Positions 1-52,254 of a DNA stretch of 52,254 nucleotides are shown here, piece after piece (position 1 is the first letter of the stretch; each line of letters starts with the position of its first letter). Source of the stretch: Bacteroidales bacterium (GTDB lineage Bacteria; Bacteroidota; Bacteroidia; Bacteroidales; UBA12481). The notes under the pieces are model-generated. The model searched no databases, was not told the origin of the DNA, and was given only the letters and a program-made list of their open reading frames with translations. The stretch covers positions 1-52,254 of the forward strand of contig JAGLDP010000017.1 of assembly GCA_023145515.1 (NCBI GenBank), given 5' to 3'. Position numbers and translations under genes: made by a program.

Positions 1-14
1 ATTCACTTCTGATC

Positions 15-50
15 AACCCCCTCCTGTAGAAGGAGGGGGTTTTATTTTTT
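15..50 (+). terminator. Rho-independent terminator
   Basis: A perfect 10-bp stem (15-24 pairs with 32-41) with a 7-nt loop is followed by a T-rich run to position 50. It presumably ends a gene lying before the window. The stem is GC-rich in its middle, which makes it a strong intrinsic terminator. Confidence 0.9.
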
Positions 51-62
51 AGAAAATAACAG

Positions 63-70
63 TATCTTCG
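63..70 (+). promoter_or_regulatory. Candidate -7 promoter element of tRNA-Leu
   Basis: TATCTTCG resembles the Bacteroidota -7 box TAnnTTTG with one mismatch. It lies about 43 bases before the mature 5' end of tRNA-Leu. A similar TAnnTTCG box precedes tRNA-Arg in this window, which supports the reading. No clear -33 TTTG was seen. Confidence 0.45.
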
Positions 71-112
71 CAACACTAAAAAACACACCCACACTGCTTA
101 ACACACACGCAT

Positions 113-196
113 GCCCAGATGGCGGAATTGGTAGACGCGCTGGTCTCAAACACCAGTGACAGCAATGTCGTGCCGGTTCGACCCCGGCTCTGGGTA
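113..196 (+). tRNA. tRNA-Leu (anticodon CAA)
   Basis: The sequence folds as a class II tRNA. The acceptor stem pairs GCCCAGA with TCTGGGT, the D-arm is typical, and the anticodon stem CTGGT/ACCAG holds the loop CTCAAAC with anticodon CAA. A variable arm follows, then a T-arm with GGTTCGACC. The discriminator base is A at 196 and CCA is not encoded. It reads UUG leucine codons. Confidence 0.95.
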
Positions 197-463
197 CTAT
201 TTCAAGGCATAGATAATAAGGTTTAAGGCATAAGTGTTTTGAGCCTTATTTGTTTTTTACACACCTCACTGAAAAGCCATAAGAAGGATATTGCATGTTG
301 CAGTCATCCCAGGATCAATTGATCTTCAAATCGAAGAATTGTTGTAACTTTAACAGACCTCATGAAGCATTTGATGCAAAAGCACAATATGAGGCACTTA
401 AATGTCTCTGAGGATAGACTGATTACAACTTTTGCATGAGTAAAAAATCCAAAACTGTCTATT
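197..463. other. Intergenic stretch, no gene seen
   Basis: AT-rich spacer between tRNA-Leu and the Ntn-hydrolase gene. It has no convincing open frame or strong hairpin. A TAACTTTA sequence near 347 could be a weak -7-like element. Confidence 0.5.
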
Positions 464-2062
464 ATGAAACAATTCTACAGCAAGAACCAAACAATTATCT
501 GGATTCTATTGTTTCCAATTCTTTTTAGTATTAGTACAATTCCCCAAACATCCAGAAAAACCAATGCTTCCACATCTGACAACAACAGTATCAAATTATT
601 CAAGGTAGATACAGCAGGACAATGTACAATTGGTGTTGCTACAGGTAAGGCCACTTCAGATAGCAGGCCAATGATATGGAAAACAACAGATGGGGGTTCA
701 TATAAATCAGGAATCCATTTTGATGATAATTTCAAATACGGATATATGGGAGAAGTGACCTACGGTGATACAGTAAATGCCTGGTTTGGTTTGAATGATC
801 AGGGTTTTGCTATTGCCAACTCCTGGGCTATGGATTTGATGGGGAGACCATATGGCGGACTGAACAATGGGTCATTAATGAGGTTTGCTTTGGGCACATG
901 TGCAACGGTTGATGAATTCCAGGCCCTGCTTGACAGCACAAACAAAAAACGCTCAACTGCTGCCAATTACGCAGTATTAGATGCATCTGGAGCCGCTAAA
1001 ATATTTGAAGTTAACAGTTCTGAATATTGGTCATATGATGCTAATGATTCAACTCTGGCACCTAATGGATATTTAGTAAGAACCAACTTCTCGGAGGCAG
1101 GAGGAGGGCTTGCTAATCACCCGCCTGAAGAAGGATATGAACGTTACATGCGCAGCCATGACCTATTGAGTGAATTTCATTCAGTCGATTCACTTTCATA
1201 TAAAAATATCCTCCGAACTCAAATGAGAGATTTTTCTGGTCCAGACATTAAAAAAGTAACCATCCCTGTAGAAAAGTCTTCTTTTTATCCTGATTGTCCA
1301 TTAGGATACTATTTACCAGGTGTAAGTATTTGTAACTTTGGATCCGTTTCATCTGTTGTAATTCAAGGAGTTTTACCTGAAGAAAATCCTCTACTAAGCA
1401 TTATGTGGACCATTATGGGACAACCTGCTTCATCCATTGTAGTGCCATACTGGATGCTTGGAGACCTACCAGATGAAATAGAACCTCTTGGAAAAGCATC
1501 ACCTTTCTCAGAACTATCATGGAAAATCAGACAGGAACTATTCGACCCATTCTTTGTCACTGTTTTTCAGAGAAAATATGATTTCATTGACACTTATAAA
1601 CTTCTTGATGGTCAAGGAGGGGGATTATGGACATTAACCTTTCCACTGGAGGATACAATCATAAAAAGAGCAGAAGAAAAAATTGCCGAATGGAGGAGTA
1701 ACGGGCTTAATGTAAGAGAAGTAATCAATTTTAACAAAGAACTGGCAAGCTTTGCCTATGACGAATTGGAGAATATTTATGAGGAGATGTTTATCTCAAC
1801 ATCATCACATAATATTAATGATGAAAGAAGCCGTTCAACAGAATTATTGTGCTACCCCAATCCAACAACTGGAATTATTTCATTTGACAAACTTAACGAG
1901 CCTGCAGATATTCAGGTTTATTCAGCACAAGGCCAACTGGTTCTATCCCAGTCCTGTATTCACAATCAAATTGACCTATCCCCCCTTCCATCAGCAATAT
2001 ATTATATTCAGATTATCCAGAATAACGAAATAACTCATAGACAGCAAATTGTGAAGTATTAA
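464..2062 (+). CDS. T9SS-exported Ntn-hydrolase of the C45 / acyltransferase type
   Basis: The 532-residue protein has an N-terminal hydrophobic signal segment (about 8-25). It then has an Ntn-hydrolase domain of the carcinine hydrolase/isopenicillin N-acyltransferase (peptidase C45) kind. The probable catalytic nucleophile is Cys54 in G-Q-C-T-I-G, followed by the G-K-A-T-S-D-S-R-P-M-I-W-K stretch typical of this fold, so cleavage before Cys54 would create the active N-terminus. The last ~75 residues (from L-L-C-Y-P-N-P-T-T-G) form a type IX secretion sorting domain, so the enzyme should be exported to the cell surface or medium. The substrate is unknown; amide or acyl bonds are expected for the family. 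It is monocistronic, between tRNA-Leu and dCMP deaminase. Confidence 0.8.
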   Translation: MKQFYSKNQTIIWILLFPILFSISTIPQTSRKTNASTSDNNSIKLFKVDTAGQCTIGVATGKATSDSRPMIWKTTDGGSYKSGIHFDDNFKYGYMGEVTYGDTVNAWFGLNDQGFAIANSWAMDLMGRPYGGLNNGSLMRFALGTCATVDEFQALLDSTNKKRSTAANYAVLDASGAAKIFEVNSSEYWSYDANDSTLAPNGYLVRTNFSEAGGGLANHPPEEGYERYMRSHDLLSEFHSVDSLSYKNILRTQMRDFSGPDIKKVTIPVEKSSFYPDCPLGYYLPGVSICNFGSVSSVVIQGVLPEENPLLSIMWTIMGQPASSIVVPYWMLGDLPDEIEPLGKASPFSELSWKIRQELFDPFFVTVFQRKYDFIDTYKLLDGQGGGLWTLTFPLEDTIIKRAEEKIAEWRSNGLNVREVINFNKELASFAYDELENIYEEMFISTSSHNINDERSRSTELLCYPNPTTGIISFDKLNEPADIQVYSAQGQLVLSQSCIHNQIDLSPLPSAIYYIQIIQNNEITHRQQIVKY

Positions 2063-2142
2063 CTTCCTCCTATCTCTTCAGATCAAAAATAGTGAACATC
2101 TGATACAATAACACCAACAAGGAATTATTAATCGATTCTTTC

Positions 2143-2150
2143 TACATTTG
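2143..2150 (+). promoter_or_regulatory. Candidate -7 element before the deaminase gene
   Basis: TACATTTG matches the Bacteroidota -7 consensus TAnnTTTG exactly and lies 48 bases before the start codon of the dCMP deaminase gene. No clear -33 box was found at normal spacing. Confidence 0.4.
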
Positions 2151-2197
2151 CTCCCAAGTTCCATGGAAAGACGAAAGACTCCTGAGTCCCATAATAA

Positions 2198-2623
2198 ATG
2201 AAAGAAAATAGCAAGCAAGAAAAAATAGATCAGCGTTATCTTCGCATGGCCAGCATCTGGGCAGAGAACTCTTATTGTAAGAGGCGAAAAGTAGGTGCTT
2301 TAATTGTTAAGGATAAGATGATTATATCAGATGGATACAATGGTACTCCTACCGGATTTGAGAATATTTGCGAAGATGAGGATGGTAATACTAAGGCTTA
2401 TGTTCTGCATGCCGAAGCCAATGCTATTACAAAGGTTGCAAAAACAAATCAGAGTTCTGATGGAGCAGTTCTATATATTACTGCATCACCATGCATTGAA
2501 TGCGCCAAGCTTATTATTCAAGCCGGTATTCAACGTGTTGTTTATTCAGATAAATACAGGTGTGAGGAAGGTATCCAGTTACTTGATCGGGCAGGAGTAG
2601 TAGCAGATTATATTGAACTCTGA
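2198..2623 (+). CDS. dCMP deaminase family protein (ComEB-like)
   Basis: The 141-residue cytidine/deoxycytidylate deaminase fold protein carries both zinc motifs: H-A-E (His71, catalytic Glu73) and P-C-x-x-C (Cys99 and Cys102). The length and the Y-N-G-T-P segment fit dCMP deaminases, which convert dCMP to dUMP for thymidylate synthesis in the cytoplasm. The stop codon (2621-2623) is only four bases before the likely GTG start of the S41 protease, so the two are probably co-transcribed, a common arrangement in Bacteroidota. Confidence 0.92.
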   Translation: MKENSKQEKIDQRYLRMASIWAENSYCKRRKVGALIVKDKMIISDGYNGTPTGFENICEDEDGNTKAYVLHAEANAITKVAKTNQSSDGAVLYITASPCIECAKLIIQAGIQRVVYSDKYRCEEGIQLLDRAGVVADYIEL

Positions 2624-2627
2624 AAAG

Positions 2628-4241
2628 GTGAATAAAAAAAACAATAGGTTCAGCATTTGGCTGCCGGCAATTATCGGACTTTCCGTTGTAGTCGGAATAC
2701 TTCTGGGAAATCTGGCACAAAGGAACGCCATAAACCAGATGCCTTTGAGGGTATTTTCGCCTCCCGACAAAGTTTCTTCAATCCTTAATTTTGTAGAAAA
2801 CAATTATGTAGACTCTGTAAACAGAAAGAGCCTGAATGAAACCCTGATTTCTGAAATCTTAACACAGCTTGATCCGCATAGTATTTATCTCCCCCCCCGT
2901 GACCTTGCAGTTGCCAATGAGGCGCTAAGGGGTAACTTCGATGGAATTGGAGTGCAATTTAATATGGTTGAAGATACTATACTGGTTATTCGTGCACTTA
3001 CCGGCGGACCTTCAGAAAAGGTTGGGATTATGGCAGGCGACCGAATTGTTGCAGTAAATGACACCATCGTGGCTGGAGTAAAAATGCCGGAAGATTCAAT
3101 TATCAGTATGCTTCGCGGACTACGAAACTCAAAGGTGAGGGTTGGAATTCATCGCAAAAATGCTGACGATGAGCTTGAATTTACAATCACTCGTGGAAAA
3201 ATTCCTCTTTACAGCATCGATGTATCCTACATGGTTACGCCTGAAATTGGATACATGAAAATCACTACTTTCTCACAGTCAACATATTCTGAATTTGAAA
3301 CCCATCTTAAAAAACTACGCACCCAAAACTGTACTAAGCTTATTATTGATCTGCGTGATAATGGAGGAGGCATTATGGGGCCGGCAATTAAGCTCTCTGA
3401 CGACTTGCTTCCTGATAAGAAATTAATTGTGTACACTGAAGGACACTCCCGTCCTCGTGAAGATTTCTTTTCAACAGAAACTCAACTGGGCAAAGATTTG
3501 GAACTGGTAATTCTGATCGATGAGGGATCAGCTTCTGCATCAGAAATTGTGGCAGGAGCTATTCAGGATAATGACCGTGGAACAATTATTGGACGCAGAT
3601 CCTTTGGAAAAGGACTCGTACAAGAGCAGGCCACTCTTTCTGATGGATCAGCAATCCGCCTCACTACTGCGAGGTATTATACTCCAACTGGCAGAAGTAT
3701 TCAGAAATCTTATGATAACGGAAAAACAGATTATTACATGGATATCCACAGGAGATTTCAGCAAGGTGAATTCATTGAAGAAGATAGCATTCATCTCCCT
3801 GACTCTCTGAAATATACAACACCAGCTGGCAAGGTTGTTTATGGTGGCGGTGGAATCATGCCAGATATTTTTGTACCCTATGATACTGTTGGAGTTACAA
3901 ATTATCTCAGGAGAGTTACAAATCTTGGTTTAGTTTACAAAATGGCTCTCAGGTATGCAGACAATCACCGAAGTGACCTTATTGCCTTTAGTACCGGACT
4001 AGAAATCAATGATTTTCTTAATAAGCAGCCTCTCAAAGAGGATTTTTTGGCCTTCATCAAAAATAATGAAGGACCATCTCAGACCAAGCAATTTGATGAG
4101 TCTGAAGAGATTATTTTAACTCAGCTTAAAGCATATATCGCCAGAAATATTCTTGATAATGATGGATTCTATCCAATTATCCTTCAAATTGACACCACAC
4201 TGAAAGCTGCAATTAGCGCGCTATCTGACAACAACAACTAA
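2628..4241 (+). CDS. S41 family C-terminal processing peptidase (CtpA/Prc-like)
   Basis: This is a membrane-anchored, periplasm-facing serine protease. With the GTG start at 2628 it has 537 residues. A signal-anchor (about 7-27) is followed by a PDZ domain (about 95-185, containing G-I-G-V-Q-F), then the S41 catalytic domain with D-L-R-D-N-G-G-G. The Ser/Lys dyad fits S303 in S-A-S-A-S-E and K328 in F-G-K-G, spaced 25 residues as in E. coli Prc. A C-terminal extension of about 150 residues follows. A TTG start at 2613 would overlap the deaminase stop; GTG at 2628 is preferred. It likely cleaves C-terminal tails of envelope proteins. Confidence 0.9.
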   Translation: MNKKNNRFSIWLPAIIGLSVVVGILLGNLAQRNAINQMPLRVFSPPDKVSSILNFVENNYVDSVNRKSLNETLISEILTQLDPHSIYLPPRDLAVANEALRGNFDGIGVQFNMVEDTILVIRALTGGPSEKVGIMAGDRIVAVNDTIVAGVKMPEDSIISMLRGLRNSKVRVGIHRKNADDELEFTITRGKIPLYSIDVSYMVTPEIGYMKITTFSQSTYSEFETHLKKLRTQNCTKLIIDLRDNGGGIMGPAIKLSDDLLPDKKLIVYTEGHSRPREDFFSTETQLGKDLELVILIDEGSASASEIVAGAIQDNDRGTIIGRRSFGKGLVQEQATLSDGSAIRLTTARYYTPTGRSIQKSYDNGKTDYYMDIHRRFQQGEFIEEDSIHLPDSLKYTTPAGKVVYGGGGIMPDIFVPYDTVGVTNYLRRVTNLGLVYKMALRYADNHRSDLIAFSTGLEINDFLNKQPLKEDFLAFIKNNEGPSQTKQFDESEEIILTQLKAYIARNILDNDGFYPIILQIDTTLKAAISALSDNNN

Positions 4242-4320
4242 AAATAATATCTTCTCTTTTAAACCCTTCCTGTTTTTTTCCATCAAAGGGTTAGAAAACA
4301 ATTTAATGAGAGAAAATATT

Positions 4321-4926
4321 ATGAAAAAGAAAATTAGCTTAACAAGTATTGGATTAGTTGCCCTCCTTCTTCTAGGTTCAGGAACAACATTTGCACAAAA
4401 GAGATCTCAACAGAACAGACAAGGAATAGCAAACACTCTGAATCTGACAGAGGATCAACAAAAACAATTTCAGGAAATCAGAATCAATCACCAGAAAGAC
4501 ATGATCTATGATAATAACCTGATAAGAGAAAAGGAAGCTCATCTCCAAACACTGCTCAGCGCAGATGACAGAGATATGAAAGACATCAACAAAACTATTG
4601 ATGAAATTTCATCTGCAAAAGGAAATCTGATGAAGAAACGAATTGCAAATCAGGATGAAATGAAATCCATTCTAACTCCGGAACAAGCTGAAAACTTTGG
4701 TGCTTTCAGTCCAGCAATCGGTAGAAGAGCAGGTCGTGGTTTTGGTCAGGGACAAGGTTTCAGTCAAGGACAAGGTTTCAGTAGAGGACAAGGTTTCAGT
4801 AGAGGCCAAGGATTTTCTCAAGGACGTAGAGGAGCGATGGGACAAAGAGGAGCGATGGGACAAAGAGGAGCGATGGGACAAAAAGGAGCGATAGGACAAA
4901 AAGGAGCGATAGGACCAAGGTTCTAA
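4321..4926 (+). CDS. CpxP/Spy-like LTxxQ periplasmic protein with repetitive Gly-rich tail
   Basis: The start chosen is ATG 4321 (M-K-K-K-I-S), which gives a clean signal peptide ending in T-F-A-Q. An ATG at 4306 would add five residues. The mature part is a charged helical region with two LTxxQ-type motifs (L-T-E-D-Q and L-T-P-E-Q), the hallmark of CpxP/Spy-type periplasmic chaperones or metal sensors. The last ~60 residues are low complexity: five G-F-S-x-G-Q hexapeptides, then five (R/K)-G-A-(M/I)-G-Q hexapeptides, encoded by two 18-bp tandem arrays. It lies 79 bases after the S41 protease and ends just before a strong terminator. Its role is probably envelope stress; the tail function is unknown. 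Confidence 0.75.
   Translation: MKKKISLTSIGLVALLLLGSGTTFAQKRSQQNRQGIANTLNLTEDQQKQFQEIRINHQKDMIYDNNLIREKEAHLQTLLSADDRDMKDINKTIDEISSAKGNLMKKRIANQDEMKSILTPEQAENFGAFSPAIGRRAGRGFGQGQGFSQGQGFSRGQGFSRGQGFSQGRRGAMGQRGAMGQRGAMGQKGAIGQKGAIGPRF
4738..4827 (+). repeat. 18-bp tandem repeat array A (5 units) inside the CpxP-like gene
   Basis: Five in-frame 18-bp units encode G-F-G-Q-G-Q, G-F-S-Q-G-Q, G-F-S-R-G-Q twice and G-F-S-Q-G-R. Units differ by a few substitutions. It joins array B with no spacer. Confidence 0.9.
4828..4917 (+). repeat. 18-bp tandem repeat array B (5 units) inside the CpxP-like gene
   Basis: Five in-frame 18-bp units encode R-G-A-M-G-Q three times, then K-G-A-I-G-Q and K-G-A-I-G-P. 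The first three units are identical in DNA sequence, which suggests recent slippage expansion. Confidence 0.9.
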
Positions 4927-4949
4927 AGTCCAATAATCAAAAAATAATG

Positions 4950-5001
4950 CCGGTCTGGTTAGTAATTTGCAAGTGCAGATGAACTCCGGGCCGGTTTTTT
5001 T
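4950..5001 (+). terminator. Terminator after the CpxP-like gene
   Basis: CCGGTCTGG (4950-4958) pairs with CCGGGCCGG (4986-4994) over nine positions, two of them G-U, with a 27-nt loop. A run of seven T follows. It sits 24 bases after the stop codon. Confidence 0.7.
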
Positions 5002-5030
5002 GTTACTTTATCATACAAATAGTTATCCCT

Positions 5031-6770
5031 ATGAAACAACGATTCCGTTTTCTGCTAATTTCCTCACTGATAATCACTCTAATCAGTTGTCAACCCCAGG
5101 AGCAAAATATAAGAATACTTGTTACTACCGATGTACACGGAGCATTTTTCCCAACTGATCCGATCACAGGTAGAAAGCAAAATGGCTCCATGGCTCACGT
5201 AAGCACTTATCTGGAAAATGAGAGAAAAGCTCATCCAAATGAGGTAATTGTTTTAGACAACGGCGATATTATTCAAGGCGACCCATCTGTTTATTATTAT
5301 AATTTCGAAAATACAGAAACAGAACACCTATTCACTAAAACCATGCATCTGCTTCAATATGATGCAGCTACTGTTGGTAATCACGATATTGAGACCGGAC
5401 ATGATGTTTATGATCGAATAAGAGCTGAACTCAATATTCCCTGGTTGGCCGCCAATTGTATTGATACAGAAAACGGAGAGCCTTATTTTGAGCCATACAC
5501 CATAATAAAAAGAGGTGGAATTACTGTCGCTATTCTCGGGTTAATCACCCCCGGAGTTCCAGGCTGGCTACCTGAAAATATTTGGTCAGGTATGGAATTC
5601 CTGGATATGATAGAAACAGCAAAACATTGGGTTCCTGTAATTCTCGAAAAAGAAAAGCCTGATATACTGATCGGATTGTTTCATTCAGGATTAGATTATA
5701 CTTATAACAAGCAAGACAAAAACACTCCTGGAAATGAAAATGCAGTTCGCTTGGTAGTGCAAGAGGTAGCCGGCTTTGATGTGGTTTTTGCTGGTCATGA
5801 TCACCTTACATGGAATGAGTATCAGCTAGATCCTGAGGGAGATTCTGTTCTGATTCTTGGTTCAGGAAGTAAAGCAAGAGAACTAGCGGAGGCTAATTTT
5901 CACTTTAAGAAAAATGGCAGAAAGTGGAAAGTAATTCAGCTCACTGGCCATAATATTTCCATGAAATCCATTGAACCCAATCCTGCTTTCTCTAGTAGCT
6001 TTGAAGAGGAAATATCAGAAGTGAAGAATTACGTCAACCAGGAAGTAGCCAAGCTTCTTACTCCTTTATCAACCCGAGATGCATTTTTTGGTCCATCTGC
6101 TTTTATGAGCCTTATTCATAGAGTGCAACTTGGGATTTCAGGTGCAGATATTTCATTTGCAGCACCACTATCTTACAATACCTGGTTAAAACCCGGAATG
6201 CTCACAATGAACGATCTATTTGATCTTTACAGATTTGAAAATCTTTTATATACAATGAGTCTCACCGGACAGGAAATTCTTGACTATCTAAACTATTCGT
6301 ATGGCAACTGGATTAACCAGATGCACTCTCAGAATGATCATCTGATCAAATTCAAAGAAAATAAAGATGGATCTCTTAGAACAGCGACCAACTACTATAA
6401 TTTCGACTCAGCTCTAGGAATCAATTATCTTGTGGATATACAAAAAGAAGCAGGCCAAATGGTTACAATATCAAGTATGAGCAATGGAGATACATTTGAT
6501 TTGAACAAAACCTACAGTGTTGCCATTAACTCCTACCGGGGTAACGGAGGAGGTGGTCATCTCATTCAGGGAGCTGGCATAGCAGAAGATAAATTATCTG
6601 ACAGAATAATTACCTCAACCGACAAAGACCTCAGATTTTATATGAAAATCTGGATGGAAGACCAGAAAGTTATAGAAGTTAAAACTATTAAAAACTGGAG
6701 TCTGGTTCCTGAAGAGCTAGCTAGTAAAGGACGGGAGCTTGATTACAAAATTTTATTCAGGAAGAGATAA
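5031..6770 (+). CDS. 5'-nucleotidase / metallophosphoesterase lipoprotein (UshA-like)
   Basis: The 579-residue lipoprotein has signal L-I-S-C with Cys20. The N-terminal calcineurin-type phosphoesterase domain carries the metal motifs D-V-H-G, D-N-G-D, G-N-H-D, an H-S-G and G-H-D-H. The C-terminal 5'-nucleotidase domain contains the substrate-binding stretch ending N-G-G-G-G-H. The family hydrolyses nucleotides or related phosphoesters in the periplasm; exact substrate not resolvable. Its 3' end overlaps the convergent alpha/beta hydrolase gene by 28 bases. Confidence 0.88.
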   Translation: MKQRFRFLLISSLIITLISCQPQEQNIRILVTTDVHGAFFPTDPITGRKQNGSMAHVSTYLENERKAHPNEVIVLDNGDIIQGDPSVYYYNFENTETEHLFTKTMHLLQYDAATVGNHDIETGHDVYDRIRAELNIPWLAANCIDTENGEPYFEPYTIIKRGGITVAILGLITPGVPGWLPENIWSGMEFLDMIETAKHWVPVILEKEKPDILIGLFHSGLDYTYNKQDKNTPGNENAVRLVVQEVAGFDVVFAGHDHLTWNEYQLDPEGDSVLILGSGSKARELAEANFHFKKNGRKWKVIQLTGHNISMKSIEPNPAFSSSFEEEISEVKNYVNQEVAKLLTPLSTRDAFFGPSAFMSLIHRVQLGISGADISFAAPLSYNTWLKPGMLTMNDLFDLYRFENLLYTMSLTGQEILDYLNYSYGNWINQMHSQNDHLIKFKENKDGSLRTATNYYNFDSALGINYLVDIQKEAGQMVTISSMSNGDTFDLNKTYSVAINSYRGNGGGGHLIQGAGIAEDKLSDRIITSTDKDLRFYMKIWMEDQKVIEVKTIKNWSLVPEELASKGRELDYKILFRKR

Positions 6771-7540
6771 ATCCCTTCCCTGATCAATTCAGGCTCTTCA
6801 AAAAACCCCATATGTCCAGCATTTTCAGCAATCAATCTCTCTGAACCCTGAGGCAAAAGGGTCTTCATTGACACATCCTCAAAGGAAATAAAATTATCCT
6901 TCTTTCCGATAATATTCAAGCAAGGGCAACACGCCTCAGCCAACATTAGACTTCTATCGTGCCGGGCTCTTAAACCCATTATTGCTGCTTTAACAGACTG
7001 ATCATCCATACGCCGGGCAATTTGCTTACACAATTCCAGAGCCTCCATATTGTTAGCAAGATGATCGCTGGCAAACATATTTGGAATACTTTGACTTACC
7101 AGCAGGCTACGATGACCTTTATCAATAAGCTTAATCTCTCTATCCCTCTTATCCTTAACCTCCTCACCATCGGCAAGAGTATGACTGTGAAACAACACAA
7201 TAGCAGAAAAACGATCAGGGTTTTTCTCAAGCAAAGCCAATGCAGCATACCCTCCCATAGAATGTCCAAAAAACACAGCCTTAGAAATATTCAGGTGCTC
7301 CAATACAGCATCAACAGCATCACCCATCACCTCCATAGTTGACACCTCAGCAGGCAAGCCACTCTCCCCGTGTCCGGGCAAATCAATACAAATCACACGG
7401 TAATCAGAAACAAATTCTTGCACAAAATCTTGCCAAACCTCCAAAGACAGCAAATAGCCATGAAGGAAAACCAAAACATCACCCCGCCCAACATCAGAAA
7501 ATCGAATCGAGGTATTTTCAAATTCAAGCAACTTAATCAT
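6743..7540 (-). CDS. Alpha/beta hydrolase
   Basis: The protein has about 265 residues from the ATG at 7540; an in-frame ATG at 7555 is also possible. The fold is supported by the H-G-Y oxyanion segment, the nucleophile elbow G-H-S-M-G-G, a probable acid in G-K-K-D-N and the catalytic His in A-G-H-M-G. It has no signal peptide and is likely cytoplasmic; the substrate is unknown. The reading frame stays open upstream to 7705, but that extra part is a translated 52-bp repeat and is unlikely to be protein. It converges on, and overlaps, the 5'-nucleotidase gene by 28 bases. Confidence 0.85.
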   Translation of the reverse strand: MIKLLEFENTSIRFSDVGRGDVLVFLHGYLLSLEVWQDFVQEFVSDYRVICIDLPGHGESGLPAEVSTMEVMGDAVDAVLEHLNISKAVFFGHSMGGYAALALLEKNPDRFSAIVLFHSHTLADGEEVKDKRDREIKLIDKGHRSLLVSQSIPNMFASDHLANNMEALELCKQIARRMDDQSVKAAIMGLRARHDRSLMLAEACCPCLNIIGKKDNFISFEDVSMKTLLPQGSERLIAENAGHMGFFEEPELIREGIYLFLNKIL

Positions 7541-7590
7541 ACTTACAATTTTCATCAAAAGTAAAGGTTTTTTGGTATTGTACCCCAAGA

Positions 7591-7713
7591 AAATATCGCC
7601 GCTGTCAAGCACATTTGAGGTTTTCTCAAGGAGCAATCCTGAAAAATCGCCAACAGCGAAGCACATTCGAGATTTTCTTGTGAAAGACATCTGAAAAACC
7701 GCCATAAACGAAA
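7591..7713. repeat. Imperfect 52-bp tandem repeat (two full units plus a partial third)
   Basis: Units at 7591-7642 and 7643-7694 both follow the pattern A-run, TCGCC, about 8 bases, AAGCACATT, CGAG/TGAG, TTTTCT, about 15 bases, CTGA. A third unit starts at 7695 (AAAAACCGCC) and fades out by 7713. It lies between the divergent hydrolase and sdhC genes. Confidence 0.75.
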
Positions 7714-7763
7714 CAATTTGATTATTATAATTCTAACTTTGTTTCAAATCTTAACCTAATAGC

Positions 7764-8447
7764 ATGCTGAAATTTTTAAATTCATCAATTGGAAAGAAGT
7801 TCCTGATGAGCTTGTCGGGCTTATTTTTATTAACCTTTTTGCTCGTTCATCTCATCTTAAACTCCTTCATTCTGTTTGACAGCTCAGGAGCATTGTTCAA
7901 TCAGGCTGCGCATTTTATGGCTACAAATCCTATCATTAAGGTAGTTGAACCAGTTTTGGCCATTGGATTCATTTTACACATTTTTTACGCCATTATCCTC
8001 ACTCTTCACAACCTGACGACAAGACCTGTAGGATATGACAAACAGAAGCTGGGCCACTCAAGTAGCTGGTCGTCAAGAAACATGTTTATTTTAGGATTGG
8101 TAGTACTTACCTTTCTGGTAATCCATGTAGCAAACTTCTTCTGGAAAATTAAATTTACAGGAGATGAATTACTTGAACACGGAGTAGTTGATGGAGTAGA
8201 AAATGCCTATTTGCTTGTTACCACTTTCTTCATTGACTGGTGGTGGATAGTTATTACTTATGTAATTGGATCCATTGCATTGGGCCTGCATTTGTTTCAT
8301 TCTGTTTGGTCTGCCTTTCAAACTCTTGGATTTAGCAACCAACTGTGGAGAAGAAGATTAACCCTAATTGCATTAGTTGTTTCCATTGTCATTGCCGGAG
8401 GATTTGCTTTGATCCCTCTTTGGGTGAAGATCTCATCAATGCTGTAA
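7764..8447 (+). CDS. sdhC: Succinate dehydrogenase/fumarate reductase cytochrome b subunit
   Basis: The 227-residue membrane protein has five predicted hydrophobic helices, as in the single-subunit dihaem b558 anchors of Bacteroidota complex II. The start matches the family ([11 protein letters not shown]). Several His residues lie in or near helices and could ligate haem (H-L-I-L-N, H-I-F-Y-A, H-V-A-N-F, H-L-F-H-S). It is the first gene of a tight sdhCAB operon with sdhA starting 31 bases later. The subunit passes electrons between the quinone pool and SdhB. A TAACTTTG -7-like box is at 7734-7741. Confidence 0.93.
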
Positions 8448-8478
8448 GCAATCAACGAACTTTATTAATGAAAGAGTA

Positions 8479-10422
8479 ATGAGTACAAAGATAAATTCAA
8501 AAATGCCTGCCGGTCCTATTGCAGAAAAGTGGACCAAATATAAGGCCGAACAAGATCTGGTCAACCCTGCCAATAAGCGTAAACTTGACATAATTGTTGT
8601 AGGTACAGGTTTAGGTGGTGCTGCTGCTGCTGCTTCTCTTGGAGAGCTGGGCTTCAAAGTCAAGAACTTCTGTTATTCCGATAGTCCCCGCAGAGCACAT
8701 AGTATTGCTGCCCAAGGGGGTATCAATGCTGCCAAAAATTACCAGAATGATGGTGACAGCATATACCGCTTGTTTTATGACACTGTAAAAGGAGGAGATT
8801 ACCGCGCACGTGAAGGCAATGTGTACCGCCTTGCCGAGGTTAGTAATGATATTATTGACCAATGTGTAACTCAGGGTGTTCCTTTTGCCAGAGATTATGG
8901 TGGATATCTGGATAATCGCTCTTTTGGAGGAGCTCTGGTATCCAGAACATTTTATGCAAGAGGACAAACCGGACAACAACTATTGCTTGGGGCCTATGGT
9001 GCGCTGAACAGGCAAATCGCTGCCGGCAATGTTACGATGCATGTACGCACCGAGATGATGGATCTTGTGGTAGTTGATGGAAAGGCACGTGGAATTATTA
9101 CCCGCGATCTTATCACCGGTGAGCTGAATTCTCACTTCGGACATGCGGTAGTTTTGGCGACCGGAGGATATGGAAATGTATTTTTCCTTTCTACAAATGC
9201 TATGGGTTCAAATGGTAGTGCCTCTTACAAAGCGTATAAAAAAGGCGCCATGTTTGCCAATCCATCTTTCGTGCAAATTCATCCAACCTGCATACCTGTT
9301 CACGGTGATGCTCAGTCTAAGCTGACTCTTATGTCAGAAAGCTTGCGTAATGATGGTAGAATTTGGGTGCCAAAAGAAAAAGAGGATGCTGATAAAATTC
9401 GAAAGGGAGAATTAAGTCCGCTTGATCTGCCAGAAGAAAAAAGAGACTATTACCTTGAGAGAAGATATCCTGCTTTTGGAAACCTTGTGCCACGCGATGT
9501 TGCTTCACGAGCAGCAAAAGAAAGATGTGATGCAGGATATGGAGTTGGATCAGGACAGGCAGTGTATCTGGATTTTGCTGATGCCATCGGACGATTAGGC
9601 AAAGCTGCTATTGAAGCCCGTTATGGAAACCTATTCCAGATGTACGAAAAAATCGTTGATACTAATCCGTATGAACTCCCAATGATGATATATCCAGCCA
9701 TTCACTATACTATGGGTGGCACCTGGGTCGATTATGAACTACAGACAACTATTCCCGGACTATTTTCTATAGGAGAAGCTAATTTCTCAGATCATGGCGC
9801 AAATCGCCTGGGTGCTTCTGCACTAATGCAGGGCCTAGCCGATGGATATTTTGTTTTGCCATATACTATTCAGAGATACCTCGCCGATCAAATTGGAGTA
9901 GCCAGAATGAATACTGATGAAGTACCTGAGTTTAACACTGTTAAGAAGGACACTAAAACCTTGATTGATAAGCTTTTCGCGGTCAAGGGCAAGCGTAGTG
10001 TAGATTCTATTCATAAAGAACTCGGACATATCATGTGGAATCATGTGGGAATGGGACGTACAGCAGAAGGCCTTAAGGAGGGTATTGAAATGATTAAGAA
10101 GCTGCGTAAAGAATTCTGGGAAGATGTTCGTATTCCTGGAAAAGAAAATTCTATTAACCCCGAGTTAGAAAAGGCATGCAGACTTGCTGATTTTCTTGAA
10201 TTGGGTGAGTTGATGGCTCAAGATGCTTTACATCGCAATGAGTCATGTGGTGGTCATTTCAGAGAAGAGTACAAAACCCCTGAAGGGGAGGCTCTGCGCG
10301 ATGATAAGAATTTCATGTACGTGGCGGCATGGGAGTTTCAAGGTACAGAAAATCCAGCTAAACTCCATAAAGAGTCACTGAGTTACGAAGCAATTGAAGT
10401 CAAGACGAGAAACTATAAATAA
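8479..10422 (+). CDS. sdhA: Succinate dehydrogenase/fumarate reductase flavoprotein subunit
   Basis: The 647-residue FAD protein has the dinucleotide motif G-T-G-L-G-G-A near residue 41 and the flavinylation/active-site stretch H-S-I-A-A-Q-G-G. Downstream are H-P-T-C and the F-S-I-G-E-A-N segment of the FAD domain. Length and sequence fit the Bacteroidota/epsilon-type enzyme. It catalyses succinate/fumarate interconversion on the cytoplasmic face of complex II. Gene order sdhC-sdhA-sdhB is intact; the stop is eight bases before sdhB. Confidence 0.96.
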
Positions 10423-10430
10423 ACAGGAGA

Positions 10431-11189
10431 ATGGATCTCACACTTAAAGTATGGCGGCAAGAAAATGCCAAAGCCAAAGGAAAATTTGAAAAGTATCAAA
10501 TTAAAAATATCAGTCCGGACAGCTCATTTCTCGAAATGATTGATGCTCTGAATGAACAATTAATTCAGGATGACAAAGATCCTGTCGCAAAAGAACCTGT
10601 TGCCTTTGATCACGATTGTCGTGAGGGTATTTGTGGTATGTGCAGCCTCTATATTAATGGAAGGGCTCACGGACCAGATGAAGAAATAACTACATGCCAG
10701 TTACACATGCGCAAATTCAAAGATGGTGACACCATTGTCATTGAGCCATGGCGGGCAAATGGATTTCCTGTAATCAAAGATCTAATGGTTGATCGTCAAG
10801 CCTTTGATAAGATTCTGCAGTCTGGTGGATTTATTTCTGCAAATACTGGTAATGCACCCGATGCCAATGCCATCCCTATTGGTAAAGATAAAGCAGAAGA
10901 AGCAATGGATGCTGCCAGTTGTATTGGTTGCGGAGCTTGCGTAGCAACATGTAAAAACTCATCTGCCATGCTTTTTGTGGCCTCCAAAGTGAGCCAGCTA
11001 GCACTTCTGCCTCAAGGCAAACATGAATCTGTAAAACGGGCTCACGCCATGATTGCTAAAATGGATGAACTAGGATTCGGACATTGCACCAATACCGGAG
11101 CTTGTGAGGTTGAATGTCCAAAAGGAATCTCACTTGATCATATTGCAAGATTGAACAGAGAATTTCTGGCAGCGAATTTGATGCCCTGA
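10431..11189 (+). CDS. sdhB: Succinate dehydrogenase/fumarate reductase iron-sulfur subunit
   Basis: The 252-residue protein has a plant-type [2Fe-2S] site (C-R-E-G-I-C-G-M-C plus a later Cys in T-C-Q-L-H) and a ferredoxin-like C-terminal domain. That domain has C-I-G-C-G-A-C and [12 protein letters not shown], for the other two clusters. It carries electrons from SdhA to SdhC. It is the last gene of the operon and is followed by a long inverted repeat that likely terminates transcription. Confidence 0.96.
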
Positions 11190-11199
11190 AAAGACAGGA

Positions 11200-11251
11200 C
11201 TCAAGGCTCAGGACTCAAGGGCAAGTACTTTTTCCTTTCCTGAGCCTTGAG
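11200..11251. terminator. Inverted repeat between convergent sdhB and aminopeptidase genes
   Basis: CTCAAGGCTCAGG (11200-11212) is the exact reverse complement of CCTGAGCCTTGAG (11239-11251): a 13-bp stem with a 26-base loop. It is placed as a bidirectional terminator between convergent genes. It lacks a classical T-run directly after the stem. Confidence 0.6.
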
Positions 11252-11268
11252 CCTTGAGCCTTGAGCCT
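11241..11268. repeat. Heptamer array (TGAGCCT x4)
   Basis: Four exact copies of TGAGCCT in tandem overlap the right arm of the inverted repeat. The same heptamer family recurs at 18350-18405 next to ilvE. Confidence 0.9.
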
Positions 11269-11272
11269 TCAA

Positions 11273-12658
11273 TTACCTCATTACATCTTCAATATCAGCA
11301 ACCGTCTTTGGAATTGGCTTCCCTAATAATTCCCAACCGGTTTCTGTTACAAGAATATCATCTTCAATTCGAATTCCACCAAAATCTTTGAAAGTTTCTA
11401 CATTATCAAAATTGATGAAATCTTTGAACTTGTTTTCTGCCTTCCACTGATCAATTAACGCAGGGATGAAATAACAACCAGGTTCAACTGTCATAACAAA
11501 TCCCTTTTCAAGCTTTCGTCCCATCCTAAGAAATGCTAGTCCAAATTGCTTTGAACGCTGTATTTCATCGTTGTATCCAACATAGTTTTCTCCCAATCCT
11601 TCCATATCGTGAACATCCAAGCCCATCATGTGTCCCAGTCCATGAGGGAAAAATAAAGCATGCGCCCCCTGAGCAACTGCCTCATCTACATCACCCTTCA
11701 TCAATCCGATATCTTTTAGTCCTGAAGCAATTGTCTTTGCTGCAACAAAATGACAATCGCGGAATGAAACGCCTGGCTTCATGGCTTCAGTTGCCTTCAC
11801 ATTAGCAGCAAGAACAATTTCATATATTGATCTCTGACGAGCATCAAATTTACCACCAACAGGAACTGTTCTGGTGATATCAGATGCATAATGGAGAGCT
11901 GATTCAGCACCAGCATCTGTCACCATCATCCGGCCGGCTTCAAGAGTATTTCCATGATAATGATTATGGAGAGTTTGTCCATCCATACTTAAAATCACAG
12001 GAAATGATATCGGTCCGCCATTAGCAAGTGAAATCCCCTCTATGGCTCCTGCAATCTCCTGCTCCACAACACCAGGCATTGCCATTTTCATAGAAGTAGT
12101 ATGCATGAGATAGGCTGTATCAACCGCCTTAATAATCTCAGCTACTTCATTGTGATCCTTTACAGAGCGAAGACTCACTACTGCTTTAATGAATTCCTCA
12201 CTAACCAAGCTCTTAACATCATGACTATTTACACCTGTAAGGCGCTCAATTTCCATTTTGGTCTCTCCACGATAAGGAGGAAGAATCATTACTTCTCTAC
12301 CCTGGCTCTTTGCTTTAGAAAGAACAGCCTCAAGATCTTTATAGGGTGCTGTATTGCTAATCCCTACTTCAGTTGCACGATCTTTCAGAAAGGGCTGGTT
12401 TCCCATCCAAATGATATCATCCATATCAACATCATTTCCAAAAATCCAGTCTTCTCCTGTATCCAAATCTATTAATCCGCAAAGATCTGGATGATCTAAT
12501 CCAAAGAAATACAAAAAGTTACTGTCTTGTCTGAAATGATAGGGATTGGCTGGATAATTAAATGAAGCTTCTGTATTGCCAGGAAAAAACAAAATTCCTG
12601 AGCTTAACTTATTTCTAAGACCCTCGCGTCTTCTTGTGTAAATAGCTGAATCAAACAT
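11273..12658 (-). CDS. pepP: Aminopeptidase P (Xaa-Pro aminopeptidase, M24B)
   Basis: The 461-residue protein has an N-terminal aminopeptidase P domain (N-Y-P-A-N-P-Y-H-F-R-Q-D-S-N-F-L-Y). The pita-bread M24 catalytic domain follows, with the metal ligands in V-T-D-A-G-A-E, D-I-T-R-T, H-G-L-G-H-M-M-G, V-E-P-G and the final R-I-E-D-D. Such enzymes remove N-terminal residues preceding proline in the cytoplasm. It is monocistronic, with its 3' end facing sdhB and its start back-to-back with a conserved gene on the plus strand. Confidence 0.93.
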   Translation of the reverse strand: MFDSAIYTRRREGLRNKLSSGILFFPGNTEASFNYPANPYHFRQDSNFLYFFGLDHPDLCGLIDLDTGEDWIFGNDVDMDDIIWMGNQPFLKDRATEVGISNTAPYKDLEAVLSKAKSQGREVMILPPYRGETKMEIERLTGVNSHDVKSLVSEEFIKAVVSLRSVKDHNEVAEIIKAVDTAYLMHTTSMKMAMPGVVEQEIAGAIEGISLANGGPISFPVILSMDGQTLHNHYHGNTLEAGRMMVTDAGAESALHYASDITRTVPVGGKFDARQRSIYEIVLAANVKATEAMKPGVSFRDCHFVAAKTIASGLKDIGLMKGDVDEAVAQGAHALFFPHGLGHMMGLDVHDMEGLGENYVGYNDEIQRSKQFGLAFLRMGRKLEKGFVMTVEPGCYFIPALIDQWKAENKFKDFINFDNVETFKDFGGIRIEDDILVTETGWELLGKPIPKTVADIEDVMR

Positions 12659-12759
12659 TGATAATATATTTTAGTTTTACAAAATCATTAAAGAACTACG
12701 AATTTAAGAGAAAGATTTTTGTTTTTTGTACTTTAGGACAGGATAAAAGGAAGGAAAAT

Positions 12760-13458
12760 TTGCCGTATAGACGATTGCCAACGACAGATGCTGCCCGATT
12801 AAGGGCATTGAAGACTGCCTCAGTCAAGGCAGACCAGCTAGAACTTGGTCAATTGGCTTTTACTACAAGGTATATTCATCCTATAAGAAATTTTCAGCAG
12901 CAACTAGAAACTATCAAGTTTCAGCAGACCCAGAGCTGGAAGCAGATTGTATCTCAAAATATAGATTTTAAGCATAATACTGATAAAACAAGGATGTACA
13001 TTACTCACTTCATCCAGGTACTTAACATGTCTATTGCCCGTGAAGAGATGACTCAGGAAAGTCGTAAGTTTTACAACATTGCTCCTGATGATAAAAAGCT
13101 TCCCAGAATGCTAACTGACGATGCATTACTAGAATGGGGAAAACACATTATTGATGGTGAAGGTAAACGAATAAGAACTGGTGGAGCTCCAATAATGAAC
13201 CCAACAATTGCCAAGGTCAAAGTCTGGTATGACCGCTTCAAGGATATGCACCATTCTCAACAAATAGCAAATAAATCATACCAAAGAGCAAGCAGTCAGC
13301 TGATAGATATAAGACGAAAAACCGATGCCCTTATTCAGGCAATCTGGAATGAAATTGAGGAGCACTATCAACATCTTCGCGACACTGAACGCAGAGCCCA
13401 ATGTGAAGAATACGGAATTGTTTATGTGTTTCGGAAAAATGAGAGAAAGCCTAATTAA
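12760..13458 (+). CDS. Conserved Bacteroidota protein of unknown function
   Basis: I do not recognise a named function. The likely start is TTG at 12760 (L-P-Y-R-R-L-P-T-T-D), because a purine-rich AGGAAGGAAA lies just before it. The in-frame extension up to ATG 12658 encodes an AT-rich, unprotein-like segment that would overlap the aminopeptidase start. From TTG the protein has 232 residues, is basic, rich in Gln and Arg, largely helical, and lacks a signal peptide or membrane segment. The C-terminal part looks like a long amphipathic helix. Its stop overlaps the convergent thioredoxin gene by eight bases. Confidence 0.7.
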   Translation: MPYRRLPTTDAARLRALKTASVKADQLELGQLAFTTRYIHPIRNFQQQLETIKFQQTQSWKQIVSQNIDFKHNTDKTRMYITHFIQVLNMSIAREEMTQESRKFYNIAPDDKKLPRMLTDDALLEWGKHIIDGEGKRIRTGGAPIMNPTIAKVKVWYDRFKDMHHSQQIANKSYQRASSQLIDIRRKTDALIQAIWNEIEEHYQHLRDTERRAQCEEYGIVYVFRKNERKPN

Positions 13459-13966
13459 GCTGTTCTGCCAGATTTGTCAAGAGGAGTTTGAATTCATCTG
13501 CCTTAAATCCTTTTGATTGATATATCAGCTTTCCAGATTTGTCAAACAAGTAATTTCTGGGAATATACTTTTCAGCAAACTGAGAATAGCAACTACGATC
13601 AATATCTGAATAGAAGGGCATGATGTATTGCTTCTCTTTAACAAAAGGATTTACTTTCTCAGGCTTTTCTTCACGACTGATGATTAACAAAAGAAAGTCT
13701 TCATTGTCTTTATACTTATTCCAGATTTCCTTCTGAACAAAAGGCAATTCCCTAAGGCACGGACCACACCAGGTTGCAAAGAAATTAATAAGAACGGTTT
13801 TGCCACTCAGATTATCAGAACTGAATGCTTTGCCGTCCATCGTGGTAATCGTAAAATCAGGCATCTCTTGTCCGAGTAAAAGAATATTGGAAGGCTCCTC
13901 TGCCTCCTGGGCTAACAGACTAATACTCAGCAAAGCAGACACTAAAAGAATCAGTGTTTTTTTCAT
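13451..13966 (-). CDS. Secreted TlpA-like thioredoxin-fold protein
   Basis: The 171-residue protein has an N-terminal signal peptide ending near L-L-A-Q-E and a TlpA/ResA-type thioredoxin domain. Its redox motif W-C-G-P-C lies in F-F-A-T-W-C-G-P-C-L. It should act as a periplasmic thiol reductant. It is the last gene of a minus-strand run (PspC, GIN, PadR, PspC, CPBP, TlpA); the CPBP protease gene ends 12 bases upstream. Confidence 0.88.
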   Translation of the reverse strand: MKKTLILLVSALLSISLLAQEAEEPSNILLLGQEMPDFTITTMDGKAFSSDNLSGKTVLINFFATWCGPCLRELPFVQKEIWNKYKDNEDFLLLIISREEKPEKVNPFVKEKQYIMPFYSDIDRSCYSQFAEKYIPRNYLFDKSGKLIYQSKGFKADEFKLLLTNLAEQLN

Positions 13967-13978
13967 AACAACTATTTG

Positions 13979-14908
13979 TTATTCTAGTTTGGGATCACGA
14001 AACCTATCTCTGAAGCGTTTTGCAAAGATAATCAGCAAAATAGAACCACCAATAGCCCAAATCCATACAAAATCGCCTGTTCCAATATCATCAACCGAAG
14101 TAGCAGATACTTCCGAGGCATATAGATAGTACGCAATCACTGGAATTCCATTATGCACAAGGTGGGCAAGAACAGGGTACCAAAGGTTGCCCGACCATAC
14201 ATACAAATATCCAAATAACATCCCCAGAATAAACCGTGGAAAGAAGCCATAAAACTGCATATGGAGAGCAGAGAACAGAATCGAAGTTACAACAACCGCA
14301 ATGTGTATATTCTTAAACCATTTTGTCAATATGCGTTGAAGCATCCCTCTGAAAAATAGTTCTTCTCCAATCGCTGGAAGAATAGCTACCATTATGAGAT
14401 TTAGTCCAAGTCCTGATAGGGTTTTCACATTCAGAAAAGCTTCTGTGAGCTCCATAGCTTTGGCTTCCATATCTTTCATCCATTCCTCAATACCAGCCAT
14501 AAAACCAGGAAAACTCATGTTTTGATTCAAAATTCCAGAATAGGCTACCACAGGTTCTATAGCCAATAATACCAGTAACATAATTCCAAAACCTGTCCAG
14601 GTAATTGAATTTTTGAATCCAAGAAAAGTGAAAGGGTTGGTGGTAGCCAGCCAGCCAACCAGCAGTGAAGGCAATATAAATATACCAAATGACTGGCTTA
14701 TCTGCATAAATTTCAGGAGTCCAATATTACCCTGATCAGCTGGATTCATAGAAGCCAGCACGTCCTGCAGAGGCATGCCATATAAAGCTGCTGCACCAAA
14801 TAAACCAATCAGAGTAAAAAGAAAAAAGCTTAGCACTGTAATCAGTGCGATCAAAATGATTTGCAAGTAAGGACGAAGTCCATTGAAAAATCGATTATCC
14901 ATATCCAC
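13979..14908 (-). CDS. CPBP family intramembrane metalloprotease
   Basis: The 309-residue polytopic membrane protein has about eight hydrophobic helices. The CPBP (Rce1/abortive-infection-like) motifs are visible: E-E-L-F-F-R-G, then F-S-A-L-H-M, and near the end L-A-H-L-V-H-N. These supply the Glu, His and Asn residues for metal-dependent proteolysis in the membrane. The gene starts 31 bases after the large PspC gene and probably shares its transcript. The substrate is unknown. Confidence 0.88.
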   Translation of the reverse strand: MDMDNRFFNGLRPYLQIILIALITVLSFFLFTLIGLFGAAALYGMPLQDVLASMNPADQGNIGLLKFMQISQSFGIFILPSLLVGWLATTNPFTFLGFKNSITWTGFGIMLLVLLAIEPVVAYSGILNQNMSFPGFMAGIEEWMKDMEAKAMELTEAFLNVKTLSGLGLNLIMVAILPAIGEELFFRGMLQRILTKWFKNIHIAVVVTSILFSALHMQFYGFFPRFILGMLFGYLYVWSGNLWYPVLAHLVHNGIPVIAYYLYASEVSATSVDDIGTGDFVWIWAIGGSILLIIFAKRFRDRFRDPKLE

Positions 14909-14939
14909 AAAAATAAAAAATATACGGATTCTATAGGTA

Positions 14940-16550
14940 TTAATCCGTATTCGTTGAAAACCTCTTCAATCCATTTTCCTCCATAATCCACTCCTGGCCA
15001 ACCATACGCTTCGACCAGATCTTATCTTGATTATCAACTCCGCTCAAATACTCTCTGGCACTTTCATCCAAAAAGATTCTGTATCCAACAGGTAAACTAA
15101 GCACCAGTTCAAGTTCCTGACTACGCCACTTCTCCTCCTCGCCCAGGCGAAAATACGGGTCAATAATTAGAAATGAATCGCGTATGGTATAGCCAAACTG
15201 AATCCGCTTAGCAAAGCGTTCAGCAGCTACATCATTAACTCCTCGTGATTCTTTTCTAATTCGTAATTCTGGTTGTTCATTAGAACTTTTAACAATATCC
15301 ACCACTGGCATTCCAAGAATTATCAGGTCTCTATTATCTTCAGCAATGCGAAGTTCACGGTGATATCCAAAATCTAAATTTACAAAATCAGCATCCTGGT
15401 AGTCACTTTGTCCTACCATAAAATACAGCTTATTAGTTGGTGTTTCCAATTCGATATTTTCAGCCACTCTTTCCACTTCATTATACTTTACCCCTTCAGT
15501 TAAAGCAAAAATAGCTAGTAAAATCAAGGCAAAAACCCATATTCCAAAGCTGCTGAAACCGATAGCACGGTCATGTGCTCTAAAAGGAAAAAGCATTTTT
15601 ACACCACCATAAATCAGACCCAAAATTGGTAGCCCAATCACAAGAAGCACACAAATTATTGCTAATATGGCAACAGATTCATCCACAAATAGTCCAAGAA
15701 CCTGAGACAGGTTGAACTCATTCCAATCCATTAGATCACCCATAAGCCATGTTTGTCCGGCCAAAACACCTCCAATAATACCAATCAACAAGGCAACTCC
15801 TGCAAGAATAAAAGAAGCTCCAATTATGATTCCAATAATCTTAAAAAAAGTTATAAATATATGAGCCACAATTCTACCAAAGCTGCTCATTCCAGTTCGG
15901 GTTCGTTTGTAAGCTTGAGAGTTGGGAATATTCTTGATGTTTTCCTTAACACCTTCATATTCATGACGAATAGCTTTCTCAATATTATTCACATTGATTC
16001 GTTCTCCCTTCATTTCAAGTTTTTCTGCTGTTGTTTTGGCCTCAGGAATAGCTATCCATAGCAAAACATAGATTAGCAGTCCTGTTCCCCACAGCAACAC
16101 AGCAATCACAAATAGAACGCGAATAATAACAGGATCAATACCAAAGTATTCACCTGCACCACCACAAACGCCTCCAACTACCTGGTTGTCAGGATCACGA
16201 TACAGTCTTTTTCGTCCTCCTGAATAATACTTCCTTCCATTTCTTTCGCCAGACTTGGCTTCTGAATTCTCCTCTTCACCATCTTCCATTTCTGCAAAGT
16301 CTTCAGGTTCTCCAAGAATAGCAATAGCAGCATCCACATCATCGATGCTTATCACCTGCTTGTCATTGTCAATTCGACTATGGATAATTTCAGTAATTCT
16401 CGACTCAATATCAGCCAGGATCTCACTTTCTCCCTGAGTACCATTATACCGCAAATGCAATTTATCGAGGTATATACTCAGGCGATCATATGCATCTTCA
16501 TCAATATTGAAGACCTGTCCACTGATATTTATTTTAATCGTCTTTTTCAT
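14940..16550 (-). CDS. PspC domain membrane protein (large)
   Basis: The 536-residue protein starts with a soluble domain (1-90, M-K-K-T-I-K-I-N-I-S-G) also found in the small PspC protein of this operon. A PspC domain follows at about 113-170 (R-L-Y-R-D..V-V-G-G-V-C-G-G). Four further hydrophobic segments (about 225-370) precede a C-terminal soluble beta-rich domain. Such proteins sit beside PadR regulators in Bacteroidota and are linked to envelope stress. It starts six bases after PadR. Confidence 0.85.
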   Translation of the reverse strand: MKKTIKINISGQVFNIDEDAYDRLSIYLDKLHLRYNGTQGESEILADIESRITEIIHSRIDNDKQVISIDDVDAAIAILGEPEDFAEMEDGEEENSEAKSGERNGRKYYSGGRKRLYRDPDNQVVGGVCGGAGEYFGIDPVIIRVLFVIAVLLWGTGLLIYVLLWIAIPEAKTTAEKLEMKGERINVNNIEKAIRHEYEGVKENIKNIPNSQAYKRTRTGMSSFGRIVAHIFITFFKIIGIIIGASFILAGVALLIGIIGGVLAGQTWLMGDLMDWNEFNLSQVLGLFVDESVAILAIICVLLVIGLPILGLIYGGVKMLFPFRAHDRAIGFSSFGIWVFALILLAIFALTEGVKYNEVERVAENIELETPTNKLYFMVGQSDYQDADFVNLDFGYHRELRIAEDNRDLIILGMPVVDIVKSSNEQPELRIRKESRGVNDVAAERFAKRIQFGYTIRDSFLIIDPYFRLGEEEKWRSQELELVLSLPVGYRIFLDESAREYLSGVDNQDKIWSKRMVGQEWIMEENGLKRFSTNTD

Positions 16551-16556
16551 AACAGC

Positions 16557-16886
16557 TTAAGATTGATTTTTTATTGATTGAACAGCCTGAACCAAATCGT
16601 CCCATGAGGTATCCAGGTTTTCTAGAAAGCTCCTTCCCTCATCAGTTAGTCGATAATACTTCCTCGGAGGCCCCTGTGTAGATTCTTCCCACCGATAACT
16701 CAGAAGACCAGCATTTTTCTGTCGGGTCAAAAGTGGATAAAGTGTTCCTTCCACCACTATCAATTCTGACTCTTTCATCTTTTTAATAATGTCAGATGCA
16801 TAACAGTCATTCTGAACCAGGATGGTCAAAATGCAATATTCCAGCACTCCCTTACGCATTTGAGCTTTTGCATTCCCAATATTCAT
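16557..16886 (-). CDS. PadR family transcriptional regulator
   Basis: The 109-residue winged-helix protein matches the short PadR-s2 type: M-R-K-G-V-L-E-Y-C-I-L, V-V-E-G-T-L-Y-P-L-L-T-R and G-P-P-R-K-Y-Y. It probably represses its own operon. A 12-bp perfect inverted repeat at the operon promoter (18217-18255) is the natural candidate operator. It is unusual only in being the third gene of the operon rather than the first. Confidence 0.92.
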   Translation of the reverse strand: MNIGNAKAQMRKGVLEYCILTILVQNDCYASDIIKKMKESELIVVEGTLYPLLTRQKNAGLLSYRWEESTQGPPRKYYRLTDEGRSFLENLDTSWDDLVQAVQSIKNQS

Positions 16887-16904
16887 ATCCTGAAATTTTA
16901 ATAG

Positions 16905-17603
16905 TTAATATTTTTTTAATGTGCCGATTCCGGAAATAGACTTTCGGATTTCGGGATCCCCTTTATACTTGACAGAGCCAACTCCGGAGATATCTACGTC
17001 AAGTCTATCTGAAGCAGATACTCTGGCTTGAGCTGCTCCACTTAGCTCAATTCTCATTTCCTCTGTTTGCAAATCGAGAGCATTGAAATCACCAGCGCCC
17101 GATAAATTGAGAATTACCTCATCGGCACGTCCTTCCAGATCACAATTTGCAGCACCACTGATATCAAGCCTTAACTTGTCAGTATCAAATTCTAATTCCA
17201 TGTTCATAGCTCCACTACAAATAATAGCAAGACTTTTCACCTCAACAGGAGTATTGCTACTAATATCAATAGCACCAGTAAGATCCATCTTAGACAAATC
17301 AGAATAACTAATGAACAGACTTTTTTTCTTTGCTCTTAAAATATTTTCTCGTGCAACAATTTTGAGTCTGTTCCCATCTTGATAAACATCAATGATATCC
17401 TGTAGATTCTCATCGGCTTCAATTCTCAAATCAGAGCTACGACCCTGAGTTAGATAAACATCAAAGTTCCCAACGATTTTTAGACGATCAAACTTCTTAA
17501 TATTCTCATCCCGTACCTCAACATTTCCATTACCAACAACTCCGAAATCACAAGCTGTCATAGATAGAACAAGAATTGCAAAAATTGGTATAAGTGCTTT
17601 CAT
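16905..17603 (-). CDS. GIN-domain (DUF2807) lipoprotein
   Basis: The 232-residue protein has a lipoprotein signal (S-M-T-A-C, Cys18). The rest is a right-handed beta-helix-like GIN/DUF2807 domain, visible as recurring short strands such as L-K-I-V-G-N-F-D-V-Y-L, L-D-I-S-G-A-A, L-N-L-S-G-A-G-D and I-E-L-S-G-A-A. It sits four bases after the small PspC gene and 18 before PadR. GIN proteins commonly accompany PspC/PadR genes; function not established. Confidence 0.85.
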   Translation of the reverse strand: MKALIPIFAILVLSMTACDFGVVGNGNVEVRDENIKKFDRLKIVGNFDVYLTQGRSSDLRIEADENLQDIIDVYQDGNRLKIVARENILRAKKKSLFISYSDLSKMDLTGAIDISSNTPVEVKSLAIICSGAMNMELEFDTDKLRLDISGAANCDLEGRADEVILNLSGAGDFNALDLQTEEMRIELSGAAQARVSASDRLDVDISGVGSVKYKGDPEIRKSISGIGTLKKY

Positions 17604-17607
17604 AATA

Positions 17608-18147
17608 TTAAAAATAATATGAGCCTGATTTCATTTCAGCAATTTGCTCAGGAGTTTGAGCTAGTGGAAGCGCAATCCATAAAACGATATATGCTAAAAA
17701 GCCAAATCCCACAAATAGTGCAATGATGAAAAGAATTCTGATCAATAGAGGATCAGTATTGAAATAAAAGGCCAAACCACTACAAACACCGCCGATTGGC
17801 TTATCTTCAGAATCACGGTACATCCTACTGTGTCTTTTTCCTGCAAAACGGGCCCTGCCTCTGTTCGAATTATACTCATGTCGCTTCTCCCCAATATCTT
17901 CAGGTGCGCCCATAGTTTTCAAAACAGCAATCACATCATCAGAAGAAATCACCTTCCTATGAGGCTTCATCCGCTCAGTAAATAGCTCAGCCATACGTAT
18001 TTCAAGATCTTGAATCACTTCAGAGCCCTCGCTTGATCCGGAAAACTGATGCTCCACACCAGTCAGATACTCACGCAGAATCTCATAGGCATCTTCATCA
18101 ATGTGAAATACTATTCCTGCCAGATTAATTTGAATTGCTTTTTTCAT
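17608..18147 (-). CDS. PspC domain protein (small)
   Basis: The 179-residue protein has the same N-terminal soluble domain as the large paralogue (H-I-D-E-D-A-Y-E..) and a C-terminal PspC domain (R-M-Y-R-D-S-E-D-K-P-I-G-G-V-C-S-G-L-A) with membrane helices. It is the first gene of the operon, about 53 bases downstream of the inferred transcription start. The two PspC genes in one operon share the N-terminal domain and look like old duplicates. Confidence 0.87.
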   Translation of the reverse strand: MKKAIQINLAGIVFHIDEDAYEILREYLTGVEHQFSGSSEGSEVIQDLEIRMAELFTERMKPHRKVISSDDVIAVLKTMGAPEDIGEKRHEYNSNRGRARFAGKRHSRMYRDSEDKPIGGVCSGLAFYFNTDPLLIRILFIIALFVGFGFLAYIVLWIALPLAQTPEQIAEMKSGSYYF

Positions 18148-18204
18148 TGTTCCTATTTCATTTTATTGTTCATAATACCTTCCATAACACTATTGTATCC
18201 ATTG

Positions 18205-18255
18205 CAAAGATATATAATTATTTTAGTATTCTGCAATGCATAGTACTAAAATAAT
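18205..18255 (-). promoter_or_regulatory. Promoter and PadR-type operator of the PspC operon
   Basis: On the minus strand, TATCTTTG (18212 to 18205) matches the -7 consensus. A TTG lies 21 bases upstream (18236 to 18234). A perfect 12-bp inverted repeat, ATTATTTTAGTA (18217-18228) and TACTAAAATAAT (18244-18255), covers the -33 region. That position would let a dimeric regulator, probably the operon's own PadR, block RNA polymerase. Confidence 0.65.
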
Positions 18256-18349
18256 ACGAATGCAACAGCTAAGTGCATCAATATCAGATCAATAAAATTT
18301 AAATGATTATATGCTCAACCCAATAAACGACAGAATACCCAGGAAATAG

Positions 18350-18405
18350 CCCTAAACCCTGAGCCCTGAGCCTTGAGCCTTGAGCCCTGAGCCCTGAGCC
18401 TTAAA
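18350..18405. repeat. Heptamer array (CCYTGAG family, 8 units) at the ilvE 3' end
   Basis: Eight consecutive 7-base units: CCCTAAA, CCCTGAG twice, CCTTGAG twice, CCCTGAG twice, CCTTAAA. The last unit contains the stop codon of the minus-strand aminotransferase gene. The same heptamer is arrayed at 11241-11268. Confidence 0.9.
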
Positions 18406-19417
18406 CAACCTCTACCCAAGCAAAAGGATCCTCTTCGTCACCATTCTGAATAGCCACCAGCATATTATATAGCTTCGTTGAAATTGGTCCGGGTTCTCCA
18501 TCTTTTGAAAACTCGATAGTTTCTCCTGTTACATCATGTACGATCTTTTTGATCGGAGTTATTACAGCTGCAGTTCCACAGGCTCCTGCCTCCTCAAAAC
18601 TAGAAATCTCTTCATAAGGCACTGGTCTTACCTCCACTTTCATACCCATTTTTTCTGCAATAGCCTGTAGTGCTCTATTAGTAATACTTGGCAAAATTGA
18701 ATCTGACTTAGGCGTAATGAAGGTATTATTCTTTATTCCAAAGAAGTTTGCAGGACCAGCTTCATCGATATATTTTTTCTCTTTTGCATCTAGAAAAAGA
18801 GCCGATGCATATCCCTTATCATGTCCATGTTTCAAAGCTCTAAGTGAGGCTGCATAATTCCCGCCAACTTTCAGGTGTCCTGTACCCAGTGGCGCAGCCC
18901 TGTCAAAGCCAGGCGTAACCAGGATATCTACAGGTTTAAATCCCTCTTTGAAATATGGCCCAACTGGCATCACAAATACCATGAAAAGATACTCAGTTGC
19001 AGGCTTCACTCCGATTTCTGCTCCTGAGCCAAATAATAAGGGTCGAATATACAATGAAGCTCCTGTGCCATACGGGGGCACAAAGTGCTTATTCATCTGT
19101 ACAGCTTTTACTATTGCCTGGTGAAATAAATCCTCTGGTACTTCAGCCATCATAATACCCTCGGCAGAATCATGCATCCGTTTTGCATTATCTCTCCATC
19201 TGAAAAGACGAACCTTACCATCCTGTCCCATAAAAGCTTTCATACCTTCAAAGGCCTCCTGTCCATAATGCAAAGCAGTTGCTGCAATATGAATAGGAAC
19301 ATATTCTGAAGATGAAATTTCTAATTCACCCCATTTACCATCACGGTAATAACATCTGACATTATAATCCGTTTTCTTGTATCCGAATGGTAGGTTCTTC
19401 CAATCTATATTTTCCAT
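18401..19417 (-). CDS. ilvE: Branched-chain amino acid aminotransferase
   Basis: The 338-residue fold-type IV PLP enzyme fits the eukaryotic-like branch of branched-chain aminotransferases. Visible are the start D-W-K-N-L-P-F-G-Y, the R-P-L-L-F-G segment, the PLP-lysine region G-H-L-K-V-G-G-N-Y-A-A-S, D-E-A-G-P-A-N-F-F and G-T-A-A-V-I-T-P-I. It catalyses the last step of Leu/Ile/Val synthesis or the first of their breakdown. It is divergent from rdgB. Its stop codon lies inside a heptamer array. Confidence 0.94.
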   Translation of the reverse strand: MENIDWKNLPFGYKKTDYNVRCYYRDGKWGELEISSSEYVPIHIAATALHYGQEAFEGMKAFMGQDGKVRLFRWRDNAKRMHDSAEGIMMAEVPEDLFHQAIVKAVQMNKHFVPPYGTGASLYIRPLLFGSGAEIGVKPATEYLFMVFVMPVGPYFKEGFKPVDILVTPGFDRAAPLGTGHLKVGGNYAASLRALKHGHDKGYASALFLDAKEKKYIDEAGPANFFGIKNNTFITPKSDSILPSITNRALQAIAEKMGMKVEVRPVPYEEISSFEEAGACGTAAVITPIKKIVHDVTGETIEFSKDGEPGPISTKLYNMLVAIQNGDEEDPFAWVEVV

Positions 19418-19526
19418 TTTTGTGTATTCATTTATAAATGGTACGGTCTATCAAAATTAAAAAAAAGAAGGCTAATAGCAAGAGCTGAAAAAGCAGTATC
19501 TTCAAGCCATTAACATGCATCTGCTT

Positions 19527-20114
19527 ATGAAACAAAAGCTGGTATTCGTTACCAATAACTCTCATAAACTGAGAGAAGTAAAAGAGATTCTCGATGAGAA
19601 ATTTGATATCGTTAGTCTCAATGATCTGGGCATTGATGAAGAAATTCCGGAAACAGCTGATACTCTTGAAGGAAATGCCTTGCAAAAAGCTCGCTTTGTT
19701 CATAGCCGTACACAACTTAATTGCTTCGCAGATGATACCGGACTAGAAGTTGAAGCTCTTGAAGGAGCTCCTGGTGTTTATTCTGCCAGATATGCCGGAG
19801 AAAATGCATCTTTCGATGATAATATGAATAAACTGCTTGATGCTCTGGGAGAAAATTCAAAGCGAAAAGCAAGCTTCAGAACTGCTATAGCACTGATTCT
19901 TGATGATGCAGAGTATCTCTTTGAAGGATCTGTTGAAGGCATAATTCTCAATGAGAAGCATGGTATTGATGGCTTTGGCTACGACCCTGTCTTTCAGCCC
20001 ATTGAACACAATCAAAGCTTTGCCGAAATGGAAGCATCTCTAAAGAATTCTATCTCTCATCGCGGTAGGGCCGTAAAAAAACTAGCCTTGTTTTTACTCG
20101 ATAAGAATGAATGA
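19527..20114 (+). CDS. rdgB: Non-canonical purine NTP pyrophosphatase (RdgB/HAM1)
   Basis: The protein has about 195 residues from ATG 19527 ([11 protein letters not shown]); an ATG four codons earlier is possible. Family motifs are complete: [36 protein letters not shown] and S-H-R-G-R-A. The enzyme removes dITP/XTP from the nucleotide pool. The stop overlaps the start of porZ (ATGA), indicating translational coupling. Confidence 0.95.
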
Positions 20115-22516
20115 TCATCACCAGGCAAAATAAATTGTCTGTTTTAAAGTTATATTCAAATATAAAAAGCTTTTTTGTGACAAGATTTCTTCTCATTATA
20201 GTATCTCTGATACTCTCCCTGAATGCACATTCCCAATCTGTCATCGGACAATGGAATGAACACTTACCTTTTGGTAATGCAGTTAAGGTGATAAAAGCCA
20301 AATCAATTGTTTATTGTGCTACCCAAAGTGGCTTATTTGAATATAATACCGAATCATATTTAATCAAAAAGTGGTCAAAAGTCAATGGTTTGAGCGGAGT
20401 TAGTATCAGCACAATGGAATATAGTGCCGAACACAGAACATTGATTATCGGATATTCAGATTCAAACATAGACTTGATTATCAACAGGAATGAAGTAATT
20501 AATATTCCCGATATCAAGCACAAACGAATGACAGGAAGCAAGCTGATCAATAGCATCAGTATTCATGAAGATCAGGCTTTTGTATCATGCGGATTTGGGA
20601 TTGTCATCATCAATCTGATCAAGGGAGAAATATCCACTACCTATAATATCGGGGAAAATGGTGACCCCCTCGAAGTTTATGAAACAGTGATTTTTAATTA
20701 TGATTCGATCTTTGCAGCTACAGCAAACGGAATCAGAAAAGCTTTTGTTCGGCATCCAAATCTCGAAAACTATCGTTTCTGGGAGAACGTTGCCGGTCTC
20801 CCCTATTCAACTGATTCCTACAGTCAGATTGCTACTCAAGACGGTATTCTTTTTGCAGCTCATCGCTCTGCTAATAACCAGAAGGATTCAATTTTCACCT
20901 ATAATGGCCATCACTGGACAGCTTTTCCATGGTCATACAAAGACATTCGGGAATTACATTTCAACCAAGGTAATCTGCTTACTACCAGCGAATTTCAACT
21001 CAATTTACATAGTCCGGAAGGAGAGCGGATCTGGCATTTAAATACATACGGATTTGATTATTTGAGAGCTGCTGATGCTCTAATAGATGAAAGCGGAATT
21101 TTATGGATAGCAGATGAATTATATGGACTAATTAAAACATCCGACAGGGAAGAGTTCGATCGTATTCGTCCGGATGGCCCCTGGGATCGAAAAGCTTTTG
21201 ACCTAACCCTTGCAGGAGATCAATTATGGTCAGCTAGTGGAGGTTACGATGGTGCGTGGAATAATGTTTGGAACTATTCTGGTGTATCTGCACGGATTGA
21301 TGGCATATGGAAAACATTCAATCCAAAAAGCTTACCTGAACTTGAAGGAATTCGTGATATTGTACGCGTAGTGGCCAATCCGGCAAACGCTAATCAGGTA
21401 TTTGCAGCATCCTGGGGTTCCGGATTGTTGGAATTTAATAGCGGGGAATTTGTCACCCTCCATAACGAAACAAATACCGAAGGAGCCTTAAGCAGTATTT
21501 TTCCGGGAAAACCATATATCAGGATTGGAGGGATGGCATTCGATTCACAAAACAACCTATGGGTAAGCAATAGCAGTGTACCTTCTCCTGTATCAGTGAG
21601 AAAACCAGATGGAAGCTGGAAAAGTTTTCCGTATGGAGTTTTACTGGGTGAAGCTTTTAGCGGCAGAATGGTAATTACTGCAGGAGATGTCAAATGGGTT
21701 CAGCTTCCTAAAGGATACGGCTTGTTAGCCTTTTACAATGGGAATGATCTGGATGACGAATCAGACGACAAGCAGGAGGTCGTAATTGTGAGGGCCTTGT
21801 GGCCCCAGAATAACATCAAAGTCATTAATGATATCCATTCCATGGCCGTAGATCTTGAAAACCGACTTTGGCTTGGTACCTCCAGTGGTGTAGCTGTCTT
21901 TTATTCTCCTTCGAGAGTATTTGAGGACTATCCTTCGCGCTTTTATTGTAGTCAACCCAGCGTTGACGAGGGTGATGGACTCTACCATGCACTTCTTGAG
22001 ACAGAAACTGTTACAGCCATTGCTGTTGACGGCGCCAATAGAAAATGGTTCGGAACCCGCAATTCAGGCGTATTTCTAACAAACTCAGAGGGCAATAAAT
22101 TGATCAGAAGCTTTAATGTGCTGAACTCACCATTATTATCCAATAACATATTCTCTATCGCCATTGATCATAAAACCGGGGAAGTATATTTTGGTACTGA
22201 AGGCGGAATTGTTAGCTACCGGGGAGATGCCATTAGCGATCAGCAAGCAAATGAGCAAGTCTATTCCTTCCCAAATCCTGTAAGACCAGATTATCAAGGT
22301 CCGATAACAATCCGTGGGTTGGCCGCCAATTCCATTGTCAAAGTAACAGATATAAACGGAAATCTGGTGTTTGAAACAGAGAGTCTGGGCGGACAAGCAA
22401 TTTGGCATGGAAAGGATTTACAAGGGCAACGAGTGCATAGCGGAGTTTATATGGTGTTTTCATCAACAAACACAGCAAGCCAAAAATCAGTTGCTAAAAT
22501 CCTCTTTATCAGATAA
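20111..22516 (+). CDS. porZ: PorZ-like type IX secretion protein (two beta-propellers plus CTD)
   Basis: The 801-residue exported protein has a hydrophobic signal around 25-42 ending near N-A-H-S-Q. The start [10 protein letters not shown], followed by propeller repeats with G-L-F-E-Y-N-T and L-I-I-G-Y-S, resembles PorZ. Two-component-regulator-like propeller blades follow (L-W-I-A-D, L-W-V-S-N, L-W-L-G-T, K-W-F-G-T). The end is a T9SS C-terminal domain (S-F-P-N-P-V..S-G-V-Y-M-V). PorZ is a surface component of the T9SS sortase complex that supplies anionic lipopolysaccharide to PorU. Position between rdgB and recO supports the call. Alternative: another CTD-bearing propeller protein. Confidence 0.82.
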
Positions 22517-22518
22517 TC

Positions 22519-23244
22519 ATGATTCAGAAAATCAGGGCTATTGTTTTGCATCACATTAAATACGGTGATACAAGCATTATTGTTCACCTGTACACTGATT
22601 TATACGGCCGACAATCAGTGATTGTAAAAGGAGCCAGAGGACAGCGAAAAAATCGAAAGATAAGTCTGTATCACCCTCTTGCTCTACTTGACATGGAGCT
22701 CTATTACAAAGAAAACAGAGATCTGCAACAAATCCGTGAAGCCCACCCTATAGTGCCACTTCAGGGAATCATGTCTGATCCTATTAAGAATTCAGTATCT
22801 CTCTTTCTTGCAGAAGTATTATATCGATGTATCCGCGAAAATGAATCCAATCCTCCTCTGTTTGACTATCTCCTCAATAGTATTCAGTTATATGACATTA
22901 TTGACGAAGGGGCTTCACTTTTTCACCTGCACTTTTTAGCAAATCTCACCCGCTTCTTGGGATTCCGGCCCAATTTGCCAAATACTGAAGGAGATTATTG
23001 GCTCAACCTTGAAACAGGCTCGTTCAGCATTACTCGTCCTATTCATAACATGCGAATGGATCCTGAACTAAGCAGGTATCTGATCCAACTGATGAAGACT
23101 CCGGGAGATCAATTAGGAGCATTAACTATTACCCGCGTAAAGCGTAATTTGCTTATCGAAAAACTACTTGATTTTTACAGTCTCCACCTTGAAGGCATGG
23201 GTGAGATCAAATCTTTCAAGGTTTTGAAGGCAGTATTTGGGTAA
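22519..23244 (+). CDS. recO: DNA repair protein RecO
   Basis: The 241-residue protein begins with an OB-fold (I-R-A-I-V-L-H-H-I-K-Y-G-D-T-S-I-I-V) followed by a helical domain, the normal RecO layout. The expected K-G-A-R-G segment is present. RecO helps load RecA on SSB-coated DNA in the RecFOR pathway. It starts two bases after the porZ stop, so the pair is co-transcribed. Confidence 0.92.
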   Translation: MIQKIRAIVLHHIKYGDTSIIVHLYTDLYGRQSVIVKGARGQRKNRKISLYHPLALLDMELYYKENRDLQQIREAHPIVPLQGIMSDPIKNSVSLFLAEVLYRCIRENESNPPLFDYLLNSIQLYDIIDEGASLFHLHFLANLTRFLGFRPNLPNTEGDYWLNLETGSFSITRPIHNMRMDPELSRYLIQLMKTPGDQLGALTITRVKRNLLIEKLLDFYSLHLEGMGEIKSFKVLKAVFG

Positions 23245-23286
23245 TCAGGAATTTCTTAACTTGCCGTACAAACCAATTCTGTGGCT

Positions 23287-25815
23287 ATGAAACTTCTGAA
23301 AACTCTTCGAATAATTGCAATCACTGCAGCCGTATGCCTTATTGCCATTATCCCTTCATTGCGTGATAATGATCAAGTTATCAAAGAAGCATATATCCCT
23401 AATGATTGGCTTCTGGCTCAACATGTATTTCCTTACGGACATCTGAACCCTGAAGCTTATGACGCTTCTCGTCAGCAAGCTATTGCAGTTCAGGAACAGT
23501 TAAAACAAATGAAATCAGGAGGAGAAGAATGGGAGTTTGCAGGTCCGATGAATGTAGGAGGAAGAATTTCTGACGTGGAAATGCATCCTGGTGATCCCAA
23601 TACCATTTACGCCTGTGCTGCATCCGGTGGGATTTATAAAAGCATTGATCAGGGTAGAGAATGGAGTCAGATTTTTGACGGATATGAAACATTGTCAATA
23701 GGAGATATGGCTGTTGCAAATACCGATAAACGAATTTTATATGTAGGAACCGGTGAGCCAAATGGAGGAAATGGCTCTATCACTTACGATGGCTACGGAG
23801 TTTATAAGTCTGTTGATGAGGGGGCCAGTTTTACTCATGTAGGACTTCAGAATGCAGGGGGCATTGGAAAAGTGGAGATTGATCCTACTAACCCCGACAA
23901 GGTATTTGTTGCATGTATGGGAAATCTCTTTTCTAACAATCCGGAACGTGGTATTTACAGAACTCTTGATGGCGGTGAAACCTGGGAAAATGTTCTATAT
24001 ATTTCAGATTCAACCGGAGGAATTGACCTGGTGATTCACCCAACTAACCCAGATATTGTATATGCAACTATGTGGGAAAGAGTACGCTATGCAACACATC
24101 GATCATATGGTGGACCTACAAGTGGATTATATCGTAGTATTGATGGTGGTGATACCTGGAATCAGCTTACCAATGGATTGCCGAGTGGAGATATTAGTCG
24201 TATTGGATTGGGAATGTGTACATCTCAGCCCAATATCATTTACGCCCACTATTCAGATAAGAACCGAAACTGGATTGATCTGTTCAAGACCACCGATGGT
24301 GGAGATACATGGGCTGCTACCAACTCAAATATACAAGGTAACTACTGGGAAGGGAAAGTGCATGTTGATCCAACAAATCCTGACATTCTTTGGTCGATGG
24401 GAGTATATATGCATTACTCTTCAGATGGGGCTCAGTCGTGGTCTAATGTAAGTAGTTCCGGCTTCTGGGTGGATCAGCACGCAGTATATGTGCATCCAAC
24501 TAACAATCAGCTTGTTATAATTGGCAATGATGGTGGTGTTTATATCTCAACAGATGGCTCCGAACGCATGACCAAGGTAATGACCCTGCCCATCACTCAG
24601 TTTTATACCTGTGAAGTAAATTACCACGATCCCGCTGATATCATGGGAGGGACTCAGGATCGGGGCACACAGCGCTCAGAAGATGGTGACCCAATGGCTT
24701 GGGAGAGTATTAATGGAGGAGATGGTTTCATTGTAAGAGTTGACCCCAGCAACCCCAAGTATATGTATGCAGCCTCTCAGCGAGGAGGATTCCGACGATC
24801 AATAAATGGAGGAGATAGGTTTACCGGAGCCAAACCAGCGAGCAGAGATCGCTACAACTGGAAAACACCTTATGTTCTCGATCCTAATGATCCCAAAACT
24901 ATTTATCTGGGTTCACACCGTGTATATAAATCAACAACAAGAGCAGCATCATGGTCGAGAATTAGTAATGACCTCACTAATGGTGATCAGCCACCCTGGA
25001 ATTACGGAACAATAACAACTCTGGCTGTTTCACCTAAAAACAGTAATATTATCTATGCAGGAACAGACGATGGTAACGTGTGGGTCAACCCCGAGGGGAG
25101 TGGTTATTCTAACTGGACAAAAATTTCAGACAATCTACCTGTACGTTGGGTGAGCTGTGTGGCGGCAGATCCATTTGAAGAAAATACCGCTTATGTAACC
25201 TTTTCAGGCATACGTTATTATGATTATCTCCCGCATGTGTTTAAAACAACAAATTTAGGTGCAAGCTGGACAGATATCTCAGGTAATCTGCCTGATTTTC
25301 CTGTTGGTAACATACAGATTGATCCTGACATTCCAGACACCTATTATATTGCAACTGATGGTGGAGTTTTCGTAAGTCGCGATGGTGGCAACTACTGGGA
25401 ATTAATGGGTCTGGGCATGCCCAATGCACCAGTTCTTGATCTGAATATACACCGACCCACCCGTACTCTGGTGGCTGCAACTTTCGGTCGCTCTATGTGG
25501 AGAATTAATCTTGCCTCTGCTACCGGATCAAATGATCATGTTTTAACAGCATCCCAATTGTTAGCTTATCCAAATCCTGCTATTGGCCAGGTAAATATTA
25601 AAATAAGTCTTAAATCTGATCAGGAAGGCCAGTTACTCATCTTCAATATTAGTGGCAAACTGGTGAAAAAGATACACGAAGGCATCTTCTTGAAAGGTGA
25701 ACAAACAATTGTTTGGGATGGAGCAGCAGCGGGTAACAATAGAGTTCCCGGCATATATATTTGCCGTTTGGTAACTAATGAAACTACTCAGGCCACCCGG
25801 GTGCAAATCCAATAA
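23287..25815 (+). CDS. T9SS-sorted BNR/sortilin-type beta-propeller protein
   Basis: The protein has about 842 residues from ATG 23287 (a GTG at 23281 is also in frame). After a signal anchor there are many BNR/Asp-box-like repeats (S-I-D-Q-G-R-E-W, S-V-D-E-G-A-S-F, T-L-D-G-G-E-T-W, S-I-D-G-G-D-T-W, T-T-D-G-G-D-T-W) interleaved with D-P-T-N-P-D segments, as in VPS10/sortilin-like and glycosidase-like propellers. The last ~85 residues (L-A-Y-P-N-P..) are a T9SS sorting domain. It is a surface or secreted protein; catalytic function cannot be assigned. It lies 42 bases after recO. Confidence 0.82.
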   Translation: MKLLKTLRIIAITAAVCLIAIIPSLRDNDQVIKEAYIPNDWLLAQHVFPYGHLNPEAYDASRQQAIAVQEQLKQMKSGGEEWEFAGPMNVGGRISDVEMHPGDPNTIYACAASGGIYKSIDQGREWSQIFDGYETLSIGDMAVANTDKRILYVGTGEPNGGNGSITYDGYGVYKSVDEGASFTHVGLQNAGGIGKVEIDPTNPDKVFVACMGNLFSNNPERGIYRTLDGGETWENVLYISDSTGGIDLVIHPTNPDIVYATMWERVRYATHRSYGGPTSGLYRSIDGGDTWNQLTNGLPSGDISRIGLGMCTSQPNIIYAHYSDKNRNWIDLFKTTDGGDTWAATNSNIQGNYWEGKVHVDPTNPDILWSMGVYMHYSSDGAQSWSNVSSSGFWVDQHAVYVHPTNNQLVIIGNDGGVYISTDGSERMTKVMTLPITQFYTCEVNYHDPADIMGGTQDRGTQRSEDGDPMAWESINGGDGFIVRVDPSNPKYMYAASQRGGFRRSINGGDRFTGAKPASRDRYNWKTPYVLDPNDPKTIYLGSHRVYKSTTRAASWSRISNDLTNGDQPPWNYGTITTLAVSPKNSNIIYAGTDDGNVWVNPEGSGYSNWTKISDNLPVRWVSCVAADPFEENTAYVTFSGIRYYDYLPHVFKTTNLGASWTDISGNLPDFPVGNIQIDPDIPDTYYIATDGGVFVSRDGGNYWELMGLGMPNAPVLDLNIHRPTRTLVAATFGRSMWRINLASATGSNDHVLTASQLLAYPNPAIGQVNIKISLKSDQEGQLLIFNISGKLVKKIHEGIFLKGEQTIVWDGAAAGNNRVPGIYICRLVTNETTQATRVQIQ

Positions 25816-25836
25816 TCCTTAAGAGGCTGTTAACGC

Positions 25837-26364
25837 CTACAAACCAACTGTAACAGTAGTATTTAACACTACTGCCAGAGTGTATTGAATGTCACTTGTA
25901 TCTGAGAAGCCTGCGAATTGCACCTCCACATCGCCAAGAGCACTCAGCATAGTTGATAAAGTATCGAATTCTTGATTATCATTGGGCAGTTCCAAGATAA
26001 CATCATTAGTAATTGAAATATTTTCAAAATCCCAGCTTACTGATTGATCATTTCCAGAAATAGTAAGAGTTGCATTTGTGAGTACAACATTTTGGTCTAA
26101 ACCCGTAACAGTTGCAGTAAGATCATTCACCACAATTCCACGAATATTATCAACATAATTAGCTAAAGCTGCATCTCCAGCCAGGTTAACAGACTTTGTA
26201 ACATCAAAAGGGGCTGGTGAAGATTTCATACCAGGATTTTCAACAACTACATCCAGATTTATTGGAAAATTGATATCAATATCCGTCTTCACATAACTCC
26301 CATAATCAACACATCCAACTATAAGGAATATAGCACCGAGTAAGAAAAAGCTTCTTTTAATCAT
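25837..26364 (-). CDS. Small lipoprotein of unknown function
   Basis: The 175-residue protein has a lipobox at L-I-V-G-C (Cys18). The mature part is Asp/Asn/Val-rich, with alternating polar and hydrophobic residues suggesting a beta-sandwich, and no Cys besides the lipidated one. I recognise no family. It converges on the BNR gene (21-base gap) and is the last gene before the tRNA-Arg island boundary. Confidence 0.7.
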   Translation of the reverse strand: MIKRSFFLLGAIFLIVGCVDYGSYVKTDIDINFPINLDVVVENPGMKSSPAPFDVTKSVNLAGDAALANYVDNIRGIVVNDLTATVTGLDQNVVLTNATLTISGNDQSVSWDFENISITNDVILELPNDNQEFDTLSTMLSALGDVEVQFAGFSDTSDIQYTLAVVLNTTVTVGL

Positions 26365-26435
26365 AACAAATACAATTTTTGGTTAATCAATTCTTGACCG
26401 GCGAAGGTAAATAAAAAAGATTTAATGTTTTTTTG

Positions 26436-26443
26436 TACTTTCG
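26436..26443 (+). promoter_or_regulatory. Candidate -7 element of tRNA-Arg
   Basis: TACTTTCG lies 11 bases before the mature tRNA start and resembles the box upstream of tRNA-Leu in this window. One mismatch to TAnnTTTG; no clear -33. Confidence 0.4.
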
Positions 26444-26454
26444 CATCCACAATT

Positions 26455-26526
26455 GGCCCCATAGTTCAAGGGATAGAACAGAAGTTTCCTAAACTTCAGA
26501 TTCAGGTTCGAGTCCTGGTGGGGCTA
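26455..26526 (+). tRNA. tRNA-Arg (anticodon CCU)
   Basis: Acceptor GGCCCCA pairs with TGGGGCT (one G-U). The anticodon stem GAAGT/ACTTC holds loop TTCCTAA, anticodon CCT. The T-arm contains GGTTCGAGTCC. Discriminator A at 26526, no encoded CCA. Its last bases form one copy of the 17-bp repeat bounding the downstream island. Confidence 0.95.
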
Positions 26527-26527
26527 C
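26511..26527 (+). repeat. Left attachment-site-like repeat
   Basis: AGTCCTGGTGGGGCTAC, the 3' T-arm/acceptor part of tRNA-Arg, is identical to 39098-39114. Confidence 0.75.
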
Positions 26528-26541
26528 TAATACAATTACCT

Positions 26542-26574
26542 AACCAGCTAATTACTAGCTGGTTTTGTTTTTTT
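26542..26574 (+). terminator. Terminator after tRNA-Arg
   Basis: AACCAGCTA (26542-26550) and TAGCTGGTT (26556-26564) form a perfect 9-bp stem with a 5-base loop, followed by TTGTTTTTTT. Confidence 0.88.
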
Positions 26575-27002
26575 GAACCCCTCAATTGCACCCCTTTTCT
26601 GTACCCCCCGAATTGTATCCCAAATTACTATTCTTCACAAAATTCCAGCTTCACCTGAAGACTGGTGATAAACCATTGATGATAAATAAGAATGGGATTA
26701 GGTGGAGGCTGGATTCGAGTTTCATAGTCAATATTTATAAATCACGTTTTCTGTAGAAACTTCATCAGCACGATATGTAAGTTTTCTCAAATTCCGCAAC
26801 GTTCATGCTTGGAAATGAACACAAATTTTTGGAAGAATGAAACCATCAAATTATTCAGATTTAAAGATCATCTCGAACTTTAAAGAACACGAGGATACAC
26901 GCATGGGAAGGAAGCTTGGTGTCTTCCAAAATTGTTCCACTTCTATGGTTAGTTCTACTCCTACACTCCATACTCTAAATTCCCAAGCCTGCTGACTAGC
27001 TG
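26575..27002. other. Left end of the island, no gene seen
   Basis: About 430 bases without a convincing gene. A C-rich start has two similar short segments (AATTGCACCCC and AATTGTATCCC). A 24-codon minus-strand frame with a hydrophobic stretch exists but is too short to support. The integrase normally found beside such a tRNA junction is absent. Confidence 0.5.
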
Positions 27003-28184
27003 TTATCTTTTACTTTTTTGAGGTTCAAGTAAAACCAGAATCAAATTGTTTGAGTTTTCTTCATCCTCAATTAACTCAACAAGTTCATCTCTAATTTTTG
27101 GTAGAATTACTTCCTTCTTCTTCAGACATTCCAAGTCGTAAAATTGACCTATTACATCAAGAGTAACCAACCCTACGTATTTTTTCAGCTCTTTATTGTA
27201 GCTATGAATAAATACAGGTTCAATGCCAAACAAATCATTTTCCATTGTTGGTGTAATAAATATTTTTGAGGTATCGCAGGTTGTTTGATGACTAAGACTA
27301 AACACTTCATCATTTTTCTTATCATAAGCAACATTGATCCGCTCTTGACCATTCATCCCTTCAACAAATAAAAAACCACCATACTCATTGACGCTGAAAA
27401 CTTTAAACGATTCCTTGTTGGATGGCACGTCAACAATATTGGTTGGGATGACCTCTCCATCAGGAGTGATTGTGTACACTGTGTCGATACTTGATTCCCA
27501 AAAGTAGAATCTTTCAGAACCCTGATTAATGGTTGCAGTAGAGGACTTATTAAGGTGATTATTGTTAGGAAGAATTTTTCTAATCATATTAACATCTAAA
27601 TCAAGAAGTACCAAGCTGTGAAATTCATCAATCTGATTATTTGGTTTTTTGCAAAGGACAAGGAAATGATCGTCTGAAATGAATCTGATGTCAGTGGCAA
27701 ATCTAGCTGGAATAATCTCACTAGTATTTTGTTCTTTTATAAATTCCCCGTTGGTGTTGTATTTGATTATCTTCTGTCGTACTCCGTCCACAATAAAAAC
27801 AAACCGATCTTTAGCGTCCATTACCACCTCGCTGGCATGATGAAATTCACCCGGTCCTTTACCTTTTCTACCAATGTGTCTAACAAACTTCCCATCCTTA
27901 GTAAATAGTATTATTCTGTCTTCAACATTATCTGACACCATAATGTATTTCTCACCAATAGAAAGGGAACTGACATTAGTTATATAAGTTTCCATCCTTG
28001 GCTCTAAAACAATAAGCTCTACATCGGTAACAACGTCACTAAGTTTGATGTTTTTATTCTGTTCCAATCCCTTGCTAATGTCAATAATTACAGGAGCTCC
28101 AATATCCGATTTATCTCCAGAGCAGCTTTGGAAAAGAAATCCTGTGATTGTAAAAGCAAGTAAAAAAAAGATAGTTCTCTGCAT
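27003..28184 (-). CDS. 6-bladed beta-propeller lipoprotein (BF3164/DUF4934-like)
   Basis: The 393-residue protein has a lipobox (F-Q-S-C, Cys21). The mature part resembles the Bacteroidota 6-bladed beta-propeller family (NHL/TolB-like): D-V-E-L-I-V-L-E-P near residue 53, then the diagnostic K-F-V-R-H-I-G-R-K-G-K-G-P-G-E-F blade. It is one of three such lipoproteins in the island. These proteins are thought to be surface or periplasmic, with unknown ligands. It is divergent from the next propeller gene. Confidence 0.8.
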   Translation of the reverse strand: MQRTIFFLLAFTITGFLFQSCSGDKSDIGAPVIIDISKGLEQNKNIKLSDVVTDVELIVLEPRMETYITNVSSLSIGEKYIMVSDNVEDRIILFTKDGKFVRHIGRKGKGPGEFHHASEVVMDAKDRFVFIVDGVRQKIIKYNTNGEFIKEQNTSEIIPARFATDIRFISDDHFLVLCKKPNNQIDEFHSLVLLDLDVNMIRKILPNNNHLNKSSTATINQGSERFYFWESSIDTVYTITPDGEVIPTNIVDVPSNKESFKVFSVNEYGGFLFVEGMNGQERINVAYDKKNDEVFSLSHQTTCDTSKIFITPTMENDLFGIEPVFIHSYNKELKKYVGLVTLDVIGQFYDLECLKKKEVILPKIRDELVELIEDEENSNNLILVLLEPQKSKR

Positions 28185-28350
28185 GATATAAAAGATTTGA
28201 TTCAGTAAGGTTTCGTTTGACTCTCTCTTTCAAATGTACTAATAAAATGGTTTTAGACCAATTTCAAGATACACATTCATTGCAGGTAATAATCAGGAAA
28301 TAAAGCAGATGGTTATAACACATTGAGACTATTAACTAATTTGTTAATCA

Positions 28351-28407
28351 AAGGTTAGTGAAAGGGAAAATCCTTATGTTGTATTCTTCAAAATTAGAAA
28401 ACGTTAA
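28351..28407 (+). pseudogene. 3' remnant of a lost propeller-lipoprotein gene
   Basis: The frame reads K-V-S-E-R-E-N-P-Y-V-V-F-F-K-I-R-K-R-stop. It is nearly identical to the C-terminus of the intact protein encoded at 28555-29694 (K-V-S-E-N-D-N-P-Y-V-V-L-F-K-I-R-K-R-stop). DNA similarity continues past the stop to about 28430 (copy at 29638-29716). A tandem duplicate has been deleted except for its tail. The rest of 28185-28554 shows no gene. Confidence 0.75.
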
Positions 28408-28554
28408 TAAATAGAAAAATGAACCTTAATTTTGGATTTTTGAATGAAGTAATAATAACCTTAACTTTATGAGAAATCGAGTACAATACAATTCAACTTT
28501 AAACACCATCTCTTCACATCAGACTCAAGACCTAAACATAAATGTTATATAGAT

Positions 28555-29694
28555 ATGAGAACACCTTCTTTAGCTGTTATTATTACCCTTGTATTGTTCA
28601 CCATGTTGCAAGCATGTACTTCCAAGAAGTCCGAACCAAGTCAATATCCAGAAGTTATAAAAATTGATGTTGACGATAAGGATCGTGATTTATTGAAAAT
28701 TAGTTTAGATGATGTTTTTCCTCTTGAAACTTCTCAAACCAGCCTGCTAGGTTACGTATCCAAGGCACGATATTTTAATAATCGATTTTATATTCTTGAT
28801 AATTTAAGGAGTGAATCATTCTTTGTTTTTGATAAAAGAGGAGACTTCATTACCAAAACAATCAAGGGGAAAGGACCGGGTGAAATTTCAGATCCGTTTG
28901 CTTTTACAATAATCAAAGAAGATTCTGTTATTTTTTTATATGATCAAAGGAAACGAGCAATCCACTTTTACGACCTAGATCTTAATCACCTACGGTCTAA
29001 AAGACTTGTTGATGAATATATCTTGGATATTGACAATATCAATCGTGATTCTTTCCTTATCTACCATAACGCTGTAAGTACAAGTTCTCAAGGAGTTATA
29101 AGTGTTGTTCCTTATACACTATGCGATAAGGGGTTTACAAAAAAGGAGCATCTAGGCATTCGTTTACCCAGCAATAAAACAGTTCAATCATTATATAGTC
29201 CAGTCAGTATTGAAAATGATGAAGTTTTCTTTGTTGCTCCATGGAATTATAATATCTATCAACTATTTGAAGGAAAGGAAAGAGTTAGGTACAGTTTGGA
29301 TTATGGAAAATATCAATTCTCATCAAAGGAGTTAGAAACACTTACATCTCCTGATCTGTGGTATCACATTAAGCAAGGAAATCGTGGAGGACTTCCATAC
29401 AGCTTATTCAGAACTGATGATTTTCTAATAATTATTACACGCATTGAAGACAGGATTTTGACTTACATTCGTTCAAATAAGAGTAAGAAAGTCTTTTGTC
29501 TTAACGATTGTATTGATGCTAATCTAATGCCAGATTGTAAGATTTGGGGAGTTAAACCTGATGGGACATTTTATGGAATGGTTGAACCAACACAACTTAT
29601 TAAATATCAGAAATCCAGTGGTCAGTATAAAAACTTAAAGGTTAGTGAAAATGACAATCCATATGTTGTATTGTTCAAAATAAGAAAACGTTAA
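28555..29694 (+). CDS. 6-bladed beta-propeller lipoprotein
   Basis: The 379-residue protein has a lipobox L-Q-A-C (Cys21) and a propeller domain with the family-typical F-P-L-E-T segment near residue 56. The blade F-V-F-D-K-R-G-D-F..K-G-K-G-P-G-E-I-S-D-P-F follows. It is a paralogue of the lipoproteins at 27003-28184 and 33948-35099. A tail of a former tandem copy lies just upstream. Function unknown; expected at the outer membrane. Confidence 0.8.
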   Translation: MRTPSLAVIITLVLFTMLQACTSKKSEPSQYPEVIKIDVDDKDRDLLKISLDDVFPLETSQTSLLGYVSKARYFNNRFYILDNLRSESFFVFDKRGDFITKTIKGKGPGEISDPFAFTIIKEDSVIFLYDQRKRAIHFYDLDLNHLRSKRLVDEYILDIDNINRDSFLIYHNAVSTSSQGVISVVPYTLCDKGFTKKEHLGIRLPSNKTVQSLYSPVSIENDEVFFVAPWNYNIYQLFEGKERVRYSLDYGKYQFSSKELETLTSPDLWYHIKQGNRGGLPYSLFRTDDFLIIITRIEDRILTYIRSNKSKKVFCLNDCIDANLMPDCKIWGVKPDGTFYGMVEPTQLIKYQKSSGQYKNLKVSENDNPYVVLFKIRKR

Positions 29695-29797
29695 ATAAAT
29701 AGAGAATGAACCTTAACTGTTTAGCTGGTACTGAAATTACTAATAATAGTTAGGTCATTTTCTAAAACATACTAAATCTTAAATGCTGAAAAACATT

Positions 29798-29878
29798 CTA
29801 TCCGTTGAGAATTAGTACCAGAGAACTCATTGGCCGGAGGCCAATGGTTCCCCAGTACTAACTAAATGGTTCGGATAG
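29798..29878. repeat. 81-bp nested palindrome
   Basis: Three nested arm sets share one centre. CTATCCG (29798-29804) pairs with CGGATAG (29872-29878). TTAGTAC (29812-29818) pairs with GTACTAA (29855-29861). The core GAAC-T-CATTGGCC (29823-29835) pairs with GGCCAATG-GTTC (29839-29850) around a 3-base GGA loop. No T-run follows, so it is not a standard terminator. Confidence 0.85.
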
Positions 29879-29952
29879 TCAAAGAACATGCATTTCCATT
29901 ATGCTGCCATATTCTGATCCGTTAGATGCCCATCCACGTTACTCAACAATAC

Positions 29953-29986
29953 TGGACTTACCCCCAAAAGATGGACGCTGAGTTAA
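29953..29986 (+). mobile_element. Possible IS3-family (IS150-like) terminal sequence relic
   Basis: The 34 bases begin TGGACTTACCCCCAAAAG and continue ATGGACGCTGAGTTAA. This resembles the ends of IS3/IS150-group elements (TGTACTGmCCC...TTGGAC pattern, from memory). No transposase gene follows and no matching opposite end was found, so this would be a solo end. Confidence 0.3.
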
Positions 29987-29987
29987 G

Positions 29988-30275
29988 CTAGGCCACATTG
30001 TTAAAATTACTATTTATTTTCTTAAACTCATCTATCGTTTTATATCCTAAAGCTGAATGCCTTCCAGTTTTACCAATTCCAATATCTGACACTGTCAACT
30101 CTCCACAACCGTGTTCTAGTAATGCTTTCTTAATGTTAAAATCAGATTTATTTATTATAGTAATAAAAGCAGTGTTTTCTGTAATAGTTTCTTTAGAATT
30201 AACTACGGAGTTTAGAAACCAAATGCAAAAACACAATGTTATTCCAATAAAAAATCCTAGAGTTGTATTGTTCAT
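29988..30275 (-). CDS. Small membrane-anchored protein, unknown
   Basis: The 95-residue protein has one N-terminal transmembrane or signal segment (about 5-24, rich in F, I, C and L) and a short exported domain with one Cys (H-G-C-G-E-L). I recognise no family. An equally long frame exists on the opposite strand; the minus-strand reading is preferred because it has a typical signal-anchor followed by a charged, soluble-looking domain. Confidence 0.45.
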   Translation of the reverse strand: MNNTTLGFFIGITLCFCIWFLNSVVNSKETITENTAFITIINKSDFNIKKALLEHGCGELTVSDIGIGKTGRHSALGYKTIDEFKKINSNFNNVA

Positions 30276-30295
30276 AATTTATTATTAATGCTAAC

Positions 30296-30565
30296 CTATA
30301 AGTGTTCTATCAGTCGTTCTGCATAAATGTAATATTTCCTCTGAGGATTGTCAATGATATTCAGCATGTTGTTATAGATTGTTTTGAGAATGACTGATAA
30401 CACGAGTCCTGATACTATTAGATTTGAAAATGGTGTTTTTAACGCATTTCTAAATTGACACGTGTCTTGGTAAGATCTACATTGCCGCGATTTTCTGAAT
30501 TCACGAACTAAGCATTTGTATTGAAAAAGACAAATATATTTGTGTAAACAAATTATAGCTAATTC
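30296..30565 (-). pseudogene. Open frame without start codon, probable gene relic
   Basis: A minus-strand frame stays open for about 89 codons between a TGA at 30566-30568 and a TAG at 30296-30298, with no usable ATG near its 5' end. It encodes a Cys/Arg-rich stretch, a hydrophobic segment (L-I-V-S-G-L-V-L-S-V-I-L) and ends Y-Y-I-Y-A-E-R-L-I-E-H-L. The composition looks protein-like, so it may be the 3' part of a truncated gene. Chance is not excluded. The rest of 30276-30675 shows nothing. Confidence 0.35.
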
Positions 30566-30675
30566 TCATCTATTTTCTGATGCTCCAATTTATAACCAAC
30601 TGTTTATCTTGACCTTACGCTGTAGTGAAAGTTCTGGTAGGGGCGCAAATTTAAGAGCGTTAATATCTTAATAGC

Positions 30676-31770
30676 TTAAACAAGCGGCAGTTGGTCTTCC
30701 CCATTTTCTTTAGTTAATTCAAATATTTTGTGCCAATAGAAGAAAGCCTCCGGATTAAACTTCTTCAATCGATTTAGTCTTGGCCAATAAGGTTCTCCAA
30801 TTATCCAATCCTTCATGATTGCTGGATTTTCAAATTTTTCAATTTTAGTATGATTGAATTTGATCAGAGTAGAAACGTATGCAGCCTTTGAGGCAAAAGT
30901 GATTGCTCTATCAATATGAAATGACTCTGAGAAAATAAATCTAGAAACACGTTGAATGCCTGTTTGTAAATGGTTAAAATCACCTTTCCCATCGGCACCC
31001 CTACTTACCAAGCAAAGAGAGGTAAGGTAGATATCATCCAGCACATCCCCAATTGTTAATTTTGATAGATTTCTATATGTAAGTTCCGTGGATACAAAAT
31101 TCTCAAAAGTCTGTTTAACAAGTGCACCATCTTCTGCAATGTCCACCAGGTTACCTATGTCATAAAGTTGCTTCATGATTTCCATGCTCATACTTTTTTC
31201 TCCCTTGAAATATGGGATTCCGGTAGTATTGGGAGCGTAAGCTGTTAATTTATCTCCCAAAATATCTTCTACAGAAGGTGCTCTTACATGAATTGGATCT
31301 CCTTTTGAAAGTATGAACTTGGAGTTGACAGGAACCTCGATAATTTTAGTATACCCTACTTTTTCAAATAAGATATCGAGCAAAATACTTTCCTCAGCAT
31401 GCTGGGTTTTATGGACAGGCTGATAAAAAAACTTGTAATGAGTTTTATGAATACTTGTTGAGGTGTTGCGCTCCTGAAGTTTAAACCCTGTAAAACCTTG
31501 TTCTTCAAGCAAGGCTTTAAAAATCTCTTCCAAATTTTCAGGTTCTTTTTCAATAACAATGTCAATATCTATGGAAAGCCTTTTTGAAGAATCTAGAAGT
31601 AGCATTAAGGCAGTACCTCCCTTGAAAATAAAATCCAAATTCTGCTTCACCAAGCCCTCTAAAAGCATTAGGGCTCTAATAACCTTCTCTATAAGTATTT
31701 TATCAGCCTTTCTGTTTGCTGATGATACTTTGGTAATCCAATCTATATGTAATGAGTCTTTACTAATCAT
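30676..31770 (-). CDS. AbiEii-type nucleotidyltransferase toxin
   Basis: The 364-residue protein belongs to the AbiEii/MenA-like nucleotidyltransferase toxins. The core motif F-K-G-G-T-A-L (Gly51-Gly52) is followed by R-L-S-I-D-I-D (Asp68, Asp70 as probable metal ligands) and later the D-K-L-T-A-Y segment typical of the family. Type IV TA toxins of this class modify tRNA or other nucleic acid 3' ends and can give phage defence. Gene starts 20 bases after the antitoxin-like gene, forming the usual antitoxin-toxin order. The catalytic core appears intact. Confidence 0.85.
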   Translation of the reverse strand: MISKDSLHIDWITKVSSANRKADKILIEKVIRALMLLEGLVKQNLDFIFKGGTALMLLLDSSKRLSIDIDIVIEKEPENLEEIFKALLEEQGFTGFKLQERNTSTSIHKTHYKFFYQPVHKTQHAEESILLDILFEKVGYTKIIEVPVNSKFILSKGDPIHVRAPSVEDILGDKLTAYAPNTTGIPYFKGEKSMSMEIMKQLYDIGNLVDIAEDGALVKQTFENFVSTELTYRNLSKLTIGDVLDDIYLTSLCLVSRGADGKGDFNHLQTGIQRVSRFIFSESFHIDRAITFASKAAYVSTLIKFNHTKIEKFENPAIMKDWIIGEPYWPRLNRLKKFNPEAFFYWHKIFELTKENGEDQLPLV

Positions 31771-31790
31771 TTCAAATTAATGGCAGTAAA

Positions 31791-32462
31791 TCATATATGC
31801 TGCCGATATTTAGACGTTTCATTTAAATAATTATCTAATTCCTCTTTTTTCCTTCTTCTGCTAGCATAGCGTAACATTTTACTTTCGCTAATTGTGTACT
31901 TTTCAAATGCCTCATTAAAAATCTGATTCATTTCAGATCCTTGTTGAGCATTAAATATCACTGAATCACAGAATATATCAACAAGTAACTTCTCTATTGT
32001 AACGGTAGGAATTCCATCAACAAGTTGAATTGGGGCTTCTGAAACAAGTGATTTTACGATCCATGCCTCTTTTTCATCAATCATATATCGTCTAATTAAT
32101 TGCTCTGAAGGCTCCATAAAAACGGTATAGTCTCTGTCCTTCAAGTAATAGAAGACACTTTCCATGGCATCCTTATCAACTTCAATTAATTGGTAATATC
32201 TACCAGGTTGGTGAAGCATGAATTCGTTAAGCACCAAAGTATTCCAAAGACAAACTGTTAAAAAAGGAAAATCGGATTTTATCTTTTTATACAAGGAGTT
32301 TAGTTTATTTGATATTTCGGGGATGTAGGTATGTCCCTTACCGAGAGAATATTTTCCTCGTCCTATTCTATTTAAGACCCCTTCTTGTACAAGTTTGTAT
32401 ATCCTCCAATTGACAGTAGTCTTTTTCACTTCTGGTTCAAGAGAACTATAGAACTCCAACAA
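31791..32462 (-). CDS. AbiEi-like (DUF6577-type) antitoxin
   Basis: From TTG 32462 it is a 223-residue protein, beginning with part of a winged helix (T-V-N-W-R-I-Y-K-L-V-Q-E-G-V-L-N-R-I-G-R) and continuing as the AbiEi-like C-terminal region. The frame stays open upstream to 32543 and encodes a sensible continuation (K-R-K-F-Q-S-E-L-T-F-S-R-S-D-L-L-E-F), so the natural N-terminus is probably about 25 residues longer. No ATG, GTG or TTG exists there; only ATT, ATC or ATA could start. Either a non-standard start is used, or a frameshift separated it from the ATG at 32545-32547. It pairs with the AbiEii gene downstream. Confidence 0.72.
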   Translation of the reverse strand: MLEFYSSLEPEVKKTTVNWRIYKLVQEGVLNRIGRGKYSLGKGHTYIPEISNKLNSLYKKIKSDFPFLTVCLWNTLVLNEFMLHQPGRYYQLIEVDKDAMESVFYYLKDRDYTVFMEPSEQLIRRYMIDEKEAWIVKSLVSEAPIQLVDGIPTVTIEKLLVDIFCDSVIFNAQQGSEMNQIFNEAFEKYTISESKMLRYASRRRKKEELDNYLNETSKYRQHI

Positions 32463-32727
32463 GTCAGAGCGCGAAAATGTAAGTTCCGATTGAAATTTAC
32501 GCTTTATGCGTTCAATATGGAGTTTATTTTGTGCGATTGTATTTCATTTGCTTGATCAAATATACAAAACTATATTTTGGCATCAAAACACTATTGCTGC
32601 CGATAATTAGATCTCAGGTCTTTCTTGGGTCTCTGATCATTATTATTTGAATTGCATTACCGATAAAGATGCAAAATATCCAAACTGCGTAATCAACTTT
32701 TGAAATTAGTTCCGGTTCGTTTAAAAA

Positions 32728-33492
32728 ATGCAAGGTTTGGAACTTCTGCGTGTGTATATGGAGATTATCTTTTTGTGTATGCTAGCAAGGGAGTCTCTTT
32801 TAGCACTACCGGAAAAGTGTTATGCCTATGGTGATGGTGAATTGTTTAAGTCTCAGGATTTTGGATTCAATTGGGAACATACTAGTACAACGCATTTGGG
32901 CCATTTGAGGTCATTAACAATGTTAGATGGGTTATTATTTGGACAATCATTCTTAAATGGATATAAAGTGTTTTTATCAAATGATAATGGGATGAACTGG
33001 GAGATTGAAGATGGGTATAGGTATCAAACTGTTGATGATCAAGGGGTATTGCATGCTTTGTCTGGTGACTCCATTCTCACTTCGTATGATTTTGGTGTGA
33101 CATGGATCCAAAAATTTTCATTGCCAGAGGGCACAGATGCCAGTACCATCTGTTGTTCGGGTGAAGATCTATTTGTTATTGATGTTTATGGTAGTATATA
33201 TACGATTAAAACAAATAATTCTCTATCTACTGATCCAATCAAACATCAATTTAATTTCACCCTCTACCCAAATCCCTGTGCTAATGAGATTCATATTTCG
33301 AATCCATCTTTAATTCAAGTCGTTACTGTCAATATTTTGGATATGAACGGTCGCATTATGAAATCTATCAAGACCAACACATTGATCGCTGATATTAAAA
33401 TACCTACGGCCGATCTGACAAATGGAAAGTATATTCTACAGGTACAAGGGAATGATAAAACCTATTCCTCAACCTTCATTAAACTAAACTAA
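32728..33492 (+). pseudogene. Frameshifted, 5'-truncated T9SS cargo protein
   Basis: The 254-codon frame encodes BNR-like repeats (L-F-K-S-Q-D-F-G-F-N-W, F-L-S-N-D-N-G-M-N-W, L-T-S-Y-D-F-G-V-T-W) and a C-terminal T9SS domain (L-Y-P-N-P..G-K-Y-I-L-Q-V), but has no signal peptide. Its first ~30 residues are implausible. An overlapping frame over about 32700-32835 reads V-Y-G-D-Y-L-F-V-Y-A-S-K-G-V-S-F-S-T-T-G-K, which continues the same protein. A frameshift near 32815-32825 and loss of the 5' end are therefore inferred. Confidence 0.65.
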
Positions 33493-33541
33493 TTCAACCA
33501 GTTCAACGGTAGTATAGAAGTAATTAATCCAGATCTGGATT

Positions 33542-33637
33542 TATGTAGCTGGTCCACCAGAAGGATGTTCAGATGGAAAACTTTTTCACTCAGTTAACCA
33601 AATAGGAATCTCTCAGAATGAATTCTTGCTATATCCT
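33542..33637 (+). pseudogene. Relic of a second T9SS cargo gene
   Basis: The frame from 33542 reads Y-V-A-G-P-P-E-G-C-S-D-G-K-L-F-H-S-V-N-Q then I-G-I-S-Q-N-E-F-L-L-Y-P, the usual junction into a T9SS sorting domain (L-Y-P-N-P). It then breaks; another frame continues toward 33717. No start codon. Probably a decayed 3' end, distinct from the intact sorting domain ending at 33492. Confidence 0.4.
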
Positions 33638-33779
33638 CAAATTCTTTGCCAAATACTTTTTTAAAATCGATAAAATATTGCTGTCTGTGGACAATAGTTC
33701 AATGATTCAACAGTAATTCATTTCTTATTGCAGTTTAACCATCATCTCGATAAAATCGTGTCATATTGACAATTGCCTC

Positions 33780-33947
33780 TCACCCTTCCAAAATCCCAAT
33801 CAGTGCAGACAGTTTGGCCAAATCCTCCCAAAAAAGGTTCGACATTTCTCCCGTCGTCTCCACGTAAACAATTCTTTGAAAGCTCGGATTATTTCGATGA
33901 AGTGACTTCCACTGAAGTTTGTAAATCTTGCCATCAATAACTAAAGA
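33780..33947 (-). other. Startless open frame downstream of the propeller gene
   Basis: Directly after the stop of the propeller gene on the same strand, a 55-codon frame reads V-I-D-G-K-I-Y-K-L-Q-W-K-S-L-H-R, then V-Y-V-E-T-T-G-E-M and ends L-I-G-I-L-E-G-stop (33780-33782). It looks protein-like but has no start codon and no family I recognise. Possibly the tail of a truncated gene. Confidence 0.3.
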
Positions 33948-35099
33948 TTAAAAGCTAATAAACAGCAAATAGGAAACACCGTCATTTTCAACTTTTTCAG
34001 AAGTGAGAGTATCCCTGTTCAATAGTTTCTCTCCCTCTGGATCAAGCTCTTGAATTACATTCTTTAGATCAAGCCCAGTAGTTGAATAAACTAATTGCTC
34101 ATCAAGGAATCCAATGACATTCCTATTTAAACCCATAAACTCCTGTCCTACTTTCTTTTGATATGTTTTAATTGTTGTAACAGTTTTATCCTTTTTGTTA
34201 TAAAATGACTCAAAAACCTCCTGATTATAAATATATTTTATCATTATCAAGTTGCTACTTTCATAGAAAGATTGATTGAAAACTTCGCCCATCAGATCGA
34301 AAGAGGGATTCTTAGTTCCGATTGAAATAACCGGTTTGTCGAAGGCAATGTTATACTTCTTATAACAAGAATCCTTTTCGATTCTGAAAATTTCATCAGA
34401 GAACCTGGGCATGAAGTCTACAAATTCTTCAAAACGCTGAAGTCGAAAATGGCTACCACCTCCTCCAATTACAGGTTCATCAAATGGGATATATTTTTGC
34501 AATAATCCCCCCTCTCTGTCGACAAGTGCAATTTTGAAGTTGTAACCCTCAAAATATAGGTTCGTATTTCGTTGAATCACTAATTCATTGGAGCTCCAGG
34601 GTGCGAAAGACAACAAAACCTCTTGAACAGTATCAAGCCTAAAAGTTCGGGTTTCTTTAAAAATGAAATCCTGAGTGTAAATGTGTAAAGCCTTTTTGCC
34701 CGAATCAACAATCCAGATATCTCTATTAATTGGATCAATATCAAAATCAACCATATTGATGTATTCTCCTGGTCCCTCGCCATTGTTGGATAAAACTCCT
34801 TTTATCTGCCCCTTTGAGTCAAGTTTAAATATCTGCTCTCCAGCCATAATCTTATTAAGAATATAGAGCTCATCGGCAGCCCCTTGTAGCTTCATAATCC
34901 ACTGTAAATGTGCTGTTGTATCCTCCTCAACTCGTAAAATCCGAATACTTTTAATTATATCTGTTTCATTTACCAACACAGATTTGTCAATATCGATATT
35001 AATCGTTTCGACATCGTTCTCAATATTCTTTGCAAAGCACTGAACGAATAGTAAAACGATACTGGTAAAAATGGATGTCTTTATAATATTCTTTATCAT
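33948..35099 (-). CDS. 6-bladed beta-propeller lipoprotein in the kinase cluster
   Basis: The start is set at ATG 35099 (M-I-K-N-I-I-K-T), which gives a lipoprotein signal with Cys21 (F-V-Q-C); the frame is open to 35222 but that part overlaps the upstream gene. The 383-residue protein carries the propeller signature (F-K-L-D-S-K-G-Q-I..N-N-G-E-G-P-G-E-Y, then W-I-V-D-S). It begins ten bases after the DUF4369/TlpA-type gene, so both are co-transcribed. Paralogue of the propellers at 27003 and 28555. Confidence 0.8.
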   Translation of the reverse strand: MIKNIIKTSIFTSIVLLFVQCFAKNIENDVETINIDIDKSVLVNETDIIKSIRILRVEEDTTAHLQWIMKLQGAADELYILNKIMAGEQIFKLDSKGQIKGVLSNNGEGPGEYINMVDFDIDPINRDIWIVDSGKKALHIYTQDFIFKETRTFRLDTVQEVLLSFAPWSSNELVIQRNTNLYFEGYNFKIALVDREGGLLQKYIPFDEPVIGGGGSHFRLQRFEEFVDFMPRFSDEIFRIEKDSCYKKYNIAFDKPVISIGTKNPSFDLMGEVFNQSFYESSNLIMIKYIYNQEVFESFYNKKDKTVTTIKTYQKKVGQEFMGLNRNVIGFLDEQLVYSTTGLDLKNVIQELDPEGEKLLNRDTLTSEKVENDGVSYLLFISF

Positions 35100-35109
35100 G
35101 ACTTTGGAT

Positions 35110-36270
35110 TTATAGTAACTCGATGAGTAACTTCTTAACCTCTGATGCCGTTGGATTAATGGCGAGGATCTCTCCCTTCTCATCAACCAGGATAGTTCCA
35201 CCTCCGGAGTTAGAAACTCCATATTTATCCCAGATACCGTTCTGATTGTTCAACTCAACCAAATTAATCCAAGGAAATTTTTCTTTCGCCATCCTTTTTC
35301 TCAAAGCATCTGTATTATTAAACTCACCGGCAACTCCAACAATGGTAAAACCTTTACCCACAAATTCTTTGAATATGGGAATCATGGTTCTTGAATTTTC
35401 AATACATGGGCCACACCAACTTGCCCATAGATCGATCAATGCGATTTTACTCTTAATTTCGTCAGACAATCTTATCTGATTTCCTTCAATATCTGGCAGG
35501 GTGAAGTCAATAAATGTTCCACCAATTTTTATATTGTCTAATCCATCAAGCAAATTTTCAACAATGCTGTTATATGGATGATCAGAGTGTTTTTTAAGAA
35601 AAATAGAATAGTCCTTTTTTAACTGATTGATATTGGGATTCTCATTACTTGGATCCTGGATATTTATTATGAACCAATAATATGCAGGAACAGAGTATTC
35701 AAATCCCTCATAATCATATCGCCAGGCGGATATTTCTTCCATAATCTTGAAACTTTGCTCTCTCAGAGCTGTTGCTTTTGGAGTAGTCTGAAGGTTGGTT
35801 GAGTCTGTGAAATAATTACCCTCCTTGAGTAAAACATCAATGGAGTCATTGTAGGGCTGACACTTTGTATTGAAATCGTCTAAAAATTGATTGTATCGAG
35901 AGTAATACATCTGATTAAGTTTGCCTCCTGATATCTTATTTTCACTTGCTCTTAGCATAGTGTGAAGTTTAAATTCAATGAGGCCCCCATCTGGAAAAAA
36001 CAGATTTTGATAAAAAGGTTCATCAGGAAAAACTAACGCATAAGCTTCACATTCAGAAATATTTAGCTCATAGGTAAAAGAATTGTTATTTACAGGTATT
36101 TTGATTTCTAGTCCTGTATCAAACTCTAATCCTTTTGTTAATAGTATTGTATCTATTTTGTGATCTACAATTTCCCCACTTAGTATACAAGTCTTCGGCG
36201 ATTCCTGTCCAGTGCATGTACATAGCAGACATAGGAGTCCCATTAATGAAAGAGATATTATTATTTTCAT
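35110..36270 (-). CDS. DUF4369/TlpA-type thioredoxin lipoprotein
   Basis: The 386-residue protein has a lipobox in L-L-C-T-C (Cys19). Residues ~25-130 look like the DUF4369 beta-sandwich found before thioredoxin domains in Bacteroidota; a helical linker follows. The C-terminal ~140 residues are a TlpA/ResA-type thioredoxin fold with W-A-S-W-C-G-P-C. It probably reduces or isomerises disulfides at the cell envelope. It lies 27 bases after the LytTR fragment and ten before the propeller gene. Confidence 0.85.
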   Translation of the reverse strand: MKIIISLSLMGLLCLLCTCTGQESPKTCILSGEIVDHKIDTILLTKGLEFDTGLEIKIPVNNNSFTYELNISECEAYALVFPDEPFYQNLFFPDGGLIEFKLHTMLRASENKISGGKLNQMYYSRYNQFLDDFNTKCQPYNDSIDVLLKEGNYFTDSTNLQTTPKATALREQSFKIMEEISAWRYDYEGFEYSVPAYYWFIINIQDPSNENPNINQLKKDYSIFLKKHSDHPYNSIVENLLDGLDNIKIGGTFIDFTLPDIEGNQIRLSDEIKSKIALIDLWASWCGPCIENSRTMIPIFKEFVGKGFTIVGVAGEFNNTDALRKRMAKEKFPWINLVELNNQNGIWDKYGVSNSGGGTILVDEKGEILAINPTASEVKKLLIELL

Positions 36271-36297
36271 TTCAAATAAATTTAGGGTTCGTAATTC

Positions 36298-36603
36298 TTA
36301 TTCCTTGGATTTCAAGTCTTTGAAGAATTGATCCCGATAGCTCATCCCTATGGGAATCATTTGTTCACCAATCCTGATTTTATTTCGTTCTATGCTATCT
36401 ATTTTGTCTAATGAAACAACATAAGATTTATGCACTCGCATAAACTTGCTTCTTGGCAATCTACATTCAAGATTCTTGAAACTCTGCAAAGTCATTATTT
36501 TAGATTGTGAGGAAACAATTTTCAAGTAGCCCCCCTGTCCTTCAACGTATAGAATATCAGAAAAATCAATGCGCTCCATACGATATTCTGTCTTCACAAA
36601 CAT
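36298..36603 (-). CDS. LytTR DNA-binding domain (3' part of a split response regulator)
   Basis: The 101-residue LytTR domain shows D-I-L-Y-V-E-G-Q-G-G-Y-L-K-I, F-M-R-V-H-K-S-Y-V-V-S-L-D-K-I and the terminal F-F-K-D-L segment. It is in frame with the receiver domain gene upstream: between them are only a TAA (36643-36645) and 13 sense codons. The two pieces together would be a normal ~240-residue LytTR regulator. The ATG at 36603 could allow internal translation, giving a DNA-binding domain without receiver control. Confidence 0.8.
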   Translation of the reverse strand: MFVKTEYRMERIDFSDILYVEGQGGYLKIVSSQSKIMTLQSFKNLECRLPRSKFMRVHKSYVVSLDKIDSIERNKIRIGEQMIPIGMSYRDQFFKDLKSKE

Positions 36604-36642
36604 ATATTCTCTGGGTAGATCACCATTAGTATCATTCTGAAC

Positions 36643-36981
36643 TTAATCGACGGCTTTTAAGAACCTTTCGAATGAATAGGGTTTTAAAAGATAATCAGTT
36701 ACAGAATAGTCGAAGCCTTTAACCGCATATTCGCTGTATGCCGAAACAATAATTATCTTCGGGTGCTTTGCTAATGACTCCAAAAACTGCAAGCCCGTAA
36801 ACACCTCCATTTGGATATCCAGAAAAACCAAATCCACTTGCTGAGTTTTCATAAAAGAAAGAGCTTCAATTCCATTAGTGAATGATCCCAATAAATTTAA
36901 TAAAGGAACCTCGCCTATGAACCTTTCCAGCTTCTCGATGGCAAGAGGTGTATCGTCAATTACTATGCAATTAATTGTCAT
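36643..36981 (-). CDS. Response regulator receiver domain (5' part of a split LytTR regulator)
   Basis: The 112-residue CheY-like receiver has acidic residues I-D-D (9-10), phospho-acceptor Asp55 in V-F-L-D-I-Q, S-A-Y-S and the Lys of L-L-K-P-Y. It stops at an in-frame TAA just where the linker to LytTR begins. It overlaps the kinase gene by 11 bases, so kinase and regulator are translationally coupled. Confidence 0.85.
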   Translation of the reverse strand: MTINCIVIDDTPLAIEKLERFIGEVPLLNLLGSFTNGIEALSFMKTQQVDLVFLDIQMEVFTGLQFLESLAKHPKIIIVSAYSEYAVKGFDYSVTDYLLKPYSFERFLKAVD

Positions 36982-38002
36982 TCGTGGTAATTCTTAGGAA
37001 AACCTTAAAGCTATCATCCTCTTCCTTAATTTCCAGTTTATGCTTTTCAGGATATATCAATTCAAGTCTTCTCTTGATAATATCCAATCCAACACCGCTG
37101 GAATCATCTTTAGTTATCAGTTTAGTTTTATCCGCCAGATTTCTTGATTCGAAAGTTACAATATCACCCTCAATTGAGAATTGAAATTGTATGGCATCAT
37201 CAATTTCTTTGTCAGTACAGTGTTTAAAAGCGTTTTCTACAAAAGAGACAAACATAATCGGTGCAATTGAAATATTCTCTGGTGCACCCTTAACAGTTAA
37301 TGATACCAGATTCTTATTGGCATATTGTATTGCCTGAAGTTCAATATAGTTCTCAATATGCTTTATTTCACTAGCCAAGGATACCTTATTTACCTTAGTG
37401 TCATATATCATATACCTCATAATCTCAGAGAGTTTCACGAGAGTCTCAGAGGCTTTTTCTGCATTACTTTTGATCAAACTGTCTATGTTATTTAGGGTAT
37501 TGAAGAAAAAATGAGGACTAATTTGATTTTTAAGTAGATTTAATTCACCCTGCAAATTCTGTTTCTGTAGTTCCTCAGATTTGATTTTTAATTTAATCCA
37601 ATCAATTGCAAACCTGAATAGGCTTCCTAGAATTGCTGTGAGAAGATTGGCCGAATAAAATCTTATGAAAGTCACCACAGCCTGCAATTCCTTACCTCCA
37701 CTATTCAAATATAAATACAAAGCAATAGAGATAATGGTTAAGAGTAGAATAGCCCCAGTTTTATATCCATAATTTCTTTCGGCAAATATCTTTGGTTTAA
37801 GAAAATAGAACAAATAGAAAATGATTATGTAAAATATTGCACGAACGATAATATGGGGAGCCACCATATTGATGAAATCCTTAAAAAGTATCATTTCTTG
37901 ATATGGTGGTATAAATGTACCTATCCATTTATTTAAAAACATAAATACTCCAAGAACGACCCACGATAAAATATGGATTATAAGGATTGTTTGTTTTTTC
38001 AT
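36971..38002 (-). CDS. LytS/YehU-type sensor histidine kinase
   Basis: The 343-residue protein has about four transmembrane helices (roughly 7-25, 45-70, 82-100, 110-130), a short coiled segment, then a His_kinase domain with phospho-acceptor His164 in N-Q-I-S-P-H-F-F-F-N-T-L-N. The ATPase part has F-V-E-N-A-F-K-H and G-V-G-L-D-I-I-K-R-R. It likely phosphorylates the adjacent receiver. First gene of the five-gene minus-strand cluster that ends with the propeller lipoprotein. Confidence 0.9.
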   Translation of the reverse strand: MKKQTILIIHILSWVVLGVFMFLNKWIGTFIPPYQEMILFKDFINMVAPHIIVRAIFYIIIFYLFYFLKPKIFAERNYGYKTGAILLLTIISIALYLYLNSGGKELQAVVTFIRFYSANLLTAILGSLFRFAIDWIKLKIKSEELQKQNLQGELNLLKNQISPHFFFNTLNNIDSLIKSNAEKASETLVKLSEIMRYMIYDTKVNKVSLASEIKHIENYIELQAIQYANKNLVSLTVKGAPENISIAPIMFVSFVENAFKHCTDKEIDDAIQFQFSIEGDIVTFESRNLADKTKLITKDDSSGVGLDIIKRRLELIYPEKHKLEIKEEDDSFKVFLRITTNDN

Positions 38003-38067
38003 AGAGCTTGTCGCTGGATTCTTGTTAGAACAAAAAACAACATTATCAACCTTAAATCAAAATGCAA

Positions 38068-38358
38068 TTAACGAACGAAGGGATTTTGTGCATGAAGGAA
38101 TAGAAAAGTGTATTCAACCTTCTGAAATACAGAAAAAGATTCGCCTGTTTCAAGTTCTAAATCATAAAGATGATCTCTGAAAACACCTTCTTGCTTTAGA
38201 TCTGTATGATAGCCCGTTAAGATTAGAATATCCCAATCAGATGTCTTTTTTGCATCCCCTCTTGCTCGAGAGCCATAGAGTGCTACCTCGGCTTGAGGAT
38301 CTATCTGACTGATTCTCATACGAATCATATTGGCAATATTCTTGTCTCTATCTAACAT
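38068..38358 (-). CDS. Minimal nucleotidyltransferase (MntA-like)
   Basis: The 96-residue protein has the nucleotidyltransferase motif G-S-R-A-R-G-D-A (29-36) followed by S-D-W-D (40-43). It ends at N-P-F-V-R, a point where relatives often continue with an N-I-x-x-E-G segment, so a slight C-terminal truncation is possible. Relatives act as the antitoxin half of HEPN/MNT pairs; no HEPN gene is adjacent. Confidence 0.8.
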   Translation of the reverse strand: MLDRDKNIANMIRMRISQIDPQAEVALYGSRARGDAKKTSDWDILILTGYHTDLKQEGVFRDHLYDLELETGESFSVFQKVEYTFLFLHAQNPFVR

Positions 38359-38378
38359 ATTCCAAATCTAATGATTTT

Positions 38379-38462
38379 CTAATCATCAACTCGAATGTGA
38401 CCAGGACCAACGGCTGGAACAACTAAGAAAAGAAAGAGACTAACATTAAAGAATAGTTTCAT
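38379..38462 (-). CDS. Very short signal-peptide-like open frame
   Basis: A 27-codon frame reads M-K-L-F-F-N-V-S-L-F-L-F-L-V-V-P-A-V-G-P-G-H-stop-proximal tail. It is a basic start, hydrophobic core and short polar end between the XRE and nucleotidyltransferase genes. It may be a tiny exported peptide, the relic of a longer secreted protein, or chance. Confidence 0.25.
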   Translation of the reverse strand: MKLFFNVSLFLFLVVPAVGPGHIRVDD

Positions 38463-38521
38463 TATAGTTTTTGTCTACTCATTGCTTATGTTTTCCTATT
38501 AAACTTTTGGCTTGTGTGCCT

Positions 38522-38803
38522 TTATCTCGCAATTAATTGAACAGAGAGATCCAGAGCATTTGCGACCAATAAAAGATTTGAGATCTTTATATCCTCTCCA
38601 TTTTCAATTCGTGAGATATAAGGGCGTTTTTTACCAACTGCCTCAGCTAGTGCTTCTTGACTCATTTTTAATTCCTTTCTGCGATTTCTTATAATCTCTC
38701 CAAAATAATAGGAATAGGCTTTTTCTCTGAATTTTTCTCGACTCTTAGATCCTTTTTCGCCATATCGCTCCGCTAAAATATCTTTTGCTTTTATTGTTTT
38801 CAT
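38522..38803 (-). CDS. XRE-family helix-turn-helix protein (antitoxin-like)
   Basis: The 93-residue protein has a C-terminal HTH_3 domain (about 34-90): I-I-R-N-R-R-K-E-L-K-M-S-Q-E-A-L-A-E and R-P-Y-I-S-R-I-E-N-G-E-D-I-K. The extended N-terminus resembles HigA-type antitoxins. No RelE/HigB-like toxin is present on either side, so it is orphaned. A GTAACG/CGTTAC palindrome overlaps its promoter and is a likely self-binding site. Confidence 0.82.
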   Translation of the reverse strand: MKTIKAKDILAERYGEKGSKSREKFREKAYSYYFGEIIRNRRKELKMSQEALAEAVGKKRPYISRIENGEDIKISNLLLVANALDLSVQLIAR

Positions 38804-38864
38804 AACTTCCTGTTTTTTAACTTTTTAACAAAATTCGTATGTAATGTCAATTTCTCTCCTAGTA

Positions 38865-38885
38865 CAAATGTAACGTTTTCGTTAC
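38865..38885 (-). promoter_or_regulatory. Promoter and operator of the XRE gene
   Basis: On the minus strand TACATTTG (38872 to 38865) matches TAnnTTTG. Directly upstream and overlapping it is GTAACG-TTTT-CGTTAC (38870-38885), a perfect 6-bp inverted repeat. The layout fits autorepression by the HTH protein. The rest of 38886-39097 shows no gene. Confidence 0.55.
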
Positions 38886-39097
38886 GATTAGGCAAGTTTG
38901 ATAAATAGAAATTATATTCACTTGTGGTTCGGATTATCTATCTCTTAAAGTCGAGGCTTTATTCTTTGCTTTGAATATGAGAATTCACCAAATTCGTTCA
39001 ATAATTCAGTGTGAAACATATTATAGCTTATTTTTATTGCTTTTTTGAATTTGCATATCTTAATCTGCTATTAATGTGTTATTTTTGATATTGATAA

Positions 39098-39114
39098 AGT
39101 CCTGGTGGGGCTAC
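39098..39114 (+). repeat. Right attachment-site-like repeat
   Basis: AGTCCTGGTGGGGCTAC is identical to the tRNA-Arg 3' end at 26511-26527, but here has no tRNA around it. It marks the probable right end of the island, 74 bases before fucI. Confidence 0.75.
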
Positions 39115-39128
39115 AAAGTAAAAGCATG

Positions 39129-39143
39129 AAGGATAGTATCCTT
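39129..39143. promoter_or_regulatory. 15-bp palindrome upstream of fucI
   Basis: AAGGATA-G-TATCCTT is a perfect 7-bp inverted repeat about one base, 45 bases before the fucI start. It could be an operator or a leader hairpin. No T-run follows. Confidence 0.35.
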
Positions 39144-39188
39144 ATCTGCAAGAAAGTACCCATAGCTTATTTTTAATAACAATATATC

Positions 39189-40976
39189 ATGGCAAACAGA
39201 TTAATCGGATCTTTACCCAAAGTAGGAATTCGCCCGGTCATTGACGGACGCGAGCGTGGTGTTAGAGAGTCTCTTGAAAACCAGTGTATGAATATGGCTC
39301 AAGCAGCAGCCAAATTAATTGAGGATAATCTCCGTTTTCCAAGTGGAGAAAAAGTTGAATGCGTAATTGCAGATACCAATATTGGAGGAGTAGCTGAAGC
39401 CGCAATGTGTGCCGATAAGTTTCAACGTGAAGGTGTAGGAGTTTCTCTTACAGTAACTCCATGCTGGTGTTATGGTACAGAGGTTATGGACACAAACCCA
39501 TTAATCCCAAAAGCTGTCTGGGGATTTAACGGAACAGAACGCCCGGGCGCTGTATACCTTGCAGCAGCACTGGCCGGATATGCCCAAAAAGGCCTTCCAA
39601 CTTTTGGCATTTATGGTAGAGATGTACAGGATGCTGGAGACATGAGTATCCCTGAAGATGTGAAAGAGAAAGTATTGCGATTTGTCAAATCCGGACTAGC
39701 AGTTGCGCAAATGAACGGGAAGTCTTATCTGTCTATCGGATATAGCTCAATGGGAATTGCCGGGTCAATGGTCGACACTAATTTCTTTCAGGATTATCTG
39801 GGAGTTCGTACCGAGTTTGTTGAGTCAGTAGAGATCCTCCGTAGAATTGATGAAGGTGTTTATGATAAAGTTGAATATGCCAAAGCACTGTCATGGACAA
39901 AAGAGAATTGCAAGGAAGGAAAAGATCACAATGCTCCTTCTAAACAGGTTGGTGCGGCCAGGAAAGTACATGAATGGGAAACCGTAGTTAAAATGGCCCT
40001 TATTTGTCGCGACTTAATGGTAGGCAATCCTAAGTTGACAGATATGGGATATCGCGAAGAAGGACTAGGACGAAATGCTATAATGGGTGGATTTCAAGGA
40101 CAAAGACAATGGACAGATTATCAGCCAAATGCCGATTTTCCGGAAGCTATCCTGAATTCTTCTTTTGATTGGAATGGTATAAGAGAAGCTTTTGTATTTG
40201 CTACTGAAAATGACAGTCTGAATGCCGTACCAATGTTGTTTGGACACTTATTATCTAATACAGCTCAGATCTTTTCTGATGTTCGTACCTATTGGAGTCC
40301 TGATGCAGTGAAACGAGTGACTGGAAAAGAATTAGAGGGTACAGCTTCAAATGGGATTATTCATCTGATTAATTCAGGATCTACTACTTTGGATGCTACG
40401 GCTCAACAAAGAGATGCAGACGGAAATCCTGCCATGAAAGCATTCTGGGAGATTAGTGAAGAGGAAGCCCAAAAATGTTTAGATAACACTCAATGGCCAC
40501 AGGCCGATCGTGGATATTTTCGCGGAGGAGGGTATTCATCTCAATTCAAAACAGAGGGTGAAATGCCGGTCACAATGTCACGTGTGAATTTGGTAAAGGG
40601 CATTGGACCAGTACTGCAAATTGCTGAAGGCTGGACAGTTGAGTTGCCAGATGAGATTCATGCCGTACTTGATAAGCGAACTAATCCTACCTGGCCAACC
40701 ACATGGTTTGTTCCTCGTACTGATGGTGAGGGTGCTTTCAAAGATGTGTATACCGTAATGGCCAATTGGGGTGCTAATCATGGAGCTATCAGTTACGGAC
40801 ATATTGGAGCCGATCTGATTACATTGGCATCCATGCTTAGGATTCCAGTTAGCATGCATAACGTTGATACAAACGATGTATTCAGACCAGCAGCCTGGGC
40901 TGCCTTTGGTACAGATAAGGAAGGATCAGATTACAGAGCCTGTGAAAATTATGGACCTCTCTACGGAATAAAATAG
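39189..40976 (+). CDS. fucI: L-fucose isomerase
   Basis: The 595-residue length equals the family standard. The start [17 protein letters not shown], the T-P-C-W-C-Y-G segment and the C-terminal [15 protein letters not shown] are characteristic. The enzyme converts L-fucose to L-fuculose (also D-arabinose to D-ribulose), Mn-dependent, in the cytoplasm. No other fucose genes follow here. It would have been next to tRNA-Arg before island insertion. Confidence 0.95.
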
Positions 40977-40996
40977 GGAATCAACTATTTTTCATC

Positions 40997-41021
40997 TACC
41001 TTTGTTCGTGTAATGACGAAC
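40997..41021 (+). promoter_or_regulatory. Promoter and ArsR-type operator
   Basis: TACCTTTG (40997-41004) is an exact -7 match. It is directly followed by GTTCGT-gtaatg-ACGAAC (41004-41021), a perfect 6-bp inverted repeat of the ArsR/SmtB kind. The first possible arsR ATG (41013) lies inside the palindrome. Confidence 0.65.
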
Positions 41022-41324
41022 AGTATGTTTGGAGACAAAGGTATCAGTGTTGAACAAGAAAAAATGGCCAGGTATGCTAAGGCCCTGAGTCATCCTATTC
41101 GAGTTTATGTAATGCAGTTATTATCTAAGCAGTCTTGCTGTTATAGTGGTGATTTGTCTGAGGTACTGCCCATTGCTAAATCAACTCTTTCTCAACATCT
41201 AAAGGAGCTTAAGAATGCCGGTTTAATCCAGGGAGAAATTGAAGCACCCAGAATAAAGTATTGTATTAATAACGAGAATTGGGAAGAAGCCAAAGGCCTC
41301 ATGAAAGCCTTATTGCTTGACTAA
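41013..41324 (+). CDS. arsR: ArsR/SmtB-family metalloregulator
   Basis: The 103-residue winged-helix repressor shows L-S-H-P-I-R-V-Y-V-M-Q-L-L, the metal-type pair S-C-C-Y-S-G-D-L (Cys42-Cys43) and recognition helix A-K-S-T-L-S-Q-H-L-K-E-L. ATG 41013 sits within the operator, so ATG 41025 is an alternative start. The first would leave almost no leader. It should repress the downstream genes until arsenicals bind its cysteines. Confidence 0.9.
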   Translation: MTNSMFGDKGISVEQEKMARYAKALSHPIRVYVMQLLSKQSCCYSGDLSEVLPIAKSTLSQHLKELKNAGLIQGEIEAPRIKYCINNENWEEAKGLMKALLLD

Positions 41325-41341
41325 AAAAATTTAATTAACTC

Positions 41342-41366
41342 GTTCGTTGTTTTGCGAATAACGAAC
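41342..41366 (+). promoter_or_regulatory. Second ArsR-type palindrome
   Basis: GTTCGT (41342-41347) and ACGAAC (41361-41366) repeat the half-sites of the arsR operator with a 13-base spacer; an inner TTCG/CGAA pair (41343-41346, 41355-41358) is also present. It lies between arsR and the ArsE-like gene and may be an internal operator/promoter. Confidence 0.55.
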
Positions 41367-41381
41367 AAAAAGACAAAGAAG

Positions 41382-41615
41382 ATGGAAGTTAAAATTTTGG
41401 GCACAGGATGTCAAAAGTGTCACACATTGGAAAAAGCGGTTAGAGATGTTATTGAGGATGAGAATATCACAGCGGATGTTGAAAAAGTAGAGGATATTGT
41501 CGAAATAATGAACTATGGAGTTATGGCTACTCCTGCCTTAGTTGTGGATGGCAAGGTTGTAGTTAAAGGACGAGTGCCATCAGCGAAAGAAATAAGAGAA
41601 TTTTTATCTAATTAA
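41382..41615 (+). CDS. Small thioredoxin-fold protein (ArsE-like)
   Basis: The 77-residue protein from ATG 41382 has the glutaredoxin-like redox motif C-Q-K-C (Cys10, Cys13) and cis-Pro region A-T-P-A-L-V-V-D-G, as in the MTH895/TM0996 small thioredoxins. The in-frame TTG at 41352 falls in the operator and is rejected. Followed by ArsF- and ArsG-like genes, it matches ArsE of the arsEFG system, which handles aromatic arsenicals. Confidence 0.82.
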   Translation: MEVKILGTGCQKCHTLEKAVRDVIEDENITADVEKVEDIVEIMNYGVMATPALVVDGKVVVKGRVPSAKEIREFLSN

Positions 41616-41625
41616 TATAGAGATT

Positions 41626-42018
41626 ATGAAAGCTTTTCGATTATTGGGCTTGATTTGTTTACTTTCTTTCTTTAGTGTTTCGGCTAACGAAAGTGTCAAT
41701 TTAATTAAATCTAAGGAAGTAACTGTTTACTACTTCCATGCCACAGGTAGGTGTGCTACTTGTAAGGCAGTTGAAGCGGTTACTCAAAAAGCACTGAAAG
41801 AACTTTATGGAGATAAGGTAGCTTTTACTTCCATCAACAGAGAGAAAGATAAGGAGAATCCTTTGGTAAAAAAGTATAAGATTAACGGACAAACACTACT
41901 TGTTGTGGAGGGTGAGAATGTTGTGAATTTGACTACTGAGGCCTTCTTGAATGCCCGTAAAAAGCCAAAAAAACTCGAATCAAAGTTGAAGCTCACAATA
42001 GATAAAATGCTAAAGTAG
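41626..42018 (+). CDS. ArsF-like exported thioredoxin-fold protein
   Basis: The 130-residue protein has a signal peptide ending in S-V-S-A, then a thioredoxin-like domain with C-A-T-C (Cys43, Cys46) in Y-Y-F-H-A-T-G-R-C-A-T-C. It fits the ArsF family, reported as part of a nitrophenyl-arsenical nitroreductase. Starts ten bases after the ArsE-like gene and ends two before the ArsG-like gene. Confidence 0.8.
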   Translation: MKAFRLLGLICLLSFFSVSANESVNLIKSKEVTVYYFHATGRCATCKAVEAVTQKALKELYGDKVAFTSINREKDKENPLVKKYKINGQTLLVVEGENVVNLTTEAFLNARKKPKKLESKLKLTIDKMLK

Positions 42019-42020
42019 GC

Positions 42021-42725
42021 ATGGAGTTTTTACAAACCTTGCTGGAAAATTCTCAATTTCCAATTCTTTCTGCATTTATTTTGGGTCTGATGACTGCCAT
42101 AAGTCCTTGTCCACTAGCAACAAATATTACTGCCATTGGCTTTATTAGCAAGGATATCGAAAGCAGACGAAAGGTCTTTGTAAGTGGCTTGATTTATACT
42201 TTGGGTAGAGGAATATCCTATTCTGTGATAGGTTTGCTTTTCTACTTCAGTATAGGGCAATTTGAGCTTTCAGGATTCTTTCAAACCTGGGGTGAGAAGA
42301 TCCTGGGACCCATTTTGGTCATTATTGGTCTCTTTATGCTTGGTATCATAAAGCTTACTATCCCTGGATTTGGATCGCTTACAGAGAGGATGGAAAATAA
42401 ATCTCGCAAAAGCATTTGGGGAGTACTCTTGCTGGGTATGGTATTTGCCCTGGCCTTCTGTCCTTATAGTGGAGTATTATATTTCGGAATGCTGATTCCT
42501 ATGACTGTGAGCAGTGCAAGCGGACTAATTTTACCCTTAGTATTTGCGGTGGGTACAGGAATTCCAGTGATCATTTTTGCCTGGCTGATCGCTTTTAGTG
42601 TAGGTCAAATTGGAGAATTTTATAAAAAGATTAAAGTCTTTGAGTTTTGGTTCAGGCGGGTAGTTGCTGTATTGTTTATCGGCGTTGGTACATATTATAT
42701 CATTCGTCTCATTATTAATCTTTAA
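42021..42725 (+). CDS. ArsG-like efflux permease (CcdA/DsbD fold)
   Basis: The 234-residue protein has six or seven membrane helices. The helix-1 motif A-I-S-P-C-P-L-A and the later A-F-C-P-Y-S-G match the paired Cys-Pro motifs of the CcdA/LysE superfamily. In the arsEFG system ArsG exports trivalent aromatic aminoarsenicals. Translationally coupled to the ArsF-like gene. Confidence 0.82.
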   Translation: MEFLQTLLENSQFPILSAFILGLMTAISPCPLATNITAIGFISKDIESRRKVFVSGLIYTLGRGISYSVIGLLFYFSIGQFELSGFFQTWGEKILGPILVIIGLFMLGIIKLTIPGFGSLTERMENKSRKSIWGVLLLGMVFALAFCPYSGVLYFGMLIPMTVSSASGLILPLVFAVGTGIPVIIFAWLIAFSVGQIGEFYKKIKVFEFWFRRVVAVLFIGVGTYYIIRLIINL

Positions 42726-42742
42726 TATTCATCGCTTTGAAT

Positions 42743-44053
42743 ATGAAAAAGGATATTAAAACTCTACTATGGATTGTTGCCATCTTTCTGGGTGTCTTTT
42801 TCCTTCCCTTGGAAAATGTCCGATTCAATGAAGCACTTACAGCGACACTGGATCTGGCGAAATGGTATGCACGCGAGCATGTAATTCTCTGCCTCCTTCC
42901 TGCTTTCTTTATTGCCGGAGTGATTTCAGTTTTCGTGAGCCAGGGAGCAGTGATGAAGTATTTTGGTGCTAAGGCAAAAAAATGGGTAGCCTACACTATT
43001 GCTTCTGTTTCAGGAACCATTTTAGCAGTTTGTAGCTGTACTATTCTTCCCCTATTTTCGAGCATACATAAAAGGGGAGCTGGATTAGGTCCGGCTATTG
43101 CATTTTTATACTCTGGTCCGGCTATTAATATTCTGGCTATAATTTTAACCGCCCGGATATTAGGATTTGAAATGGGGATTGCCCGAATTATTGGTGCTGT
43201 TGTTTTTGCCATAGTTATAGGTTCCACAATGTCTTTTATCTACAGAAAGGAAGAAAAAGAAAAGCGAGAAGAGCAGATTAACTTCCCTGATATTCCTGAG
43301 AAGCGTCCAATGTGGAAAACATCCTTCCATTTTTTTGTATTGGTTTTGATCCTGGTTTTTGCAAATTGGGGGAAACCCGGCGAGGGGGTTGAATCTGGTG
43401 GCTGGTATTGGTTGTGGGCTAACAAATGGTTTATTACCGGCGGATTTTCTCTTGTGTTAAGTTTCTCCTTGATATATATTTTGAAGTTACAGTGGATTCA
43501 GGTTGTATTAGTAAGCTCCATAACTGCTATTTCAGCTTTCTTTTTTGCATCGCCCTTGATACCCGTGATTATTGGGATTGCTGGTCTGAGTTTGATCACA
43601 TTACTCGACAAAAACGATCCTGACAATAAGGAATGGACAATTTCAACCTGGGGATTTACTAAACAGATTATGCCCATGCTGGCCATCGGTGTTTTGATTG
43701 CTGGATTCCTTCTGGGCTCAACTCATGATGATACTGCTATTGCTGGAATTATTCCCAATGAGTGGATTGCTAATCTGGTAGGTGGTAATTCCATTTTCTC
43801 TAACTTTTTTGCATCAATTGTTGGAGCCTTCATGTATTTTGCCACCTTAACGGAAGTGCCTATACTACAAGGCCTTATGTCTGCAGGAATGGGCAAAGGC
43901 CCAGCCTTGGCATTATTATTGGCTGGCCCTTCATTGTCATTGCCAAATATGCTGGTAATCAGAGGAGTTTTGGGAACTCAAAAGACCATAGTCTATGTAA
44001 TATTGGTTGTAATCATGGCCACAATATCAGGTTTGATTTTTGGTGCAATCTAA
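42743..44053 (+). CDS. ArsP-like permease (DUF318 family)
   Basis: The 436-residue protein from ATG 42743 (a TTG at 42737 is in frame) has about ten membrane helices. The vicinal cysteine motif V-C-S-C-T-I-L-P-L-F-S-S and the G-P-A-I-N-I-L repeat half are conserved in ArsP/DUF318 permeases, which export trivalent organoarsenicals such as MAs(III). Last gene of the ars operon. Its 3' end overlaps the convergent GH2 gene by 41 bases, so no terminator separates them. Confidence 0.82.
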   Translation: MKKDIKTLLWIVAIFLGVFFLPLENVRFNEALTATLDLAKWYAREHVILCLLPAFFIAGVISVFVSQGAVMKYFGAKAKKWVAYTIASVSGTILAVCSCTILPLFSSIHKRGAGLGPAIAFLYSGPAINILAIILTARILGFEMGIARIIGAVVFAIVIGSTMSFIYRKEEKEKREEQINFPDIPEKRPMWKTSFHFFVLVLILVFANWGKPGEGVESGGWYWLWANKWFITGGFSLVLSFSLIYILKLQWIQVVLVSSITAISAFFFASPLIPVIIGIAGLSLITLLDKNDPDNKEWTISTWGFTKQIMPMLAIGVLIAGFLLGSTHDDTAIAGIIPNEWIANLVGGNSIFSNFFASIVGAFMYFATLTEVPILQGLMSAGMGKGPALALLLAGPSLSLPNMLVIRGVLGTQKTIVYVILVVIMATISGLIFGAI

Positions 44054-46970
44054 CAATCCCGCTTATCTGATCTCCTTTTTTTAGCGGTTTATCGTCTATC
44101 TTCGCATGAGGTCTGAGGAACCTTTCACTTCCTCCGTTGGAATAGTTAGCGATTAGTAAACGAATTGATTCTTGCTCAATCCAAGATCTTGTATGCTGTT
44201 TGGTATCACTATTTATTTGAATTCCTGTACCAGATAAATTCCTTAGAGAGGTGTAGTAAATGTTATGCTTTGTAGAGGCAAAATCATTGCTACCAATCTT
44301 CGTGCGATCATGACGCCATTCATGTTCGGGTTTAGTGCGAGGACCTACGGGTGTAGCTTCAAATCCTTCCGAAGCTATAGCTGTTCCTTCTAAGCGGGCT
44401 ATATGCCAATCGGGATAAGTTGACCAGTATCCTTTTCGCTTCCAGGAAAGATTCTCATAGCTTTTCGGTAAGTCAAAAACAATGCCCCATTGCCTCGGAC
44501 TTACATCTTCTGTTGATTTGAAATCGTAAGCAATTTTCAACCCTCCACTTGGCGTGAAATCATAAGTATATGTTCCGATTGCCTCTTTATAAGATCCGTG
44601 AACTGTAATGATCTGTTTACCCTGGATGAACACTGTTTCAACAGACTTCAACACCCAATCGGTACAGGTATGAGAATAAGGCTCATAATACTTTGCAGGA
44701 CCATGCATCTGAGTATCCCCTCCATTGTTTAAGGGTAGAATCATCAAATACGGACCAGTAAACACATCACTGGATATTAAGCCTGTTTCTTTGCTGATTT
44801 CATATTCAACTTGTTTGGAGGTAACCAGAATGTGATCTCCATGTTCCTTAAATGAGATGGTGTTTGTTCCCTGCTCTGGAACTTTATAAGTTTTAGTTTC
44901 GGGATAAATATCCAAACTATAGGAGTCGATAACAAAACCACGAGGATCTTCAAAAATGACTTCCAATTTTCCGCCAGTTCCGTTTGCAGTTTTCGATTCA
45001 ATGATCAGCTGTCCTTTTTCTCTGGGTGCAATATCCGCAGAGGCTATCCCATATTTATCACCTAACTTCCATTTTATAGTAAGTCGATTCAAATTAGAAA
45101 AATCTTGTCGGTTTTCTACATCCAGAATGATTTGTTCATTATTATATGAAGTATTCGTTATCCGAATCGGAGAATAGGTTTTCTTCATACCCCACCATTC
45201 TGGTTTCTTCCTTCGCCATCCATCTATTGGTCCCCAGGTACCATACCCCACAGTTCGTTCCTCTATCGATCCATCCGCTTGCGGGTAATCCCAATAGAAA
45301 GTATCATCAATGCCTGCCCAGATTGAACCGCCGGCAACACCTTGAGCATTGTACATCTTTTCCCACATGTCATGAAGGTAGATGCCCCATGTATCACGAA
45401 GAGCAACATCTGTGGCTAACTCATATCGATTGTAGGCATTCAAATGTACAAACTCTCCAAAGCTGATAGGCCGGTGATAATTGGCATATTTCTCCGGACC
45501 AGCAGGACTAGGATAATGGTCTGAACCAATAGCACAAATCATCTGATCTTTCTGTTCATTTTTCACCCAGTCCCAAGGAAAATAGTTAAATGTGAGCGGT
45601 CGGCTTGGATCAAGTGATTTCATGGCTTCTCCGGCGAATTCATAGGCATCACTCCAAATGGATTCATTGGCCATCGACCAGAAAATAATACTAGGATGAT
45701 TTCTATACAAAACTATCATTTCCAAATTCTGAGAAGTGATAGCGTTTTGGATTGCCAATTCATCTCCTTTTGTTTCATGCGACCAGCAAAATGGGCCTTC
45801 ACATTCGATAAACATCCCCAATTCATCAGCGGCCTCCATCAAGGCCTGATCAGGTGGATAGTGGCAAGTTCGGATGTGATTCACGTTTCCTTCACGAAAC
45901 AGCTCAATGTCTTTTCGGTACATCTCTTTTGGAACTACTCTTCCTGTCAAAGGATATACTTCATGTCGGTTTACTCCTCTGAGCTTAACCGCTTGTCCGT
46001 TGATAAATAGCTGATTTCCTTTCACTTCACTTTGCCTGAATCCAAATCGTTGTTTAACCATCTCAATGTTTTTCCCATCCTTTTGCAGATAACAGGTTAG
46101 AACATAAAGATTAGGGTTTTCGCAATCCCATTTTTTTGGATTCTTAACTGGAAAGGATATTTTAAGTTCATATGCCTCACCCACAGGAATCATTTGAGTC
46201 TTTATAGGTGAAAACTGTTCAACAATTTTCCCATTGCTATCCCATGGAGTCAGCTCCAATTGCAGACTCAGATCTTTGGCATCTTTCAAACTTTCATTAG
46301 TCATTTCAATGCGTGTAATCAATGTGGCATCTTTGAAAGAGGCATCAAATTTTGTATTAATGGCCAGGGAACTAATATTGATCTCCGGAAGGGGGAACAA
46401 AGAGACTGATCTGCTTATTCCTCCCAGTGGATGACAGGCATACCTTGACCCACTAGCCAGAGAGTCAGCCAGAGATTCATTCGTAACAGAAAGAATGAGA
46501 GTATTGGCTTTATTAAAATGAACTAAGTCTGTGATATCCAATTCGAACGCAGTGAATCCTCCTAAATGAGAACCTGCAACAGCACCATTAACAAAAATAA
46601 TCGATTCACTATACACTCCATTAAATCGAAGTTTTATCCGTTGATCCTTCCATTCAGCAGGCATGGTGAAGGTTCGGAAATATCCTGCAGCCTGAGCAGA
46701 ATCCACATTAAATCCTTGCATCGACCATTCCCCCGGAACAGTGATATCATTCCAATCAGCAACTCCTTTCAAATTTTCGAAACCTTTTTCAAAAACGGGA
46801 TTGAATTTCCAGGTTCCATCCAAACACAAAGGTTTAACATCTCTGTTATCAAGCATGACAGGAATTGGGGAGATTCTGGGTATAGGAAAAGATGATTGGC
46901 CATTGACATGCGTTCCAAAGGCTAGAATGATTGGAGCCAAAAGGGATAAGAAGAGGATTTTGGTTTTCAT
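44013..46970 (-). CDS. Glycoside hydrolase family 2 protein (beta-galactosidase-like)
   Basis: The start used is ATG 46970 (M-K-T-K-I-L-F-L), which gives a signal peptide ending near H-V-N-G-Q; the frame opens ten codons earlier. The 985-residue protein has a jelly-roll (W-K-F-N-P-V), Ig-like and TIM-barrel domains. R-T-C-H-Y-P-P and W-S-M-A-N-E-S contain the acid/base Glu, and S-F-G-E-F the probable nucleophile Glu. A large C-terminal beta domain follows, as in LacZ-type enzymes. Secreted exo-glycosidase, likely acting on products of the neighbouring GH16. Confidence 0.9.
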   Translation of the reverse strand: MKTKILFLSLLAPIILAFGTHVNGQSSFPIPRISPIPVMLDNRDVKPLCLDGTWKFNPVFEKGFENLKGVADWNDITVPGEWSMQGFNVDSAQAAGYFRTFTMPAEWKDQRIKLRFNGVYSESIIFVNGAVAGSHLGGFTAFELDITDLVHFNKANTLILSVTNESLADSLASGSRYACHPLGGISRSVSLFPLPEINISSLAINTKFDASFKDATLITRIEMTNESLKDAKDLSLQLELTPWDSNGKIVEQFSPIKTQMIPVGEAYELKISFPVKNPKKWDCENPNLYVLTCYLQKDGKNIEMVKQRFGFRQSEVKGNQLFINGQAVKLRGVNRHEVYPLTGRVVPKEMYRKDIELFREGNVNHIRTCHYPPDQALMEAADELGMFIECEGPFCWSHETKGDELAIQNAITSQNLEMIVLYRNHPSIIFWSMANESIWSDAYEFAGEAMKSLDPSRPLTFNYFPWDWVKNEQKDQMICAIGSDHYPSPAGPEKYANYHRPISFGEFVHLNAYNRYELATDVALRDTWGIYLHDMWEKMYNAQGVAGGSIWAGIDDTFYWDYPQADGSIEERTVGYGTWGPIDGWRRKKPEWWGMKKTYSPIRITNTSYNNEQIILDVENRQDFSNLNRLTIKWKLGDKYGIASADIAPREKGQLIIESKTANGTGGKLEVIFEDPRGFVIDSYSLDIYPETKTYKVPEQGTNTISFKEHGDHILVTSKQVEYEISKETGLISSDVFTGPYLMILPLNNGGDTQMHGPAKYYEPYSHTCTDWVLKSVETVFIQGKQIITVHGSYKEAIGTYTYDFTPSGGLKIAYDFKSTEDVSPRQWGIVFDLPKSYENLSWKRKGYWSTYPDWHIARLEGTAIASEGFEATPVGPRTKPEHEWRHDRTKIGSNDFASTKHNIYYTSLRNLSGTGIQINSDTKQHTRSWIEQESIRLLIANYSNGGSERFLRPHAKIDDKPLKKGDQISGIVRLHQKSNLILWP

Positions 46971-47014
46971 TTTTTTACAAAGCAATTTAGTTTGGACCAT
47001 TGAAACTCATAAAC

Positions 47015-47908
47015 CTACTGGTACAATCGAACCCAATCCACAATCATCTCGATTGGTAGTTCCTCTGGATTTGTAATTTTTCCAGGCCAGCTACCTTCCA
47101 TTTGTTGGTCTAAAAAGAGATAAAAGGGTTGATCAAAGGGCCATTGATAGGTGCCTGCACCTTGCACTTTTGGGTAGGTGATAGTTTCGATTCCATTGAT
47201 GGCATAGACCAGCTTTTCAGGGTACCAGCTCACGCTGTAAACATTGTAACCATCGGGTTCAATTTTACCGGTATCATATTTTTTAGGCACTGTTTGTTTT
47301 AAGTTGATAGTGTAGTGATTGTGTGTGGTCTGGTAAGCAAAGCCATCGTGGTTCAATCGTTCCATGATATCCATTTCACCATTGTGCTGATCAGGGTAGA
47401 TATTTTTTTCTGACAGCATCCAAATGGCTGGCCAGGCACCATAGGCTGGGTCGAGCTTAGCTCTAATCTCTATTCGACCATACTGAAAAGCAAACTTATC
47501 CCAAGTATATATTCCTCCGGTTAAATACGGACGAGGATCTCCGATGAGAGTGTCTTCATTTACAATCCCTCTTAACCTGATATGGTCTTCATCAAATTGA
47601 ACTACCCGATCATCTGTAGCAGTAATGTACCTGAAGCAACCGGTGTTCTCATGCCATTTATCTACTGTTGTTTTCCACTGTGGAGAGGTAAATAAGCCAA
47701 TACGGGTCCAATGGGTCGTATCCAACTCTTTATGGTCAAATTCATCCTCCCAAACCAACTCCCAATCTGTTGAATCGTTTCGTCTATCTTCTTTTTGGAT
47801 AAACATATAGTCATCGATCAAATCATAAGGCTCATTCAATGAGCAGCTTGAAAGAGCATGGCTTAGGATTATTGCTACAATCAAAGGTTGGTAAATTGTG
47901 ATTCTCAT
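47015..47908 (-). CDS. GH16 endo-glycanase lipoprotein
   Basis: The 297-residue protein has lipobox Cys22 (L-S-S-C), then a GH16 jelly-roll. The catalytic motif is G-E-M-D-I-M-E (Glu178 nucleophile, Asp180, Glu183 acid/base); W-P-A-I-W-M-L precedes it and the end M-I-V-D-W-V-R-L-Y is typical. Family members cleave laminarin, agar, carrageenan or similar beta-glycans; the substrate cannot be fixed here. Starts overlapping the stop of the HExxH gene by four bases: tight operon. Confidence 0.92.
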   Translation of the reverse strand: MRITIYQPLIVAIILSHALSSCSLNEPYDLIDDYMFIQKEDRRNDSTDWELVWEDEFDHKELDTTHWTRIGLFTSPQWKTTVDKWHENTGCFRYITATDDRVVQFDEDHIRLRGIVNEDTLIGDPRPYLTGGIYTWDKFAFQYGRIEIRAKLDPAYGAWPAIWMLSEKNIYPDQHNGEMDIMERLNHDGFAYQTTHNHYTINLKQTVPKKYDTGKIEPDGYNVYSVSWYPEKLVYAINGIETITYPKVQGAGTYQWPFDQPFYLFLDQQMEGSWPGKITNPEELPIEMIVDWVRLYQ

Positions 47909-49467
47909 TTAACTAGCATTCGTTTGGTTTGTGATAATTCATTTGTTGTAAGCTTATAATAATACAGCCCTGATTTGAATTGGTGGGCTGAAACAGAAAA
48001 GTTATGCTTTCCGGCTGTTTTATATCCTTCATTAAGTCGAATCACCTGTCGACCCAAGCCATCTGTAATGGTTAATGTTACCTCACTATCCTGAGTTAAT
48101 TCGTAGGGAATATGAGTTTCCGAATCAAAAGGATTGGGGTAATTCTTGCCCAGCGAACTTTTTGTCTCAACAGCTCCAACTCCGGAGAGATTGTTGTAAT
48201 CGATTTTAAGCTGATAACGAAACTTCTGATTGCCACGGAAAGAATTAGGTACAGAAATAATTACCAGGTTAATTTCTTCATCTTCCGCTTCAGCAGAATA
48301 AGTGAATGATCCATTAGTCAAGTCTGACATTTCCATTTGATAATATCGGATGGTACTTCCATCTTTCACAACTATCCGTCCTTTAAAAACGGCAGGGTCG
48401 CCGTTTTCACCTTCCGTGTTTCCTTTCAAATGAAATGTATATTCAGCCTTTTCAGAATTCTCAATTTTGTAGACATTATAAGCCCAAGCACGTGTAACGT
48501 AGTCATTCATTGGCTCAATCCATTCTCCGTTGGATCCAGCATTAACAAAGGTATCGACGATGGGATGTACATCATTCATGTCTCCATAATTTTTTAACTC
48601 CAGATAGCTTCTTGCTTCTACACCTGGTGGGAAGAACTCAAAACCACCTACATTATGTGCAGCAAAGTCGGCAAAGAGTTCAGAGAAGGCCTCCGGACCA
48701 ATATGTTTATATAGATATTCCTGTGGAAGCTCTTCCGTCTCGGCAAAGAATCCCCCAACGATGATTTCCGGTGAAATATCCCGCACATCCGTGAGGTAAT
48801 TGATCAGGATATTCATTCCATATTGATGGCAATACCGCTGCCAATTTCCCTGATCCTCGGGCTCCCGGTTATTGAAGGTATACCACATAGGGACCTGAGG
48901 ATTGTAAGTGACACAAGAGGCGGTAACAAATTCATCTTTTGAATTGGGGTGTTTGAGGGCTGCGTACCAATTCGCAGTTGCTTCAATATACCACTGACTA
49001 TCACCACTGTAGGCATATCCCGGAGAATTAGCATTGTATTGAAAAATGTGAAAGCCCTCATGCTGGAGTCCGGGGTTATTGGTGTTGGCATACCCAATTG
49101 GGATCGTTAAATAGGGATATCCATTTGCATCAGTTCCTTGTCCCATCGCCCAACCATCTGGGAATAGGTCGTTCCCATTATGGATATACACATTGTAATA
49201 AAATCCATCAATCGGATTAGGAGGATTCTTCATCTGATATGTGTTCAGGCAATCATTCTGAACTTCCTCAAGGGTATTTAAAAGTTCATCTGCCTGATCG
49301 GCATAATCAAAATCCTTATCCCACCAGGCCACAAAAATACCTTTGGTCTTATGCCCACAGTTCTCAATCGTTGAAAAAGTAGAATTCATTGTTAAATCCT
49401 CCTGCCCAAACGACAACATCGGAGCGATTAGTAGAGCCAATGTAATGCTAATGATATGTTTATTCAT
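47905..49467 (-). CDS. T9SS-exported HExxH protein (DUF6055-like)
   Basis: The 520-residue protein has a signal peptide ending S-F-G-Q. The central domain has H-E-G-F-H (136-140), a zincin HExxH match, and about 22 residues later E-A-T-A-N-W-Y (Glu162), a plausible third zinc ligand as in gluzincins. The C-terminus (Y-P-N-P-F..S-G-L-Y-Y-Y-K-L) is a T9SS sorting domain. It resembles DUF6055 proteins near carbohydrate genes; protease or glycan role unproven. Lies in one operon with GH16 and the glycosidase-like lipoprotein. Confidence 0.78.
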   Translation of the reverse strand: MNKHIISITLALLIAPMLSFGQEDLTMNSTFSTIENCGHKTKGIFVAWWDKDFDYADQADELLNTLEEVQNDCLNTYQMKNPPNPIDGFYYNVYIHNGNDLFPDGWAMGQGTDANGYPYLTIPIGYANTNNPGLQHEGFHIFQYNANSPGYAYSGDSQWYIEATANWYAALKHPNSKDEFVTASCVTYNPQVPMWYTFNNREPEDQGNWQRYCHQYGMNILINYLTDVRDISPEIIVGGFFAETEELPQEYLYKHIGPEAFSELFADFAAHNVGGFEFFPPGVEARSYLELKNYGDMNDVHPIVDTFVNAGSNGEWIEPMNDYVTRAWAYNVYKIENSEKAEYTFHLKGNTEGENGDPAVFKGRIVVKDGSTIRYYQMEMSDLTNGSFTYSAEAEDEEINLVIISVPNSFRGNQKFRYQLKIDYNNLSGVGAVETKSSLGKNYPNPFDSETHIPYELTQDSEVTLTITDGLGRQVIRLNEGYKTAGKHNFSVSAHQFKSGLYYYKLTTNELSQTKRMLVK

Positions 49468-49469
49468 AA

Positions 49470-51623
49470 TTACTTTATAAGCTCTACCTGTTTCGCAATT
49501 TTCAGAATCTCCGGATTAACGGGATCGTTCCAATATGACATTCCAGATAGATGATCAACTAATCCTCCTGTCAGAAATCTTGCTTGTTTAACAAATCCTT
49601 CACTGATATCAGCTTCTATTGCCGGAGGTGTGCCAGGAATATCAGGAATGAATAGTATTCCATTTTCAATCATATCGAGGCGTTTTTGTCGAGCAAGCAG
49701 GTGTTCCAAAATTAATTTGCTCATCCCTCCTTCATAGCTTTCTTCAAGGTCAGCCTTACACAAAGCAGTATAAAACTCACTCACAGTTTTGGGTGTAATG
49801 TGAGGGTAAAGAGGAGAGGTAAATCCTTCAACTTCCCAAAAATTCGGATCAACAGGAAGTGTTAAAGCTTGTTTTTTTAATGGTTGCCAGGCTCCCTGTT
49901 CTTCTGCATCTCCACAAATTATCTCAATACAAAGGTTTTCTTCATTTTGATCTGCTTTGATTAGAATCCAGCCCTCTTGGGTAATCTCAAATTCTTGTCC
50001 TTTGGCTTTAGCAATCCTGGGTTTCCCGTTTCCGGTAACACTAAGGTAAATATTTGTTTCACCGAACTTTACCGGGTGTTTCTGTATATAACGAGTGATT
50101 GTTTCAGGCAAATGGGGTCTGATTTTTAGAAGATCATTTTGATAGGTGTATTCAAAGAGTCCTCTCAACAAACCACCAGGAACGCCCCAACAATCATACA
50201 CTACATTAAATCCCCACTTTTGAATTTTATCATCCCAAAGGCTTTGTCCATAGTCTTTCATTGGAGCTCCTGCCCTAAAAGCCTGCATAAATTTCAATTG
50301 CTTGGCCCAGGCTTTGAAAGGATGATCAAATTCATTTACCCTCAAACAGGCAATGTTCATTCTGCCTTGGGTTGTTGACCAAAATCCTCCATCAACCCAC
50401 ATTCCTGGTGGAAGATGATAAAGAACGGTAGGATTGTCAAGATCATCGTAAGCAGGATGATTAGGAAGAATAAAATTATTCGGATATAACTCAGGAACTG
50501 ATAAGAGTTTATCTACAATCATCTTTGATTGATTGTCGTCTGTAACACCCATGGCTACAGCATCGTGATTGGGAGTGGCTTCTATATATCCATATTCTTC
50601 TGCCTGATAAATTCCATGTCGTGTTCCATTATCTTCCTGATAACGAATATAATACTCATCATTTTCCAGTAAGGCAGGTAAGGCATCTTTGACTAAAGAA
50701 AGGGTACGGCTATACTTTGTAACTCCTTCTTCATCTTCAGCCATCTTACATAATTCGATTAGTCTACTGAGCGAGGCACAAAAGTTTACAGATAATTCTG
50801 TCAGATAAGCTGTATCATAGCCCCCGTCTTCTTGTTTGACTCCTCCAAATGAGGGTGCTAGTAAGTTAGAACTTCGTCCACCTTTGATAAGATTTGTTTC
50901 AGGGTCGCGTCTGGCATCAATAAAATCAGCTACTCTTTTCAGCTGGGGCAAGCGTTCTTTAATTGCTAAAATGTTCCGTTCAGATAATAGTCGTTCAGCC
51001 TCCATAATAATACCAGCTGTAGCCCCGCCGTAATACCAATCATACTCTCTAGTATCACCATCTCCCTGACGATAAATTGGTTTCTCCATTTCTGTTTGAC
51101 CATCAAAAACTGAGTTTTCAACCTTACTATGTCTTGATCTGAATCCATCCTCTCTACTTCCATTCATAAAAATGATAGCACAATCCATAAGTGAACCATC
51201 CGGAGCCACATAGCCATTTCGTCCGGCACGTTCTCCATCTCCCATCACATTAAACCATAAGCTTTGAGAATGTCTGATCCAGGTCTTATACGGCTCATCA
51301 GTCCAGAATGGCAGCATTCCATAAGTGGGACCAAAACTATTTTGAAGCCACCATCCATCCCAATAATGGCCTTCTACGAAACCATCCCAATCACGCTTAT
51401 ACAATAGTGGAACAGTTGCCATGTCAGGGGCAATGTGCAAGGAACGGAAGGCCTGATCAATTAATTTCAATGTTTCCTGATCTCCACTCCCTTCAACCCA
51501 TTCTCCTTGATAAGATCTGGGTGGCATATTTTTGTTCGGATCTGATTGGCAAGCATGAGCTCCAAGAAGGGATCCAGCCAACGCTACCACAAGGATAATA
51601 TTGGATAGTTTATTTTTTGTCAT
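49470..51623 (-). CDS. Six-hairpin (alpha/alpha-toroid) glycosidase-like lipoprotein
   Basis: The 717-residue protein has lipobox Cys25 (A-H-A-C). The body is helical with conserved aromatic/acidic segments such as G-H-Y-W-D-G-W-W, E-Y-D-W-Y-Y-G-G-A-T-A, D-T-A-Y-L-T-E-L and P-P-G-M-W-V-D-G-G-F-W, typical of (alpha/alpha)6 glycosidases. A smaller beta-rich region follows. Exact GH family not recognised. First gene of the cluster; the HExxH gene follows after two bases. Confidence 0.7.
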   Translation of the reverse strand: MTKNKLSNIILVVALAGSLLGAHACQSDPNKNMPPRSYQGEWVEGSGDQETLKLIDQAFRSLHIAPDMATVPLLYKRDWDGFVEGHYWDGWWLQNSFGPTYGMLPFWTDEPYKTWIRHSQSLWFNVMGDGERAGRNGYVAPDGSLMDCAIIFMNGSREDGFRSRHSKVENSVFDGQTEMEKPIYRQGDGDTREYDWYYGGATAGIIMEAERLLSERNILAIKERLPQLKRVADFIDARRDPETNLIKGGRSSNLLAPSFGGVKQEDGGYDTAYLTELSVNFCASLSRLIELCKMAEDEEGVTKYSRTLSLVKDALPALLENDEYYIRYQEDNGTRHGIYQAEEYGYIEATPNHDAVAMGVTDDNQSKMIVDKLLSVPELYPNNFILPNHPAYDDLDNPTVLYHLPPGMWVDGGFWSTTQGRMNIACLRVNEFDHPFKAWAKQLKFMQAFRAGAPMKDYGQSLWDDKIQKWGFNVVYDCWGVPGGLLRGLFEYTYQNDLLKIRPHLPETITRYIQKHPVKFGETNIYLSVTGNGKPRIAKAKGQEFEITQEGWILIKADQNEENLCIEIICGDAEEQGAWQPLKKQALTLPVDPNFWEVEGFTSPLYPHITPKTVSEFYTALCKADLEESYEGGMSKLILEHLLARQKRLDMIENGILFIPDIPGTPPAIEADISEGFVKQARFLTGGLVDHLSGMSYWNDPVNPEILKIAKQVELIK

Positions 51624-51680
51624 AAAGATTAGATTTACACCTCCAAATTAGAAAGTATATTACAATATTCATACGAATTA

Positions 51681-52139
51681 TTACCCCAAGTGGATAAACT
51701 GGATGCCACTTAAGAAGTTACGGAGATATTGATCATTACATTCACGATATTTTCTATGATTAGGATTTCTGAGAAATGCGCTTAATTCATGCTCGCTAAT
51801 ACTTTTATTTATTGATTTAAACATTTCCAGGATATCATCAGATTTTAGATCCATGGCAATTTTAACTTTCCTGAAAATGATGTTATTGTTCAATCGCTTC
51901 TCCGGAATGGGTTGAGGACCTTCTCGTTTTCCACGTTTTTCAATAATTATTCCATTGAGAAATATGGCTAGTTTATTATCAGATAATTCCACAAAAGCCG
52001 GATCGCTGTCTTTCTTTAACCAATTACTAATATCAGATCTGTTAACCTTAAGACTAGCGAGTTCAAAAATCTCAATCATTTTTGAATCGTTATAGTCAAA
52101 TATGTAGCGGATCTTTCGTATTACGTCATTATTATCCAT
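51681..52139 (-). CDS. DUF1456 (YehS-like) family protein
   Basis: The 152-residue protein is made of two similar helical halves, each with a conserved start and a W/F-L-(K/R) ending: N-D-V-I-R-K-I-R-Y-I-F-D..I-S-N-W-L-K-K and N-I-I-F-R-K-V-K-I-A-M..L-S-A-F-L-R-N. This duplicated layout is that of DUF1456. Cytoplasmic; no known biochemical function. Separated by 57 bases from the glycosidase-like gene. Confidence 0.85.
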   Translation of the reverse strand: MDNNDVIRKIRYIFDYNDSKMIEIFELASLKVNRSDISNWLKKDSDPAFVELSDNKLAIFLNGIIIEKRGKREGPQPIPEKRLNNNIIFRKVKIAMDLKSDDILEMFKSINKSISEHELSAFLRNPNHRKYRECNDQYLRNFLSGIQFIHLG

Positions 52140-52254
52140 AGTCGAATATAATAAGTTTTTTATAAATTCTGTCTTTTATATACCAGTATTGGGGGTGCCT
52201 CCAGGGGTATTTACACTTAATTGGGGATAACAATAAGGCTCGCTGAGAATGAGT
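52140..52254. other. Window end, no feature seen
   Basis: Upstream region of the DUF1456 gene with a short GC-rich patch (GGGGGTGCCTCCAGGGG near 52191). Too little sequence to call anything. Confidence 0.4.

Follow-up and report, generated by a model that had tools for sequence, protein, structure and literature searches.

Worn-down, integrase-less relics of mobile elements are common. The cis-mobilizable element (CIME) is defined as a decayed ICE or IME at a tRNA 3' end that has lost its integration and transfer genes but kept attL and attR; CIMEs form by decay and accrete with other elements at a single tRNA site (PMC5704250). The ssrA islands of Dehalococcoides lie in tandem behind an RNA gene whose 3' end is copied over 20 bp at every border, and 15 of these islands are without an integration module (PMC3146451).

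The stretch of 52,254 nucleotides analyzed here (the window) is contig C79 of a draft genome (G000; 2.58 Mb, 213 contigs, 62.8% complete) from an uncultured Bacteroidota bacterium. That the window contains an accessory island next to the 3' end of a tRNA gene, without an integrase of its own, is well supported. The 12.6 kb concerned are best explained, with a probability of roughly 70%, as an integrative element that inserted at tRNA-Arg(CCU) and has since decayed into a CIME, and as such the island is an ordinary CIME-like relic of a kind already known. Like a CIME, the island is without integration and transfer genes and keeps attL- and attR-like repeats (PMC5704250), whereas this genome has no known intact ICE or IME sharing its ends, and its mobilization in cis would be hypothetical. 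Copies of an RNA-gene 3' end as borders and a missing integration module are shared with the Dehalococcoides islands; however, those are tandem and associated with a serine recombinase at ssrA (PMC3146451), while the present locus shows one bordered unit only and probably involved a tyrosine recombinase at tRNA-Arg.

The 17-bp repeat of the tRNA-Arg(CCU) 3' end

The last 17 bases of tRNA-Arg(CCU), AGTCCTGGTGGGGCTAC, recur with 17 of 17 bases identical at an offset of 12,587, forming a direct repeat at the far border of the island (Table 1). The original prediction had claimed this exact copy and had placed it right before fucI, and both points were confirmed: the right copy ends 75 bp upstream of the fucI start codon (ATG). 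Matches to AGTCCTGGTGGGGCTAC expected in shuffled sequence numbered zero, and approximately 1e-6 copies of the exact tRNA-tail 17-mer are expected in the window from its base composition. A copy of this tRNA tail is not attributable to chance. The more general argument that any 17-mer repeat is very unlikely by chance in 52 kb was overstated, since unrelated pairs occur in the window: two 17-mers match by chance in inverted orientation (16372/52131), and 17-mers of low complexity recur at 11239/18365. The significance of the pair comes from its being a tRNA 3' end, not from 17-mer repetition alone.

Across the draft genome, allowing at most one mismatch, the 17-mer matched at one further place only, the 3' terminus of the tRNA-Arg(CCG) gene on contig C175. 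The CCU (window 26427-26528) and CCG (G000:C175, L034 9565-9666) genes are 93% identical over 102 bp, a likeness that takes in about 28 bp upstream of the tRNA and possibly reflects gene conversion or recent duplication. The exact 17-mer was also encountered in two viral contigs, as the tRNA-Arg(TCT) 3' end in a 170-kb contig and in a 2-kb locus without a tRNA gene in the other; both were uninformative. Since tRNA-Arg genes are paired in the family and the two genes in this genome are so alike, recombination between tRNAs is conceivable, and the right copy could then be a piece of tRNA that remained after tRNA-Arg genes were duplicated or recombined homologously, or, given the unrelated 17-mer pairs, a chance match, with the low-G+C block an unrelated insertion. 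This explanation is considered quite improbable: both ends of the compositional block lie near the two copies, integrase-type repeats stand by the tRNA, and the length and position of the fragment are typical of an attachment core.

Table 1. Coordinates of the island, its borders and its flanks within the window.
Feature	Position	Strand	Basis
Core left flank, up to recO (22519-23244) and BNR-repeat gene (23281-25815)	2198-25815		Colinear with G001
tRNA-Arg(CCU) (anticodon CCT), proposed integration target	26455-26527	+	ARAGORN
Left 17-bp core copy (attL), within tRNA 3' end	26511-26527	+	Exact repeat
Island body	26528-39097		G+C 0.342; no orthologous block in family
Terminator-like hairpin and T run, CCAGCTAATTACTAGCTGGTTTTGTTTTTTT, directly 3' of tRNA	26541-26573	+	Read from sequence
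Three GYAYCCC repeats, probable integrase arm sites	26586-26621	+	GCACCCC 26588, GTACCCC 26601, GTATCCC 26615
6-bladed beta-propeller lipoprotein (DUF5128)	27003-28184	-	Pfam
6-bladed beta-propeller lipoprotein (DUF5128)	28555-29694	+	Pfam; 81% DNA identity to G000:C154 paralogue
Short repeat, present on many contigs of family genomes	29949-30065		Repeat matches
AbiEii-type nucleotidyltransferase toxin	30676-31770	-	PADLOC AbiEii 6e-134; Pfam AbiEii 1.4e-21
AbiEi-type partner (DUF6577)	31791-32462	-	PADLOC AbiEi 1e-87; Pfam 6e-79
BNR / Por-secretion-tail protein	32728-33492	+	Pfam
6-bladed beta-propeller protein (DUF5128)	33948-35222	-	Pfam
TlpA-like thioredoxin lipoprotein	35110-36270	-	Pfam AhpC-TSA
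LytTR response regulator, frame split by one in-frame stop	36298-36981	-	Pfam: receiver 36643-36981, LytTR 36298-36603
LytS/YehU-type histidine kinase (His_kinase)	36971-38002	-	Pfam
Small nucleotidyltransferase (MNT-like)	38068-38358	-	Pfam NTP_transf_2; PADLOC PDC-S09
XRE-type HTH regulator	38522-38803	-	Pfam HTH_3
Right 17-bp core copy, probable attR	39098-39114	+	Exact repeat
fucI (L-fucose isomerase), right neighbour, outside island	39189-40976	+	Pfam; 91% identity to G001 fucI
Conserved right flank: ArsR regulator, permease(s), beta-galactosidase, glycosidase genes	40997-49467		Colinear with G001

Composition, conservation and gene content

An unguided two-boundary maximum-likelihood fit of G+C content yielded the segment 25,949-39,204, at 0.342 versus 0.402 elsewhere, a composition unlike both flanks with boundaries at the repeats. 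The fitted left boundary lies about 500 bp upstream of the tRNA, at a low-G+C gene (25837-26364), and core-level G+C is regained right at 39.1-39.2 kb; segments of 12.6 kb examined in the left flank ranged from 0.396 to 0.403. Third-position G+C showed no clear difference between island genes and flanks, and the shift is therefore explained in part by the genes present and by a lower density of coding sequence.

Comparison with the 11 other genomes of the family revealed no orthologous block of the interval, only paralogous or repeat matches. Megablast of the interval against plasmids and phages returned no match, and an intact related element was not found in the family genomes or the plasmid and phage collections. 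The flanks, in contrast, are kept. The left flank is colinear with C214:80286-104882 of the congener G001, at about 41-91% protein identity gene by gene, while the right flank from 41.0 to about 49.5 kb is colinear in blocks with G001:C85:85702-99510, parts being ordered in G002 as well; however, G001 has the two flanks at separate places. Within the left flank, a small coding sequence (4306-4926) contains an 18-bp tandem repeat (4767-4915) that yields GQGFSR / GAMGQR repeats.

The cargo of the former element would comprise an AbiE-type pair, a LytS/LytTR two-component pair whose regulator is broken, a thioredoxin and several beta-propeller lipoproteins. Signs of decay in this cargo are the nonsense-split response regulator and a likely IS relic. 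The frame at the 29949-30065 repeat ends in RHSALGYKTIDEF, a motif suggesting that the repeat is likely the tail of a decayed IS3-type transposase, and Pfam assigned no family to the 95-aa ORF found there. The AbiE-type toxin-antitoxin pair within the island (30676-32462) may have stabilised the element. No HEPN partner was found beside the MNT-like nucleotidyltransferase.

Arm-like repeats and the missing integrase

The absence of an integrase, as originally reported, was borne out. A PF00589 profile search of the draft genome identified four places (C69, C93, C187 and C194), none of them on contig C79, and tblastn with six recombinases detected no convincing integrase remnant in the interval. 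Pfam families of the island ORFs did not include a relaxase, and none of the island proteins compared with PHROGs was identified as a phage structural protein. By the PF00589, tblastn and Pfam searches, the island is without integrase and transfer genes, as is characteristic of a CIME.

The tRNA-proximal end retains what are probably integrase arm sites, judging from sequence. The triple GYAYCCC repeat lies 60-95 bp 3' of tRNA-Arg(CCU), just past the terminator, with a spacing of 13/14 bp, and is alone of its kind in the window; clusters of three within 40 bp occurred in 0 of 60 simulated 52-kb sequences. Paired repeats of matching kind, 13 bp apart, are present at tRNA-Arg 3' ends in two relatives, G010 and G011. 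The G011 pair, TTGTACCCCCCAATTATACCCC, located 3' of tRNA-Arg(CCG), is one base off the degenerate pattern and was spotted by eye. In the 12 family genomes the degenerate pair pattern gave 7 matches versus 3 for a reversed control, with two of the seven within 100 bp of a tRNA-Arg tail. The core is present at both island ends but the arm-like repeats only at the left, none being found beside the right 17-mer.

A counterpart at the sister site is provided by G010:C250, where the order is a nuclease gene, a leftward recombinase gene (998-2473), TTGTACCCCCTAATTGTACCCC, about 60 bp, TTTCGAGTCCAGTCGGGGCTAC, a terminator and the core BNR gene. Here TTTCGAGTCCAGTCGGGGCTAC is the tRNA-Arg(CCG) tail as in G004 and the terminator after it is native; 998-2573 is apparently an attR with its integrase. 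The recombinase matched PF00589 weakly (E 5e-4, below the cut-off), yet shares the invariant R436, H459 and Y468 when aligned with four other integrases, and is likely a tyrosine integrase. It was not found in the other family members searched, and a search of 246 genomes of the order, that of the window not counted, detected a single decayed relative (E <1e-40). Unlike G010, the right end in the window has neither repeats nor integrase.

These features are consistent with a scenario in which a circular element arrived and was inserted by a tyrosine integrase within tRNA-Arg(CCU), in the 3' half that forms the T-arm and acceptor. The tRNA would have been rebuilt at the left end, forming attL, with the displaced 17-bp tail left at the right end as attR. 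The integrase may have been lost or may have acted in trans. If it was lost from an element arranged like that of G010, its gene would have been at the right end, and a deletion immediately inward of the right core would have removed it together with a second set of arm sites. It is highly improbable, in our estimation, that the island is still mobile in trans, served by the integrase of another locus with specificity for its GYAYCCC arm repeats and for the tRNA-Arg core; if so, a family of integrase-free islands would share one enzyme at the tRNA-Arg pair.

The tRNA-Arg site in relatives and the right border

The other genera of the family carry tRNA-Arg(CCG) within about 10-120 bp after tRNA-Arg(CCU), and most of them have a BNR-repeat gene next. 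Because these are the ancestral neighbours, no relative has the empty site that the original prediction proposed, in which tRNA-Arg is directly joined to fucI. That proposal was not supported, while the tRNA-Arg island itself is upheld by the G+C boundaries, the interval without an orthologous block, the flanks kept in G001, the arm-like repeats and the likely integrase at the sister tRNA-Arg in G010.

In G001, the single congener compared, about 70 kb of other DNA at the tRNA-Arg locus separates these core flanks (C214:104882-174473), with the CCU and CCG tRNAs 19 kb apart within. Between these tRNAs (L036:14095), a terminator-like hairpin comes after a partial copy of the tail, TGGTGGGGCTAC. 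An exact tRNA-Arg 17-mer also occurs outside any tRNA gene at G001:C197:4813-5108, and C197 aligns over 296 bp, with 85% identity, to what lies 3' of the G001 tRNA-Arg(CCG). Sequence 3' of the G001 CCU gene (L035 19340-19400), TCTCTGGTTCGAATCCAGCTATGACAGG, resembles another tRNA 3' half, with no tRNA call.

In the genome of the window, tRNA-Arg(CCG) lies on C175 behind 9.6 kb that is unmatched in the window or G001 C214 save for distant paralogues; on C9, ispG has the BNR gene as its neighbour. An overlap between the right end of the window and C175 (37 bp, 86%) was too weak for joining the contigs. Upstream of tRNA-Arg(CCG), C175 (L034) encodes at 333-3332 an ATPase (PADLOC PDC-S01) and, preceded by an HTH gene, a kinase that by eye is likely of HipA type; this may be a further accessory stretch.

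At the right border, the native tRNA terminator or tRNA-Arg(CCG) would be expected to follow a clean attR in the ancestral position, and the right 17-mer is followed by neither. Because the genome is a 63%-complete draft, the ancestral right neighbour is not placeable. Furthermore, fucI in G001 is at an unrelated locus, separate from the ArsR block. If the contigs are correctly assembled, one of the two lineages has changed its gene order, and the right core could lie at the point of change. The right 17-mer might accordingly be an internal scar rather than the attR of one 12.6-kb element, left where elements accreted or rearranged behind tRNA-Arg or where a site-specific rearrangement brought the fucI region alongside. 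The dispersal of the ancestral neighbours onto C175 and C9, the separate G001 loci and the 70 kb with an internal tRNA-tail remnant in G001 all speak for such a history, but the right side does not resemble a second island, having core G+C from 39.1-39.2 kb and gene content conserved in G001 from 41.0 to about 49.5 kb. An internal scar is on balance unlikely, and the right 17-mer is probably the true attR of the same decayed, CIME-like element.

These comparisons show that the tRNA-Arg pair is used repeatedly in relatives, in one case with a likely integrase at the right end, and document recurrent integration at tRNA-Arg(CCU)-tRNA-Arg(CCG) within this family of uncultured Bacteroidota. The candidate core, the candidate 13-bp-spaced arm repeats and the likely cognate integrase (G010:C250) together provide a handle for finding intact elements.

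Follow-up and report, generated by a model that had tools for sequence, protein, structure and literature searches.

An in-frame stop codon between the receiver and LytTR domains of a Bacteroidales response regulator

Results

Organization of the locus

The window analyzed here, meaning the whole stretch of 52,254 nucleotides on contig JAGLDP010000017.1 of a Bacteroidales bacterium (GenBank assembly GCA_023145515.1), carries a LytS-type sensor histidine kinase gene directly upstream of a response regulator frame (Table 1). The first-pass annotation had described the latter as a LytTR response regulator split by an in-frame TAA, with halves in the same frame, only the TAA and 13 sense codons apart, and otherwise intact in appearance. 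Reading of the minus strand bore out each part of that description: a single frame opens at an ATG, closes at a TAA, and is broken by one further TAA, the halves match the receiver family PF00072 (71.3 bits; cut-off 30.2) and the LytTR family PF04397 (65.6 bits; cut-off 22.6; profile positions 2-95 of 98), and no lesion beyond the TAA at codon 113 was found in the frame. The first half qualifies as a receiver by its phosphorylation residues as well as by profile: D10, D55, and K100, invariant in an alignment of 19 relatives, are all present.

Table 1. Features of the kinase-regulator locus (positions in the window)
Feature	Position	Strand	Remarks
LytS-type sensor histidine kinase, 343 aa, open frame	36971..38002	-	His_kinase PF06580
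Response regulator frame, receiver and LytTR, interrupted once	36298..36981	-	227 codons
Receiver ORF, 112 aa, acidic pair, Asp55 and Lys100	36643..36981	-	Pfam, alignment
In-frame TAA, codon 113	36643..36645	-	Lys in 8/9 close orthologues, Arg in L065
13 sense codons, aligning with the interdomain linker of relatives	36604..36642	-	
LytTR DNA-binding domain, 101 aa from ancestral internal Met	36298..36603	-	Weak start context

Judged by sequence comparison, the interrupted frame is real and not a chance alignment of open segments. Read through the stop, it shares 67-72% identity over the best segment with seven genes of the genome_contigs collection, and its linker codons align with theirs. 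Among 27 same-frame pairs of neighbouring open segments in 298,332 bases of the genome (each segment at least 70 codons and coding-like; the target pair included), the regulator pair had the highest coding score over the 12 codons after the stop, 5.1 against 3.4 for the next.

The kinase matches PF06580 at 88.4 bits and the end of its gene overlaps the start of the regulator gene by 11 bases, an adjacency typical of LytS/LytTR two-component systems. The overlap is also 11 bases in seven orthologous loci and 4 bases in L065. The two genes stay paired, with overlap, in the window, L044, L046-L049, L052, L063, and L065, in flanks that mostly differ. No window ORF of at least 100 aa within 5 kb, kinase and regulator excepted, had a match in the orthologue flanks compared, some of which were short: L045 had 59 bases upstream, and L063 and L065 had 1.5 kb. 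A few orthologue pairs have one flanking gene in common, downstream in L045/L048 and upstream, at differing distances, in L044/L047 and L044/L052. In three other families, close orthologues turned up in 1 of 3, 1 of 16, and 1 of 12 of the genomes. The constancy of the couple, its differing flanks, and its patchy presence in those families suggest that it has moved horizontally.

Downstream of the regulator lies a redoxin-like gene (Pfam). Upstream of the kinase, at 38068-38803, are a Cro/C1-type helix-turn-helix gene (93 aa) and then a small nucleotidyltransferase-domain gene (96 aa), and at 39189-44053 an L-fucose isomerase gene is followed by an ArsR-type regulator, three small genes, and an ArsP-type permease; the first two of the small genes may be thioredoxin-like, as judged by eye. 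The window also holds a pair matching AbiEii (a toxin-like nucleotidyltransferase) and AbiEi/DUF6577 at 30676-32462, and, in a stretch of less than 9 kb, three DUF5128 genes (27003-28184, 28555-29694, and 33948-35222) whose products are 6-bladed beta-propeller proteins.

The regulator in relatives

In genome_contigs, the nearest relatives of the regulator belonged to metagenome-derived genomes with the label Bacteroidales or Bacteroidetes. Nine close orthologues were considered: the seven from genome_contigs and two from whole genomes, L063 (genome G165) and L065 (genome G344), with L062, whose contig equals that of L048 in length, counted as the same gene as L048. Eight of the nine were uninterrupted, and against these the TAA in the window is a disabling change. 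Alignment of homologues, proposed by the first-pass annotation as a way to find the codon expected at 36643-36645, gave a basic residue: Lys in eight of the nine, L049 included, and Arg in L065.

Three wider searches, which overlap in genomes and whose rows were not de-duplicated, returned no premature stop outside the window: 0 of 139 rows in a search of 60 genomes, and 0 of 70 and 0 of 75 rows in searches of 393 and 345 genomes, respectively, where the best 7-8 candidates per genome were scored. Thirteen rows flagged for stops (G007, G344, G291, G386, and nine from the 345-genome search) were checked, and each proved to be the natural end of a gene after the LytTR domain. Matches covering only one end of the query in the 60-genome search were rejected as split genes, being open frames of about 250-280 codons or, for G028:C111, lying at a contig edge. 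The other LytTR matches in the same genome are stop-free open frames of 233, 268, and 280 codons. Since eight of nine orthologues are uninterrupted and no other premature stop appeared in the wider searches, a regulator naturally encoded by two genes was ruled out, and with it the possibility, raised at the outset, that homologues always comprise two separate genes.

No new orthologues came from family searches around G165, G129, and G344, from further order draws, or from viral contigs, and the plasmid collection contained no match to the regulator. In a search of PDB sequences (41 sequences at E up to 1e-5), the receiver half alone was matched in the stretches listed. No split LytTR response regulator was found in the literature judged by title and the start of the abstract, which was not a full search.

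Position of the cut and the second start codon

An AlphaFold2 model of the orthologue L047, built from 19 sequences (mean pLDDT 85.5; pTM 0.50), placed the last receiver helix at residues 104-112 and the first LytTR strand from 126, with 118-122 below pLDDT 50. Region 111-120 averaged pLDDT 66, and the end of the helix is not sharp. On this model the window stop (113) is just past the last receiver helix and would spare the modelled receiver fold.

The second half was said to have its own ATG. An ATG is indeed present at 36603, coding for the residue where the LytTR fold begins, but the orthologues have Met there too, so the codon is no newly arisen start, and its context is weak. We scored 30 upstream bases with a model built on 146 starts of this genome and 1355 internal ATGs. 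Among starts the ATG at 36603 ranked at the 1st percentile, and among internal ATGs at the 41st. For the regulator, the kinase, and the next gene, the start codons fell at the 36th, 31st, and 84th percentiles of starts and scored above 97%, 95%, and essentially all of the internal ATGs, respectively, although some may have been in the training set. An ancestral Met whose context scores lower than 99% of starts gives no hint that a second gene has evolved, as far as upstream sequence alone can judge.

A second stop in the hinge

The one interrupted orthologue, L049 (contig CAIYZW010000686.1, MAG Ja1_bin-3933), has an in-frame TAA of its own at 6325-6327; this is codon 109, and the window's stop corresponds to a position four codons further on. 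Its LytTR half is stop-free from the TAA to the end, with a GTG at 6340 or a later ATG as candidate second starts. Codon 113 is Lys in L049 and codon 109 is Lys in the window regulator. As each gene has Lys at the other's stop codon, the two stops are separate events. On the L047 model, the L049 stop interrupts the last receiver helix, and the receiver would not be cleanly cut.

Among the single-base changes that would create a stop in these genes, 13-16% lie in the interdomain stretch 102-126. A stop in one of nine orthologues as opposed to none of 280 other rows gives a Fisher p of 0.03, a post hoc value from related rows, some of them counted twice. Both hinge stops come from draft metagenome-derived genomes. 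Two such stops in ten genes are a suggestive lead toward convergence, not proof of it.

The LytTR half of L049 gave dN/dS values of 0.07-0.10 (NG86) or 0.10-0.20 (YN00) against four relatives; five uninterrupted pairs with finite dS gave 0.04-0.12 (NG86). Its LytTR dN was 0.13 to L044 and 0.12 to L047, compared with 0.05 between L044 and L047. The L049 receiver is nearest to that of L047 (95%) and its LytTR half to that of L052 (86%). Accelerated evolution of L049, or recombination, is possible on these figures.

Age of the interruption

The LytTR half of the window regulator was 56% identical to each of the outgroups L007 and L006, where the uninterrupted orthologues ranged over 50-55% and 56-62%, respectively. 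The gene does not look like an old pseudogene: it has no second lesion and its LytTR half is not clearly more diverged than those of the uninterrupted orthologues, which points to a recent change or to halves that have remained under selection. None of four pairs involving the window gave a finite dS (NG86), and the stop is therefore undatable. A recent stop, continued selection on both halves, and a base error fit these data alike.

Discussion

We consider the locus to be most simply explained, with a probability of roughly 0.6, by one nonsense mutation of recent date in a conserved interdomain codon for a basic residue of a cognate LytS/LytTR-type response regulator, leaving little DNA-binding output. 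A recent nonsense mutation was one of two readings put forward by the first-pass annotation, and with relatives fused and a basic residue expected at codon 113 it is the better supported; the other, two functional proteins, drew no support from a second ATG that is a Met shared with orthologues and has the context of an internal ATG. Translation of the operon would yield the kinase and a 112-residue receiver, which could still take phosphate from the kinase but without output. The LytTR half would rarely or never be translated, by weak reinitiation or from its first Met. The couple would then be silent or much reduced in activity, the free receiver serving at most as a phosphate sink for the kinase, and the target genes of the couple would lose phosphorylation-dependent control. 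The nonsense change itself may be recently fixed, or it may be a polymorphism among strains that the assembly happened to capture. A recent change is made less comfortable by the end branch of the window gene, the longest in the tree of ten genes (0.48, followed by L065 at 0.39 and L063 at 0.30), and a single accident does not predict the independent TAA of L049.

A rather unlikely explanation is that the assembly carries a wrong base at codon 113 and that the organism has an ordinary fused regulator. The source is a draft metagenome-derived genome (2,582,220 bases in 213 contigs, 62.8% complete), a single base would explain everything, and both halves look selected. However, of nine other same-frame pairs tested with Pfam among the 27, none had one family spanning the stop (seven had two different families, one had families after the stop alone, and one had none), giving no sign of frequent gene-interrupting stops in this assembly, and the hinge stop of L049 would need a second error. 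Gene fission, in which the receiver would work as a free protein and the LytTR part as a second one that binds DNA without gating by phosphorylation, appears improbable. It would suit a modelled cut just past the last receiver helix with the second ATG at the first residue of the LytTR fold, the natural occurrence of receiver-less LytTR regulators noted in PMC6193735, and the cutting of L049 in the same hinge; it sits poorly with a second ATG that is ancestral and at the 1st percentile of starts, with the failure to find a two-gene version among the relatives examined, and with a stop in L049 that the model places within the receiver.

Low-level readthrough of the TAA, by which some full-length regulator is made and the stop serves to lower expression, is very improbable, even though bacterial genes that evolve under purifying selection are reported to carry in-frame stops widely, most of them short-lived (PMC7918605). 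TAA ends ordinary genes of the window and so has not been reassigned, the RNA around it folds no better than shuffled sequences (z 0.18), which removes a structured readthrough signal from consideration, and the window and L049 stops are at different codons. Work on a channel gene into which stops had been inserted describes reinitiation behind them (PMC4648390), in a eukaryotic setting that is not taken as evidence here. It is quite improbable, finally, that stops between receiver and LytTR domains recur in this regulator clade because uncoupling is repeatedly favoured, with kinase and receiver kept and DNA binding dropped as an on/off state within populations that a point mutation can create and reverse. 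A nonsense change that cuts a regulator is in itself a fairly ordinary event; L049 supplies one intriguing parallel.

In its arrangement the couple resembles LytS/LytTR-type systems such as YpdA/YpdB and BtsS/BtsR of E. coli, where a PF06580 kinase adjoins a regulator with receiver and LytTR domains. BtsR carries both domains in one polypeptide. The window regulator, with a TAA at codon 113, departs from this type in not being encoded as one polypeptide. YpdB is likewise a single polypeptide with both domains (PMC4847170), unlike the window regulator, which is cut between them. A phosphomimetic change in the YpdB receiver is reported there to strengthen cooperative DNA binding, and by analogy a detached LytTR domain would probably fall short of the activated full-length protein in activity. 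LytTR Regulatory Systems (PMC6193735) provide another parallel, since any LytTR protein made from the cut gene would lack a receiver. Those systems pair the regulator gene with a transmembrane inhibitor; the next gene here looks redoxin-like by Pfam, and the second ATG of the regulator frame has a poor start context. The locus also resembles the in-frame stops in selected bacterial genes treated by Belinky et al. (2021; PMC7918605), in which a nonsense codon lies between halves that otherwise look conserved. Such stops are thought there to be mostly short-lived and SNP-like; by comparison with that study, we have one genome of the species and a stop that falls between two domains.

Should the interruption prove to be a base error or a solitary nonsense mutation, its value is mainly that of a warning for annotation: an ORF caller lists two proteins where relatives have one. 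If the recurrent-uncoupling reading is true, codon 113 of the window regulator and codon 109 of L049 would each mark an independent case of it. Such stops, if real and recurrent, would represent a natural two-component system that is disconnected at a domain joint instead of being lost, and would open the question of separate uses for free receivers and free LytTR domains.
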